Source of the DNA: Diplolepis rosae
Taxonomy: Eukaryota; Arthropoda; Insecta; Hymenoptera; Diplolepididae
Length of the DNA stretch: 64,000 nucleotides
Assembly (NCBI GenBank): GCA_030998225.1
Contig: JAPYXD010000308.1
Span: forward strand, 7,760,001-7,824,000
Reading direction: 5' to 3'
Shown: in pieces, positions 1 through 64,000 of the stretch
Layout of the letters: every line of letters starts with the position of its first letter
Position numbering within the stretch: the first letter of the stretch is position 1
Made by a program: the position numbers and the translations under genes
The notes under the pieces: model-generated
Databases searched by the model: none
Seen by the model: the letters and a program-made list of their open reading frames with translations, nothing else
What the model was told of the DNA's origin: nothing

Positions 1-548
1 ACAAGCTCATCAAGTTGTCTAACACCGGCCTTAAGAGTGTTAACAGAACCATTACCACGGATATAAATAGGCAGCGAACGCACTACAGAAATACGACGAT
101 TGAGTGAATAGCCCTACCACGTTCGAAAGGGGGTAAGGGTGTTTGAGATTTCGTTAACTGTATGCCTGGAATAAATGTGTCGAACGTTGTTTGCATCTAT
201 CATACAAACTAGATTTATAAAGTGGGTAGCCCGCGGTAGTGAAGGTACACAAAAGCTGGAAACGCGTAAAGAAAACATACAATAAGTTTTTCGTACACAG
301 CTAGGTCTAAAAATCAATCAACCAATAACTGGATTTGGTAGCACAAACGATGAAAACTGCTCGACGTTTTCTTGAAAATGCAGATATTTCTGTATCCTTC
401 ATCGGAATAGATAAGAATTTGATCACGAGACTGGAAAGAAAAGCAGGAGGCTACTTTTCAGACGACTAAGATTTTCTTGACTGCAGCTCCAGTTACATCT
501 TGTCTAGACTTCGCGTATGCGTAACTATTAACTTACTAGAAAAACGTG
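1..548. other. no supported feature
   Basis: No coding pattern, RNA gene or repeat structure that I can support. Short ORFs here have no recognisable domain. Confidence 0.5.
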
Positions 549-660
549 CCAGCAGAGGCACAAAAAAGTGATTCTACAGCATGACAACGCTCGGCCTCAC
601 GTTGCCAAATCCGTTAAAACCTACCTGCAAACGCTCAAATGGGAAGTCCTACCCCACCAA
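549..660 (+). pseudogene. mariner transposase fragment
   Basis: A roughly 100 bp relic of a Tc1/mariner transposase. The reading frame from about 568 contains LQHDNARPHVAKSVKTYL followed by KWEVLPH. This is the block around the second catalytic aspartate (HDNARPH) of mauritiana/mellifera-type mariners. The frame is lost just after the VLPH stretch and nothing of the N-terminal helix-turn-helix or first aspartate remains, so it is a non-functional fragment. No terminal inverted repeats were found around it. Confidence 0.85.
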
Positions 661-2302
661 GATAATTTAGAAAAAAGGCACCATGTCGTTTCTCAGACAT
701 TTGACCCTAATTTTTTACCAAGGTCACAAAAACCATTTTTCCATAGGTCATTTTTGACGTGAAATTTCCCGCTCTTTTCAAATCCGCAGTCAAAAATAGG
801 GGTTTTCATTTAAGAAAAGAATCTTACATCCATTTGACCTTGACAATCGACCTCAAGGTCAAAATTGATGGTACAGTCAAATGTCCCCCTCGGTCCTGGT
901 CAACCTTTGTCCGAACTATTTTTTCGCAGATAAAGTATTTTAGAAGATATTTGGGATTATAGATTAAAATGGGTCACAGTGTATTTGATGTAGTAGACAC
1001 ACTTTTCCTCCAAACGATGCTCTGTATCATGTTGACAGCGACGTGGCAGCGACGTCGCAGCACCTGTCTTTAAAACCTGCCCGAATGTCTGGCACTATGG
1101 TTGCAGCTGTGAATGAAGTGAACACTGTGAATACTGTAAACTCTCTAAATATTGTAAATATTGTAGACTTTAATGCAATGAGATACAAGAAACACTATAA
1201 TGATTCAACTCAAGTATTTCTAAGCCGTCAAACAGTCAACTTCATAGAAAGAGACAACTTCCTTGCCATTATTTTCCGAACAGTTAGAGTTGGAACTATA
1301 AACTTTTTTGAAATATTTTCTGCATAAAAAAAAAAAGAGAATGATATGCAGTTGACTAAAAAATAAATTATTTTGAGTCAAATATAAGGATTTATGCAAT
1401 ATCATATTTTTGTGCTTTTTAAAATTGTCTCAGCAACTGCATAAGATATCGAAAAAACGAAACAATAAATGGATTCTGCGTTAAAAAACGCATGAAAATC
1501 ATGTAATTATTTCCATTTCGAACATTGTATACATCCTTTTATCATACGATTTGTGATTTTTCGAAAAAAAATTTACCAAAATAAATCTCTAAAAATTGAC
1601 GAGTTGGGAAAAAATAGAGACGATTTGGATTCAGCATGGAAAACTACTCTGGAAATAATATATCTCATTACATGAACACATGTCATATTTTGTTGAGCAG
1701 TGTAATTGGAGCATCTAATTTGGATAAAAAAGAAGAATTAGGAATCACACCGAGAAAAAATAGTTGATTTCTTGCCCTTGAGAAGGTTCAGCTCTTCCTA
1801 GGAATGTTAAGGAATGATTGCTCATTTTCTTCTCTAAACAATTTTGAAAGACTTCGTCGATTCAAATATTTTAATTAATCTCTCATTTTCCGACTATAGC
1901 TATTTGTTTATATAATTCATTTAATTTTTCAACATTATTAATTAACTGTTAGGAAACAAAATATTAATTAGAGAATCTAAGATGGTGAAGTCTTTTAAAA
2001 TTGTTTAAAGAAGAATATGAACAATTACTCTTTAAAATCCGATCATTTTTAAAGAATGTGTGTAGTAAGATTTTTAATATAATATAATCTGACGCTTTTT
2101 ACAGACCATAAATTTTATATTTCTAACAAGAATCCTTTAATATTTTTGAATTCTAATTTCTAACGGTGCTGACATAGAATCTATTACTTATCAATTACAT
2201 GAATTAAGACCGAGTTTGAAAGCCTTTTAAAATTCAATTGACGTCTGTAAATAGGCTTTTGCTGGTAATGGAATAGTAATACATTTTTGGGATGAAATAG
2301 TA
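661..2302. other. AT-rich intergenic DNA
   Basis: No gene supported. It contains a degenerate 9-bp-period run around 1110-1175 (GTGAATACTGTAAAC-like units) that yields a spurious repetitive N-x-V peptide, and short tandem GCGACGT motifs near 1037-1060. Confidence 0.5.
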
Positions 2303-3310
2303 TATTACGTGCCTAGGCGCACAATGAGGGTTATTGCGTGACGAGCGACAATGCTCGCAGGAGATCGAAGCCGAGGCGCGATCAGTCCTGCGAGCATTGT
2401 TGCGAGTCTCGTAATTTCCCGAATTGTGTGCATTGGCACGTATTCTATTTTATGTGACTTCGGTGCGTAAACGAGTTTTTATGCGTACACTCGAAACTAA
2501 TCTGGTATTGTAGTTGTTTGCTGCGCTAGTCATTAGACTTGATATGTCACGAGTAGTCCCGGCCATTTTGATTTTATCGATCTTGTGCAGTAGTAATGGA
2601 TTTTAATAGACGCATGCGCAGTTCAAATGTACAAGGATTTGCCAGTAAGGTGCTAACGCTTTACAAAGAAGATGAAGAATAAGAAGAAGATTGTGCTCCG
2701 TTGCATGGCTATAGGCGCATGTGCAATTCAATTTTTACATTTCATTCCTCTTTATCGTTAATACACAATATTGCACATAAAATATTTTATGTGCCTCCGG
2801 CGCGTAAGCTCGTCTTTACGCTACAGTTTAGAGTAGCGTAATGTTGTGTATTACTATACAGAGGAATGAAATGTAAAAATTGAACTGCGCATGCGCCTAT
2901 AGCCATGCAACGGAGCACAATCTTCTTCTTATTCTTCTTCTTCTTCTTCGTGCAGCGTTAGCATCTTACTGGCAAAGCCTTGTACAGTTGAACTGCGCAT
3001 GCGTCTATTAAAATCCATTACTACTACACAAGATCGATAAAATCAAAATGGCCGGGACTAGTCGTGACGTATCAAGTGTAATGACTAGCGCCGCAAACAA
3101 CTACAATACTAGATTAGATTCGAGTGTACGCATAAAAACTCGTATACGCACCGAAGTCACATAAAATAGAATACGTGCCAATGCACACAATTCGGGAAAT
3201 TAAGAGACTCGCGACAATGCTCGCAGGGCTAATCGTGCCTCAGCTTCGATATCCTGTGAGCATTGTCGCTTGTCGCGTAATAACCCTCATTATGTGCCTC
3301 CGGCACGTAA
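2303..3310. repeat. foldback element with ~470 bp inverted arms
   Basis: The left arm (about 2303-2775) and right arm (about 2840-3310) are imperfect reverse complements. The outer edges read ACGTGCC..GCGCACAATGAGGGTTATT on the left and AATAACCCTCATTATGTGCC on the right. The inner edges carry CATTTCATTCCTCT versus AGAGGAATGAAATG. Each arm also has an internal short hairpin (GCGACAATGCTCGCAGG with its complement) and a GAA/TTC-rich tract. There is no transposase ORF, so it is probably a non-autonomous foldback/MITE family. Confidence 0.75.
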
Positions 3311-3600
3311 ACTCGTTTTTACGCTACAGTTGAGAGTAGATTAATGTTGTGTATTACGATACAGAGGAATGTAATGTAAAAATTGAACTGCGCATGTGCT
3401 TATAACCATACAGCGGAGCGTAATCTTTTTCTTATTCTTCTTCTTCTTCGTACAGCGCTGGCACCGTACTGGCAAAGCCTTGTACATTTGAACTGCGCAT
3501 GCATCTATTACAATACGCTACTACTACACAAGATCGATAAAATCAAAATGGCCGGAATATTCGCGAAATGTCAAGTGAGATGGGCAATAATTACGGCAAT
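3293..3600. repeat. third, truncated copy of the foldback arm
   Basis: From GTGCCTCCGGCACGTAAACTCG onward the sequence repeats, in direct orientation, the loop and right arm of the 2303-3310 foldback (compare 2800-3060). It includes the TTCTTCTTC tract, ACTGGCAAAGCCTTGTAC and ACAAGATCGATAAAATCAAA. It ends abruptly near 3560-3600, consistent with a truncated or tandemly rearranged copy. Confidence 0.7.
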
Positions 3601-4010
3601 ATGTGACATAATATACTATTGCACTTTTATAATATCCATGCGTGAAAAGTTATCATGTTTACCTGAAAAAAACTGTTCTCTTCTAAACTAACTGAAAGAC
3701 GAGTATAACTTTCTAGCAATTTATTTTCAGGTATCAATCCTAAAGACATCGGTAATTTTACAGTTTCTGGTATATCAAAAAATGCTGGCGTGAATTGTGA
3801 CTCTTCCGGATGTGGCATATCTGAAAAAGACATTAAGATATTCAAAATCATTATTATTAAGTAAAATTTATAATTATCTAAACATCATTTCACCTATTAA
3901 AAAGTTTAAAATGAGACTTTATTTATTAAAATGAACCTTATTAAATTAAGTGATCAAATTTTAACCTGTATTAAATATTGTCATGCTCATACTTGTATAG
4001 TTAATTTCAT

Positions 4011-4652
4011 CCCTGCTTAAAAAAACCGTTGAAACCCGATAGAACTCTGTTAGAAGATGGGTTTCTACCTGGTTGTAAACGGAGTTGTGCACGGTTTCTG
4101 CAAATGGGTCCTGCCCCGGGTTTTATCTAAGCCCTAAGAAGGGTTCTGTATGTCCATGACGGGGTTCTATACGGAACCAATCATTGTTGAGCTAGGCCCT
4201 TTTAGACGCGCAGAGCACACTTGGCCAAATTTGTCAAACTATGTTTTCGCTATTACCCGTTCAGACCCAGTTAGACGCCCATACCTCCGATTTGAGAGAT
4301 CCCTGGTAGAACCACGGTATACCCGTTTAGGCACCCAGAGCGCACTTGGCCAAATTTGTCAACCTTTGTCCCCGCTAGAGACCGTTTAGACCATGATAGA
4401 CGCCCACACCTACGATTTCTTAGATACCTGATAGAACCACGGTAGACGGTAAATAATATAATTTGAGTAACAATTACCCATGTAGAACTCGCTTACACCC
4501 AAATAGCATATTCTACAATTATGTTATAATTTCCGGATAGAACCCAGGTAGGTCCGGATAAAGTGCCAGAGCTTGTGATGGGAACCTGCCAGGGTTCTAA
4601 ATAGCGTTTTACCTGGTTCCAACTATGGTTCTAACGGTTTTTTTAAGCAGGG
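4011..4652. mobile_element. MITE with 26 bp terminal inverted repeats
   Basis: The left end reads CCCTGCTTAAAAAAACCGTT and the right end is its reverse complement, AACGGTTTTTTTAAGCAGGG; the similarity extends inward (GAAACC/GGTTCT). The flanking dinucleotide AT on both sides could be a short target duplication. Internally an approximately 124 bp segment containing CACTTGGCCAAATTTGTCAA occurs twice (about 4205 and 4330). No transposase is encoded. Confidence 0.75.
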
Positions 4653-4969
4653 ATTCTTTGCTTTGTTCCTAATATTTGTCTGAACCAAAGTCAAATCAAT
4701 TTTAACATTTGTACAGTTTTTGACATGTTAGCTCATTGTTACAAGGTTGTTGTGTTTTCCTCCGACCTTGTGTTTGGTCGAAAAAATGACTGTTTTCTTT
4801 CCGCTAAACAGGTGTGAAAACATGCCATGTTTATGCGCATGTCATGTCTCTTAAATTACTATTCGAAAATATATGTAAAGCAATACGTTTTAAACTATAG
4901 AAACAAGTACAATTCATGACGTCATTCACGTCGAAAAAATTGAACTACCTTAATGTTATGAGATAATGT

Positions 4970-5420
4970 TGAAAAAATTGACATTTACTTGAGTGAATAT
5001 CTGCACAGAAATAAGTAGCTTTGAAAATTGATATGGTTTTGGCTAATAAAAAAATGAAAGTGTGCGAGTTAGCAGACGATACAGGCGTTCTAACCAAGCA
5101 GACGCACCTTATTTTACATGATGCAAAGTACATAAAAAAATTTTCATACGATGAGTGCCCCATTTGCTCATGTGAGTGAAAAATGAAATTGCATGTGAAT
5201 ATCAGCAGACTGTTTGCAACTGAACTACCACTATATGTTGGAAACGAAAGAGCTATTTATACTGTAGACTCAACGAAAATAACATGCTCCGAAAAAGGTG
5301 AAAAGCGTTTTATGGGCTGAAAAGGTGATGGCGTCAGTTTTTTAGGACCTGACTCCTCATAGACTACGTTAAGAAGGGGCAACCATTACTAAGGAGCATT
5401 ACGTTTGGTCACATTGATAT
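4970..5420 (+). pseudogene. degraded irritans/cecropia-type mariner transposase
   Basis: Scattered plus-strand pieces in shifting frames resemble a mariner transposase. A helix-turn-helix-like block MKVCELADDTGVLTKQT lies near 5055-5105. A block with ETKELF, APKKVKSVLWAEKVMASVF follows at about 5240-5345, matching the usual ETK..APKKAK..GKVMA.VFWD order. Then comes LLIDYVKKG with a frame change to ATITKEHY (about 5358-5405). Several stops and frame changes are present and the first catalytic region is missing. The assignment rests on motif order, not on an intact ORF. Confidence 0.6.
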
Positions 5421-7460
5421 CAACGCATAATGACATGGTCTTCAAGAAAACTACTTCAGGGAAGAAATCAAGAACTAAAAAAATAAGGTACGTAACAAAA
5501 CTCAGATTATTTCCCTTTATATCCAACCACGTTACTCATTAAACAACTTTAGTGTTTCGAGTGAATATTATACATGTAGCATAAAAGTTCCTGAATTACA
5601 TGAAGTTTATTTCAATAAAATATAAAATAAAATGTTACGTAATTTAGAACTCACCACTTGAGACTCAACTTAACGACAAAACACCAGTAATTTCAATATA
5701 TTGAGACAACAGATCATATAAGGAGAAATATCATTTTTTGGTTCGAGCTTAATGATTTTTCACTGTTGTTATGTGGAAAATAACGTCCATACCAACCTTA
5801 TTCGAAAGAGTTCTTGTTTTAACTTAGGATCCAAAAATCTCATTTAGGCGCGAGGAAAAAGTTAATGAATTATACAATTGTTATGAAAATTAAACAAATT
5901 ATATTTATCAATTATTGGATACAATTATTCGTGAAAATATAAAAAAAATAGACACAGGCAAGGCATGTTTCAATTAAACGAGGAGAAACGAGTAAAAGGT
6001 AAAAAGGCTTGCATTGAAAGCGATTTGGGAACTCCCTGCAACACTTTAAGGGCGGAATATCAATTATCGGGCAATAAAAATAGATATTTTTTACATGAAT
6101 GAATTTCACAACTATTCAAAAATATGCCTGTAAACATTTAGGTCAAAATTCCAGAAATTAAGAATATTTTTTCTCGCTCTGCACGTGGACCGCGCCCAAC
6201 GCGCTCGAGCGAGCTCGATCGAGCTACAGAGTTCCCTACACCACGAAATCGATATAATGCCTGAGGACAGGTGGGCACGAATGCAAAGAATCGAGAAAGG
6301 TTAATTCCATGAGGAACCGGAGGGTCTAATGAACGGATCTGGTATTGCTGAATGACTTTTTTTAAATGAATATTGAAAGAAAAACACTTTCTTGTTGACA
6401 TAGCTTTAAACGCGTTTTTCCAAAAACCGTGTTTTCAAAATGACGTGCCAAGTTACAAGAAAACCGAATTGCATTGTTTTTATATGAACTATAGAAAATA
6501 CAATTTCCCAGGTTTTGTCGGTCTTCGATTTTGCAAAAAAAAAAATAAATAGCATTTTTTCCCAAAAATTACTTGCAAAGAATCGGCTTTTTTACTTTTC
6601 AAGCTATTGATTAGGAAAAACAATATTTTCTCGAAAACCAAAACCATCAAAGCCAAGTGAATGCAATTACATAAGTAATTTATTAAAACTTTTTTGTTAT
6701 AGGAACATGTCCTGAGACTCTATTCAACACGCCGTTTGCCTCTGCGCCGAGTGCAAACTCCACTTTGCGCGCTTATAACTACCAACTAGACCCAGATTTT
6801 GCAAAATAACTTTTTTTGTATGATTGTACAAATAAAATACTACATAAGCTCAAATTTTAGTGTTTGTAACATTTATAGTTTTTTTTTATAACCACGCACA
6901 AAAGTTAAGTGAAGATTTAGGCCGTCTAATTGGTATTTCCTTCTTAAAGTAACATATATTGGATCAATTTGGGACTTTTATTTGAATCACGCGATCTAGG
7001 TAGGTTCTGCCTAGAATTAAATAAAATTCAATCCATACGAGACTTCGAAATTTTTCTGAAATTGTTTGAATGTCGTGAAGAGGGATTGAGTTTGAAAACA
7101 TCTAATATTATTTATTCTAAGTTCATTTAAATATCTTGAAGCACAATTGGCCTCGGATGTATCTAATACTATTTATTACAACTGGAGAGTATTAGCATTC
7201 AATTAATATTAATATAATTCAATAGAGTATAAGTATTAAACTTCCAGTAAAGTTAAATTTTTTTTTGATTTTAGCTAAGTGAATTATTTTCAATCACAAT
7301 ATTGAAGACTAGTTTAACCTCCAAAGTATTCCTCTGAATGGTAGTTGTAAATTTTTGTATATCTTGACATATTTGAATAGCAATCTCAATTTAAATAAAC
7401 AAATAAATGAAAAAATCCGTATGATAATGTTAATAATAAATTATAATTTATAATAAATTG
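5421..7460. other. AT-rich intergenic DNA
   Basis: No gene or repeat family supported. One GC-rich island with short palindromes (GCGCTCGAGCGAGCTCGATC) lies at about 6175-6240. Confidence 0.5.
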
Positions 7461-7543
7461 TTAAAAATCAGCCGTATGCATCAGAAAAGAAAATGGCGCC
7501 CCGTTAGTGTCCTAAGTTGAATTCCTAAGTTAGTTTGCCGAAC
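7461..7543 (+). repeat. outer terminal inverted repeat, left
   Basis: Contains CAGCCGTATGCATCAG and, after a 16-20 bp non-matching insert, CCGTTAGTGTCCTAAGTTGA and ATTCCTAAGTTAGTTTGC. All recur in reverse complement at 16701-16790. Confidence 0.75.
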
Positions 7544-8844
7544 CGTCACACGCGGCGCTAACTGTACCATCACTTCCTGAAAATTCACAGTAACATACGA
7601 AGAATTTAATGTAAAAAATTTTTAAAATATATTATTTAATGCCATAAACAAATAAAAGAGAACAGACTTTAAAGATTAATATTTTTAATTAAATTTTTCC
7701 CTATTTATTCATACTTATCTCGTACAAAAACTATTTTGAAACATTCAGCTGATATTAGTAGTTATACAATGCCGGTTCTAGATGCAAATTCCTGTAACCG
7801 ACATTTACAGACATCGAGAAGCTTCGTTTGGTTCTGTTCCAAGCTAAGTCTGGAAGTTTCAAGAAGGAGTTCGAAGCATATGACGTCACACTATACCCTT
7901 GATAAATTGTTTATTAATGAATGGGGTGGGGGGGGGGGGGGGTCATCTCTTTCGGGAAACGTTTATTTCAAAGACTTTAGGAGTTGGTTTAACCTCTGTA
8001 CGTATGGAATGTAAAGGACAAATGTTAAAAAATATTTCCTAGAAAAATAAAGGCATGTGACGGACAAATATTGAAAAATATTTCTCAGAAAAATAAAGGC
8101 ATATGGTTAATTTAAACGCTCTCAGGATGTTTAATGTAATAAATTTGATATTATTTTTTCTGATTAATTCAGACGTGGGGTATGTGTGAAATGATTTCGT
8201 TTTTAGAGCTTGGATTGTTTATGCTAATAAAATTGATATGACATCTCCCAGTTAGACTGCAGTAATCTGATATCTTACGTTTATGACATTAAATCACATT
8301 CGGGATATGTGAACAATAATACAGTAGGAGGGTGGGTGGTGGTGGGGGGGGGGGGGGAGTCATCTCTTTCGGGAAACGTTTATTTCAAAGATTTTAGGTG
8401 GGTCTTGAAAATATGACCTCAAAATTATGTGTTGGTTCTTTTTTAAGGCTTTTATGTTAAAAAATATATAAAGATAAAATGATAAAAAATAATTCTCGGA
8501 AAAACAAAGGTATATGTTTGTGATTTGATTGGTTAAACGCTTGCAGGATGTTTAAAGTAATAAATTTGATAAAATTTTTTTGGTTTAACCTCTGCACGTA
8601 TGAAATGTAAAGGACAAATGTTAAAAAATATTTCTCAGAGAAATAAAGGCATATGGTTAATTTAAACGTTCTCGTTTAATGTAATAAATTTGATAAATTT
8701 TTTTCCGATTAATTTAGACGTGTGTGTCGGTGGTTCCCTTTGATGGGAGGTAGAATTACCTTCTAGACACACTACTGTCGCCATGTGAATAATGATAAAA
8801 ATTGTTTTAAAACAAATATTTCTCAGAGACCGCTTCTGGAGTCA

Positions 8845-9480
8845 AAGATTCCTTGAAGGGTAAGTAATTAATTAAGATATCAAAAGAATGTTATCGTCTT
8901 GAAAAATTAGCATTATTCCTCAATGATGATGAAAAATTAATAACAAAAAGACACTGTGTAAATAATAATGAACTTTCATTTATTGATTACAAAAGGAGTC
9001 TTTCCATACAGTTATACTGACGATAATTTGTAAAAATTAGAATATAATCAATTACCTCCAAAAGAGGCATTTTTCTGTAAAATTAAATAATTCAAGTATT
9101 TTTAATGAAGATTATCAGCATGCTTGTAGAGTTTGGGAAAACTTTTAACTTGAAAACTGTAGGTGAATATTCAGATCTTTACCTCAAAACTGATGTCCTA
9201 TACTTTTATCTGATATTTTTGAGAATTTTAGACACTCTTGTTTAAAAACATATAATTTAGATCCACCTGGACTTGCTTTTGATGCAATGTTAAAATTTAC
9301 TAAAATAGAACTCGAATTGTTGACAGATCCTGAAATGTTATTGTTCATCAAAAGTGTGGGGATATTCCTCTTGCAAATAAAAAAATTTGAGGTTTAATAA
9401 AAGATGAGAAGAATTGGAAAATTATGTTAGAATTTATTGGATTGCGATCAAATTATATGCACTTAAAGTGTGATCGAGAA
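8845..9480 (+). pseudogene. B-family (protein-primed) DNA polymerase fragment, left arm
   Basis: Read in three alternating frames, the segment gives the conserved order of a DNA_pol_B_2 type polymerase. FPYSYTDDN with LPPKEAFF lies near 9005-9075. DLYLKTDVL and a following [15 protein letters not shown] stretch lie near 9175-9270. [16 protein letters not shown] follows near 9310-9350, and a LEFIGLRS block near 9430. At least four frameshifts or stops break it. Family knowledge: this polymerase primes from a terminal protein and is the hallmark enzyme of Polintons, adintoviruses and related linear elements. The exonuclease N-terminus and the YxDTD palm motif were not found, so only a central portion survives. 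Confidence 0.7.
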
Positions 9481-9589
9481 GAAAAACGAAAGAGCATATA
9501 CTCCTGAAAGTTCTTCTTCTGAAGCTGGACTTATCAAAGTGGATCATATTTCTATCAACAAGCTCTGGAATATATAAGGAGGTGACTAC

Positions 9590-9793
9590 GTGAAGGAATC
9601 ACTAATAAATTCACCATCATCATCATCATCATCATCAGTATTACAAGAAGTTCTTGAAAAATTAAAGATTGAAGAGAAATTAAAGAACAAAAAAAAACGG
9701 TTAGTGAAAAACTACAATATCTTTTGTGAAAGTGGATTTGAAGTGTTTTTACAAACATTGGAATATTTCATTTCCACCGATATCTGTAAGTAA
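9590..9793 (+). CDS. 67-residue ORF with poly-serine run, left arm
   Basis: No recognised family. The frame opens at a GTG and contains a run of seven serines encoded by an ATC/TCA microsatellite. A Lys/Glu-rich amphipathic segment (VLQEVLEKLKIEEKLKN) follows, with a hydrophobic end. It ends at a TAA inside the start of the nested inverted element (9786), so the original 3' end is probably lost. The mirror copy is at 14036-14239 on the minus strand. Possibly the tail of the polymerase reading frame; low confidence that it is a gene. Confidence 0.25.
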   Translation: MKESLINSPSSSSSSSVLQEVLEKLKIEEKLKNKKKRLVKNYNIFCESGFEVFLQTLEYFISTDICK

Positions 9794-10800
9794 TTTTCTT
9801 ATTCTATATTGAAGCATCAAAATATCTGGAATATTTTATTATCACAATTATAAAATGCAATTTTATGAAAAGAAAGTATGCTTAAAATTCTAAACGCTTA
9901 AATAATTTAATTGAAATTTTTTAAAAATAAAGTGGATCGAGAATGTTCTTAGTTTTCAATGATTTAATACTTATATATACACTACCGGTCAGAATTGTGG
10001 GACCACCTGTTTTTTTTAAGATTGCTTAAATTATCTTAATTTCAATTCTGTGAGTGATGAAATTTGTACTATTAATAATGTGAAAGCCATCAAAATTGTC
10101 TTTAAAACTAGTCTGGAATGAAGTCGTTTCGCTAAATTTTGAAGTAGTTATTGCAAAACAAGTCCAAATTTCAATGTTTTCTTAAATTTTAAATAAATTT
10201 CGAAACAATCAACATTTTTTAATGTTCTTAGGTTCATTTTAAAGCTAAAATTCTATAGAATCGCAGTAAATTGTCATTATAAATCTATAATTTTTTTCTT
10301 GCATAATGCAAAGAATTGAAATTGTAACAAAAAAGTAGAAAAATTTCGAAAACATTTCATCTGTAGGTAAATCATAATAAAGATCATATGAATATATATT
10401 TTAAGGGAATTCGATACAAAATTCATGATTATATGTTTTATATATCTTATAAAAATGTTTTTCTCAGCAAAAAAGCAATATTGGAATTTTTCAAACTTTT
10501 TTATTTGAACTTTAACCTCGAGCAGTATATAAGAAAAAAATTGCACATCAATTCCAAAGACTTTGTTCGATTTTGTAGAATTTTCACTAAAGCAAAATTA
10601 GTGACCGACTTCTCACTAATTTAGATTTAGAGAGTAAGAACATTCTCAATCCATTTTAATCAAAATTGCAGTTAAATTATTTAAGCGTTCAAAATTTTAA
10701 GCATACTTTCTTTTAATAAAATTGCTTGAAATAATTGTGAAGATAAAAGATTCAAGGTATTTTGATGCTTCAGGTTAGAAAAGAAAATTATTAAAGTACA
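9786..10800. mobile_element. nested inverted-repeat element in left arm
   Basis: The ends are imperfect inverted copies about 170-190 bp long. The left begins TAAGTAATTTTCTTATTC, and the right end reverse-complements to TTAATAATTTTCTTTTC. Both continue with TTGAAGCATCAAAATA or CTGAAGCATCAAAATA, AAGAAAGTATGCTTAAAATT and GAGAATGTTCTTA. Just inside the left arm is ACACTACCGGTCAGAATT, which resembles Tc1-like terminal motifs. It encodes nothing recognisable and is mirrored at 13029-14043. Confidence 0.65.
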
Positions 10801-10900
10801 TTCTGAATATATGTATAATTTATTTCAAATTTGTAACATTTTATTTTTTATTCAAATTTTGTTATAAAATAGTAATTTTTTTCAAAAATATTTGTTTCAG

Positions 10901-11113
10901 AATATGGATTATGTTCATATACTTCCATTAGTACAAATTCCTGAGGCGTGGATCAGATCTACTCCATATCATATTGTAAAGAACGTGTGCTGTGATGCAA
11001 TTTCCAAATTTATGGAAGATTCGAAAGCGTTAATTGTAATGGAGTTTGGTGGGGTTTATGCCATGCTTCAAAAAGAAGAAGATGGAAGTGGACTCATTTT
11101 TAAAAACTTATAA
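10901..11113 (+). CDS. intact 71-codon exon-like ORF of unknown function, left arm
   Basis: An open frame from AAT at 10901 to TAA at 11113. It is preceded by a good acceptor (pyrimidine-rich TTTGTTTCAG ending at 10900) and so could be a last exon. The first Met is the second codon. The sequence is balanced and protein-like (NMDYVHILPLVQIPEAW, later MEFGGVYAMLQKEEDGSG), unlike the AT-driven ORFs around it. Splicing from the GTAAGT at 9786 would create an immediate stop, so that exon pair is not supported. It is identical to the mirror copy at 12716-12928. Function unknown. Confidence 0.4.
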   Translation, partial: NMDYVHILPLVQIPEAWIRSTPYHIVKNVCCDAISKFMEDSKALIVMEFGGVYAMLQKEEDGSGLIFKNL

Positions 11114-11617
11114 AAAGCAAGAACAAAAATTTTTTAAAAGTATTTTTTCAATTATATAATATGAATTAGATAATGTTTGTAAAATTGAAAAAATGTAACT
11201 GAATAAATTGCAATAAAAAATAAAAAAAATAAAAAAATGCAATGAAAGTTTTGTAATATAAAAGATAAAATTGTGTCGTTTCATTTTACCGCCTCCCCCT
11301 TATTTATGATGCATCATTTATTGAAAGATGTTTATTTGAAAAAATTCTGTTTTAGCACATTTTTTTCCATTTCTGAGTTTAATAAAATTGTATTTGAGTA
11401 AAACTTTTTTGATAACATAAATTAAATTTCAGTAATTTTTCAACAAACGTACTTTACATTTGAAAATATAACTTTTATTTTTAAGTATTTCTTAAATCTA
11501 ACTTTTAAAAAATACTAATTATTAATCATTTTTATTAGTAAGTAGCGAGATTCTTTTTTTCTTTGAATTGTACTCTTTAAAATCTTAGGGTGCCATCCCA
11601 TGATGGTGTTTTTACTC

Positions 11618-12211
11618 GGCGTAAAACAGAAAAAATAATGGACGTCCCTAGTCACACTAACACAATACTTATGGATTGACATGCGTTTATCCAATTCTAA
11701 CAATCACTCGTTTAGTGCAATACTTGCATAAAACTTTGACTATAGGATACTTGAAGTACTTATAGAACTCGAAAATCAATTTTGACTTAATTATCATCCC
11801 TTTCCAAATCATGCACCAATATATACTTATATTTCTCAATATTTCAGCAAGATCAAGAAATATTGATATGTTTAGAGCTTTAGAGATAAAGATTTAGAGC
11901 TAGAGTTTAATTCATAAATGCACAATGAAGTAAATTGATAACTAAAATAAAAACATACAAAAACATGATTCCTCATTAAAAAATGTAATACTTTTAAGAT
12001 AATTATGATTTTAAAATGATTTTAAGATAATTAGAAAGTTTTATTTGCAATTTAAAATAAAAAGTAGAAAAAAACTTATAAGATAGAAAATAAGAATAAT
12101 AATTCTCAATTAATTCAAATTATATATACAAATTATTTTATATATACATATATTTAATACAAGAAAAACTGTTTTTTATTTTTTGATCCACCGTAGTAAA
12201 AAATTATGGTA
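11618..12211. other. palindrome spacer
   Basis: 594 bp of unpaired AT-rich sequence between the two arms. No gene or RNA structure recognised. Confidence 0.7.
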
Positions 12212-12715
12212 GAGTAAAAACACCATCATGGGATGGCACCCTAAGATTATAAAGAGTACAATTCAAAGAAAAAAAGAATCTCGCTACTTACTAATAAAAA
12301 TGATTAATAATTAGTATTTTTTAAAAGTTAGATTTAAGAAATACTTAAAAATAAAAGTTATATTTTCAAATGTAAAGTACGTTTGTTGAAAAATTACTGA
12401 AATTTAATTTATGTTATCAAAAAAGTTTTACTCAAATACAATTTTATTAAACTCAGAAATGGAAAAAAATGTGCTAAAACAGAATTTTTTCAAATAAACA
12501 TCTTTCAATAAATGATGCATCATAAATAAGGGGGAGGCGGTAAAATGAAACGACACAATTTTATCTTTTATATTACAAAACTTTCATTGCATTTTTTTAT
12601 TTTTTTTATTTTTTATTGCAATTTATTCAGTTACATTTTTTCAATTTTACAAACATTATCTAATTCATATTATATAATTGAAAAAATACTTTTAAAAAAT
12701 TTTTGTTCTTGCTTT

Positions 12716-12928
12716 TTATAAGTTTTTAAAAATGAGTCCACTTCCATCTTCTTCTTTTTGAAGCATGGCATAAACCCCACCAAACTCCATTACAATTAAC
12801 GCTTTCGAATCTTCCATAAATTTGGAAATTGCATCACAGCACACGTTCTTTACAATATGATATGGAGTAGATCTGATCCACGCCTCAGGAATTTGTACTA
12901 ATGGAAGTATATGAACATAATCCATATT
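12716..12928 (-). CDS. mirror copy of the unknown 71-codon ORF, right arm
   Basis: Identical protein to 10901-11113. Two identical open copies in otherwise decayed DNA may mean very recent duplication, conversion, or constraint. Confidence 0.4.
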   Translation of the reverse strand, partial: NMDYVHILPLVQIPEAWIRSTPYHIVKNVCCDAISKFMEDSKALIVMEFGGVYAMLQKEEDGSGLIFKNL

Positions 12929-13028
12929 CTGAAACAAATATTTTTGAAAAAAAATTACTATTTTATAACAAAATTTGAATAAAAAATAAAATGTTACAAA
13001 TTTGAAATAAATTATACATATATTCAGA

Positions 13029-14043
13029 ATGTACTTTAATAATTTTCTTTTCTAACCTGAAGCATCAAAATACCTTGAATCTTTTATCTTCACAATTATT
13101 TCAAGCAATTTTATTAAAAGAAAGTATGCTTAAAATTTTGAACGCTTAAATAATTTAACTGCAATTTTGATTAAAATGGATTGAGAATGTTCTTACTCTC
13201 TAAATCTAAATTAGTGAGAAGTCGGTCACTAATTTTGCTTTAGTGAAAATTCTACAAAATCGAACAAAGTCTTTGGAATTGATGTGCAATTTTTTTCTTA
13301 TATACTGCTCGAGGTTAAAGTTCAAATAAAAAAGTTTGAAAAATTCCAATATTGCTTTTGCTGAGAAAAACATTTTTATAAGATATATAAAACATATAAT
13401 CATGAATTTTGTATCGAATTCCCTTAAAATATATATTCATATGATCTTTATTATGATTTACCTACAGATGAAATGTTTTCGAAATTTTTCTACTTTTTTG
13501 TTACAATTTCAATTCTTTGCATTATGCAAGAAAAAAATTATAGATTTATAATGACAATTTACTGCGATTCTATAGAATTTTAGCTTTAAAATGAACCTAA
13601 GAACATTAAAAAATGTTGATTGTTTCGAAATTTATTTAAAATTTAAGAAAACATTGAAATTTGGACTTGTTTTGCAATAACTACTTCAAAATTTAGCGAA
13701 ACGACTTCATTCCAGACTAGTTTTAAAGACAATTTTGATGGCTTTCACATTATTAATAGTACAAATTTCATCACTCACAGAATTGAAATTAAGATAATTT
13801 AAGCAATCTTAAAAAAAACAGGTGGTCCCACAATTCTGACCGGTAGTGTATATATAAGTATTAAATCATTGAAAACTAAGAACATTCTCGATCCACTTTA
13901 TTTTTAAAAAATTTCAATTAAATTATTTAAGCGTTTAGAATTTTAAGCATACTTTCTTTTCATAAAATTGCATTTTATAATTGTGATAATAAAATATTCC
14001 AGATATTTTGATGCTTCAATATAGAATAAGAAAATTACTTACA
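13029..14043. mobile_element. nested inverted-repeat element in right arm
   Basis: Mirror of 9786-10800. Its presence at the exactly corresponding place in both arms shows that it inserted before the arms were duplicated (or converted). Confidence 0.65.
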
Positions 14044-14348
14044 GATATCGGTGGAAATGAAATATTCCAATGTTTGTAAAAACACTTCAAATCCACTTTC
14101 ACAAAAGATATTGTAGTTTTTCACTAACCGTTTTTTTTGTTCTTTAATTTCTCTTCAATCTTTAATTTTTCAAGAACTTCTTGTAATACTGATGATGATG
14201 ATGATGATGATGGTGAATTTATTAGTGATTCCTTCACGTAGTCACCTCCTTATATATTCCAGAGCTTGTTGATAGAAATATGATCCACTTTGATAAGTCC
14301 AGCTTCAGAAGAAGAACTTTCAGGAGTATATGCTCTTTCGTTTTTCTT

Positions 14349-14984
14349 CTCGATCACACTTTAAGTGCATATAATTTGATCGCAATCCAATAAATTCTAA
14401 CATAATTTTCCAATTCTTCTCATCTTTTATTAAACCTCAAATTTTTTTATTTGCAAGAGGAATATCCCCACACTTTTGATGAACAATAACATTTCAGGAT
14501 CTGTCAACAATTCGAGTTCTATTTTAGTAAATTTTAACATTGCATCAAAAGCAAGTCCAGGTGGATCTAAATTATATGTTTTTAAACAAGAGTGTCTAAA
14601 ATTCTCAAAAATATCAGATAAAAGTATAGGACATCAGTTTTGAGGTAAAGATCTGAATATTCACCTACAGTTTTCAAGTTAAAAGTTTTCCCAAACTCTA
14701 CAAGCATGCTGATAATCTTCATTAAAAATACTTGAATTATTTAATTTTACAGAAAAATGCCTCTTTTGGAGGTAATTGATTATATTCTAATTTTTACAAA
14801 TTATCGTCAGTATAACTGTATGGAAAGACTCCTTTTGTAATCAATAAATGAAAGTTCATTATTATTTACACAGTGTCTTTTTGTTATTAATTTTTCATCA
14901 TCATTGAGGAATAATGCTAATTTTTCAAGACGATAACATTCTTTTGATATCTTAATTAATTACTTACCCTTCAAGGAATCTTTG
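14349..14984 (-). pseudogene. B-family DNA polymerase fragment, right arm
   Basis: Mirror copy of the 8845-9480 remnant with the same frameshifts, so the breaks predate or were copied by the event that made the palindrome. Confidence 0.7.
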
Positions 14985-16700
14985 ACTCCAGAAGCGGTCT
15001 CTGAGAAATATTTGTTTTAAAACAATTTTTATCATTATTCACATGGCGACAGTAGTGTGTCTAGAAGGTAATTCTACCTCCCATCAAAGGGAACCACCGA
15101 CACACACGTCTAAATTAATCGGAAAAAAATTTATCAAATTTATTACATTAAACGAGAACGTTTAAATTAACCATATGCCTTTATTTCTCTGAGAAATATT
15201 TTTTAACATTTGTCCTTTACATTTCATACGTGCAGAGGTTAAACCAAAAAAATTTTATCAAATTTATTACTTTAAACATCCTGCAAGCGTTTAACCAATC
15301 AAATCACAAACATATACCTTTGTTTTTCCGAGAATTATTTTTTATCATTTTATCTTTATATATTTTTTAACATAAAAGCCTTAAAAAAGAACCAACACAT
15401 AATTTTGAGGTCATATTTTCAAGACCCACCTAAAATCTTTGAAATAAACGTTTCCCGAAAGAGATGACTCCCCCCCCCCCCACCACCCACCCTCCTACTG
15501 TATTATTGTTCACATATCCCGAATGTGATTTAATGTCATAAACGTAAGATATCAGATTACTGCAGTCTAACTGGGAGATGTCATATCAATTTTATTAGCA
15601 TAAACAATCCAAGCTCTAAAAACGAAATCATTTCACACATACCCCACGTCTGAATTAATCAGAAAAAATAATATCAAATTTATTACATTAAACATCCTGA
15701 GAGCGTTTAAATTAACCATATGCCTTTATTTTTCTGAGAAATATTTTTCAATATTTGTCCGTCACATGCCTTTATTTTTCTAGGAAATATTTTTTAACAT
15801 TTGTCCTTTACATTCCATACGTACAGAGGTTAAACCAACTCCTAAAGTCTTTGAAATAAACGTTTCCCGAAAGAGATGACCCCCCCCCCCCCACCCCATT
15901 CATTAATAAACAATTTATCAAGGGTATAGTGTGACGTCATATGCTTCGAACTCCTTCTTGAAACTTCCAGACTTAGCTTGGAACAGAACCAATCGAAGCT
16001 TCTCGATGTCGGTAAATGTCGGTTACGAAATTTGAAATTTAAGGAAACAAAAAGTTGTAAAATTTCAAAGTATTTTCATACCTAAAAAGCGGATCCTACA
16101 AATTGTGAAAATTAATTATTAGAAACAAAATAGAAAATATGTAACTTAGAAATACATTAAAAGTATTTTTATATTTTTTTTATGAATGATTTCACAAATT
16201 TGAATTTTTACAACTTTGTTTTCCTAAATTTAAACTTTCACAGCATCCAGGTAAAAAGAATTACAGTTTCTTTCATATACATTGGATATTTTCCGTAAAT
16301 CTAACTTTGTGATAGATGAACAAAAATTTTGAAAAGTTCATTGCTTTAGGTGTTATTAAAAATGGTTAAAACTATGAAATTTGGACTTTTTTGCATTATT
16401 TTTGTCAATGCTGCCCAAAAATACTTCGTTTTTAGGTCACTAAATGCAAAATTTCATTACCTCTGACGTGATTTCTAGAAATGTAATTTATTTGATCTAT
16501 TACTAAAATTATGAGCTTTAAAGGCATGTCATACTTTAGAAGAGTAGTATGTTTATATGAATAATTTGGTCCAGTTTCTACTTGTTTGTGTCCAAATGTT
16601 GTTTCCAAAATTTCGTGAATGTTAGAGAGGATGAAAACGAACTTATAGACTACTTTTGGTTTTGAAAATGAAAAAAAAATTTAATTGCACTTGTTATACT

Positions 16701-16790
16701 GTTCCGCAAACTAACTCAGGAATTCAACTTAGGACACTAACGGAGTCAAGTTAGAATCGTGAAATACGGGCTGATGCATACGGCTGGTAA
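16701..16790 (-). repeat. outer terminal inverted repeat, right
   Basis: Reverse complement of 7461-7543, with CTGATGCATACGGCTG at the outer edge and GCAAACTAACTCAGGAATTC inside. It is less identical than the inner arms, so it appears older or differently maintained. Confidence 0.75.
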
Positions 16791-17080
16791 AAATAAATTT
16801 ATAGTAAATAGGTGAAAGAAAATGGTTTCTTATCTAAAAAATATTTAAAATAATGTAGTGCTCATTTCTTTCTTTTTATAATACCAGCATTAAAATGTAT
16901 AGTATTCTATGGATCTTTATTTGAGGAAAAAAGTTGTTCCTAACTGTACGGAAATTTTTATGTAATGCTGTTTAAGAATAAATAAAAATTACATGAAAAT
17001 AATGTGCCTAATTCGTTGAATAAAGGCTACACGGAGAAAAAAACTGACTATAATAGTAAGAACACTGGTTATGTTTTTGT

Positions 17081-17809
17081 ACAGTGTTTCCAGATGGCTG
17101 AGTCGCTTTCCCCCTAGATTAGTTGCTATTTTCCACTAAAAAAAAAATTTCCACTAAATCCTGAATTTTTTTTTTTAATAGTAAAATTCGTATATGTACA
17201 TGACGAATTTTCCTTTTTTCAATATTTAAACGATTTGTATATATTGTTTTTTAAGAAAAAAAGAAAGGATTTCAAAGGAATTTTTGAAGAAATTCGAGAA
17301 CGTTCGCTTTTGGTAGCTGTGCCAACCTAACGTTTAATGACGTGCGTTTTTAAAATTAGGAATTTATTTCAAAACAGTAAATAATGAGAAATTATATTGA
17401 TTAATATTTAATCGTTGCTAATGCCTTTAAAAGTATTGATAAAATTAAAAAATATTATAAATATGGCTCTTTTTTCAAGAAATTTTATTGACTATTTAAA
17501 GGAAAGATAACAGTTATAATTTGCCTGTGATTGGTCATGACAACACAGTTGTACAATAAACTAATGAATTTGAGCGTTAATAATAGGTTAGGAAGTACAA
17601 CCAATCACATAGCTTATTTCAAATTAAACAATTACGGTGATTGGAGGATATTAGAGATTTTAGAATAAAATGAGATAAACCCCTAAAAAACCCTGAATAA
17701 AAAAATCCACTAAATTTTCCCGCTAAAGAATTTCTCTCCCTAAATTTCTCACTGAAGGACCAAAAATTCCCTAAATCTATTGGAAAAACCTCTAATCTGG
17801 CAACACTGT
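17081..17809. mobile_element. MITE-like element with ACAGTGTT inverted ends
   Basis: The left end ACAGTGTTTCCAGAT (17081) and right end ATCTGGCAACACTGT (ends 17809) are near-perfect inverted repeats. Subterminal CTAGATTAG/CTAATCT and repeated CCACTAAA/CCCTAAA motifs occur on both sides. No transposase; the short minus-strand ORF here looks fortuitous. Confidence 0.5.
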
Positions 17810-17894
17810 TTTTGTAGCAGATTTCGTTCGCGCTATCAGAGATGAGTTGGGAGATTGCTAAAGTAATGGAATAAGAGAATTTCACAAAAAGTGG

Positions 17895-18199
17895 TATAGG
17901 CTTTTGTGGATATCGGAGTAGCCTATTAACTCCAGATGCAACACCAGGTTATAATAATTAACACCACATGGTATAAGAAACAATTAAACTTTAATTATAA
18001 CAAGTATATATCAAGAGTACATTGCACGTACTCTTGGAGCAAGTTTCAAGCGCAGAACATCTGCTTGTCAATACGGCGGGCTAACAACTAACTGGTAACG
18101 CGCGGTAACGCGGTATCGCAGGACGCAGGAAAAGTAGTACACTTGTGTTACTACGCGCGACTTGCACTGAGTGGTAGTGTGGGACTACAGATCCCTACA
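17895..18199 (-). repeat. element 1 3' LTR
   Basis: In the minus direction it starts TGTAGGGATCTGTAG and ends AAAGCCTATA. It is nearly identical to 24194-24497, differing by one A in an A-run and one substitution (CACGTAC versus CTCGTAC). Confidence 0.95.
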
Positions 18200-18216
18200 A
18201 TACTCCCCCCGGAGTG
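18200..18216 (-). promoter_or_regulatory. polypurine tract
   Basis: In the minus direction CTCCGGGGGGAGTAT lies directly against the TGTAGGG start of the 3' LTR; it primes plus-strand DNA synthesis. Confidence 0.8.
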
Positions 18217-18597
18217 TTAACGATAAAAGATAAGACTAGTTATACATGTTTCTTAAAGACAGTAATGTACTTTATAATTTTAAAAAAAAAATTTCATAGG
18301 CTGAATTTATGATAATCGAAGGTTATACACTAAGGCGCGCCAAGTTTCGTAATAACTCCTAAGTCGTTAAAATACATCACAATTAACTTAGTTGGTAAAC
18401 AGCTAGTCGTTAAAAGTAATCTTACATTTAATTATTTGCTAATTTGGTAAATCAGTCTTACAGTTTGTAATTTCTAAGAATATAATAACAAGTATCTGTA
18501 TGATATAGCCTGTTAAGTTATGTGAACCTAACAGTCGCTGCGTTGACAAAAGTTGTAACAGGTATTAAAATAGAGAAGAGAAACAAAAAAAAATTTT

Positions 18598-20379
18598 TTA
18601 TACATTAAAAGTAACTCTTTTTTTGCGAGAGTACGTTTTTATATTTGGTACATTTGCTTGGTTGGGGCTGTTGACGTCAATATTTGTATTTTCACAAAGA
18701 AAGTACGCCGGTTTAAGGTGCTCGACAGAAACCTGACGAGGCACACCGCCGACGTCGATTTCATACACTCTGTCGGATGTGCGTTTTATGATTTTATGTG
18801 GACCGGTGTACGGACGCTCGAGGGACTTCCTGGATGCACCAACACGGAGAAAAACATGAGAGCTCGTAGCTAAGTCTTTATAGAAGAAAGTTTTCTTATT
18901 GTATTTCTGTGAAATCAGGACTGGTTTGATCTTCCGCATGTGTTCTCGAAATTCTTCGAGGAAAACCTGCGGGTTCGGAGCGAAATCATCGGGAAGAACA
19001 AACTCCCCAGGGATTCTGAGCGTTGTTCCAAAAAGATATTCTGCTGGGGACGCGCCGGAGTCCAAAATATGGGACCTAAGTCCAAGTAGTACAGTTGACA
19101 GTAAGCGGGACCAGTCCTTGTCAGCATGGCACATAATGGCCGCTTTGAAGGAACGATGCCACCGCTCGATCATTCCATTAGACGAGGGGTGGTACGCGGT
19201 CGTACGAATCCGACGACAACCGGTGAGTTGCAAGAGTGCGGAAAACAGACGCGATTCAAATTGGCTGCCCTGATCGGTAGTCAGCGTCTCGGGGGAACCG
19301 TAACGCGATATCCAGTTGTCCACGAAAGCTCGACAAACGGTGAGTGCTTCGATGTTTGGGAGCGGTATTGCCTCGGGCCAGCGAGAAAAACGATCTATCA
19401 TGGTTAGGCAATATTGAAAACCGTTGCTAGATGGGAGAGGGCCGACCAAGTCCATGTGAATATGTTTAAAACGACCATCAGGAGCCACGAATTGAGCCGG
19501 AGCCAAGTGATTATGCCGAGAAACTTTAGAGCGTTGACAGTCTAAACATGATTTACAAAGTTTAGTGATGTCTCGGTGCATCGACGGCCACACGTATCGT
19601 TTGCGGATAACGCGGTCCGTGACTTTAGCGCTCGGGTGAGCGGGATTGTGGAAAAGATGAAAAACACGCTCGCGCATCGGTGACGGTATATAAGGACGTA
19701 AAGTCTCACCTGTGAGGTCGCAGAACACGGTATGATGGTCCTTCCCCCAATTGATCTTTTTAAAATTCAGAGAGCATTTCGGATCTCCAACGATGCGTTT
19801 GAGCTCCTCATCCAGCTTTTGAGCCTCAGCGATCTCCAGCAAGTTGAACTCGGTGGGAAGATGAATCGCATCTACCCTCGATAGAGAGTCTGCAACTACA
19901 TTTGTTTGACCAGGCTGGTACTCGATTCGAGTTGTAAATTGTGAAATGTATGAAAGTTGCCTTTGCTGACGTGGCGCAGCCTTTTCAGAGCGTTGCATAA
20001 AGGCGAAGGTCAAGGGCTTATGGTCGGTAACCACCTTGAAGTCTCGCCCCTCGAGAAAATGTCGAAAATATCGAATGGCCTCATAAATGGCTGTAAGTTC
20101 CCGGTCATAAGCACTATAATTCCTTTGAGCTTGAGAAAAACGTCGGGAAAAGAACGCTAACGGCTTCCATACCGAATCGAGAAGCTGTTCTAAAGAAGCA
20201 CCCATGCCCAAATCTGAAGCGTCAGTAACAAGACGAGTTTCAGCGGTAGCATCTGGGTGAGCGAGAAGGGCGGCGTTGGCAAGATCGTTTCTGATCTTGG
20301 TAAACGCCCCTTCGGCCTGTTGGGTCCAAACGATTTGTCTACGGTCGTTTCGACGAAAGTCGCAGAGATATGCGTTCAA
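18598..20379 (-). CDS. pol: element 1 Pol, RNase H and integrase
   Basis: A 593-residue continuous frame. RNase [40 protein letters not shown] and VVADSLSR. Integrase follows with the HHCC zinc domain (HNPAHPSAK...[11 protein letters not shown]). The DDE core is [18 protein letters not shown] and [11 protein letters not shown]. The C-terminal [17 protein letters not shown] block is a GPF/Y-type module. The intact catalytic residues suggest that this part decayed little. It ends about 400 bp before the 3' LTR with no env. Confidence 0.93.
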
Positions 20380-21026
20380 CGGAGCCTGAGATTCGGCGGC
20401 AAAAGCGGCAAAAGCCGGTAAAAGTTAATCATCCCGAGGAATCTACGCAACTCAATCACGGTCTGAGGTTTTGAAAATTCAGTAATAGCCCATACCTCTT
20501 CAGCGGTAGGCTTAAATTCGTCGCGATTCACAAGGTGCCCAAGAAATTCCAATTCACCCTGACCAAATTGGAATTTGCTGACATTCGTGTGTAGGCGATA
20601 TTCCTTCAGACGTTTTAACACAGTTCGTAGATGCATCTCATGCTCCTCAGGATTTGAGGATGCAATGAGAATGTCATCAATGTAAGCAAATACAAATTCC
20701 AGATCTCCAAGAGCGGCATGAATATAGCGTTGAAATGACTGCCCAGCATTGCGCAACCCGAATGTCATCACTGTGTATTCATACAGACCGAACGGAGTAA
20801 TGACAGCAGTTTTTGGAATGTCTTCAGGGGCAATAGGCAACTGGTGATAAGCCATTTTCAAATCGAGCTTGGAGAAAATTGTCTTGCCGCGAAGGTTGGC
20901 TGAAAAGTCGTGTAAATGAGGTACGGGGTATTTATCCGGAACGGTGACCGCGTTTAAACGGCGAAAGTCGCCACAAATGCGCCACTCCCCGTTGGCTTTT
21001 TTGTGATATGAATGGGTGATGCCCAA
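20376..21026 (-). CDS. pol: element 1 Pol, reverse transcriptase
   Basis: Copies element RNA into DNA. Visible motifs: [55 protein letters not shown], and the catalytic [11 protein letters not shown] box (YIDD), then [10 protein letters not shown] second frameshift after FLGMINFYR (near 20410-20425) ends this frame and separates it from RNase H. Confidence 0.92.
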
Positions 21027-21706
21027 GGACTACTGGAAGGTCTACAAATGCCCTGTTCAAGCATCTGTGTGAACTGTTGCTTAGCAACAAGAAGTTTGTC
21101 CGGTGCTAAACGACGTGAACGCTCCGCCATGGGCGGGCCTTGGGTCACAATATGGTGTTTAACATTGCCTTTTGAACTGATTGGGTACTGCGGTATCCGT
21201 GTAATTTCCGGAAATTCTGACAGCAGCCGAAAGTAATTTTCAGAGCGGCTCATAACGCTCAGGCCAAAGATGTTTGCCGTTTTTAAAAATCCCGAGGTGC
21301 TAAGACCAGTAGATGTGTCCACCAATTTTGATTGATGTAAGAACGGAACTAAATGGAAATGCGCCAGCAGATCGGCCCCGATAATCGGGTTCGGTACGGC
21401 TGCAACGCAGAAGTTCCATATGAAACTGCGACGTAAACCTAAATTTAAGGTTAGGCGTTTATCACCAAACGTTGGTACACGCGAGTTGTTCGCTGCAAAA
21501 AGTGTCAAATCGTTAGGCCGCGTTCTCAACACGTCCTTGGTGGCGGGGATAAGCGAAATGTCAGAGCCAGTATCAATCAGAAAAACCATATTTGAGCTTC
21601 GATCTCTAATGTGGAGACGCTTGGATTTAGTTAAGCCCGGAGCGACGGTCTCCACTCGCGCAGGCTGAGCTAGTTTTCCTCCCGAGGAAGGGGTTTCCAC
21701 GAGCAA
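20954..21706 (-). CDS. pol: element 1 Pol, protease and start of RT
   Basis: Aspartic protease with the active-site motif [14 protein letters not shown] at about residues 41-54, then the linker and the RT fingers start ([16 protein letters not shown]). The frame breaks at a short A-run near 20995-21010, where one base appears lost relative to the family, and RT continues in another frame. Upstream it overlaps gag in the -1 frame. Without the break this would be one polyprotein with the next two ORFs. Confidence 0.9.
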
Positions 21707-22557
21707 GGTTGGTTACATTTTTGCGCTTTTTTGCCATATTTCCGATGGTAAAAGCATAACTTTTCGTTACGTGAGCGGCTATGCCTTTCACGTGAATGTG
21801 AGCGTGAACCGATACGGTCACGCGACAAGCTGCGAGAGGGACGGCTAACCTCTCTAGAAAGTCTGTCAACTCGTTGAGTAAGTCTTTCTATCATACCAGC
21901 AAGTTTGTCGGTGGAAGTCACAGCTGCAATGTTAAGTTGGTTTGGGTCTGCCATTGTTGTTATGGTTGCCACGTTAAATTCGGAAGGACCCATTGCTTCC
22001 GTAATTTTATCAGCTAGTTCGGCTAATGCTTGGATGTTATCAACGTTTGACAAGGCGAGAATTCCACGTAATTTCGCCGGTAGTTGATCAAGAAAAACGG
22101 CTTTGATGACTTCCTCGCTGCAGTTGCCATCGTTTAGATTTCGTAGACGATTCAAAAGAAGGGATGGTTTACCGTCGGAGATGACCTCCCCTTTTAAAAG
22201 TTGACGCAAACGTGTTTCAGAAGAAATGGAGAAACTAGCCAAGAGTCGATTTTTAAGGCGCGTATAAAGATCGGCAGGTTGTGGCTGTGTTGTGATGATG
22301 TCTCTAATGTGAGCGATCAGGTCCACGTCTAAATTTGCAATGAGCGTATGTGCTTTTGTCGTTTCGTCGCGTATGCCCGCTTGAGCAAAAGAGGCTTCGA
22401 TCTGAATAAACCAACACGACGGATCCTCCCGATAAAACGCAGGGATTCGCGGGACGCGGTATGCCTCTACACGGTTTTGATGAGTGTCCACAATTTGCTG
22501 CAGAAGCCTGGGGATATCGCTCGGACCGGGATCACCGCTAACATTATTTGAGGCCAT
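21670..22557 (-). CDS. gag: element 1 Gag
   Basis: A 295-residue structural protein that packages the element RNA. The N-terminal two thirds is an Ala/Leu-rich capsid-like region (PAFYREDPSCWF, LLASFSISSETRLRQLLKGE, LRGILALSNVDNIQALAELA). The tail carries an Arg/Ser stretch and a [18 protein letters not shown] zinc-binding block typical of this insect gypsy clade in place of a CCHC knuckle. The start is the ATG at 22557. The 3' end overlaps the pol frame by 37 bases in a -1 relation, so pol is presumably made by ribosomal frameshift. The frame is intact. Confidence 0.9.
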   Translation of the reverse strand: MASNNVSGDPGPSDIPRLLQQIVDTHQNRVEAYRVPRIPAFYREDPSCWFIQIEASFAQAGIRDETTKAHTLIANLDVDLIAHIRDIITTQPQPADLYTRLKNRLLASFSISSETRLRQLLKGEVISDGKPSLLLNRLRNLNDGNCSEEVIKAVFLDQLPAKLRGILALSNVDNIQALAELADKITEAMGPSEFNVATITTMADPNQLNIAAVTSTDKLAGMIERLTQRVDRLSREVSRPSRSLSRDRIGSRSHSRERHSRSRNEKLCFYHRKYGKKAQKCNQPCSWKPLPREEN

Positions 22558-24174
22558 GTTTGTAAGCTATAAGCGGTTAAAGCCCGACATGTAAAAGAAA
22601 TAGAAAAGAAAAAACAAAATTAACTTAAGTTAAATTTTTTAGTTTTTGTTGAGTAACAGGAAGGCAACCAGTAAGTCTCCCGAAAGTCCACACACCGATA
22701 TGCCATCGTATAACACAGCTGAAAACATGGTGTATATAAAAATGAAAGTGGTTACGGATCATAAAAAAAGTATTAAATATCTTCATGATAGCACAATTAG
22801 TGCATGCTTTAAAATTTCGGAGAATAAATTCATTTTGAATATCTAAAAGAAAACAACAACCCCAATCAACGCAAAGGAGGTTTGCTATTTAAATAATAAA
22901 TGTATATCACCAGCGAAGCAAATGTGCGGAAAAATTTCAAACAACATAGTTCCTATAGGCGTAAATGGTTATGGTAAGCCAAATCACAAGACCGGGCCTC
23001 CAGTAAGAAAAAGCGAGATACAGAAACCCGCTCCTGTGGTCTGGCATCGACGCTTTTTTCGGAACACATGTTTTTACTATAAAATCCGATGATCAATGAT
23101 CTTGATAATTTCAAAATTCAAAAGAGCTAAGTAGTTACAATAAACGTAAGAAATTAAATTATGTGCGAGTGTACATTTCGTTTAACATTGAAACAAAAAC
23201 AAATTTTCGGCGTAATAATATATCAATAAATTTTAGTGACCTTAAGTTATATTAAGAGTGCACACATTTGAAAAATGCCGGTTATGACATAAAATTGAAA
23301 TTATAACGACCAGTTAGAATTAAACTAGACATGTAAAGATTTCAAGACGACGCTCCGAATCAATTTAAAAAATTTCGTTAGAATAGCTCCTGAATAAATC
23401 TGGAATTGTTACATTATAAAATCAGAAGAGCAAGAAAAGAGAATGCTATTAAAAACATGCCAACTAATATCGCTCGGGGAATATTTAAAATTCGTAAACA
23501 AGTCTTCCGAAATTGAACTAAATTAAGTTAGGATAACAATAATAATATTGAAGTTAAATATTCAAAGGACGAAAAATAAAGATGAGAACATTTAGTCAAA
23601 GTATACAGCTGACTTGGCTTGGCAACAACCAAGGTTACAATCATATGACGCCTTGATCAGAACTTATAAGTGACGTAGCTCGTAAATGAGTTAGCTTGAC
23701 CAATTAAAATGAGCATTTTTACATTTTTACGGTTTATTTAAAACAATTTTTTGTCGGTAAGTAAGCTCAAAAATGCTGCAGGCGATTAATTTCGCCACAT
23801 TCACGAAATGTGTTATTCGAAAATTACATAATTTTAAGTATGCGTATAAAAAGTTCTTAAAACAAAAGTACAAACTCGTATTATTTCTTTCTTTTAAAAA
23901 AAAGAATAAAGAAAATACTTAGGATGTAAATACCAGAAATCCTCCAAGGCCATCAAATAGTAAATAGATGGTTGAGCTTAACAGCAAAAATTTCATTGAA
24001 GGCGTCAGCTGTCCATTGCCATAAAAGGAAAAAATCCAGTCTGTAACGTCCACATGTCGGCGATATAACAGACAAAGTTCTCGTGTAAAATATCAGGAAT
24101 TGTTAGCCGCCAGTCGATGTCAACTCATTTAATTTTGATGCTGGATTCGTTATTAGAGTTGCTTTAACGACGCC
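22558..24174 (-). other. element 1 5' leader
   Basis: 1.6 kb between primer site and gag without a supported coding region; AT-rich, presumably untranslated leader with packaging signals. Confidence 0.6.
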
Positions 24175-24192
24175 ATCACGTCGGGGTCACCA
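24175..24192 (-). promoter_or_regulatory. primer binding site, tRNA-Trp
   Basis: In the minus direction TGGTGACCCCGACGTGAT begins one base after the LTR. It is an 18-base complement of the eukaryotic tRNA-Trp 3' end, the same primer choice as avian sarcoma/leukosis retroviruses. Confidence 0.9.
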
Positions 24193-24193
24193 A

Positions 24194-24497
24194 TATAGGC
24201 TTTTGTGGATATCGGAGTAGCCTATTAACTCCAGATGCAACACCAGGTTATAATAATTAACACCACATGGTATAAGAAACAATTAAACTTTAATTATAAC
24301 AAGTATATATCAAGAGTACATTGCTCGTACTCTTGGAGCAAGTTTCAAGCGCAGAACATCTGCTTGTCAATACGGCGGGCTAACAACTAACTGGTAACGC
24401 GCGGTAACGCGGTATCGCAGGACGCAGGAAAGTAGTACACTTGTGTTACTACGCGCGACTTGCACTGAGTGGTAGTGTGGGACTACAGATCCCTACA
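24194..24497 (-). repeat. element 1 5' LTR
   Basis: Partner of 17895-18199; it borders the primer binding site at its lower-coordinate side. Confidence 0.95.
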
Positions 24498-24501
24498 GTG
24501 G

Positions 24502-25894
24502 GCTGATAAACGCGCCCTCTGAACGCGTAACCTGGAGTTACTTTAAAGGTGCACTTTGCGCGTCGGTAAATAATGAAAGTTAGAAAATCCAGAAATGATT
24601 TACCATCAGAATTTCTATGGAGCGGCGGCGGTGTGCGCTGTCCTTGTTTCTTCCTCGTCGCTCTTGGACGCGAGAACGACTCGTCTCACTTCTCCTTATT
24701 CTCCTCGCTTCCTCCATGCAATGCTATTTTTAGATTTCACGCTTTCAGTTATCGAGTCGAAATTGAGAATTGTATTTCTGTGGACTCCGTGCAAAAGAGG
24801 CGCGACGCAGACGAAAATTGAAAATTTCAAATTTACGAAATATGTTATTTAAGAAACAACACTTTTTTATCCGATATTTTAGAAAAAATCTGCCTAAAAT
24901 AAACATCTGAAATATCATGTAAAATTTTATAAGCATTCAAACACTTCAAAAATAAACTGTCAGTAAAATTTGATGCCAATAAATGTTCCAAATTTGAATC
25001 AATATATATTTTCCTATTCAAATTTCCATACTTCTTATCAATTTTGTACATTTAAAAACTTCTTAGTCAGAGACATATTTTCTATTAAGCAGAGATAAAC
25101 ATAAAATTCAAGTTTAAAATTTACATTCTCAGTTTTATGTTAGAAATATTTTCATCTCACATTTTTGTAGCCTAAGCACAGACTTTTTATTCAAAAAATG
25201 AAATGGCCTAAGGAAAGGAAAAATTTTCTAATAGATGTGGATAAATTAAAAAGCTAAAATATGTGTTCATTGATATCTTCATATGAACATGTAAATATTT
25301 ATCGATATTAAATTTTACATAAAAATTTTTGTCCAAAGAGTTCAAATCTTGTTACAATTTGACAAGATCATATGGATGAGTTCAATTTTTTTAATGGAAT
25401 ATTTTGTAATTTTTAATTTGTCTGTTCTGCGGAATTCGGATGAAGATTTAAACAGTAAACAACAAATTTTTCAATGGAATTCAAGGTCAATAAATGATTA
25501 AAGTTTTATATTAAAATTTTAATCACAAATTTTTGAAGCTTTGTAACTATAACATTTTTTGGAATTTAACATCTTCTACATGACAATTTGTATATTAATA
25601 TATATATATATATATATAAACTACCATCGGAAACTACAGGTTGACCTGGAGTTTCAACTTTTGTTAAAGTGATTTATTTTATAGAAAGATATTACAAAAG
25701 AAATTTTAATTTAGATCTCTTTGAAGGAAATTAATAAGTCTGTAAAAAAATTAACATTTTAAAAGATTTTTTTAGTATGTCGTCATAATGATTTGTTAAC
25801 CTAATTAAAATATTTTTAGAAATTCTTTTCTGGATTCTATATCTTGTGGTTGAACATTTTACAAAAAGTCGTGTAATTTTAAAAATGTGTATCC
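24502..25894. other. AT-rich intergenic DNA
   Basis: No gene supported; overlapping short ORFs at 24573-24852 show no domain. A (TA)n microsatellite lies at about 25597-25618. Confidence 0.5.
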
Positions 25895-26070
25895 TGTTAT
25901 GCCTACCGGTAAGATACCCCTTCTATTAGCACTCGAGGCCTATATAATGTAGAGCGCAGGGCCCGCTCCACAGTTCTTCTCCGACCAATAAAGTTATAAC
26001 CACTGAGCTTTCTAAACACACGACTCAGCAATATTCTAAAAAACCTCATTCTTCAATACTACAGATAACA
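25895..26070 (+). repeat. element 2 5' LTR
   Basis: Starts TGTTATGCC and ends ATAACA (perfect short inverted ends). It contains a CCTATATAATG TATA-like box (about 25938) and an AATAAA polyadenylation signal at 25987-25992. Confidence 0.93.
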
Positions 26071-27006
26071 TTTTTTTGCGATCCTGCCTGAATCCGCTAA
26101 GTTCTCTTGGTTCTCGAAATTCTACGGAATAGATTAATTAGAAACATATAGAAACGCGGACGGCACTGACAAAAGAAACTGGATTCTACGGACCAGAAGC
26201 AAGTGAGAATCTTACGAGATTCATTAAGGCAAGAACTCCGGACTTCACTACGGTAAGCCCGAGAGAAAATGAAATAAAAGTGAATTAGTATTTATCTGAA
26301 TATAATTAGGCGCTGAACATAGTAGGCCCTATACTACGTAAACTCAGATTAAAGAACATTCAAATTGGAACGAGTCCCGCAAACAGACGGAAGAGGTACG
26401 TCACATAGACGGTAAGAACCTAAGAAGAATTGGACCAGGTTGACCAACGCCCATAACCTGTATAGCAGCAAGTAACTAACGCCCTTTGGAGAAACTGGTT
26501 TTTAGCAAGCAGCAGAGTGGTTGATACGTCATCGCTTGAGAAAGTCGCAGCGGACTCCACGGAATCCAGAGACCCTGAATCTCAGCAGTTAGCGGAAGCG
26601 AGAAACCGTAAGCATAAAAAATATATATGAATCTAAGCATTGTAACTTGGCGACTTAAAGCGATCTCAGGTCATTGAGTATAAGTCCTCCTTACGTTCGT
26701 TGAACGGCGACTGTATTACATAACAGGCGAGGCTAAGTAGTGATGAGATCGGGTCGACTATACTCCTGGTGTTCCAGAGCACTGGTCGTTCCTCAATAAA
26801 ACAAATACACTACTATTAAAATCTAAGAAATTGCAATAGGCGATTGCTTCGAATTTTATAGTATTAAAATACTGAAACATTTAATATTGTAACGCAAAAC
26901 ACACACCCGTTACGCAAACCATCATCAAATAGGGAAAATAGGTGAAAATAGGCACACCGGCGTTTGACAAACATCAAAACGGTACTTTGTACCGGATCGA
27001 CTAGTC
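26071..27006 (+). other. element 2 leader, 5' part
   Basis: Untranslated leader; no convincing primer site immediately after the LTR. It holds GAGTATAAGTCCTCCTTACG..GTTGAACGG at 26685-26713, a motif found again (twice) in the leader of element 3. Confidence 0.7.
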
Positions 27007-28149
27007 ACTTTCTATAAATTCAATGTAGTTTATTTATATTGGCATTGGGTCATAATTTTTCATTAAAAAACAATGTTCAAGCAAACATATCAAAAAATTT
27101 TTAAAGGAGCAGAAAATATATTGTAGGGATGAAAAAGGCAAACGTTTCGGCCACAAATGGGGGCCCTCTTCAGTGCCAAATTTAATGTACTTAGTGTCTA
27201 AGCTGTAAACGTGCAAGAAAAGTTATTAGCACTAACATTCGATTTTTTTGTTTTTGTTTTTTTTGGTCTTTTTTAATGATATTTTATAAACATGCAAAAC
27301 TTATGTGAGAATAGAAGATGGTAAGCTCCAAGGCATCTAGGAACGAGACCGCTCCAAAACACAGCCTTAAAAAAGTGTGAGAACTCCTATCTTGCAGATC
27401 CGCGAATAGTGAATCCGCAAACTGCCCCTTCTCAAAGGTACACATGAGAACCACCTATGGACACTGATATCTCCTACAAAATAAGCACAGATCCTGCAGA
27501 AAAAACATCACCATCCACAAGGGGCTCACAACACCCACAAGAAGTAAGCACTTCACAAAATCACAAAACACGAACCCGGACGGAAACAGATTTTTCGTTA
27601 AAGGGCAAAATCAAAAATTGATAGTTTTTTAATCTTCTATCTTCCTTTAAGACACAGAGGCGGCAGATAGAAGTAGCCGCACACTCTGTTTGGTGTCAAA
27701 AAGGAAACTGATTTGAGAAGAGAGCAGTACCGTTTGAAAACTAGCGTAAAATTTTAATATATACTAGTGAAAATTTGTTGTGGAGGGTCAAGTTACAAAC
27801 GCATAAACAAACCCCATACACGGTCTATGTCCTGGAAACTCGGGACCCAAGTACGCTTAAGTGTTCGGAGAGCGGAGAGAGAGAAAGAAGGGTTTCAGAC
27901 CACATGTTGAGAGAGACCCTCGGAGGAAGTAATTTTGGAATAAAATAACATGTGATGATTAAAAAAAACATATTCTTAGAAAGAGAGTTGCAAAACAAAG
28001 AAAAGGGCTATGACTTATTCAGTTAGTTTATTTAAAAATGCATTATTTTATATTTATAAAAATCTTTTATTTATAAAAATTTTATATTTATAAAAATCTT
28101 ATATTTATAAACATTTTATGTTCGGATTAAAACAAAAATATCATATTTA

Positions 28150-30300
28150 AGTAGGTAAGAATACGTATAAAAATCGCATTTCTTTTAAAGGTACCACTCG
28201 CGTGTGTACGTTATTATGTAGCGTTAATTAAGTAAAGAATGTATTCATAATTTTAAACCGGCGTTGAATCAAAATAATTCTCAATTGCTTTAAATCAGCG
28301 AGAAGTATTAGCGTATGTAATATAGTGAACGCTTCGCGGCTTGTTAATGCGATTTAATATTCGCATCGAACTAACGTTGAGCAATCTCACATAAGAGACG
28401 TTAACTGTTAATAAAAGTCGTATTTATTTCATAAGTAAAACTCGCGTGTATAAATTTTATGTAGCGTTGAGAATGTGTTTAAAGAATCCATCACTAGATA
28501 AACGACACGGTGCGCGAAATTCAAAATTCTCAGAGATTATATTCCGCGAGAAACTAAAAAATCTCGGAGATTATATTCCGCGAAAAGTATTCGCGTATTT
28601 AATATATAGAATGCTTTGCGGCTTGTTTATGCAAATTGATGTTCACATAGGACCAATCCTGATGAATCTCATATGTAAGACGTTAAATATAGTTAAAAAT
28701 CGTATTTATTTCCGAAAGTAAACTCGCGTGAATAAATGTTATTAAGCGCTGAGTACCTGTTGAAAGAATCCATCATTTGATAAACGACACGGGGCGCGAA
28801 ATTCAAAATTCTCCGAGATTATATTCTGCGAGAAATATTCGCGTATGTAATATATTGAACGCTTCGCGGTTTGTTTATGCGAATATATGTTCACATAGGA
28901 CTAATCCTGACGAATCTCATATATGAGACGTTAAATATACATAAAAATCGTATTTATTTCCCAAAAGTAAACTCGCGTGTGAAAATTTTAATGTAGCGTT
29001 GAGTACCTGTTGAAAGAATCCATCATTCGGTAAACGGCACGGGGCTCGAAACTCAAAAATCTCGGAGATTATATTCCGCGAAAAGAATTCGCGTATTTAA
29101 TATATAGAATGCTTTGCGGCTTGTTTATGCAAACTGATGTTCACATAGGACCAATTCTGATGAATCTCATATGTAAGACGTTAAATATAGATAAAAATCG
29201 TATTTATTTCCGAAAGTAAACTCGCGTGTATAAATTTTATGTAGCGTTGAGAACGTGTTTAGAGAATCCATCATTTGATAAACGACACAGGGCGCGAAAT
29301 TCAAAATTCTCAGAGATTATATTCCGCGAGAAATATTCGCGTATGTAATATATTGAACGCTTCGAGGCTTGTGTATGCGAATATATGTTCACATAGGACT
29401 AATCCTGACGAATATCATATATGAGACGTTAAATATACATAAAAATCGTATTTATTTCCCAAAAGTAAACTCGCGTGTAAAAATTTTAATGTAGCGTTGA
29501 GTACCTGTTGAAAGAATCCATCATTCGGTAAACGGCACGGGGCGCCAAACTCAAAAATCTCGGAGATTATATTCCGCGAAAAGTATTCGCATATTTAATA
29601 TGTAGAATGCTTTGCGGCTTGTTTATGCAAATTGATGTTCACATAGGACCAATTCTGATGAATATCATATGTAAGACGTTAAATATAGATAAAAATCGTA
29701 TTTATTTGCAAAAGTAAACTCGCGTGAATAAATGTTATTAAGCGCTGAGTACCTGTTGAAAGAACCCATCATTTGATAAGCGACACAGGGCGCGAAATTC
29801 AAAATTCTCAGAGATAATATTCCGCGAGAAATATTCGCGTATGTAATATATTGAACGCTTCGCGGCTTGTTTATGCGAATGTATGTTCACATAGGACTCA
29901 TCCTCACGAATCTCATATATGAGACGTTAAATATACATAAAAATCGTATTTATTTACCAAAAGTAAACTCGCGTGTAAAAATTTTAATGTAGCGTTGAGT
30001 ACCTGTTGAAAGAATCCATCATTCGGTAAACGGCACGGGGCGCCAAACTCAAAAATCTCGGAGATTATATTCCGCGAAAAGTATTCGCGTATGTAATATA
30101 TCGAACGCTTTGCGGCTTGTTAATGCGAATTGATGTTCACATAGGACCAATCCTGATGAATCTCATATGTAAGACGTTAAATATAGATAAAAATCGTATT
30201 TATTTGCAAAAGTAAACTCGCGTGAATAAATGTTATTAAGCGCTGAGTACCTGTTGAAAGAATCCATCATTTGATAAACGACACGGGGCACGAAATTCAA
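28150..30300. repeat. ~250 bp tandem array, left arm (8-9 units)
   Basis: AAGTAAACTCGCGTG recurs at about 28435, 28717, 28966, 29213, 29462, 29712, 29961 and 30209. Units alternate between three variants: AATAAATGTTATTAAGCGC, TAAAAATTTTAATGTAGCG and TATAAATTTTATGTAGCG. Confidence 0.85.
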
Positions 30301-30689
30301 AACATAAAAGAATAAGGTCTCTCGGTCTAGCTGTTCCACAACATCTAACCACATGGCGACCCAGAATGAGAAAGAAGTCACGTTCAAACAGTGAAGAGGG
30401 CTCATTAGGCTCATTAGGCTTATAGTCCTAATTTTTAAAAATATATATCAATTTCGAATGAAAGCTTTTATTAATTATATCAACCTTTAGGAAACTTTTC
30501 TATCAATCCATTTATTCCTGGAAATTTTCAATTAAATTTTATATCGGACACCGTTTATATGAGGAATAAATGATAATATATATAAATAAACAATATTATA
30601 AATAAATAATAATAATGATTATAAATAATTATAAATATTATGTATAGGTCACTAAACGCTCGACTTATACTTGTTAATATTTCTTTTAA
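30301..30689. other. foldback loop
   Basis: Unique AT-rich centre of the foldback element with tandem GGCTCATTA motifs near 30397-30420; no gene. Confidence 0.6.
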
Positions 30690-33190
30690 TATAAAATCAA
30701 TTAACGTCTCATATATAAGATTGGTCACGATAGTCCGTTGGGAATATTAAGTTGCATGAACTAGCCGCGAAGCGTTCCATATATTACATACGCGAATACT
30801 TCTCGCGGAATATAATCTCCGAGATTTTTGAATTTCGCGCGCCGTATCGTTTAAAAAATGATGAATTCTTACAACGGGTTCTCAACGCTACATAAAATTT
30901 ATACACGTGTGTTTACTTTTGGAAATAAATACGATTTTAGGTATATTTAACGTCTCATATATGAGATTCATCAGGACTAGTCTAATGTGAACATCAATTC
31001 ACATAAACAAGCCGCGACGCGTTCAATATATTACATACGCGAATATTTCTCGCAGAATATAATCTCGGAGAATTTTGAATTTCGCGCCCCGTGTCGTTTA
31101 TCAAATGATGGATTCTTTCAACAGGTACTCAGCGCTTAATAACATTTATTCACGCGAGTTTACTTTTGCAAATAAATACGATTTTTATCTATATTTAACG
31201 GCTTACATATGAGATTCATCAGAATTTGTCCTATGTGAACATCAATTTGCATAAACAAGCCGCAAAGCATTCTACATATTAAATATGCGAATACTTTTCG
31301 CGGAATATAATCTCCGAGATTTTTGAGTTTTGCGCTCAGTGCCGTTTACCGAATGATGGATTCTTTCAACAGGTACTCAACGTTACATTAAAATTTTCAC
31401 ACGTGTGTTTACTTTTGGAAATAAATACGATTTTAGGTATATTTAACGTCTCATATATGAGATTCATCAGGACTAGTCTAATGTGAACATCAATTCACAT
31501 AAACAAGCCGCGACGCGTTCAATATATTACATACGCGAATATTTCTCGCAGAATATAATCTCGGAGAATTTTGAATTTCGCGCCCCGTGTCGTTTATCAA
31601 ATGATGGATTCTTTCAACAGGTACTCAACGCTACATTAAAATTTTTACACGCGAGTTTACTTTTGGGAAATAAATACGATTTTTATGTATATTTAACGTC
31701 TCATATATGAGATTCGTCAGGATTAGTCCTATGTGAACATATATTCGCATAAACAAGCCGCGAAGCGTTCAATATATTACATACGCGAATATTTCTCGCA
31801 GAATATAATCTCGGAGATTTTTGAGTTTCGCGCCCCTTGCCGTTTACCGAATGATGGATTCTTTCAACAGGTACTCAACACTACATTAAAATTTTTACAC
31901 GCGAGTTTACTTTTGGGAAATAAATACGATTTTTATTTATATTTAACGTCTCATATATGAGATTCATCAGGACTAGTCCAATGTGAACATCAATTCACAT
32001 AAACAAGCCGCGACGCGTTCAATATATTACATACGCGAATATTTCTCGCAGAATATAATCTCGGAGAATTTTGAATTTCGCGCCCCGTGTCGTTTATCAA
32101 ATGATGGATTCTTTCAACAGGTACTCAGCGCTTAATAACATTTATTCACGCGAGTTTACTTTTGCAAATAAATACGATTTTTATCTATATTTAACGTCTT
32201 ACATATGAGATTCATCAGAATTGGTCCTATGTGAACATCAATTTGCATAAACAAGCCGCAAAGCATTCTACATATTAAATACGCGAATACTTTTCGCGGA
32301 ATATAATCTCCGAGATTTTTGAGTTTTGCGCCCCGTGCCGTTTACCGAATGATGGATTCTTTCAACAGGTACTCAACGCTACATTAAAATTTTCACACGC
32401 GAGTTTACTTTTGGGAAATAAATACGATTTTTATGTATATTTAACGTCACATAGAGGAGATTCGTCAGGACTCAGTCTAATGTGAACATCAATTTGCATA
32501 AACAAGCCGCGAAGCGTTCAATATATTACATACGCGAATATTTCTCGCAGAATATAATCTCGGAGAATTTTGAATTTCGCGCCCCGTGCCGTTTACCGAA
32601 TGATGGATTCTTTCAACAGGTACTCAACGCTACATTAAAATTTTTACACGCGAGTTTACTTTTGGGAAATAAATACGATTTTTATGTATATTTAACGTCT
32701 CATATATGAGATTCGTCAGGATTAGTCCTATGTGAACATATTTTCGCATAAACAAGCCGCGAAGCGTTCAACATATTACAAACGCGAATATTTCTCGCGG
32801 AATATAATCTCTGAGAATTTTGAATTTCGCGCCCCGTGTCGTTTATCAAATGATGGATTCTTTAAACACATTCTCAACGCTACATAAAATTTATACACGC
32901 GAGTTTACTTTTGGGAAATAAATACGATTCTTATGTATATTTAACGTCTCATATATGAGATTCGTCAGGATTAGTCCTATGTGAACATATTTTCGCATAA
33001 ACAAGCCGCGAAGCGTTCACTATATTACATACGCTAATACTTCTCGCTGATTTAAAGCAATTGAGAATTATTTTGATTCAACGCCGGTTTAAAATTATGA
33101 ATACATTCTTTACTTAATTAACGCTACATAATAACGTACACACGCGAGTGGTACCTTAAAAGAAATGCGATTTTTATACGTATTCTTACC
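30690..33190. repeat. ~250 bp tandem array, right arm (9-10 units)
   Basis: Reverse-complement units (CACGCGAGTTTACTTTTG) recur every ~250 bp from about 30905 to 33140. The repeated 75-codon ORFs at 31483, 31733 and 32482 are by-products of the unit, not genes. Confidence 0.85.
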
Positions 33191-34182
33191 TACTTAAATA
33201 TGATATTTTTGTTTTAATCCGAACATAAAATTTTTATAAATATAAGATTTTTATAAATATAAAATTTTTATAAATATAAGATTTTTATAAATATAAAATA
33301 ATGCATTTTTAAATAAACTAACTGAATAGGACATAGCTCTTTTCATTGTTTTGCAACTCTCTTTCTAAGAATATGTTTTTTTTAATCATCACATGTTATT
33401 TTATTCCAAAATTACTTCCTCCGAGGGTCTCTCTCAACATGTGGTCTGAAACCCTTCTTTCTCTCTCTCCGCTCTCCGAACACTTAAGCGTACTCGGGTC
33501 CCGAGTTTCCAGGACATAGACCGTGTATGGGGTTTGTTTATGCGTTTGTAACTTGACCCTCCACAACAGATTTTCACTAGTATATATTAAAATTTTACGC
33601 TAGTTTTCAAACGGTACTGCTCTCTTCTCAAATCAGTTTTCTTTTTGACACCAAACAGAGTGTGTGACTACTTCTATCTGCCGCCTCTGTGTCTTAAAGG
33701 AAAATAGAAGATTAAAAATTGAAATAAAAACTATCAATTTTTGATTTTGCCCTTTAGCGAAAAATCTGTTTCCGTCCGGGTTCGTGTTTTGTGATTTTGT
33801 GAAGTGCTTACTTCTTGTGGGTGTTGTGAGCCCCTTGTGGATGGTGATGTTTTTTCTGCAGGATCTGTGCTTATTTTGTAGGAGATATCAGTGTCCATAG
33901 GTGGTTCTCATGTGTACCTTTGAGAAGGGGCAGTTTGCGGATTCACTATTCGCGGATCTGCAAGATAGGAGTTCTCACACTTTCTTAAGGCTGTGTTTTG
34001 GAGCGGTCTCGTTCCTAGATGCCTTGGAGCTTACCATCTTTCTTTCTCGCATAAGTTTTGCATGTTTATAAAATATCATTAAAAAAGACCAAAAAAAAAA
34101 CAAAAACAAAAAAATCTAATGTTAGTGCTAATAACTTTTCTTGCACGTTTACAGCTTAGACACTAAGTACATTAAATTTGGC

Positions 34183-34220
34183 ACTGAAGAGGGCCCCCAT
34201 TTGTGGCCGAAACGTTTGCC
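34183..34220 (+). ncRNA. hammerhead-like motif in foldback arm (right copy)
   Basis: CTGAAGAG, a GGGCC/GGCC stem and CCGAAACG follow the order of a hammerhead ribozyme core (CUGAUGA, stem II, GAAA) but with CTGAAGA in place of CTGATGA. The mirror copy is at 27137-27174 on the minus strand. Probably degenerate. Confidence 0.35.
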
Positions 34221-34428
34221 TTTTTCATCCCTACAATATATTTTCTGCCCCTTTAAAAATTTTTTGATATGTTTGCTTGAACATTGTTTTTTAATGAAAA
34301 ATTATGACCCAATGCTAATATAAATAAACTACATTGAAGTTATTTTTGGGTCAAGATAAAAACTGAAGACATTAATACAAACATTCTCGAAATTACTTTC
34401 TATAAACCTTCCATTCGCGACAGCTCCA

Positions 34429-35769
34429 ATGTCTAGAGTTCATTCACCCGTCCGGGCCAAGTCCCCCTCCCATACCACGGAAGAACTGTTAGGACGAATG
34501 CTCGCCCAAATGGAATCTCTCACTTTCTCTTTCAATACGCTTAAGAGAGAAAACGAAAACAGAATAGAGGAAATTTCTAAGCTGGGAAAGAAAGTAGGTT
34601 GCTCGGGAGAAGTTGAAACAGATAAAGAAACTATACAACGACAAGATGTTACCAATGACTTGTCATCCGAAGGGGAATAGGAAAACAGGCAAGCACCAGA
34701 AAACTTATGATTTAGGAATGACAACATCTACGTAGAGCCTAGTGTACGATTCCCCGTCCCCTTAGCACCACACATCGACGAGAAGGGAAGAATAGAAGCA
34801 GAAACCGCGATCGAAACCACTCGTGGGATCAATGGTCAAGACGATATTGGAATAGAAGATTTCATTAAAACTGTTAAGAAAGCAAAAACCAGATGTACAC
34901 AACCTAATTTACTCTTGGACTTAATCATAGCAAAGAAAATTACTGGCTTCGCGGAAAAGTCAATCAGATATTTACAAATAAACTCATACGAGGATCTATA
35001 GGAAGCACTTAGACAAAATTTAAAATCGTCAAACTCGATTCTAGCCCTAAAATCAAAATTAGAAAGTTGCAAACAAGGAGCAACTGAGTGTGTTCAAAAT
35101 TTCACTGTTAGGTTCAGACAGATTATAAATGAAATTAATTACGCTGTACAGGCACAGCATGTCAATCCCATGGAGCGTGGAATAAAAATGAAGCTCGAAG
35201 AACAAGAAGCGGTGAACCGATACCTCCTTGACCTTAAGAAAGAGATAGGTATACAGATACGACTACTAAAACTCAATACAATAATGGAGGCACAGACGTA
35301 TGCCATAGAGACCGAAATGTGGTTAAAAGAAAATCAACCTGCACGAACACAATTAGTCACGAGTCCTGTACTGAAATACCTACCAAGGCCGCAACCAGTG
35401 CCACGATCTAACGCCAACACTAACGGAATAAGAACAGCTAATCATTCACTACCACTAGCAGACAGAGTAAAAATGATTTGTTATAAATGTGGCAAGACAG
35501 GTCATTTTGCAAACCAATGTCACGTTAGACAGAGTTTTCAAGCCGGACTGAACGTCAAAAGACCCCCACAACCAGTGAGAATGGTGCAAGAGGAAAACAC
35601 AGATGCAATACAAATGAAACCGGAAGAAGTACAGGAACAAATAGAGTACGAGGAATCAGCAGAATATCAGCCATACTATATGCGGACGACTCCGGTCCAT
35701 ACGAGCAAGAAGAAGAACAGGAGAATGCAGACTACTGGTCGACTCAGGAGCAGCAATAAATTTAATTAA
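34429..35769 (+). pseudogene. gag: element 2 Gag, degenerate
   Basis: An N-terminal ORF (34429-34680, MSRVHSPVRAKS...) with a coiled-coil-like stretch is followed by stops at 34678 and about 34999. The frame 35170-35769 then continues with the capsid C-terminus (LEEQEAVNRYLLDLKKEIG). A CCHC zinc knuckle CYKCGKTGHFANQC lies at about 35480-35520, followed by an acidic tail. The last part is frameshifted. Confidence 0.85.
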
Positions 35770-36510
35770 GGTGAAAGTGATTGCCATTGACGATAAAAGG
35801 CAAAAATACATTAAAAATTTATTATGGGTATGGACGAACACATCTCTACAGAAACAGTTAATTTAACATTTTTTGGACAATCACATATTTTTCATATTGT
35901 ACCTGACAATTTCCCACTTCCGGAAGAAGGGGTAATAGGAATAAAATTCTTTTCTAAATATCGACGTTATGCAATAACATCAGAATTTTTGATACTCGAC
36001 AACATAAAATTACCGCTCCACGAAGACGGAGAATTTATCCCTGGAAAGACAACAAAAGTATTTAGAGTAGCAAGGACTGATCAAAATCAGGATGTACTTG
36101 TATTAGATCAAGAAAACATACCAGACGGAATTTATAGAATTCAGAACAATGAGATTCCTGTACCCATTACCAATTACTGTATAGAACCTAAACCAATAAA
36201 CACCAGAATTAACTATGAACAAATACTAACTATTAATTCCCGAGACGTGAATTCACGCAAAAAGGAGGGCGAACTATGGAATAGATTACAGGAAATTTTT
36301 AAACTATCGAAACTGGATCATTTAGAGGAACATCAGAAAGATATTATACAAAGATTGATTACAAAATACCTAGAAGTATTCTCTTTGGACACCGAACCAC
36401 TCCCATGCACAAACCTAACACAACACGAAATTGTTCTGAAATCAGGAAGAAACATTAATTCAAGGTCACATAAACTGCCGGAAAAACACCGAGAATATTC
36501 ACTCCAGTAA
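35730..36510 (+). pseudogene. pol: element 2 protease and RT N-terminus
   Basis: The protease active site LLVDSGAAINLIK is encoded near 35730-35770 in a different frame from both flanking ORFs. The rest of the protease fold (FGQSHIFHIVPDNFPLPEEG, VIGIKFFSKY) lies in 35824-36510 together with the RT connection (TQHEIVLKSG). Stop at 36508. Confidence 0.8.
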
Positions 36511-36606
36511 ACGGAGAAACTTTTACGAAAAGGAATTATAAGAGAATCCCAATCACCATTTAACTCCCCACTGTGGATAGTACCTAAAAAAGGTAATAAA
36601 TTACGA

Positions 36607-37110
36607 ATGGTCATTGATTACCGCAAAATCAATGAAGATACGGATCAAGATGCATACCCGTTACCCGTAATAGACGATATATTGTATCAGCTTGGTAGAG
36701 CAAAATTCTTTTCAGCTTTTGATCTTTCAGCAGGATTCCACCAAATCCCAATGAAGGAAAGCGACAAGAAGTACACAGCCTTTTCTACATCTCAGGGACA
36801 TTTTGAATGCAACAGAATGCCTTTCGGATTAAAGAATGCTCCAGCTACATTCCAACAGATGATGGACAATGCATTTAGAGGATTAATAGGCACAAGATGC
36901 TTTGCATATATAGATAACATAGTAATTTTTGGCGAAACTATTCAAAAACATAACGAAAATTTAGAAGCGGTTTTGGAAAGAATAAAAACCCTAGGAATAC
37001 GTCTAGAACCCAGCAAATGCGAATACCTCAAACCAGAATTGGAATATTTAGGACATGTAATTACTAAGGATGGAGTAAAACCCAACCCAGAGAAATTAAG
37101 TGCAGTATAG
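36607..37110 (+). pseudogene. pol: element 2 reverse transcriptase, mutated catalytic box
   Basis: Contains MVIDYRKINEDT, FFSAFDLSAGFHQIPM and MPFGLKNAPATFQQMM, but the catalytic box reads FAYIDNIVIF, so the second catalytic Asp is replaced by Asn. Followed by LEYLGHVITKDGVKPNP and a stop at 37108. Confidence 0.9.
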
Positions 37111-37605
37111 AACTTTAAACAATTAAAAACAGTAAAGGACGTACAATACTTTTTAGGACTCGCAGGATACTATAGAAAATTTATAAAAAACTTTTGAAGC
37201 ATTGCAAGACCAGTCACTAAGCTAACGCAAAAAGATACAATATTCGACTGGACATTAAACTGCGAAAAAGCATTCTATGACTTGAAAAATGAATTAATAT
37301 CAGCACCAGTGTTGAGGTTTCTGAATTTTAAAGAACAATTCACCGTAACAACTGAAGCCTCAAATCAAGGCTTAGGAGCAGTTCTTATTTAAAATGGACA
37401 CCCATGCTTATTCATCTCAAGGGCCCTCAACAAAGCTCAAGAAAGATACAGTACCTCAGAAAAAGAGCTTTTAGCTATAGTATGGGCTATAGAGCGTTTG
37501 AGACAGTATCTCCTTGGTAACAAATTCAAAATCCACACGGATCACAGAGCTTTGGTCTGGCTCCATAACGTCAAGGATCCTAGCTCAAGATTACTTCGAT
37601 AGCGA
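37111..37605 (+). pseudogene. pol: element 2 RNase H, stop-ridden
   Basis: FLGLAGYYRKF, EASNQGLGAVLI and STSEKELLAIVWAIERLRQY are recognisable, with in-frame stops near 37196, 37390 and 37600. The RNase H TDAS site reads TEAS. Confidence 0.85.
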
Positions 37606-38442
37606 TTGAGAATGGAGGAATACGATTACGACATCGAATACGTAAAAGGAAAAGAAAACAAAGTTACAGACTGTTTATCCCGACTTTTCTCTATAACATC
37701 TGATATTTCAAAACAAGCAATGTGGGAAGCAGGAATATCCAATGAGGAAGGTGGAACTGCGGAATTAAAAACTCAACAACAGAAAATCGAAATTTTCGGT
37801 ACCCCAGTTATAACAGAAGATAGGGTACTAAGAGAAGAGGAAAAGATCAATTTACCACCAAGAAGGATGAGAGAACCTTCGGAGGAAACAGAGAACGAAT
37901 CTACAGAAGACATGACAACTGAACAACTTGACATGCACACGGAATTTATAAATTGGAGACTGCAACCCACCTTCGGCAAAGTTAAGACAAAACCTAACGT
38001 GATAGGAAAGTTATGGAAGGAAATAAAAAAGGAGGAAATGCCCGACTATGATGAAGAAGATTGGCTCATAAAATTAAGCTGGATTATAGAGGAAATTAAC
38101 AGAAAAAAATTAACCATTATAAGGCTTATTTTCGGAGACCCACTATTTACCCCACTGCAAAAGGAAATACTTCAGGAAATGGTGGAATTTATCTCAAATT
38201 ATTACCCTCACCTAAATTTCCACTTATGTTTCACGCCTACCAGAGAATTGACAAAAGAAGAAAAGCAAGCTATAATCAAAGAAGCACACTCCACTCACTT
38301 TGGAGAAAAGAACACTCTGGAAAAGGCTTAGACCATCGGCTTATGGCTCGGAATGGACAATGAAATTAAAAAATACGTGCAGTCTTGCCCCATTTGCCAA
38401 CTACAGAAAACAACGCGCATAAAGAATCAAGCGAAGAGCATA
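37606..38442 (+). pseudogene. pol: element 2 RNase H end, linker and integrase zinc domain
   Basis: Begins with the RNase H C-terminus (YVKGKENKVTDCLSRL), then a Glu-rich linker of about 150 residues. The integrase HHCC domain is split by a stop at 38329 (EAHSTHFGEKNTLEKA before, CPICQLQKTT after). It is cut at 38441 by a mariner insertion at a TA. Confidence 0.85.
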
Positions 38443-39110
38443 CCAGGGGTGTTAGTTGAAATTTGCCGGTTTTGCTCATAGATTCCGCTAGAGATATGTA
38501 TACATTTCTATGATTTGGCATCTATGTCATATTTTTCTATGGACAATAACCTTCAAAAATACACAATTACATTCTGCAAAAATAATAGCATCATAGTTGT
38601 TTACCTCAGTAAATATGTCGAGTTTCGTTCCAAGTAAATCGCATTTGCGGCGTTCGTTGCTTTTCTTATTTCATCAAAAGAAAAAAGCAATTGAAGCTCA
38701 TCGATTGCTGGTAGAAACTTATGGTGAACATGTTCCAGTGATTAGAACATGTGAGACATGGTTACGTCAATTTAAAAGTGGAGACTTCGATTTAACAGAC
38801 AATGAACATCCTGGTGCAGCGAAAAAGTTCGAAGACGAGGAATTGCAGGTGTTATTGGATGAAGACCCAACCCAATCGCAACAACAATTGGCACAAACGC
38901 TGGATTTATTTCGAGAACTCGAAGCGGAAAAATCATGCCTTTCACCTGGTGAGGTCGGCCCATCGACTCCAAGGCCAAATCATTTTCACCGTAAGACAAT
39001 GCTCTGTGTTTGGTGGGACCAGTGTGGTGTGGTGTACTTCGAGTTATTAAGACCTGGTGAGACGGTGAATACGGATCGCTACCGACAACAAATTATCAAT
39101 TTGAATCAAA
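38443..39110 (+). mobile_element. internally deleted mariner inside the integrase gene
   Basis: The left end CCAGGGGTGTTAGTTGAAAT directly follows a TA, as for mariner. The transposase starts at 38615 (MSSFVPSKSHLR) with its helix-turn-helix region (HRLLVETYGEHVPV, TWLRQFKSGDFDL). It then jumps by deletion to the central TMLCVWWDQCGVVYFELL and ends at about DRYRQQIINLNQ. The second and third catalytic Asp regions and the right terminus are missing. Confidence 0.85.
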
Positions 39111-39553
39111 ACTTGGCACTAGATATCTTTGGGCCACTTCCCGAAACACAAAAAGGAAATCGTTACATATTCAGTATGCAAGACAGACTAACAAGATATA
39201 CAGTTCTCGTACCTTTGCAGAATGAATCAACAAATTCAATAATAGAAGCCTTAATCGATCACTATATTTATACTTTCGGTGCACCTAAGACCATACTTTC
39301 TGACCAAGGATCAAACTTCTTATTGGAATTAATGACACAATTTGAAAACGCATTGAACATTCGGCATATTAAAACAACTGCATTACACCAGCAATCAAAC
39401 GGGAAAATCGAAAGAATGCACTCTACACTACTAAACCTAATCAAGACTAGTATTGCCAAAAATAGTAAACAATGGGACGAAAACTTAAAATACATCAATT
39501 TCGTCATCAACACTACCACAAATCAAACGACTGGACATTCTCCCTATAATTGA
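38615..39553 (+). CDS. chimeric ORF: mariner DNA-binding region fused to retroviral integrase core
   Basis: One uninterrupted frame of about 312 residues. Residues 1 to about 165 are a mariner transposase N-terminus and centre. From LALDIFGPLPETQKGNRYIF onward it is the integrase catalytic core of element 2, with all three acidic positions (LDIFGPL, LSDQGSNF, NGKIERMHS). It ends at a TGA after TTGHSPYN. The joint at about 39110 coincides with the lost mariner right end. Most likely an accidental fusion; no evidence of expression. Confidence 0.7.
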   Translation: MSSFVPSKSHLRRSLLFLFHQKKKAIEAHRLLVETYGEHVPVIRTCETWLRQFKSGDFDLTDNEHPGAAKKFEDEELQVLLDEDPTQSQQQLAQTLDLFRELEAEKSCLSPGEVGPSTPRPNHFHRKTMLCVWWDQCGVVYFELLRPGETVNTDRYRQQIINLNQNLALDIFGPLPETQKGNRYIFSMQDRLTRYTVLVPLQNESTNSIIEALIDHYIYTFGAPKTILSDQGSNFLLELMTQFENALNIRHIKTTALHQQSNGKIERMHSTLLNLIKTSIAKNSKQWDENLKYINFVINTTTNQTTGHSPYN

Positions 39554-39930
39554 CATTCGGAAGAACACCCAATATCCCGTCAACGGACCTGATAAGGAAA
39601 TGGAAGAAGAAACACGAAGAGATCAAATCCAAAACCCGAGAGAGAATCCAGGTAGAAATGGAAAAGACAAAAAGGAGACTCGACGAAAATATAATTAGAA
39701 AACATCCAATATATAAAGCAGGAGATCTTGTCAAAACACTCCACAACACTAAGCAAAATAAATTAGAATCTGCCTGGAAAGGTCCTTTTGAAGTCATAGA
39801 TTACATCGACGATAACAATCTAAGAATTAGAGATAAAGATAAGATCATTCGAATACACATAGACCAATGTATGCCGTACTTTTCAGATTCTGATGCAGAT
39901 GATAACGCTGCTAGCACTAGCTATGATTAG
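39550..39930 (+). pseudogene. pol: element 2 integrase C-terminus
   Basis: Continues the integrase after the stop at 39551-39553 with FGRTPNIPS, a basic helical stretch and the GPFEVIDYIDDNNLRI block (GPF/Y module). It overlaps the env-like ORF by 38 bases. Confidence 0.85.
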
Positions 39931-40705
39931 TCAGGCGAATTATACTCTGACGTCTCTTAAAGGGAATGTTTATATAGAAGAACAGTCAAAGGTTTACCTT
40001 TACCACGAAATATGGAAACTTGTTATTGGGATAAATTTCACTGCAAATGACCAACGACTTACTTGTATCGATACTACTATTAGATTCGCTGAAACAGCAT
40101 GCAATAACGAATGTCTACCTATGTATGAAGTACGTCTAGCTAGGAATCTATACAATAGATTAAGATACAAAAATACCATCCTCATAAAGCTCTTAGGAAA
40201 CAATTGTAAACTTTACAACAATTACGACTTACTCTATCTAGGAAACACAATTAAGTATAACACTTTTGACTATTTTAACGACACGTACGACATTCAATAT
40301 TCTGCCAGCGATTTAGCAAGTCTCGAAAATAGGCTCATTCAATTACCCAAAATAGTTGATAACGTCGAATTACAGCAAGCCAGGTTGAGTTTAGACGATA
40401 CGGAAAACATGCTAAACTCTATAGTTCAGCATAGGCGAATTAAGACAACGACAGAAGCAATCATGGATTACCTAAGCTATTTAGGATATGCGTCACTTGG
40501 ATTAGTCACACTGTACATTAGTTACAGATTCGGATTAATTGAATTGTTAAAAAATTGTATCCCGAAAAGAATATGCTTATTTTCCGTTAAAACTAAAATA
40601 GACACACCCACGCATGTGATCACTTACAATGCGAGCGTTCAGCCTTTGCTAACTGAACCACCCAAAAATAGACGTATCAAAATTGAGGGACTAAATTCAT
40701 TCTAA
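39893..40705 (+). CDS. env: element 2 short Env-like membrane protein
   Basis: A 270-residue ORF between integrase and the 3' LTR, where errantiviruses carry env. It starts with a hydrophobic signal-like stretch (LLALAMISQANYT), has several N-glycosylation sequons (NYT, NFT, NDT), and a membrane-spanning segment near residues 202-222 followed by a short basic tail. It is much shorter than the usual 450-500 residues and lacks a recognisable cleavage site, so the middle appears deleted. Confidence 0.65.
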   Translation: MQMITLLALAMISQANYTLTSLKGNVYIEEQSKVYLYHEIWKLVIGINFTANDQRLTCIDTTIRFAETACNNECLPMYEVRLARNLYNRLRYKNTILIKLLGNNCKLYNNYDLLYLGNTIKYNTFDYFNDTYDIQYSASDLASLENRLIQLPKIVDNVELQQARLSLDDTENMLNSIVQHRRIKTTTEAIMDYLSYLGYASLGLVTLYISYRFGLIELLKNCIPKRICLFSVKTKIDTPTHVITYNASVQPLLTEPPKNRRIKIEGLNSF

Positions 40706-40714
40706 ACAGGGGAA

Positions 40715-40889
40715 TGTTATGCCTAACGGTAAGATACCCCTTCTATTAGCACTCGAGGCCTATATCATGTTGAGCGCAGGGCCGGCTCCTCAGTTCTTAT
40801 CCGACCAATAAAGTTATAACCACTGAGCTCTCTAAACAAATGACTCAGCAATATTCTTAAAACATCATTCTTCGATACCACGCATAACA
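40715..40889 (+). repeat. element 2 3' LTR
   Basis: Pairs with 25895-26070; preceded by the purine tract AACAGGGGAA. About a dozen and a half differences between LTRs indicate an old insertion. Confidence 0.93.
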
Positions 40890-41285
40890 ACCCCATACCA
40901 ATGAAATCTTAAAGTGTGCTGTTCGATGAAATATTAGATATAATATATTTTACTTTTGAATAATCAAACCTTTTATTAATACTTATATATTTAAATGTTC
41001 ATTTAAAATATGTTATGTATTCTAAAAGTTTTTTCAAAATGTTTTATTCTAAAGGATTTATTTCAATTTTACTTCATACCAAAATAAAGTTAGAGTGCGA
41101 TTTCGTGTGCTAATTTTGATATAATTCATTGTATTTTTCAAATACTTAAACCTTATATACTCAAACATTCAGAATTATTTTGAATTCAAAATGTTGTAAT
41201 AAAACTTGGTACCTAGTAGATGTATATATATATAAGTAGATCAAGGTGTGGGTTAAAAAAATAATTGAAAAACTCGACCATAATT
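40890..41285. other. AT-rich intergenic DNA
   Basis: Nothing supported apart from a short (TA)n tract at about 41221-41233. Confidence 0.5.
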
Positions 41286-41289
41286 TGTC

Positions 41290-41335
41290 ATGAGCGACGT
41301 TTCGTTGGCTTGGTTCGCCAACCTCATCAGGCTAT
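41290..41335 (-). ncRNA. hammerhead-ribozyme-like motif
   Basis: In the minus direction CTGATGAG (41330-41323) is followed by a 6 bp hairpin GTTGGC-GAACCAA-GCCAAC (41322-41304), then GAAACGTC (41303-41296). CUGAUGA, stem II and GAAA are the invariant hammerhead core in the right order, and GTC is a permitted cleavage triplet. A third helix is only weakly visible (AGC/GCT). Such motifs occur in retrotransposons such as Penelope-like elements. No ORF of that kind adjoins it. Confidence 0.5.
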
Positions 41336-41339
41336 ATTT

Positions 41340-41936
41340 GAATGAAAAAGTTCATATAAATTAGGAATCACAATAATTTTTACAAAATTGTTTACAAAAC
41401 AGTAAAAAAACACTTTCTAAAGAGTCACAAAACAAATTTTACCTTAAAATTGAAGTCATTACATTTAAAACATTTAGTCAATTATTAAAATCTAATTTAA
41501 TTAGTCACATTGTTTCGTCCCGAAGTGTAATATTAAACTAACTATTCGTAATTTTGTTTCCTTATTTATAAGACGGAGGAAACTAATATTAATAAACTAA
41601 CACTAACTTAAACTTGTATATTATACAAATGAGTATTCAAACGTTAAATAATAATTTCAAACAAGAATCAGTATTCATAATTTTAAACTCTTCAAAAGTG
41701 GAAAGTAGTTAGAATTTAACGTATAAATATCATCTTTTTTATTTATGCTATTTTTTTGACACTTTATATGAATCATTTCTGATATAAGTCTTTTTTTATA
41801 AATAATTTCGGAATCCACTACAGTAGTCTTATTCCAATCAAATTCATGTTTAAAATTAATTAGCTGAGGCATATTATACAAAACGAAGCAGTTGGTTTTA
41901 CTAACCATTTTTCTCAGTGCATCAATACGTTCATAG
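41340..41936. other. AT-rich intergenic DNA
   Basis: No gene supported; the minus ORF at 41675-41908 has no recognisable domain. Confidence 0.45.
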
Positions 41937-41939
41937 TTA

Positions 41940-42064
41940 CATACTTAAATTTAAAGAATTTGAAAATCTTTCCGTAAAAAAAGACGATTTCGAATGCACT
42001 GGGATTCGAGCCGAGGTCTTTCGATTGCCAGTCGACTGCTCTAACCACTGAGCTACACAGGCCT
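41940..42064 (-). mobile_element. tRNA-derived SINE copy 1
   Basis: In the minus direction GGCCTGTGTAGCTCAGTGGT contains a pol III A box, followed by GGCTCGAATCCC, a B box, with tRNA-like D and T arms. The acceptor 3' strand is absent and the unit continues into a body ending GAAAGATTTTCAAATTC, shared with copy 2. That makes it a SINE head, not a working tRNA gene. Confidence 0.75.
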
Positions 42065-42282
42065 CCGACATCTAATTCTCCACAGGAAGATCTCCTTATA
42101 TCGCCAAGTGGCTCTGCCTTGCGGCTGTAAATTGATTTCAAATTAATTAGGTGAGTTTGAAATTTTTGTCACTGCCTACATTATCGGAAGTTCACTAGTC
42201 CCGTATCAGATAGGATACGTTGTCGACAGGTGTCTTCGTACACAATTTCAAACTCTTATATCGCAAATAATGCAATGAATTC

Positions 42283-42406
42283 AAATATTTAAAGAATTTG
42301 AAAATCTTTCTGTGGAAAAAAAGACGCTTTCGACTGCGCTGGGATTCGAGCCCAGGTCTTTCGATTACCGGTCGACTGCTCTAACCACTGAGCTATACAG
42401 GCTTCC
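42283..42406 (-). mobile_element. tRNA-derived SINE copy 2
   Basis: Same unit as 41940-42064: A box TAGCTCAGTGGTTAGAGC, well-paired T arm CTGGG/CCCAG around CTCGAAT, and the same tail. The anticodon-loop position would read GGT. The two copies lie in the same orientation 340 bp apart. Confidence 0.75.
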
Positions 42407-42464
42407 CAAAGGTTCATATGTTATTTAAGCTATTGCTAAAGTAACTTAAATTTTATATTGGATC

Positions 42465-43734
42465 TATAACTTAATTCGTGTGGTTTTTTTTTCAAAATTT
42501 GAACGTTTATTCAAGAAAAACATTCACAATAGTATTATTCAAAGTATTGCCCATCTGAAGCTTTGAGTTTTTCCCATCTTTCTGGCAATTTGTGGATTCC
42601 ATCCCAAAGGAACTGCGCCGGCTTGGCGGCCAAGAATGAATCAAGCCAATTTTTGATACCCTGTTCTGATGTGAACGTATTCCAGTGAGAGCGTTCTGCA
42701 TCGACCGGAACAAATGGTAGTCAGAAGGGGCAAGGTCTGGGCTATGAGGCGGGTGGGGTAAAACTTCCCATCCACTGTTTTCCGAATAGGTCTTAACCGG
42801 AATAGCAACATGGGGCCGAGCGTTGTCATGATGGAAAATTATGGTCTCGTGTCTGGTCGCATATTCCGGGCGTTTTTTGGATATTTCTCTCCTCAAACGG
42901 ATTAATTGTGTTCGGTAGCGTTCTCCATTGATGGTTTCACCAGGTTTTAGCAGCTCATAATACAGCACACCCTTCTGATCCCACCAAATACAGAGCATTA
43001 CCTTCGCGCCATGGATATTCGGCTTTGCCGTTGATTTGGCTGGTTGGCCGGGTTTCACATATGACTTTTTGCGCTTGGGATTGTCGTAATGGATCCATTT
43101 TTCATCACCAGTAACAATCCGATACAAAAATGACTCTTTTTTCTGGTGTTCCAGCAGCATTTCGGACATGCAAAACCGCCTTTCAACGTCTCTCGGCTTC
43201 ATTAATGTGGAACCCAATTTCCTTGCTTTTGAATGTATCCGGCTGCTTTTAAACGTTTTGAAATGGCTGCTTGAAAGACTCTCAAGAATTCTGCGAGCTC
43301 TTCTTGAGTTTGGCCACAATCTTCATCGAGTAATGATTCCAGTTCTTTATCTTCAAACTTTTTTGCCTGCCCAGGGAGTTCTTCGTCTTCCCAGCCAAAA
43401 TCACCACTTTTAAATTGTGCAAACCACGTTTGGCGCGTTCGCTCAGCTAGAGCATGTTCACCATAAACTTTCACCATAATACGATGACTTTCGGATGCAG
43501 TTTATTTCATATTAAAGTAATGAAGAAGACCTCCCCGCAAAAACACTTTTTCAGGCACAAAGTTCGACATATTTGAGTGAAAAAAAATTATTGTTGTTTA
43601 CGCTTCATATGAATGACATATATTGAAAAAGACGCACAATGACAGTAGCTCTTCAAACCAAGTTCGGAATATTGGAACGATGGATTAATAATCAAGTTAC
43701 GTCATCTCTTAGCAAACCGCACGAATTAAGTTAT
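42465..43734 (-). mobile_element. mariner transposon, nearly full length
   Basis: Inverted ends: TATAACTTAATTCGTGTGG at 42465 and its complement, CGCACGAATTAAGTTATA ending near 43734, both starting at a TA. The transposase occupies the minus strand between them. About 1.27 kb, the usual mariner size. Confidence 0.85.
42507..43570 (-). pseudogene. mariner transposase (mauritiana-type), frameshifted
   Basis: Starts at the ATG at 43570 (MSNFVPEKVFLR). A stop follows near 43507, then VYGEHALAERTRQTWFAQFK and AAISKRLKAAGYIQKQGNWV (frame 43477-43202). After a frame change it continues in 43319-42507. The DD34D catalytic residues are all visible: TGDEKWIHYD, HHDNARPHVA and HSPDLAPSDYHLF. The C-terminus is frameshifted. 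Family role: cut-and-paste transposition at TA. This copy is inactive because of the stop and frame changes. Confidence 0.9.
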
Positions 43735-44031
43735 AAATCCAATAATAAAAGGTTAAATTTTTTTTAAATACAGTTTTGCTTCTAATAAGCCCAAGTTAAG
43801 AGCAAAATATTAATTTTGTAAAAATATACTACAAAAATCTGGCCGCTTCGTGGGCACATTCTCATCGCGCGATTCGCTCGCAAGTTTGAGCGCGCCTGGG
43901 GCGCGCGATTCGATCGTCGCACTCGGTCTTATATTTTTCGCATACATTTAAATGTATTACTTGTAATTTGATACTTAAGTTCAAGTCAATTTTATAATAT
44001 TATCGATGTGAATTACATTTTCTCAAAGTTA
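43735..44031. other. intergenic DNA with GC-rich palindromic island
   Basis: No gene. A GC-rich stretch with nested CGCGCG/GCGCGC palindromes lies at about 43860-43925 in otherwise AT-rich DNA. Confidence 0.5.
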
Positions 44032-44035
44032 CTAA

Positions 44036-45874
44036 TGTTACATCCCGTAAAAATTAATAGAAATTTAAAAATCGCGCCTACAGCAAGGCAACCCGACATA
44101 CAACCAGGCGATTGACGAACGTAACTCACATCATTGCGATGATAACTAATTGTCGATAGGATAATTACCTGAGATCGACAAGGCAGTTGAGTTGCATAAA
44201 ATAGGAAAACTACCTTACCGTCGGTAATGTAGAGAACCAAGCCAATAAAAAATTAATAATTATTTAATAAAAATAACAATAATATTCATTATTGTTAAGA
44301 ACAGCCATTAAATGATTGGTAATAATAATCAAACAATAGCACATAATAATCAGCGATAACCAATAATGGATAATCAATCAATAATATCAATCACATTATT
44401 GGGGATCCGCAAATTAGCTTGAATAATATTTTAGAATATAAACACCAAAAATTCATGTACTTCATAAATACTATAAGAATATAAACCGAGTTGTAAAATA
44501 ATAGATGAGTCAGTGCAATTATGACCTAGTACAATTGCACCGACCTGTCAACATATATATATATATATTAAATAACATAGCTGAAAAGACGAGAGAAAGA
44601 GATACCGCACCGAGCATCAATGGACTTTGATCCCGATAGTATGACCTGCGTGAGAACTAGCCGCGAGTTCACGAGTTTCCGCGACTGTCAGCAAGCATGG
44701 TCATCGACATTGCCGCCAGACGCGTGCCGATCAACAAATTATCACTGTACGTGCCGATCTACAAATTAGCAACGTACGTGCCGATCTACAAATTAGCAGT
44801 CACTCTCCCACTATGGGAATAATCAATAATATATAAACCCCAGATTTACCTCTGGAGGTTGTCTTTTCGCTAGTAGCTGTTCAGTCTTCAAGATCTTAAC
44901 GTCGGTAATCACTCCGTCCGCAAGTCATACTGTCGGTGTCACGAATTGACCCTTCGATATTCGTAAATCGGTATCTTACACAAGGAATACCTCGGTACTT
45001 GGTAAATAAAATCCCTGGTCCTTAAGTGGTGCAAGTCCGGTGGTCGTGAATTGATAAGTGCCGTTAAATACGTGTATCGTCGTATTAAGTCGAGTTCTGA
45101 GAGTTAAATCTACAGAAAACGAACTTAACCAGTGTTTAGCAAGCAAGTTGGATTGTCTGATACGCTTCCTGTACTACTTGACTAGCACTACTTAACTCCA
45201 GCCAGGATTGTGCCGTTATCCTTCTATCAACAAGGAGAAATATACGACAAAACTCTTTCTCTTGCCTTCTCAAGCAAGGAAAAAGCGTAAGTTATATATA
45301 TAAACATCTCAAAACTTATTATATTAACTATAACGCCTATTGTAGTGCGTGAATTGTATACCTAGGCATCTCAAAACCTGGTATATTAGCACAAAACATA
45401 CAAGTTACATATATAGGCATCTCAAAACCTGTATTAATAACTTATAGACGCACACACTTAAACGCGGAAGTCACATATATAGGCATCTCAAAACCTGTAT
45501 TATTGGCTTATATAGACGCGCACTTTTAATGCGTGAGTTACATATAATATAGGCATCTCAAAACCTGTATTACTAACTCATAAACGCATAAAACCCTTAA
45601 TATTGCCTTCTCATCCTGAGAAGTAGTATAAGTCATACACATAAGCATCTCAAAACTTATTGTATATCTATCTTTTAATTAATAAAGCTTGTACACCGCA
45701 ATATAACCAAATTTGTTATTATTGTGAACAACTCGAGCCGCATAGGTTTGACTAGTGACCACGATCCAACAAAAATATAAATAATCAGAATTTACCACTC
45801 TGATTTAATCAGCAAACTTTCCTCCCTATTCCTAATTTTCCCAACCTACCCTCGCCTTAGCTCGGGACGTAACA
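44036..45874 (+). repeat. element 3 5' LTR
   Basis: Starts TGTTACATCCCG and ends CGGGACGTAACA (inverted ends). It contains a TATA-like ATATATAAACC at about 44829, an arthropod initiator-like TCAGT at 44881, and AATAAA at 45681-45686. A series of GGCATCTCAAAACCTGTATTA repeats spans 45300-45660. The 3' LTR lacks about 100 bp present here (one such repeat and part of a 27 bp repeat). Confidence 0.95.
44724..44805 (+). promoter_or_regulatory. three 27 bp U3 repeats (enhancer-like)
   Basis: GTGCCGATCTACAAATTAGC-type units start at 44724, 44751 and 44778, just upstream of the TATA region. In the 3' LTR (60529, 60556, 60583) the third is truncated. Tandem U3 repeats commonly act as enhancers; function here is inferred. 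Confidence 0.6.
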
Positions 45875-45881
45875 GCTGATT

Positions 45882-45899
45882 TGGTGGCAGCGGTGGGAT
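45882..45899 (+). promoter_or_regulatory. primer binding site, tRNA-Leu
   Basis: TGGTGGCAGCGGTGGGAT, seven bases after the LTR, complements the 3' end of eukaryotic tRNA-Leu (UAG/AAG type, ...ATCCCACCGCTGCCACCA). Confidence 0.8.
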
Positions 45900-46192
45900 C
45901 GTCACTATTGTTGTCACAATTAATAATAAATTCCAAATTTATAATTTGAAGCGACAAAATTATATGTACAATCATTTCGGAAAATTTAGATTGTTACATA
46001 ACTATTAAGCTTCACATTTCGGAAATTTTCTAAATTATTAATAAATAAATTGAAATAAATAAATTTAAAATTGTTGAATTTCAAATAGTCGGAATTAATT
46101 CCCGCTATTCAAAATTGAAACATTTTTGGAATAATTATTTAAATAAAATAAGTTATTATCTAAGTTTTAAACAGAACAAAGACTGCACTCGA

Positions 46193-47010
46193 GAGTATAA
46201 GTCCTTCTTAGATTCGTTGAACGGTCACCAGTGATTTCGATCATCTGGGCAAGGCAAAGTTCGTAGTGTGTGTCAAGTATTGTTTATAACTTTCATTTTA
46301 ACTTTAAACAATTGACATAATATTTGTGATTGCATAAGATTGTCCAAAGTGTTGTGCTTGAGTCTGGTTTGTCCAATCTTGCATCACTAAAATTCTCAAT
46401 TGTATTCGATAAATAATTAAATTATCGACATATTGTAGTTTTTGTAAATGCGAAAATTATTCAGGAATTTGTGCTTGAGTCATGCTTGTCTAATTTTGCA
46501 TTGCTTAAACTAATAATTGCCAATAATTTATACCCAACTAAATAATTTCTCTAATTCCTAAAATTAGTCAAGATTTTGTTTGCCCAATCTTGAATAACTG
46601 AAATTATTGAAATCTAATAAAATAAATAATAACACATAAAAAGGCAAACGAAATAAATAAAATTTATATCACAGTAAAATCAAATAAAAAATAAATCAAA
46701 CAGTGAACATTTTATCAAATTTACTTAAAATATAACAGTTTGTTTCCAATCACAAATTGTTAACTAAGTTTCAGATTGAGTTTAATACATACAAAATACA
46801 GCCTTCAAGAGTATAAGTCCTTTTTAGATACGTTGAACGGTCACCAGTGATTTCGATCATTGGGTAAGGCAAAATTTGAAGTGCTCGTATTGTATTGTTT
46901 ATAGACTGCAATTTTCAACTTAATTAACTAACAGAATATTTTTGAATGTGAAGATTGTCCAAAAATTGTGCTTGAGTCTAGTTTGTCCAATCTTACATCA
47001 CTAAAATTCT
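46193..47010 (+). repeat. duplicated leader segment
   Basis: 46193-46399 and 46808-47010 are direct copies. Both begin GAGTATAAGTCCTTCTTAG or a variant, then CGTTGAACGGTCACCAGTG, and end TTGTCCAATCTTGCATCACT or a variant. The latter motif recurs in weaker form near 46484, 46579 and 47096. The first motif also occurs in the element 2 leader (26685). Confidence 0.75.
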
Positions 47011-47381
47011 GTAAAAATAAACAATTTTGTTATTTGCTAGCAATAAACAAATTTTATAATTGCCAGAATTGTTCACGCATTTTCATTAAATCTAACTTGT
47101 CCAATCTCATATCGTTCAAAATAACTTTTGTTAATTCTCTCAAACAACTATTAAAATAACAAGTGTAATATTCACTCAGGCGAATATTAAATACGTCTGA
47201 CCTGACCCCCTTTGCATCACTGAATTCATAGCATTCAAGGCTAAGAACGTAGAGTACCTGCATACATCGTGACCAAAATCGACAGTACGTTAAAACTACA
47301 GCATAAATTCTTCAACAAAAACAAATTGAAATTCAAATCGATAGTTATACAAAATAATAATAATAAAGTTGGGTACATTAT

Positions 47382-47732
47382 ATGACAACAAACCAAACTC
47401 AAATAATAATAAAACATCAAACCAATATTATAATTTCAGTATATTCTGACCTATTAAAAAATAAAATAGGAGATTTCTTGTACGATCCAACACTAAATAT
47501 CAATTTAATCGAAAAGGATAAAATAATCCCCGAAGTCAAAATAAACCATTTAAAAATCTACATACTACATAACGCCACTCTTTCAACAGTAGGATCAGTA
47601 GAAATCCCAATTTTGCGTAATTCAATTAAATTCAACATAATTAAACACGAAATAGGTACAGGTATTGCAGGAGTAATTGGAAAATCCTATATTTCTAAAT
47701 TGAATCTTCCTATTCCGGATTTAGTCAAATAG
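47382..47732 (+). CDS. retropepsin-like ORF upstream of gag, active site missing
   Basis: A 116-residue ORF with ATG start in the leader. It resembles this element's own protease: DPTLNINLIEK sits where the protease has DTGADVNIIK. LSTVGSVEIPI matches ISTLGTVQIKI, followed by NSIKFNII, and GVIGKSYI matches GILGREYL. The catalytic DTG is replaced by DPT, so proteolysis is not expected. It could be a decayed duplicated protease or a recruited non-catalytic module. Translation upstream of gag would need its own mRNA or leaky initiation. Confidence 0.55.
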   Translation: MTTNQTQIIIKHQTNIIISVYSDLLKNKIGDFLYDPTLNINLIEKDKIIPEVKINHLKIYILHNATLSTVGSVEIPILRNSIKFNIIKHEIGTGIAGVIGKSYISKLNLPIPDLVK

Positions 47733-47907
47733 ACAAAATTGATAAAAGTAAACTTGTAATTCATATTCAATTTTAGGCCCATAAGTTTCCACAAATAGAG
47801 ATTTGGATTGAGCATTAAATACAGACGTCGAGATTACATCAAAGATAATAATAGTGCCAGTTCAGAGCACTCATTGATAATTTTCAAGCGTTTAAAAAAC
47901 CATCAAC

Positions 47908-49032
47908 ATGCCCAAAGACAGCATTCGATCAGACAAGACCGGAGCAACCGATTTTACCGGCGACATCTCGCGTACCTTAAACGACGCAATGGTAACATCG
48001 ATGGCAGAATGTTTTGCTATTCAACAAGGCATAATGAATGTGCCGATATTTAATGGTAAAAATATGCCAGTAAGAGACTTTATTCAGGACGTGATAAACG
48101 GAGAAGCCAGCATACCTGCCAACTGTGAAAAACAGTATATCAGGGCGGTTCTCTCCCGACTGAAGGGAGCAGCAAGAGATAGCACACATGGAAAAAGTTT
48201 TTTCTCCATGGAGGACTTGATTGGCCACCTCAAACAACGGTTTGCTCCTCACAAGTCATATACGTGGTACACACACGAAATTTCGAACATCAAAATGAAC
48301 CGTATCGAAAGTGTAAGTGAATACTACGATCGCCTTACATTATTAAAATCTGGTGCGCAAGCCGCACTAGAGGATAAATACGATAACGCGGAACTATTGT
48401 TAGCCCCTCTCAACGATTGTGCGTTAGAATCTTTTATTCGTGGACTTCCAGATGGACTCTCAGGAGCAGTAGAAAGCCGAAATCCAAATTCAATAGAAGC
48501 AGCTCTAAAATATGCCATAGAATACGAATCAAGACATCAGTTAAACCCTCAATCCCCACATAATAACTTTTATGACAGAAATTTTGCTGAACCTGCCTAC
48601 TCAGGAATGCGTGATCGCAGCCCTAGTCCGCACGTCCGATTTGTGGTCTCTCCAGAAAGAAATAGACCCAATGAAGATAGGCAAAATTCACCTAGATTAA
48701 ATAGACGAAACCATTTCCCAACGGAACAAAACTACCCCAGCAGTTTCCCCCACCACTATTCATACCCCCCATATCCACCCTATCAACCATATCCTTATTA
48801 CCCAAATCACCCTATTCCATATCCAAACCCTAACTACCCCTATAAGAACCCCACCAACCCCCCTCGTACGCCATCCCCATCTCCATCAAACACAGAACAT
48901 TTAAACTCCAGCCTTGCTCGCCGAGAGGACGCGACGACGAGCACAGACCAAAAAGAGCGTCAAAGCAGTGTGAGGATATTAATGCAACAAAGAAAGTCCT
49001 GTGCACAAAATTTAGGAGAGAATCACCAGTAG
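47908..49032 (+). CDS. gag: element 3 Gag
   Basis: A 374-residue structural polyprotein. Residues 1-45 are an N-terminal region. Residues about 45-200 are a helical capsid-like domain (FNGKNMPVRDFIQDV, LIGHLKQRFAPHKSYTW, SVSEYYDRLTLLKSG). A Pro/Tyr-rich tail (about 265-320) contains PYPPYQPYPYYPNHP. No CCHC knuckle is visible, unlike element 2; the zinc knuckle of this element is instead in the separate ORF at 53989. The start ATG at 47908 is the first Met of the frame. It ends at TAG 49030, overlapping the pol frame. Confidence 0.88.
   Translation: MPKDSIRSDKTGATDFTGDISRTLNDAMVTSMAECFAIQQGIMNVPIFNGKNMPVRDFIQDVINGEASIPANCEKQYIRAVLSRLKGAARDSTHGKSFFSMEDLIGHLKQRFAPHKSYTWYTHEISNIKMNRIESVSEYYDRLTLLKSGAQAALEDKYDNAELLLAPLNDCALESFIRGLPDGLSGAVESRNPNSIEAALKYAIEYESRHQLNPQSPHNNFYDRNFAEPAYSGMRDRSPSPHVRFVVSPERNRPNEDRQNSPRLNRRNHFPTEQNYPSSFPHHYSYPPYPPYQPYPYYPNHPIPYPNPNYPYKNPTNPPRTPSPSPSNTEHLNSSLARREDATTSTDQKERQSSVRILMQQRKSCAQNLGENHQ
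49008..49014 (+). promoter_or_regulatory. -1 ribosomal frameshift slippery heptamer
   Basis: A AAT TTA in the gag frame fits the X XXY YYZ rule. It lies 16 bases before the gag stop, and the protease continues in the -1 frame (TTT AGG AGA...). This explains gag-pol fusion. Confidence 0.65.
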
Positions 49033-49805
49033 TAGAGATCAGCTCACCCAATTTTAAAGAAAACAAGGTCCAATTACTAGTCGACACTGGAGCAGACGTA
49101 AACATAATTAAGCTAAGCTCACTCGACGAAGACATAATGGTATCACATAATGAAGCAATTGAAATAGCTGGTATAACCCAGAACAAGATTTCAACCCTTG
49201 GAACCGTTCAAATAAAAATTAAAAACTCAATAGTGACTTTTCACGTCACAGAACCAGATTTTCCTATCAACACCGACGGAATTCTAGGAAGAGAATACCT
49301 CCGACAAGAAAAGGTAGAGATTTCATTTTGGCACAACACAATCGTCACTCATTCCGACCCAACCAAACCCGTACCATTTGTAGACGCAGAATCCAAAATA
49401 GCCCAGGAAAATATGGAAGGCTACAAAGGGACAGCATTAGGACCTATCCAGATCAAAGCCAGAACTAAACGAGTAATCCCCGTAGAAGTCACAAATACAG
49501 AATTAAAAGAAGGTTATCTACCCTTAATTAAAACTACAGATGGAGTACTAGTGGGTGAAGCAGCTGTAACAAACGCAAACGGAATTTGCCACGTATTAGC
49601 AATCAACACAACTGAAAAAGATTTAAGCATTGAAATACCCCCACAAGAATTAATACCCTTCGAATATTATAATTTACCAGGAGAAGATTCAGACGAATAT
49701 TTTTTAGCCGAAAATTTCAAATTTGAAAGAGACAAAATAGTGGAAGTAATTGACAAATTACAGTTAGATCACCTCAATCAAGAAGAAAGGGAGCACGTCA
49801 TATAA
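49015..49805 (+). CDS. pol: element 3 Pol, protease and linker to RT
   Basis: The -1 frame after the slippery site encodes LLVDTGADVNIIK, the aspartic protease active site, and GILGREYL of the protease fold. The RT leader follows (LDHLNQEEREHVI). The frame is closed by TAA at 49803, in frame with the continuing RT, so this is a point nonsense mutation, not a natural end. Role: maturation of Gag-Pol. Confidence 0.9.
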
Positions 49806-50210
49806 ATAGTGCGAAAGTTTCCAGATAGCTTTTATCTGCCTGGGGAACCCCTAACCTCTACACATCTGGTGCAACATAAAATACATACAACAGACGAAAT
49901 ACCGATAAATACCCGCCCTTACCGGTTTTTACCAGCTCAGAAAGAAGAAATAGAACGCGTCATAACTAAAATGAAAACTGAAGGAGCCATTCAAAATTCA
50001 AAATCACCCTACAACTCTCCATTACTAATTATACCTAAAAAATTGGACCACACCGGAAAAAGAAAATGGAGAATAGTGATCGACTTCCGCCTTCTCAATG
50101 AAAAGACGATTGGCGATGCTTACCCTCTGCCAAATATTTCCGAAATTCTGGATCATTTAGGTAGAGCCCAATATTTTTCAGTATTTGACCTTGCGAGTGG
50201 ATTTCACTAG
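49806..50210 (+). CDS. pol: element 3 Pol, RT fingers
   Basis: In frame with the preceding segment: KFPDSFYLPGEPL, NTRPYRFLPAQKEEIERVI, WRIVIDFRLLNEKT and FSVFDLASGFH. A TAG at 50208 interrupts where the family has Gln (H-Q-I), consistent with a C-to-T change. Confidence 0.9.
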   Translation: MVRKFPDSFYLPGEPLTSTHLVQHKIHTTDEIPINTRPYRFLPAQKEEIERVITKMKTEGAIQNSKSPYNSPLLIIPKKLDHTGKRKWRIVIDFRLLNEKTIGDAYPLPNISEILDHLGRAQYFSVFDLASGFH

Positions 50211-53200
50211 ATAGAACTAGACCCTGCGGACAGACCTAAGACAGCTTTCTCATCATTAAATGGGCATTATGAATATGTCAGAATGCCCATGGGATTAAAA
50301 AATTCACCAGCCACATTCCAACGACTAATGGATCAAGTGTTAATAGGACTGCAAGGAACAGAACTATTCGTATACCTAGACGACATAGTTGTATACGCAA
50401 ACAATCTAGAAGAACACGGAAAAAAGGTAAGAAGACTCCTGAAACGATTAAAAGAAGCAAGCCTGTCTCTGCAACCCGAAAAATGTGAATTTCTATTTAA
50501 GGAAATAGCTTACTTGGGTCACATCATTAGCAGCGAAGGTGTAAAACCCGATCCAAAGAAGATAGAGGCTGTACAATGTTTTCCGCAACCCAAGAACCCT
50601 AAAAATATCAAACAATTCCTAGGGCTAGCAGGATACTACCGGAGATTTATAAAAGACTTTTCCGCAATAGCAAAACCGTTAACGAATCTTTTGAAAAAGG
50701 AAGCAGTATTTAAATGGGGAAAAGAAGAAGAAAAAAGTTTCAAAATTTTAAGACAAGCCCTATGTAATAGCCCTATTTTACAATATCCAGATTTTAATAA
50801 ACCATTTACAGTAACAACAGATGCATCAGGTTTCGCAATTGGCGCTGTATTAAGCCAAGAAGTCCAAAATATGGACCTGCCAGTAGCATACCTATCACGG
50901 GCACTAACTGGACCCGAGTTAAATTATTCAACCACTGAGAAAGAATGTTTAGCAGTGTTATACGCAATAGCAAAATTCAGACCCTATTTGTATGGAAGAA
51001 AATGCACTCTTATGAGCGACCATGAGCCACTAAAATGGATAGACTCAGTCAAGGACCCAGGGCAAAGACTGATTCGATGGCGATTAAAGTTACAAGACTA
51101 CGAGTATACATTTAAGTATAAACCGGGCAAACTAAACATTAATGCCGACGCCCTCTCTCGAAATCCAGTAGAAAATAACGCAGCAGCATTAAAACAAGAA
51201 TTACCCCCCAGAATAATGCCGATGTTCACCCGACAGTCTAAAAAAATTGAATCCAGCACTAAACCTCAAACAAAAACATCAGTCTCTGGCCTACTGAACA
51301 AGCCCTCAATTTTCACCAGAAAGGGAGCGAAGCCAAAGGGTGAACTTTCAAACCCATCTATTACGAAGCAGCTCAACCCCACTCTATCTCGATCTAAATC
51401 CAGTACTTCTACTACAGCAGAAGTAGATAAAAGTACCATCAGTAAACGACTGATCCGTCGACGAGCAGAAGAAGAAAGAGTCAAGATAAAACCTGACTAT
51501 AAAGAAGACAGTAGCTCTGATGATACAGAAAAAGACTTGGAACCACCTCCAATTCTGCGAAAAAGAAAAAGTTTACTACCCAGTTTAGATCTACCCCCTG
51601 CAGCATATCCACCCTCAACTATACCAAAAAGTGCCCCAGCAAATGTACCACAGGCCGAAACTGAATTCCCTTTTGAGGAACAAGAAGAACCAATTCTTAC
51701 AGTACAACAACAAGAAGGACCTATAAGAATCGTTAGTCCACCTATAAGCGACAGTGAAGATAGTCCTAGTGATGATGACAATAAACATACAGAAGAAAGT
51801 AAACCTAAGCCATCAAAACAGAGCCTGGAAAACTCATTTTTATTGTTTGAAAAATCTTTAAAGGCTCGCGAAAATTGGCTAGAAAAAGAAAACACTGAAA
51901 AAGATGCCCCTATCCTCGAGATCACAGCCGTTTCGGAAGGAGAAGACAATCAGGAACTCCTAGAAGCCATTGAAGAACTAGAACCAGAAAGTGAAACTGA
52001 ATTTGATAACCGATTTAAAACAGCACAGAGATTGATGAAAGAAAAACAAAAAATGGGAAAGGAGGTGAACCCAGAAACAAAGGAAAATTTGGACCCCGGA
52101 ATCCCATCTTCTGATGAAGAAGATCAACCTACCCCCAATCCACCTCTGCGGACCCGGAAAAGCGTAACTTTTAGACCTGAGATACCTGCAACACCCGACA
52201 TTCTAGCAAACGTTAGTCCTTCAGCATTCAAAGAACCTAAAGTGATATCGACCCCATATTCAAGTAATAAAGAAGACCACCCCAATACAGTAATTTCATC
52301 CACTAGATACAAGCCACGCAGAATGGACATGGAAACTCCTCAATTTTCGGAAAAAATCTCTGAAAACACACATAATGATAAGACTAAAAACACTTCTAAG
52401 CTTATCACCAGCATCCCCCCAGAATTACCCACCGGTTGTAGCTCAAACGCTCCTACGACAAACTTCAAAGTTCTTAGTTGCAGAGAAAACTTAACATATT
52501 TAAGGAATAATTATGTACATTTTCTTTCTGCTGATGTTAAAGTAACTACCCCTGTAGGAAGATTACTAATCGACATCGGAGCAATAGACCCACAGGAATT
52601 AAAAATTAAACAGCCAAAAATAGAAGAAGTATTGATTACCCCCAGAGGACAATATAATGTATATTCACTGATAATAAAAAACCGACATTTCGACGACATA
52701 GATAAAACCATTCTCCAAACAGCCCTCCATAATTTAAGAGTGGCCCTATTCAGAGAAAACATCACCGAATTTCGTATTTCGCGACAAGGAGACTTGACAG
52801 ACGACCTGACGAAGGAAGAACTGCTCAAAATGATAACCAACGAGTTTGAAAACAGTAATATAAAGATAAGTATGTGTTACCGAAATGTAAGTACACCCCC
52901 TGAGGAGTCACGTCTAGAAATAATTTCTGAAAACCACAATAGTAAGATCGGAGGCCATAAAGGAGTTAACAAAACATACCAAAGAATTCGAGAAAGGTAC
53001 TTTTGGCCAGGAATCAAAGAACAAGTCACTGATTTTGTAAGAAAATGCAAAATTTGTCAAGAACAAAAAATTGTAAGAGCCAAAATTCATGAACCCATGT
53101 TGATAACAGATACACCCCTGGATACCTTTGATAAAGTTTCTTTAGACACTGTAGGCAAATTACCAACCACCCCAGACGGCAATAAGCACATATTAACCAT

Positions 53201-53951
53201 GCAGGACAACCTTTCAAAATACTGTATAGCAGTACCAATTCCAGACATCTCAGCAGCAACAATAGCCCATGCATTAGCAAAAAACCTTATTTCTCAGTAT
53301 GGAGCACCAAAAGCAATTCTCACCGATAAAGGAAAAGGATTTGTGAACAACCTATTGAGTAATTTATCAAAAATATTCGGAATAAAACAAATAACCACCT
53401 CAGGCTATAGACCACAATCTAATGGTTCATTAGAAAGAAGCCATGCCGTACTAATGGATTATGTTAGAGCCTATGCAGAAAATTATGACGATTGGGATCA
53501 ACTGCTACCCTTCGCCATGTTTGTTTATAACACATCTGTCCACAGTGCAACAAAATTCACCCCATTCGAATTAGTGTTCGGAAAAATAGCCCGTACCCCT
53601 AGTTCATACCCCAATTACGAAAAATTAGAGACCTACGGTTCATATTTACAAGAATTAATTTGCAGATTAACAGAAATTAAAAATATGGCAGCTGACAATT
53701 TGATAAAGGCAAAACAAAACTCCAAACTAAATTACGACGCTAAAGCAAGATCGTTCCTTGGAAAAGTAGGAGATAAAGTCTATGTACAAAAGGAAGTAAA
53801 AAAACGCGGTAAATTAGACAGCAAATATTATGGACCGTGCGAAATTATTAAACTCTTGGACAAACACACAGCGATTTTGAAAGACAAAAAACGAAACCCT
53901 ATTCCAAAAACACGTAGACAAACTCAAAATAGCTTACGAATAATCACTTAA
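50211..53951 (+). CDS. pol: element 3 Pol, RT palm to integrase with extra domains
   Basis: Continues RT after the TAG; MPMGLKNSPATFQRL starts at 50283. Residues below count from there: YLDD box LFVYLDDIVVYANN near 35; RNase H with TTDASGFAIGAVLS, STTEKECLAVLYAIAKF and NADALSRNP to about 300. About 300-725 is an acidic, Ser/Pro/Glu-rich linker. About 728-867 is a macro-domain-like segment. Integrase follows: H2C2 zinc domain (HNSKIGGHKG...CKICQEQK), core VSLDTVGKL, LTDKGKGFV, NGSLERSHAV, and a GPCEIIKLLDKHTAIL GPF/Y module. The >1200-residue frame is uninterrupted. The linker and macro-like insert are unusual for gypsy-class pol. Confidence 0.92.
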   Translation: MELDPADRPKTAFSSLNGHYEYVRMPMGLKNSPATFQRLMDQVLIGLQGTELFVYLDDIVVYANNLEEHGKKVRRLLKRLKEASLSLQPEKCEFLFKEIAYLGHIISSEGVKPDPKKIEAVQCFPQPKNPKNIKQFLGLAGYYRRFIKDFSAIAKPLTNLLKKEAVFKWGKEEEKSFKILRQALCNSPILQYPDFNKPFTVTTDASGFAIGAVLSQEVQNMDLPVAYLSRALTGPELNYSTTEKECLAVLYAIAKFRPYLYGRKCTLMSDHEPLKWIDSVKDPGQRLIRWRLKLQDYEYTFKYKPGKLNINADALSRNPVENNAAALKQELPPRIMPMFTRQSKKIESSTKPQTKTSVSGLLNKPSIFTRKGAKPKGELSNPSITKQLNPTLSRSKSSTSTTAEVDKSTISKRLIRRRAEEERVKIKPDYKEDSSSDDTEKDLEPPPILRKRKSLLPSLDLPPAAYPPSTIPKSAPANVPQAETEFPFEEQEEPILTVQQQEGPIRIVSPPISDSEDSPSDDDNKHTEESKPKPSKQSLENSFLLFEKSLKARENWLEKENTEKDAPILEITAVSEGEDNQELLEAIEELEPESETEFDNRFKTAQRLMKEKQKMGKEVNPETKENLDPGIPSSDEEDQPTPNPPLRTRKSVTFRPEIPATPDILANVSPSAFKEPKVISTPYSSNKEDHPNTVISSTRYKPRRMDMETPQFSEKISENTHNDKTKNTSKLITSIPPELPTGCSSNAPTTNFKVLSCRENLTYLRNNYVHFLSADVKVTTPVGRLLIDIGAIDPQELKIKQPKIEEVLITPRGQYNVYSLIIKNRHFDDIDKTILQTALHNLRVALFRENITEFRISRQGDLTDDLTKEELLKMITNEFENSNIKISMCYRNVSTPPEESRLEIISENHNSKIGGHKGVNKTYQRIRERYFWPGIKEQVTDFVRKCKICQEQKIVRAKIHEPMLITDTPLDTFDKVSLDTVGKLPTTPDGNKHILTMQDNLSKYCIAVPIPDISAATIAHALAKNLISQYGAPKAILTDKGKGFVNNLLSNLSKIFGIKQITTSGYRPQSNGSLERSHAVLMDYVRAYAENYDDWDQLLPFAMFVYNTSVHSATKFTPFELVFGKIARTPSSYPNYEKLETYGSYLQELICRLTEIKNMAADNLIKAKQNSKLNYDAKARSFLGKVGDKVYVQKEVKKRGKLDSKYYGPCEIIKLLDKHTAILKDKKRNPIPKTRRQTQNSLRIIT
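52464..52883 (+). other. macro-domain-like segment inside Pol
   Basis: About 140 residues between RNase H and integrase with the pattern of TARG1/OARD1-type macro domains. First comes a strand with YVHFLSADVKVTTPVGRLL, where the family has AHCVSxDxxMGxGIA. Then KQPKIEEVLI, VYSLIIKNR (family YYLITKxR), TALHNLRVAL, and ISRQGDLTDDLTKEELLKMI (family MPxIGCGLDxLxWexVxxmI). It ends with NIKISMCYR (family DIKITVYTL). Macro domains bind or remove ADP-ribose. The glycine-rich GCGLD site is altered to GDLTDD, so catalysis is uncertain. Assigned from pattern only. Confidence 0.6.
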
Positions 53952-53988
53952 TATTAGAAACTAATAGTCTTCTCATTATAGGAAGGAC

Positions 53989-54582
53989 ATGTCTGGTTTC
54001 ACAACATTGGACTCACCACTCCCCAGAGAACAAATCTATCCCACATACATACATCCCAAAGGAGATGTGGAACACCTCAAGAATCCAAAGGGAGCGTTGG
54101 AAGAGCTATCAGCCGAATACGGGTTTACCAAACCCTCTTATATCCTAATAAAGTCAGAAGGACCAGCTCATAATAGGACTTTTTACGCATCATGTATTAT
54201 AAAAGATTGTAAACGTAATAAGATTTTTTCAGATAGTAGTAATGGCGCAAACAAACTTAAAAATGCTGAACATGAGGCAGCAAGGAAAATTCTAAAAAAA
54301 CTAGAGGATAATTATTATTTTAGCGAAGAGCGAAATATTAATAATGAAGTAGAAGATATTTTTGTTTTGTGTCAAGACAAAGAAAGTAGGATGCTCATTA
54401 AACTATATAAGTGGGAACAATGTTGCGAATATTGTTATTTACGAGGACATAAAGTAGAAAATTGTTCAAGAAAAATAAAACGTAATAAAAATTTTAAAGA
54501 AAATTACACTGTTACGGAAGAGGACTTTTGGGATCCTGTAGATAACATTAAAAATCCAAATTTAATTTATATCACTCAATAA
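53989..54582 (+). CDS. dsRNA-binding-domain protein with CCHC zinc knuckle
   Basis: A 197-residue ORF between pol and env. Residues 32-106 match a double-stranded-RNA-binding domain: helix 1 NPKGALEELSAEYGF, the strand PSYILIKSEGPAHNRTF with the GPAHxxxF signature (58-65), a three-strand sheet, and helix 2 KLKNAEHEAARKILKKL with conserved Ala and Lys positions. Residues 146-159 are a CCHC knuckle, CEYCYLRGHKVENC. A plausible 3' splice site, TCTTCTCATTATAG, ends at 53980, nine bases before the ATG, suggesting a spliced subgenomic mRNA. The frame is intact. The likely role is dsRNA/RNA binding, possibly RNAi suppression; this is inferred, not shown. Confidence 0.85.
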   Translation: MSGFTTLDSPLPREQIYPTYIHPKGDVEHLKNPKGALEELSAEYGFTKPSYILIKSEGPAHNRTFYASCIIKDCKRNKIFSDSSNGANKLKNAEHEAARKILKKLEDNYYFSEERNINNEVEDIFVLCQDKESRMLIKLYKWEQCCEYCYLRGHKVENCSRKIKRNKNFKENYTVTEEDFWDPVDNIKNPNLIYITQ

Positions 54583-54876
54583 ATGTCCCACACAATTCTC
54601 GAACTACACCTATAGACCCTGTAACCACGTGTAGAATATTCAAAATGAACAAAATAAAATGTATTAAAATCATAAAATTTAATTTTGATAAATCAAAAAC
54701 CCCAAATTCAACAGCACAGTAAATTAAAAGAGTAAAGGGATAAGATTAAATAAAACCTATCTTGAAAAGTACTTATATATATTTTCTGATACGCAGCGTC
54801 ATCCAGTAGCAGAATGGACCAACTAAACCCCACCCAAGGCCGAGAAAATGGACCTGGATCTTGATCGTCATTATTT
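54583..54876 (+). other. pol/env intergenic segment with putative env acceptor
   Basis: AT-rich. A pyrimidine-rich TATATTTTCTGATACGCAG near 54778-54796 could be the acceptor for env mRNA. A signal-peptide-like hydrophobic stretch (KWTWILIVIIFA) is encoded at about 54846-54882 in a frame different from env, so env has a frameshift near 54880. Confidence 0.45.
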
Positions 54877-56187
54877 TTGCAACCCGTCACCCCGACACAA
54901 TATGAAGTTCAACCATTGAGAAACAACCCTGGACTATTTTACGCCAAAGTTGAGCCCTTGCGTATTACCAATACATATTGGAGAATTGTCGTGTATATGG
55001 ATCCACAGCACCTACAAGCCCATCTCCAATCTAAAAACATATCAACTGATATAAACAACGTATATTCAACATGTTTCGACCAATCCCTAGAAGAAGACTG
55101 CAGAAGTGAAATTAGACTAGACCTGTTGAATGGAAAAGTCACACAAATCGAAAATAACTATGAAGAATTAAAAAATATGTTAGCAGAAATAAAACAAGAT
55201 ACATCAGAAGCAGAAAACCCACCCCCAAGTATGCAGAAACGAAGAGCACCCCTATTAGGCTTTATCGGATCAATTATTGGACCAGTGATAGGAGTGATGA
55301 CTTCCGACGACGCAGAAGAATATGATAACGCTATCAACGAACTACATGACAGACAAAATAATCTTAGCAAAATTTTGAGAATACAGACCCACATTGTCAA
55401 ATCAGAAATCAACAACATTCACCTAGAATTGAATCAAAAATCGCAAGAAATCGCAAACATACAACAACAACTAAACGAGACCATCAAAAACATAGAATCG
55501 CATAATCAATTCTGGAGTAACACCTTATATTTCAGAAAAATAAGACAATGGGATGACCATATCGAGATAAAACTTAATCACTTAGCCGAAAGTTTAAAAC
55601 AATTTATAAAAATAGTAGAAGCAGCACGAAAAAACAGGTTACATCCACTCCTTCTCACTAAAGAACAACTCCAAGAAATCATTACCGAAATACATTTTAA
55701 ATTAAGTGAAAACGAATTTCCAATACCCACCTCACATGTTCGAGCAGAAGAACTATCAAAATTAGGAAAAACAGATGTTAGAATCAGCTCTGGACGACTG
55801 CTCATCGCCGTCGACATACCCTTACTTGATAAGGCAGGGTATCAGCTTTATGAAATTTATGCACATCCAGTGTATCAACAAATATCTCCGAATACAACAG
55901 CACCTATTTATATAATACCTAAAACTCCGTATATTGCCCTGGCAAATGATGAAAGAAAATTCTTTCTCGTAAGCAAAGAATATTATGATAATTGTCAAAA
56001 AACCTTTTACAACACCATCTGCGAAGACACCCAGCCCAAGCACGAAGTTTCCACAACCAACTCATGCGAGTGTTTGATGTTGATAAGACCATCAAAGGAT
56101 ACCATTCACCTTTGTGACATCAGGATGAAAATAGAAGAAGAAATGTATTGGAACTACATCCCTTCGTTATCTGCCTGGATTTATTAA
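54877..56187 (+). CDS. env: element 3 Env, main part
   Basis: A 436-residue frame (TTG at its open edge; true N-terminus is upstream in another frame). Pattern of insect errantivirus/F-type fusion envelopes: a surface-like region with sequon and Cys residues, a dibasic KRR at residues 121-123 followed by a hydrophobic Gly/Ile-rich stretch (124-140), then a long coiled coil (about 150-260) and a C-terminal Cys-rich part (CQKTFYNTICEDT, CECLMLI). The frame ends at TAA near 56185, before the membrane anchor, which lies in the next ORF. Frame breaks at both ends make this copy defective. Confidence 0.8.
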   Translation: MQPVTPTQYEVQPLRNNPGLFYAKVEPLRITNTYWRIVVYMDPQHLQAHLQSKNISTDINNVYSTCFDQSLEEDCRSEIRLDLLNGKVTQIENNYEELKNMLAEIKQDTSEAENPPPSMQKRRAPLLGFIGSIIGPVIGVMTSDDAEEYDNAINELHDRQNNLSKILRIQTHIVKSEINNIHLELNQKSQEIANIQQQLNETIKNIESHNQFWSNTLYFRKIRQWDDHIEIKLNHLAESLKQFIKIVEAARKNRLHPLLLTKEQLQEIITEIHFKLSENEFPIPTSHVRAEELSKLGKTDVRISSGRLLIAVDIPLLDKAGYQLYEIYAHPVYQQISPNTTAPIYIIPKTPYIALANDERKFFLVSKEYYDNCQKTFYNTICEDTQPKHEVSTTNSCECLMLIRPSKDTIHLCDIRMKIEEEMYWNYIPSLSAWIY

Positions 56188-56295
56188 ACAAAAAATCCAG
56201 AGCCAATAAGCATCAACTGCATAAAAGGAAAACTGGAAAAAGGCTACCTCAGCAATTCAGGACTACTCCGATTAGGTACAGGATGTACTGCAAGA

Positions 56296-56781
56296 ATGAA
56301 ATATACCACCCTAACCGGAACTCAGATTAATAAAAGGACAGAAGAATATATTTACAACCCTAATTTTACTTTCAATATAACTGAAATTCTTCCAAAGTTG
56401 GACACAATTCAACAACTTCCTAAAATAAAACCTTTTACGTGGGAAAAATCTCACATAGGAAATTGGAAAAGGCTCCACGCAGACGAATCACTTTCAACCA
56501 TAGAAGAACAATTGACAGAATTCGAAGAACAAAATTTTAATAAACCATTACATAATAAATACTGGACAGGAGGATCTAGTGCAATAATAATCATAACAAT
56601 AATAATTATGATTTATTTTGGAAAAAATTCAATCCTAAAATGTTTAAAAAACCCAAAAAGAACCCATCAAAAGGAAGAGGCACCAACAGAACTACAATAC
56701 TTACAACCATTAAACATCCCTGAAATTCGAGTACAAACAGAAACTACTAAATTTCCAATTCGAAATATCCGAATTGCCTAA
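56296..56781 (+). CDS. env: element 3 Env C-terminus with membrane anchor
   Basis: A 161-residue frame continuing env after a frame break between about 56185 and 56295. It contains a stem region, then a membrane-spanning segment near residues 95-113 (IIIITIIIMIYFG) and a Lys-rich cytoplasmic tail. Confidence 0.75.
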   Translation: MKYTTLTGTQINKRTEEYIYNPNFTFNITEILPKLDTIQQLPKIKPFTWEKSHIGNWKRLHADESLSTIEEQLTEFEEQNFNKPLHNKYWTGGSSAIIIITIIIMIYFGKNSILKCLKNPKRTHQKEEAPTELQYLQPLNIPEIRVQTETTKFPIRNIRIA

Positions 56782-56795
56782 AATACCACCTTCTG

Positions 56796-56833
56796 TGTCA
56801 CCGAGGACGCTGACAAATCTAAGGAAGGAGGAC
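56796..56833 (+). repeat. first copy of duplicated polypurine-tract region
   Basis: TGTCACCGAGGACGCTGAC, seven bases, then AAGGAAGGAGGAC, just after env. It recurs at 59809-59846 directly before the 3' LTR. The pair brackets a 3.0 kb cassette. Confidence 0.75.
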
Positions 56834-57848
56834 ACGGAAAGTTACAGTCAAAAAAAAAATTTTTTCATCAAAAAATAAATAAAAATGAAAGAATTCTACA
56901 GTACCAGTCAGCGAAGCCTGTAATTTGATTAACCTGCGAAGCATTTATGCAGTCCAGCAGGATAAACTTACCTCAAAGAGATAAGGCGCTCCCGACAAAA
57001 TGGCTAGCGCGAGAAAAATAATCATGAGAAGAGAAGAAACAGTAAGCAGTATGGCACCGAGCATGCAACCTGACACCACAGCATAGAGGAAGAACAACGA
57101 TCCGCCTCTTTACGTCAATGGGAGCGACTAGATGGCCAGCACGCCTATCATCGTCAGCAACATTCTCACCAGTATGTTTTCCTGATCAAAAGTTCGTTCC
57201 ATTTTTATTGAAAGTTAATAATAAAAGCTTAATTAAAAGAAATTCATTTCTCTTAATTAAGAATTAATAATAAATAATTTTATTTAAAAAAAAAAAAAAA
57301 GTAAGAGGAAGAAAATTTAATATTAAAATTAATTAAGGGACAACGAACCTTTGACCAACAAAACACTAGTAATTATAGAAGTATGAATAATATATATGTA
57401 CGCATATGTATAGATTATTGAAAAAGAAAACCCTATAGGGTATACACATATAATTTTACACACATATGCCTACATAGATATGTGGATAATACTAAAAATA
57501 TTTAGTCAAATTAAAAATAGTCAGCAAACTTAAACACTATTTAAGATAGAAAAAGGAAATGGCTTGGAAGGATAAATCAAAGAAAATAAAATGTATTGAA
57601 TTGATACAATTACAAACCCCACGAAATAATTATGAGAACAAAAAAAAATAAAATTCTATTAAATTGAATCAAATCAATACATTCTACCGATTGATCAGTT
57701 TAAATTCCTAATATATATTTAAATGTTCAAAAAAGAGAAATAACAGGGTTTTACAAGCCAAAATCTGTAAATACTACACATATAAAATATACATAAAATA
57801 CGTAAAACATACACACACAAACACATACAACAAAACCACACGAACACG
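56834..57848. other. AT-rich part of the 3' cassette
   Basis: No supported coding region on either strand; A-rich tracts and short CA/TA repeats. It would be the 3' flank (or 3' UTR) of the antisense gene candidate. Confidence 0.5.
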
Positions 57849-57946
57849 TCAGATCCGTGGATGATACGGAGAATTCCGCAGTCCTGGAAACGCCCGATGT
57901 CCTCTGATCACTGGCCGACGGCAGTAAATTACCTCACGCCGCGGTA
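57849..57946 (-). CDS. antisense gene candidate, exon 5 (terminal)
   Basis: Preceded in the minus direction by the acceptor GTCTTTTTCAG. It continues in phase from exon 4 (G + TA CCG CGG...) and reads 32 codons of basic sequence (VPRREVIYCRRPVIRGHR) to TGA at 57851-57849. The in-phase join followed by a stop in a GC-richer block supports a real exon. Confidence 0.5.
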
Positions 57947-58036
57947 CTGAAAAAGACAAATAATTAATAAAAAATCTAAAATTTGAAAAGAAAAAGGGTA
58001 GTACCAAACAAAAAAAAGGGAAAGGAGTTTAATTAC

Positions 58037-58143
58037 CTTCGTAACTAGCCAGTAAGGACCCGCAGGAACATCGAACAGGCTCCGACGTCGATATCCTCAC
58101 GTATCGTCCACAGCGACAGAACCTATCTTCGGTACCCTGGACG
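58037..58143 (-). CDS. antisense gene candidate, exon 4
   Basis: A 107 bp exon-like block. Acceptor TTTGTTTTCAG before 58143 and donor GAAG/GTAATT after 58037. The peptide includes FCRCGRYVRISTSEPVRCSC, a CxC...CxC zinc-ribbon-like pattern. It joins exon 3 in phase 2 (GG+C) and exon 5 in phase 1. GC-rich compared with the flanking introns. Confidence 0.55.
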
Positions 58144-58250
58144 CTGAAAACAAACAATGAATTATAAAGAAATGAACAATGAATCAAAATATATATACAC
58201 AAACAATAATAATAAAAATAATGATAGTAATAAAAAAAAATGATATTTAC

Positions 58251-58572
58251 CCCAGACAAATGTCAGAAGGAACCGAATGGCAGCAAACTCGGCGATACTG
58301 CGCAGGCAAGGGCGAGATTTCCTCCACCACCAGTCGGTTCAACCTTTCTACTATGTGAAGGGACTCCCGACAAGCCTCCGCCAGAGTGTGCAGATCAACA
58401 TGCACACTTCGCTCGAGTCCACGGTTTGCTCCACCACTCGACTGTTCTCCTGACACCAGTTCCTGCGTCAGGAACCATAAAAAACGCATCCAAGGCACCA
58501 AAGAGGAGGTTAAGTTGTACACCTGCCTCATAGAGCTGGCAGGTGGAATTTGAGGCGCACGAATATAAGAAC
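58251..58572 (-). CDS. antisense gene candidate, exon 3
   Basis: A 322 bp block with strong acceptor TTTTTTTCTTTTCAG and donor GGG/GTAAAT. It is open for 107 codons: RAPQIPPASSMRQVYNLTSS, then LTQELVSGEQSSGGANRG, LHTLAEACRESLHIVERLNR and CCHSVPSDICLG. No known domain recognised. Composition (about half G+C) contrasts sharply with the AT-rich provirus and introns. Confidence 0.55.
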
Positions 58573-58698
58573 CTGAAAAGAAAAAAAGAATTTTAATTAA
58601 TTGCACATATGCATAAGAAGCAACTAAACAAAATTAGTAATAAAAACAACGACATTGGAATTCAAAAAAATAAATTAAGAGCATCAGCCACACACATG

Positions 58699-59160
58699 TC
58701 AACAGATTCCTACGAAGAACCCTCGAAGCTGAAAATCGGCAGCCTTCAACAAAATTTGCCGTTTAAGGGCAAGGGATGACACACTCAGCAAAAACCCCGT
58801 GCGACGAGCATCCAACCTATGAATTACCGTGAAGTCCGAAACAGACACAGACCATCCAAAAAGTTCGGAACAACAAGCCGCGAAGGTTGAGAGAATAGTA
58901 TCCGCCCTGACACCCCAAACAGCAACGTGGTAAATCCCTAAGCGCTCCTCTATCGACGAAATGCGCAGAGATAAACTATCCGATCTCGAAACGCATCGCC
59001 CAGCACCAGTCGAGAAATCAAAGAAATTTATATATGCATCTGAAGAACTGCCAGAAGAAGACGCGTCTCCCCCGTTAACCGGATATTGCTGAGCCACATC
59101 ATCCAGCAATGATAAATCAAAATCAGCAACGGCCTCTTCAGATCCAAGAACGTCCATCAT
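58699..59160 (-). CDS. antisense gene candidate, exon 2 / ORF
   Basis: An ORF of 153 codons from ATG 59160, open further upstream to 59277. It has an acidic Ser-rich N-terminus (DDVAQQYPVNGGDASSSGSS), then a compact C-terminal region (VAVWGVRADTILSTFAACCS, FTVIHRLDARRTGFLLSVSS) that faintly recalls the RRM-like fold of retroelement ORF1 proteins. It reaches TGA at 58699. The only in-phase donor towards exon 3 is a weak ATCT/GTTGAC, so this junction is uncertain. Confidence 0.45.
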   Translation of the reverse strand: MMDVLGSEEAVADFDLSLLDDVAQQYPVNGGDASSSGSSSDAYINFFDFSTGAGRCVSRSDSLSLRISSIEERLGIYHVAVWGVRADTILSTFAACCSELFGWSVSVSDFTVIHRLDARRTGFLLSVSSLALKRQILLKAADFQLRGFFVGIC

Positions 59161-59310
59161 TCGGCCCGAGAAGTAACAAAAAAGGGAAACAACGAAGGCA
59201 CTCGCGAAGACACTTTTGAGGAATAATGGGAATAAACCGAAGCTATTATATAACACACCCCACTTAACGAAACACAAAAAAAAACAGAAGGAAGGAGAAG
59301 ATCACTCACC

Positions 59311-59431
59311 TAGATCACGAGGTACCCCAAGATCCACCAACAGATTGTAGGGCAAATGAGAGTTGTTTTCAATCCAAAGGGAGTAGGGGATGGTGGCTGA
59401 CCCGCTCGAAGATGATCCCTGGTTCTCCATG
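59311..59431 (-). CDS. antisense gene candidate, exon 1
   Basis: ATG at 59431 opens 40 codons (MENQGSSSSGSATIPYSLWI...) and runs into a consensus donor CTAG/GTGAGT at 59311. Joining to exon 2 in frame would require a poor acceptor (GATCTGAAG near 59140), so it may be an alternative first exon or the gene may be damaged. Confidence 0.4.
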
Positions 59432-59474
59432 GTTAATTATTAACTGACAGCTAACACATCTTCGACACAAAAGA

Positions 59475-59804
59475 GTGCAGCTGCCCATCTCACAAACTGA
59501 TGATGATCACAAAATCTTACTATGCACAATTGGAACTGAAGAAATTAATAAACTAAATTATGAAGAATATGAGACAAATGCAAGGAATAGTATCACTTAC
59601 CTGAATCGCTTGGGACTTCTGGATGACACAAGACACGATACACTAGACATAACAAAAATACACTCATTTCACAGAATCCGCACAAATATAGAAAACGATA
59701 ACTTGCGAAAAATAAGATTAAATTCAAACAAGAATAAGGAAAATAAACTGATCGTTATTAACAATAAAATGAGTTACGAGCGTCAATCGCCAACTAATTA
59801 CTAA
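59475..59804 (+). CDS. 109-codon plus-strand ORF before the polypurine tract
   Basis: No recognised family. Hydrophilic, Asn/Lys-rich (EEINKLNYEEYETNARNSIT), with a GTG at the open edge and no good Met start. Position between the cassette and the 3' LTR might make it an accessory exon, but AT-driven chance is equally possible. Confidence 0.25.
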   Translation: MQLPISQTDDDHKILLCTIGTEEINKLNYEEYETNARNSITYLNRLGLLDDTRHDTLDITKIHSFHRIRTNIENDNLRKIRLNSNKNKENKLIVINNKMSYERQSPTNY

Positions 59805-59808
59805 CTTT

Positions 59809-59846
59809 TGTCATCGAGGACGATGACTATTCTAAGGAGGGAGGAC
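59809..59846 (+). promoter_or_regulatory. polypurine tract, second copy of duplicated region
   Basis: AAGGAGGGAGGAC abuts the TGTTAC of the 3' LTR; the preceding TGTCATCGAGGACGATGAC repeats 56796-56814. Confidence 0.8.
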
Positions 59847-61583
59847 TGTTACATCCCGTAAAAATTAATAGAAATTTAAAAATCGCGCCTACAGCAAGGC
59901 AACCCGACATACAACCAGGCGATTGACGAACGTAACTCACATCACTGCGATGATAACTACTTGTCGATAGGATAATTACCTGAGATCGACAAGGCAGTTG
60001 AATTGCATAGAATAGGAAAACTACCTTACCGTCGGTAATGTAGAGAACCAAGCCAATATAAAATTAATAATTATTTAATAAAAATAACAATAATATTCAT
60101 TATTGTTAAGAACAGCCATTAAATGATTGGTAATAATAATCAAACAACAGCACATAATAATCAGCGATAACCAATAATGGATAATCAATCAATAATATCA
60201 ATCATATTATTGGGGATCCGCAAATTAGCTTGAATAATATTTTAGAATATAAACACCAAAAATTCATGTACTTCATAAATAATATAAGAATATAAACCAA
60301 GTTGTAAAATAATAGATGAGTCAGTGCAATTATGACCTAGTACAATTGCACCGACCTGTCAACATATATATATTAAATAACATAGCTGAAAAGACGAGAG
60401 AAAGAGATACCGCACCGAGCATCAATGGACTTTGATCCCGATAGTATGACCTGCGTGAGAACTAGCCGCGAGTTCACGAGTTTCCGCGACTGTCAGCAAG
60501 CATGGTCATCGACATTGCCGCCAGACGCGTGCCGATCAACAAATTATCACTGTACGTGCCGATCTACAAATTAGCAACGTACGTGCCGATCACTCTCCCA
60601 CTATGGGAATAATCAATAATATATAAACCCCAGATTTACCTCTGGAGGTTGTCTTTTCGCTAGTAGCTGTTCAGTCTTCAAGATCTTAACGTCGGTAATC
60701 ACTCCGTCCGCAAGTCATACTGTCGGTGTCACGAATTGACCCTTCGATATTCGTAAATCGGTATCTTACACAAGGAATACCTCGGTACTTGGTAAATAAA
60801 ATCCCTGGTCCTTAAGTGGTGCAAGTCCGGTGGTCGTGAATTGATAAGTGCCGTTAAATACGTGTATCGTCGTATTAAGTCGAGTTCTGAGAGTTAAATC
60901 TACAGAAAACGAACTTAACCAGTGTTTAGCAAGCAAGTTGGATTGTCTGATACGCTTCCTGTACTACTTGACTAGCACTACTTAACTCCAGCCAGGATTG
61001 TGCCGTTATCCATCTATCAACAAGGAGAAATATACGACAAAACTCTTTCTCTTGCCTTCTCAAGCAAGGAAAAAGCGTAAGTTATATATATAAACATCTC
61101 AAAACTTATTATATTAACTATAACGCCATCTCAAAACCTGTATTAATAACTTGTAGACGCACACACTTAAACGCGGAAGTCACATATATAGGCATCTCAA
61201 AACCTGTATTATTGACTTATATAGAAGCGCACTTTTAATGCGTGAGTTACATATAATATAGGCATCTCAAAACCTGTATTACTAACTCATAAACGCATAA
61301 AACCCTTAATATTGCCTTCTCATCCTGAGAAGTAGTATAAGTCATACACATAAGCATCTCAAAACTTATTGTATATCTATCTTTTAATTAATAAAGCTTG
61401 TACACCGCAATATAACCAAATTTGTTATTATTGTGAACAACTCGAGCCGCATAGGTTTGACTAGTGACCACGATCCCACAAAAATATAAATAATCAGAAT
61501 TTACCACTCTGATTTAATCAGCAAACTTTCCTCCCTATTCTTAATTTTCCCAACCTACCCTCGCCTTAGCTCGGGACGTAACA
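59847..61583 (+). repeat. element 3 3' LTR
   Basis: Partner of 44036-45874 with the same ends, TATA region and AATAAA (61390-61395). It is shorter by deletion in the 27 bp repeats and in the GGCATCTCAAAACC repeat block. Confidence 0.95.
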
Positions 61584-61628
61584 CTAAATTTTTTTTTCAT
61601 TTCAAATGAAAAAAGAAATTCAATTTAC

Positions 61629-62066
61629 TTAAGGAGACTAGGAAGTCAAAGAATCGATTTTTTTTTATTGCATTTTTCAATAGCATTACTATTCAAAAGG
61701 TAAATGCCAAAGTTTTAAATCTTTTGCATTAAAAATGAAAAAATGAGAGACAAAAAGGCTGACCGCCTTTCGTAAAAATTGACGGGCCGCAGGAAATAGA
61801 AGCTTATTTTATTTTTTTTCCGTTTTGCAGTGATTGCAAAAAAACGGAGGTTCAGATCGGTTTGAAAATTTTTCTGCTTTTTTATATTTGTTTAATTGTT
61901 TATTTAATTATATAATTGTATATTGGAATTTTTCAATAAAAAAATATGTTTTGTATCTTATTCAATTATTATGAATAACCCATGAAAACAAAATTATTTA
62001 TATCTTGATATTTTCTGTTTAATTAGACTTTGAAAATAGGACTAGTTTGACTTCCTAGTCCCCTTA
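61629..62066. mobile_element. MITE with TTAA flanks
   Basis: TTAAGGAGACTAGGAAGTCAAA at the left and TTTGACTTCCTAGTCCCCTTAA at the right form inverted ends bounded by TTAA on both sides, the target preference of piggyBac-type elements. 438 bp, no ORF. Confidence 0.6.
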
Positions 62067-62990
62067 AAGCTCTATCAGCCTTAAAGAGCACATTCCCATC
62101 ATTCACTCGCGCTTCGCGCTCGATTTTCTGTATACGTTTCTGTAACTTTCTAATCATTTGCAAGATTAAAAAAAAATCTATTTTCTTCCAAATATTTCAA
62201 AAAGGAAAAGAATTCATAGACTCTTTTAAAGGAACCGATTTTTTGTATTATCGCTTATTTTGTATCTCACATATTTTGTTTAAAAAATGGAATTTTTGAT
62301 TTTCAATATTGTTTTCTTAAAACCAAAACATAAAATATACATCTTGTCAAAAAATGGCCTACTGAGAATTTGTCGACCTCATTTAGGCAAATAATTTCCC
62401 ATCTCAACGTTTTTTTCGTATGTCACATTTTGTTCAAATAATGGAATTTTTGAATTTTAATCGTATTTTTTAAATTAAAATGAAAAATATACATTTTATC
62501 AGAAACTATATCTGAAAATATTTGTATATATTATTGAAACGAACAATTTTCCAATCTTACGTTTTTTTCGTATTTCACATATTTTAGTTAAAAAATTGAA
62601 CTTTGGATTTTCAATAGTATTTTTTTGAATTTAAAAGAAAAATATACATCTTATGGAAAAATCTTGCATTATGATAATTTATTAATTAATTATATTAATT
62701 TTTAAAAATATTTTATTAATCATTTATGAAAAAAGTTGATTTATTTTTACTTGAGTAAAGCTCAAAAACTTTATTGACGACACTTACTCTCACAAGCTCT
62801 GAATAACTCTTGCAGTCACTATATAAGAAAGTTCCAAGTTTAATGTCTGAGGATTGTAAGCGAGCGTCTGCATGATTCAACGTAAGCGTATCGTACTATA
62901 TATAAGTGTAGTTATTAGGTTTATATATGTAAGGTTATATGATTAAGTGTATAATTGTGATTTAAAATATGATTGCCCTAGCGAACTGGC
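62067..62990. other. AT-rich intergenic DNA
   Basis: No gene. A degenerate tandem repetition of CGTATNTCACATTTTGTT plus AAAAATGGAATTTTTGATTTTCAAT occurs about every 130-190 bp (62268, 62418, 62569). Confidence 0.5.
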
Positions 62991-63560
62991 TGAACGGTAG
63001 CTTTACTCTGTACCGTAAAGCTATCGTAAAGCTATCGTAAAGTAGCATTATAACTCATGAATGAGGAAAAATAAACATTCAAAATGTTTTTATCCTTATC
63101 CTACGTTGAAAATAACGTTAACTGGTAATTGAAATATGCAATAATTTTATTTATTTACGCTAAAAATTGAAAAAAACATAATATCTGTCATTCAAGACAG
63201 TGCAGTGGTTCATCACTTTCCATGTCTTCACCGTCAGGATTGAATATTTGTTAGAGTGAGATGAAAGTATAGTTGTGTCTCACTCCAACCAATGGTAAAC
63301 TTTAACGGAGAAGTTCCACAAAAGGTGAACCACTGCACTGCCTTCAATGACAGGTATAATGTTTTTTTAAATTTTTGGCGTAAATAAATAAAATTATTGC
63401 ATATTTCAATTACCAGTTAACGTTATTTTCAACGTAGAATAAGGACTAAAACATTTTGAATGTTTATTTTGCCTTATTCATGAGTTATAATGCTACTTTA
63501 CGATAGCTTTACGATAGCTTTACGATAGCTTTACGGTACAGTTTAAAGCTACCGTTCAAG
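62991..63560. mobile_element. foldback MITE with repeat-bearing inverted arms
   Basis: The left arm (62991-63215) and right arm (63335-63560) are inverted copies. The ends read TGAACGGTAGCTTTA and TAAAGCTACCGTTCA. Each arm has 2-3 tandem GTAAAGCTATC units and a shared GTTAACTGGTAATTGAAATA block. Inner edges carry GCAGTGGTTCA and its complement. No ORF. Confidence 0.8.
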
Positions 63561-64000
63561 TTACAACTGAATGGTATGAATGTATTTGTATGCTGTTTCT
63601 GTATGTATGTATCGGATGACTAATGGCAGGCTCTCGAGGTAAGAATTTTTTTTTTTTGAGAGAACTATACCATTGCCAGTTAAAATAATACGCCCGATGC
63701 TCATTTTAATCAACTACGGTTTGAAGCACCTCAAGCGTCGGTGATATACTTACATCATGTTAACCCACTGACGCATGTTGGTGCCCTGTCGTCGATAACG
63801 TTTTACTCAACTCCTTACTATTCCCTATGTAACGCTTATTGTTATTCACTTTGCGTGAATTAGGTATTTATCAAATTCATTTTACCCGACAAGGATTTAA
63901 TAGATGTTCAAATGTCCTTATGTCCCAAGTTTAATCGACAGAGTTGAGTAAAATTACTTCAACTATTTTTCTCCGTGTATCAATATTTTGATAAATATTT
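63561..64000. other. no supported feature
   Basis: Nothing recognised; the last bases include TTTTTCTCCGTGTA, like ends of some insect repeats (compare ACACGGAGAAAAA at 17030). Confidence 0.4.

What the first reader, a model, noticed from the sequence alone, without database searches (positions are those of the whole stretch)
53989..54582. LTR element encodes a stand-alone dsRNA-binding protein: candidate RNAi suppressor
An intact ORF between pol and env has a near-consensus dsRBD (NPKGALEEL, GPAHNRTF, final Ala/Lys helix) plus a CCHC knuckle. Gag of the same element lacks a knuckle, so the nucleic-acid-binding function may have moved here. dsRBD proteins are well-known silencing suppressors in insect viruses; finding one in an endogenous retrovirus suggests direct antagonism of host siRNA defence. 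The domain call is strong, the role is inference.
Basis: partly seen in the sequence, partly recalled or inferred. Interest (0 to 1): 0.9.

Follow-up and report, generated by a model that had tools for sequence, protein, structure and literature searches.

The report
dsRNA-binding-fold accessory gene in retroelement
A virus-like jumping element carries a small extra gene that joins a double-stranded-RNA-binding fold to a retroviral-type zinc knuckle; the gene family is real and conserved, but some residues normally needed to grip double-stranded RNA are changed, so a role in handling the element's own RNA is at least as likely as blocking the host's RNA-silencing defence.

Summary
ORF 53989-54582 (197 aa) lies between pol and a Baculo_F-type env in a 17.5-kb Ty3/gypsy-type element. 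It scores as a dsRBD (Pfam dsrm E=1.6e-10) and its model matches solved dsRBDs. It carries the only CX2CX4HX4C knuckle on the element's + strand; 20 of 20 Gag homologues, some fragmentary, lack one. There are 31 homologues; 15 long rows form four clusters, 40-63% identical between clusters.

At the main RNA-contact site "near-consensus" is wrong: KKxAK reads (L/I)(K/R)xAE in most rows. The last position is Glu in 22 of 26; it matches K89 of the iridovirus suppressor 340R, whose K89A mutant lost most or all suppressor activity. A helix-1 Lys might compensate, as in the fly helicase MLE.

I favour an RNA-binding accessory protein acting on the element's own RNA (0.45) over an RNAi suppressor (0.27). 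No DNA of relatives was reached, so dN/dS, host and expression are untested. Precedents: plant Tekay aORF, Cer1 CERV, IIV-6 340R.

The parts
44036..45874 (+). 5' LTR (TGTTAC...GTAACA); flanked on the left by CTAA
   Evidence: self-blastn and boundaries read by eye; 41 mismatches in 1475 and 8 in 465 aligned columns to the 3' LTR, gaps apart
59847..61583 (+). 3' LTR, preceded by a purine-rich tract 59834-59846 and followed by CTAA (4-bp target-site duplication)
   Evidence: by eye
47908..49032 (+). gag; no zinc knuckle
   Evidence: Retrotrans_gag E=0.0026, below Pfam's cut-off; 20 homologues, 0 of 20 with CCHC
48846..53951 (+). pol (PR, RT, RNase H, integrase) in one frame, interrupted by stops ending at 49805 and 50210 in this copy
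   Evidence: ORF pieces; RVP, RVT_1, RT_RNaseH, Integrase_H2C2, rve
53979..53981 (+). possible splice acceptor (TAG) just before the ORF
   Evidence: 10/15 pyrimidines, weak. N-terminal extensions of P0004, P0005 and P0019 read through codons compatible with an acceptor at the same place, inference from protein letters
53989..54582 (+). accessory ORF, 197 aa: dsRBD + CCHC knuckle + acidic tail
54085..54303 (+). dsRBD (residues 33-105)
   Evidence: Pfam dsrm E=1.6e-10; 10-residue pLDDT means of 74-95 for residues 31-100; Foldseek 1di2 E=5.5e-6
54253..54270 (+). residues 89-94 (KLKNAE), holding the degenerate equivalent of the KKxAK RNA-contact motif (residues 90-94)
   Evidence: residue tally over 26 rows
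54424..54465 (+). CCHC zinc knuckle (residues 146-159)
   Evidence: complete in 12 of 14 A3 rows that span it (rows printed)
54499..54579 (+). conserved acidic C-terminal tail (EEDFWxP...NLIY; residues 171-197)
   Evidence: net charge -2 to -8 in 11 of 11 full-length rows
54865..56781 (+). env (Baculo_F), interrupted by a stop ending at 56187 in this copy; start region not clearly open

Best explanation
The ORF is a genuine accessory gene of an env-bearing Ty3/gypsy-type lineage. It most likely makes a small RNA-binding protein that acts on the element's own RNA: a nucleocapsid-like or export/packaging cofactor supplied outside Gag. The CCHC knuckle and adjacent basic patch would bind single-stranded or structured element RNA. 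The dsRBD would add weak structured-RNA binding or protein contact, and the conserved acidic tail a partner-binding site. Shown: fold, knuckle, position, conservation at protein level, knuckle-less Gag. Inferred: RNA binding, partner, spliced expression, role.
For: dsRBD and CCHC in one ORF. Gag without CCHC in the element and in 20 of 20 Gag homologues. In 10 of 10 pairwise comparisons (not independent) of five representatives, identity in the knuckle segment exceeds that in the dsRBD (for example 65% against 49%, P0001-P0008). Knuckle segment net +5 or +6 in 11 of 11 full-length rows. Of residues W142, C145, C146, C149, H154, C159 and W181, 33 of 34 readable positions are kept in five representatives that are 46-52% identical overall. 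A neutral frame diverging to 48% identity would be expected to gain about 12 stops in a simple count. The dsRNA-grip residues are by contrast degenerate, which fits a duty other than sequestering dsRNA. P0018 joins integrase sequence to the start of the dsRBD, consistent with the same gene order in another copy.
Against: No RNA-binding, expression or packaging data. The linker (residues 109-144) is nearly as conserved as the knuckle segment and exceeds it in two of ten comparisons (P0001-P0021, P0001-P0019), so conservation does not single out the knuckle. Knuckle-less Gags occur, by recall, in errantiviruses without such a protein. P0019 and P0022 lack the second Cys, and dropped rows P0006 and P0012 lack other ligands. 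The knuckle was not modelled with confidence. A dsRBD is an unusual choice for a nucleocapsid. 340R shows that stand-alone dsRBD proteins of this size can be suppressors.
Confidence: 0.45

Rival explanations
1. Viral-type suppressor of RNAi: the protein binds long dsRNA or siRNA and shields it from Dicer-2 and RISC loading, as IIV-6 340R does.
For: The top-ranked viral model is a 173-aa iridovirus DRBM protein (E=1.4e-6; the superposition over the whole chain is poor, rmsd 20.9), and the nudivirus DRBM protein at rank 2 fits over 76 columns at rmsd 1.5. The described suppressor 340R likewise has about 30 aa before and 73 aa after its dsRBD, and the tail is needed (passages); that the iridovirus hit is a 340R relative is my inference from name and length. 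TARBP2 and Loqs dsRBDs are the nearest solved sequences. LTR elements are siRNA targets in flies (passages). A Lys in helix 1 is kept in 25 of 26 rows, and helix-1 lysines stand in for a missing third Lys in MLE, DHX9 and RNase III (passages).
Against: The 340R K89-equivalent is Glu in 22 of 26 rows (25 of 29 with the three dropped rows that reach it). K89A gave about 12-fold weaker affinity for long dsRNA, no protection from Dicer-2, and slight (long dsRNA) or no (siRNA) suppressor activity. The first Lys is Ile or Leu in 26 of 26 rows; in MLE dsRBD1, mutating two lysines of KKxAE abolished RNA binding. The GPxH His is kept in only 11 of 26. The dsRBD is not strongly basic (net 0 to +5 in 11 rows).
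Confidence: 0.27
2. Type-B-like dsRBD: it contacts proteins (self, Gag, or the Dicer-2/Loqs/R2D2 machinery) and hardly binds dsRNA; it could act as a decoy adaptor or as an assembly factor.
Confidence: 0.15
3. Rev/CERV-like factor: a nuclear protein from a spliced mRNA that exports the unspliced genomic RNA.
For: Cer1, an LTR retrotransposon, needs such a protein (CERV) made from a spliced mRNA (abstract). The ORF is distal and preceded by an acceptor-like site.
Against: Similarity to CERV was not tested; no strong donor was found; no localisation data.
Confidence: 0.08
4. Passenger or decayed gene without function in present elements.
For: This copy is defective in pol and env. Several listed homologues are truncated. 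One open frame here is unremarkable given an LTR divergence of about 2.5%.
Against: Frame, length and knuckle kept across four clusters, although databases list open frames only.
Confidence: 0.05

Closest known systems
IIV-6 340R and other viral dsRBD suppressors of RNAi (PMC4231766, passages read)
   Same: small virus-type protein, one dsRBD with N-terminal and C-terminal extensions; an iridovirus DRBM protein is the top-ranked viral model
   Different: here the K89-equivalent is Glu, there is a CCHC knuckle, and the carrier is an LTR element; activity unknown
Plant Tekay LTR-retrotransposon aORF proteins, reported as structurally similar to a DRBM protein (PMC11728184, passages read)
   Same: additional ORF in an LTR element with DRBM-like structure; silencing modulation suggested
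   Different: plant elements; the passages report the match for the maize and sorghum proteins and no hit for the sunflower one; no knuckle mentioned in the passages; homology to this family not tested
Cer1 CERV (PMC10309623, abstract and section list read)
   Same: extra regulatory protein of an animal LTR element, made from a spliced mRNA; splicing is only proposed here
   Different: no sequence comparison made; domain make-up not compared
Retroviral/Ty3 nucleocapsid CCHC knuckles (recalled)
   Same: CX2CX4HX4C spacing, basic flank
   Different: not part of Gag; fused to a dsRBD
TARBP2/Loquacious/Xlrbpa dsRBDs
   Same: nearest solved sequences and folds; with the family profile TARBP2 stays first and Loqs falls to E=0.05
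   Different: single dsRBD; KKxAK degenerate
Maleless (MLE) dsRBD1, KKxAE (PMC6486548, passages read)
   Same: Glu replaces the last Lys; a Lys is present in helix 1
   Different: MLE keeps both first lysines, whereas here the first is Leu/Ile

Membership tests
dsRBD (PF00035) | profile score above Pfam's gathering cut-off | tested here: met
   41.8 bits against 23; 24 of 26 rows match at E<=0.01
[quoted passage not shown]
   H33-43, E50-57, E64-73, E78-83, H90-108; Foldseek and VIA matches
Type A (dsRNA-binding) dsRBD | KKxAK in helix 2 | tested here: not met
   LKNAE in the window; 26 of 26 lack the first Lys, 22 of 26 have Glu at the last
Type A (dsRNA-binding) dsRBD | GPxH loop | tested here: inconclusive
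   GPAH in the window ORF; His in 11 of 26 rows, Asn in 13
Type A (dsRNA-binding) dsRBD | binds dsRNA | not testable with these tools
   needs EMSA
dsRBD-type viral suppressor of RNAi (340R type) | Lys at the 340R K89 position | tested here: not met
   E94 here; 340R K89A loses most or all suppressor activity; the register rests on the AA92/A97-A98 anchor, my reading
dsRBD-type viral suppressor of RNAi (340R type) | suppresses silencing in a reporter assay | not testable with these tools
   experiment
Retroviral-type CCHC zinc knuckle | CX2CX4HX4C | tested here: met
   54424-54465; complete in 12 of 14 spanning A3 rows
Retroviral nucleocapsid | domain of Gag | tested here: not met
   separate ORF after pol; Gag has none
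Env-bearing Ty3/gypsy element (errantivirus-like) | LTRs, gag, PR-RT-RH-IN order, Baculo_F env, 4-bp TSD | tested here: met
   the gag profile match is below cut-off
Env-bearing Ty3/gypsy element (errantivirus-like) | RT phylogeny within Errantivirus | not tested
   no reference set fetched
CERV/Rev-like export factor | product of a spliced mRNA | tested here: inconclusive
   weak acceptor, no strong donor
CERV/Rev-like export factor | exports genomic RNA | not testable with these tools
   experiment

The most novel reading that the evidence does not exclude
An animal endogenous-retrovirus lineage carries a dedicated counter-defence gene, plausibly captured from a host Loqs/TARBP-type dsRBD protein and reshaped, which blunts small-RNA silencing of the element by binding its RNA or the Dicer-2/Loqs machinery. 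The macro-like domain in its pol would be a second counter-defence module.
Probability: 0.22. Interest if true: 0.87.

Novelty: new variant of a known kind. Interest (0 to 1): 0.62.

Why it matters
Retroelements in flies are controlled by piRNAs and siRNAs (passages), yet among the papers that my searches listed I saw none, by title or start of abstract, on an insect LTR element with a protein that answers back (CC-licensed PMC only, long lists cut at 20). A conserved dsRBD+CCHC accessory family makes that question directly testable. If it is instead an RNA-handling cofactor, it shows a nucleocapsid-type function carried by a separate, dsRBD-linked protein, an arrangement that I did not see in those lists.

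Tried and rejected
Chance ORF: rejected (profile E-value, 31 homologues, conserved knuckle). Host gene outside the element: rejected, because the ORF lies inside matched LTRs with a 4-bp TSD and P0018 joins it to integrase in another copy. Intactness of this copy as evidence of selection: rejected; with LTR divergence of about 2.5%, roughly 0.45 stops would be expected in 197 codons since insertion, so an open frame is likelier than not (my arithmetic, indels ignored).

Led nowhere: scans of viral contigs with P0001, the A2 alignment, an RT/RNase H piece and an env piece, and of genome contigs with A2, gave no relative, so there is no DNA for dN/dS. The host was not identified. Fold matches do not separate RNA-binding from protein-binding dsRBDs. 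Splice-site scoring was not decisive. The best PDB matches to TARBP2/Loqs do not prove an origin; no tree of dsRBDs was made. Papers on accessory domains in retrotransposons, bdelloid ORF3s and plant additional ORFs (passages) mention no dsRBD gene in the places shown; the passages of the insect-ERV paper PMC12992720 hold no occurrence of 'dsRBD' or 'accessory'. Literature lists were cut: 20 of 54, 20 of 278, 20 of 53, 20 of 28, 20 of 60. Rows dropped from A3: P0006, P0011, P0012, P0017, P0018, P0032 (partial or fused). Of those reaching helix 2, 3 of 3 have Glu; of the four reaching the knuckle, P0011 and P0017 keep it, P0006 and P0012 do not.

Full report
WHAT IS THERE. The window holds a 17.5-kb LTR element: LTRs at 44036-45874 and 59847-61583, ending TGTTAC...GTAACA, flanked by the 4-bp duplication CTAA, with a purine-rich tract before the 3' LTR (ends read by eye). 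Gag (weak profile match), then protease, RT, RNase H and integrase follow in the usual Ty3/gypsy order, then the ORF in question, then an env with a Baculo_F match. This copy is defective: pol carries in-frame stops ending at 49805 and 50210, and env one ending at 56187. The ORF 53989-54582 is open. That alone proves little: LTR mismatches (41 in 1475 and 8 in 465 aligned columns, partly overlapping pieces, gaps apart) imply a fairly recent insertion.

THE KNUCKLE. CX2CX4HX4C occurs once in the element's three + frames, at 54424-54465. Elsewhere in six frames of the window it occurs only at 35479, in the gag region of another gypsy-like element, a natural positive control. The 20 Gag homologues found all lack the pattern (0 of 20). 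Several of these are fragments, so absence is weaker for those, and whether their elements carry the dsRBD ORF is unknown.

THE FAMILY. A single-sequence search gave 17 homologues; a profile search gave 31, the 17 included, from sources without organism names. I aligned 25 of the 31 with the window ORF (A3). Fifteen rows of 158 aa or more fall into four clusters at 65% identity; between-cluster identity is 40-63%. Most rows share an N-terminal IYP...PKG segment, the dsRBD, a YFFSEE...LIKLYKW linker, CCEYCYLRGH, a basic patch, and an acidic EEDFWxP...NLIY tail where the sequence reaches that far. The knuckle is complete in 12 of 14 A3 rows that span it; P0019 and P0022 lack the second Cys. Identity is higher in the knuckle segment than in the dsRBD in all 10 comparisons of five representatives, but the linker is nearly as conserved and exceeds the knuckle in two of them. 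If the frame were unconstrained, divergence to 48% identity would bring about 12 expected stops (chance of none about 7e-6 in a simple count). This is softened by the fact that databases list open frames only. P0018 joins integrase sequence (87% identical over 158 aa to the window's pol) to the start of the dsRBD, apparently through an internal deletion, which supports the same gene order in another copy.

The finding calls the dsRBD near-consensus and names a final Ala/Lys helix. Canonical dsRBDs bind across the major groove with a conserved KKxAK motif (passages). Here that motif reads LKNAE. Across 26 rows the first Lys is Ile or Leu in 26, the second is Lys or Arg in 25, and the last is Glu in 22, Lys in 3 and Gln in 1. 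The GPxH loop keeps its His in 11 of 26. In IIV-6 340R, a stand-alone dsRBD suppressor, K89 lies three residues before the conserved AA pair, the position that is E94 here (my register). K89A lowered affinity for long dsRNA about 12-fold, failed to protect dsRNA from Dicer-2, and left slight (long dsRNA) or no (siRNA) suppressor activity (passages). An iridovirus DRBM protein of the same length as 340R is the top-ranked viral model; that it is a 340R relative is inference. Type B dsRBDs, which lack two critical lysines of that region, bind proteins instead (passages). Against a firm loss of RNA binding: MLE has KKxAE and binds RNA with help of a helix-1 Lys, though there mutating two lysines of KKxAE abolished binding by dsRBD1 (passages); this family keeps a helix-1 Lys (K34) in 25 of 26 rows. 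That K34 sits in the same register as the MLE lysine is my inference.

MECHANISM. I therefore favour a protein that handles the element's own RNA: knuckle and basic patch as the main nucleic-acid contact, the dsRBD as a weak or specialised structured-RNA or protein contact, the tail as a docking site. Expression would need splicing or another device, since the ORF is distal. An acceptor-like TAG lies at 53979-53981, but 11% of YAGs in the window score as well or better and no good donor was seen. The suppressor view stays open at 0.27, and a protein-binding dsRBD at 0.15.

NOVELTY. In my searches (CC-licensed PMC, seen as listings, long ones cut at 20, and passages of a few papers) I saw no animal LTR element with such a gene. 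The nearest precedent is plant: Tekay additional-ORF proteins of maize and sorghum reported as structurally similar to a DRBM protein, with silencing modulation suggested (passages). Extra genes in LTR elements are a known kind (bdelloid ORF3s, passages; Cer1 CERV, abstract). I rate this a new variant of a known kind.

LIMITS. Host unnamed, no genome search answered, no DNA of relatives, so no dN/dS, no copy number, no expression.

Noticed in passing
window 52515-52874 (+), inside pol between RNase H and integrase: A macro-like domain: phmmer match to O-acetyl-ADP-ribose deacetylase 1/C6orf130 (4j5q, E=3.6e-4, 120 residues), preceded by a long charged, low-complexity-looking stretch. Pfam does not call it. 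One literature search for macrodomains in LTR elements listed two papers, unrelated by title.
   Followed up: partly
window 47367-47732 (+), between 5' LTR and gag: A 121-aa open frame similar to the element's own protease (BLASTP E=9e-6, 19% over 98 aa) in which the active-site DTG aligns to DPT: a possible stand-alone pseudo-protease or a decayed duplicate. Pfam gives no match.
   Followed up: partly
window 56782-59846 (+): About 3 kb between env and the 3' LTR, A-rich on the + strand, with an open frame of 118 aa at 59448-59804 that has no Pfam match.
   Followed up: no
window 18598-22566 (-), 35002-40705 (+), 42507-43322 (-): Two further gypsy-like elements and mariner-like transposase sequence (by eye), one stretch of which appears inserted in the pol of the element at 35.0-40.7 kb; the gag region of that element has a CCHC.
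   Followed up: no
window 7785-16034: An inverted repeat of about 3.8 kb at 99.6% identity with a spacer of about 0.6 kb.
   Followed up: no
window 28045-33299: Two inverted arrays of a roughly 248-bp repeat, possibly the ends of another mobile element.
   Followed up: no
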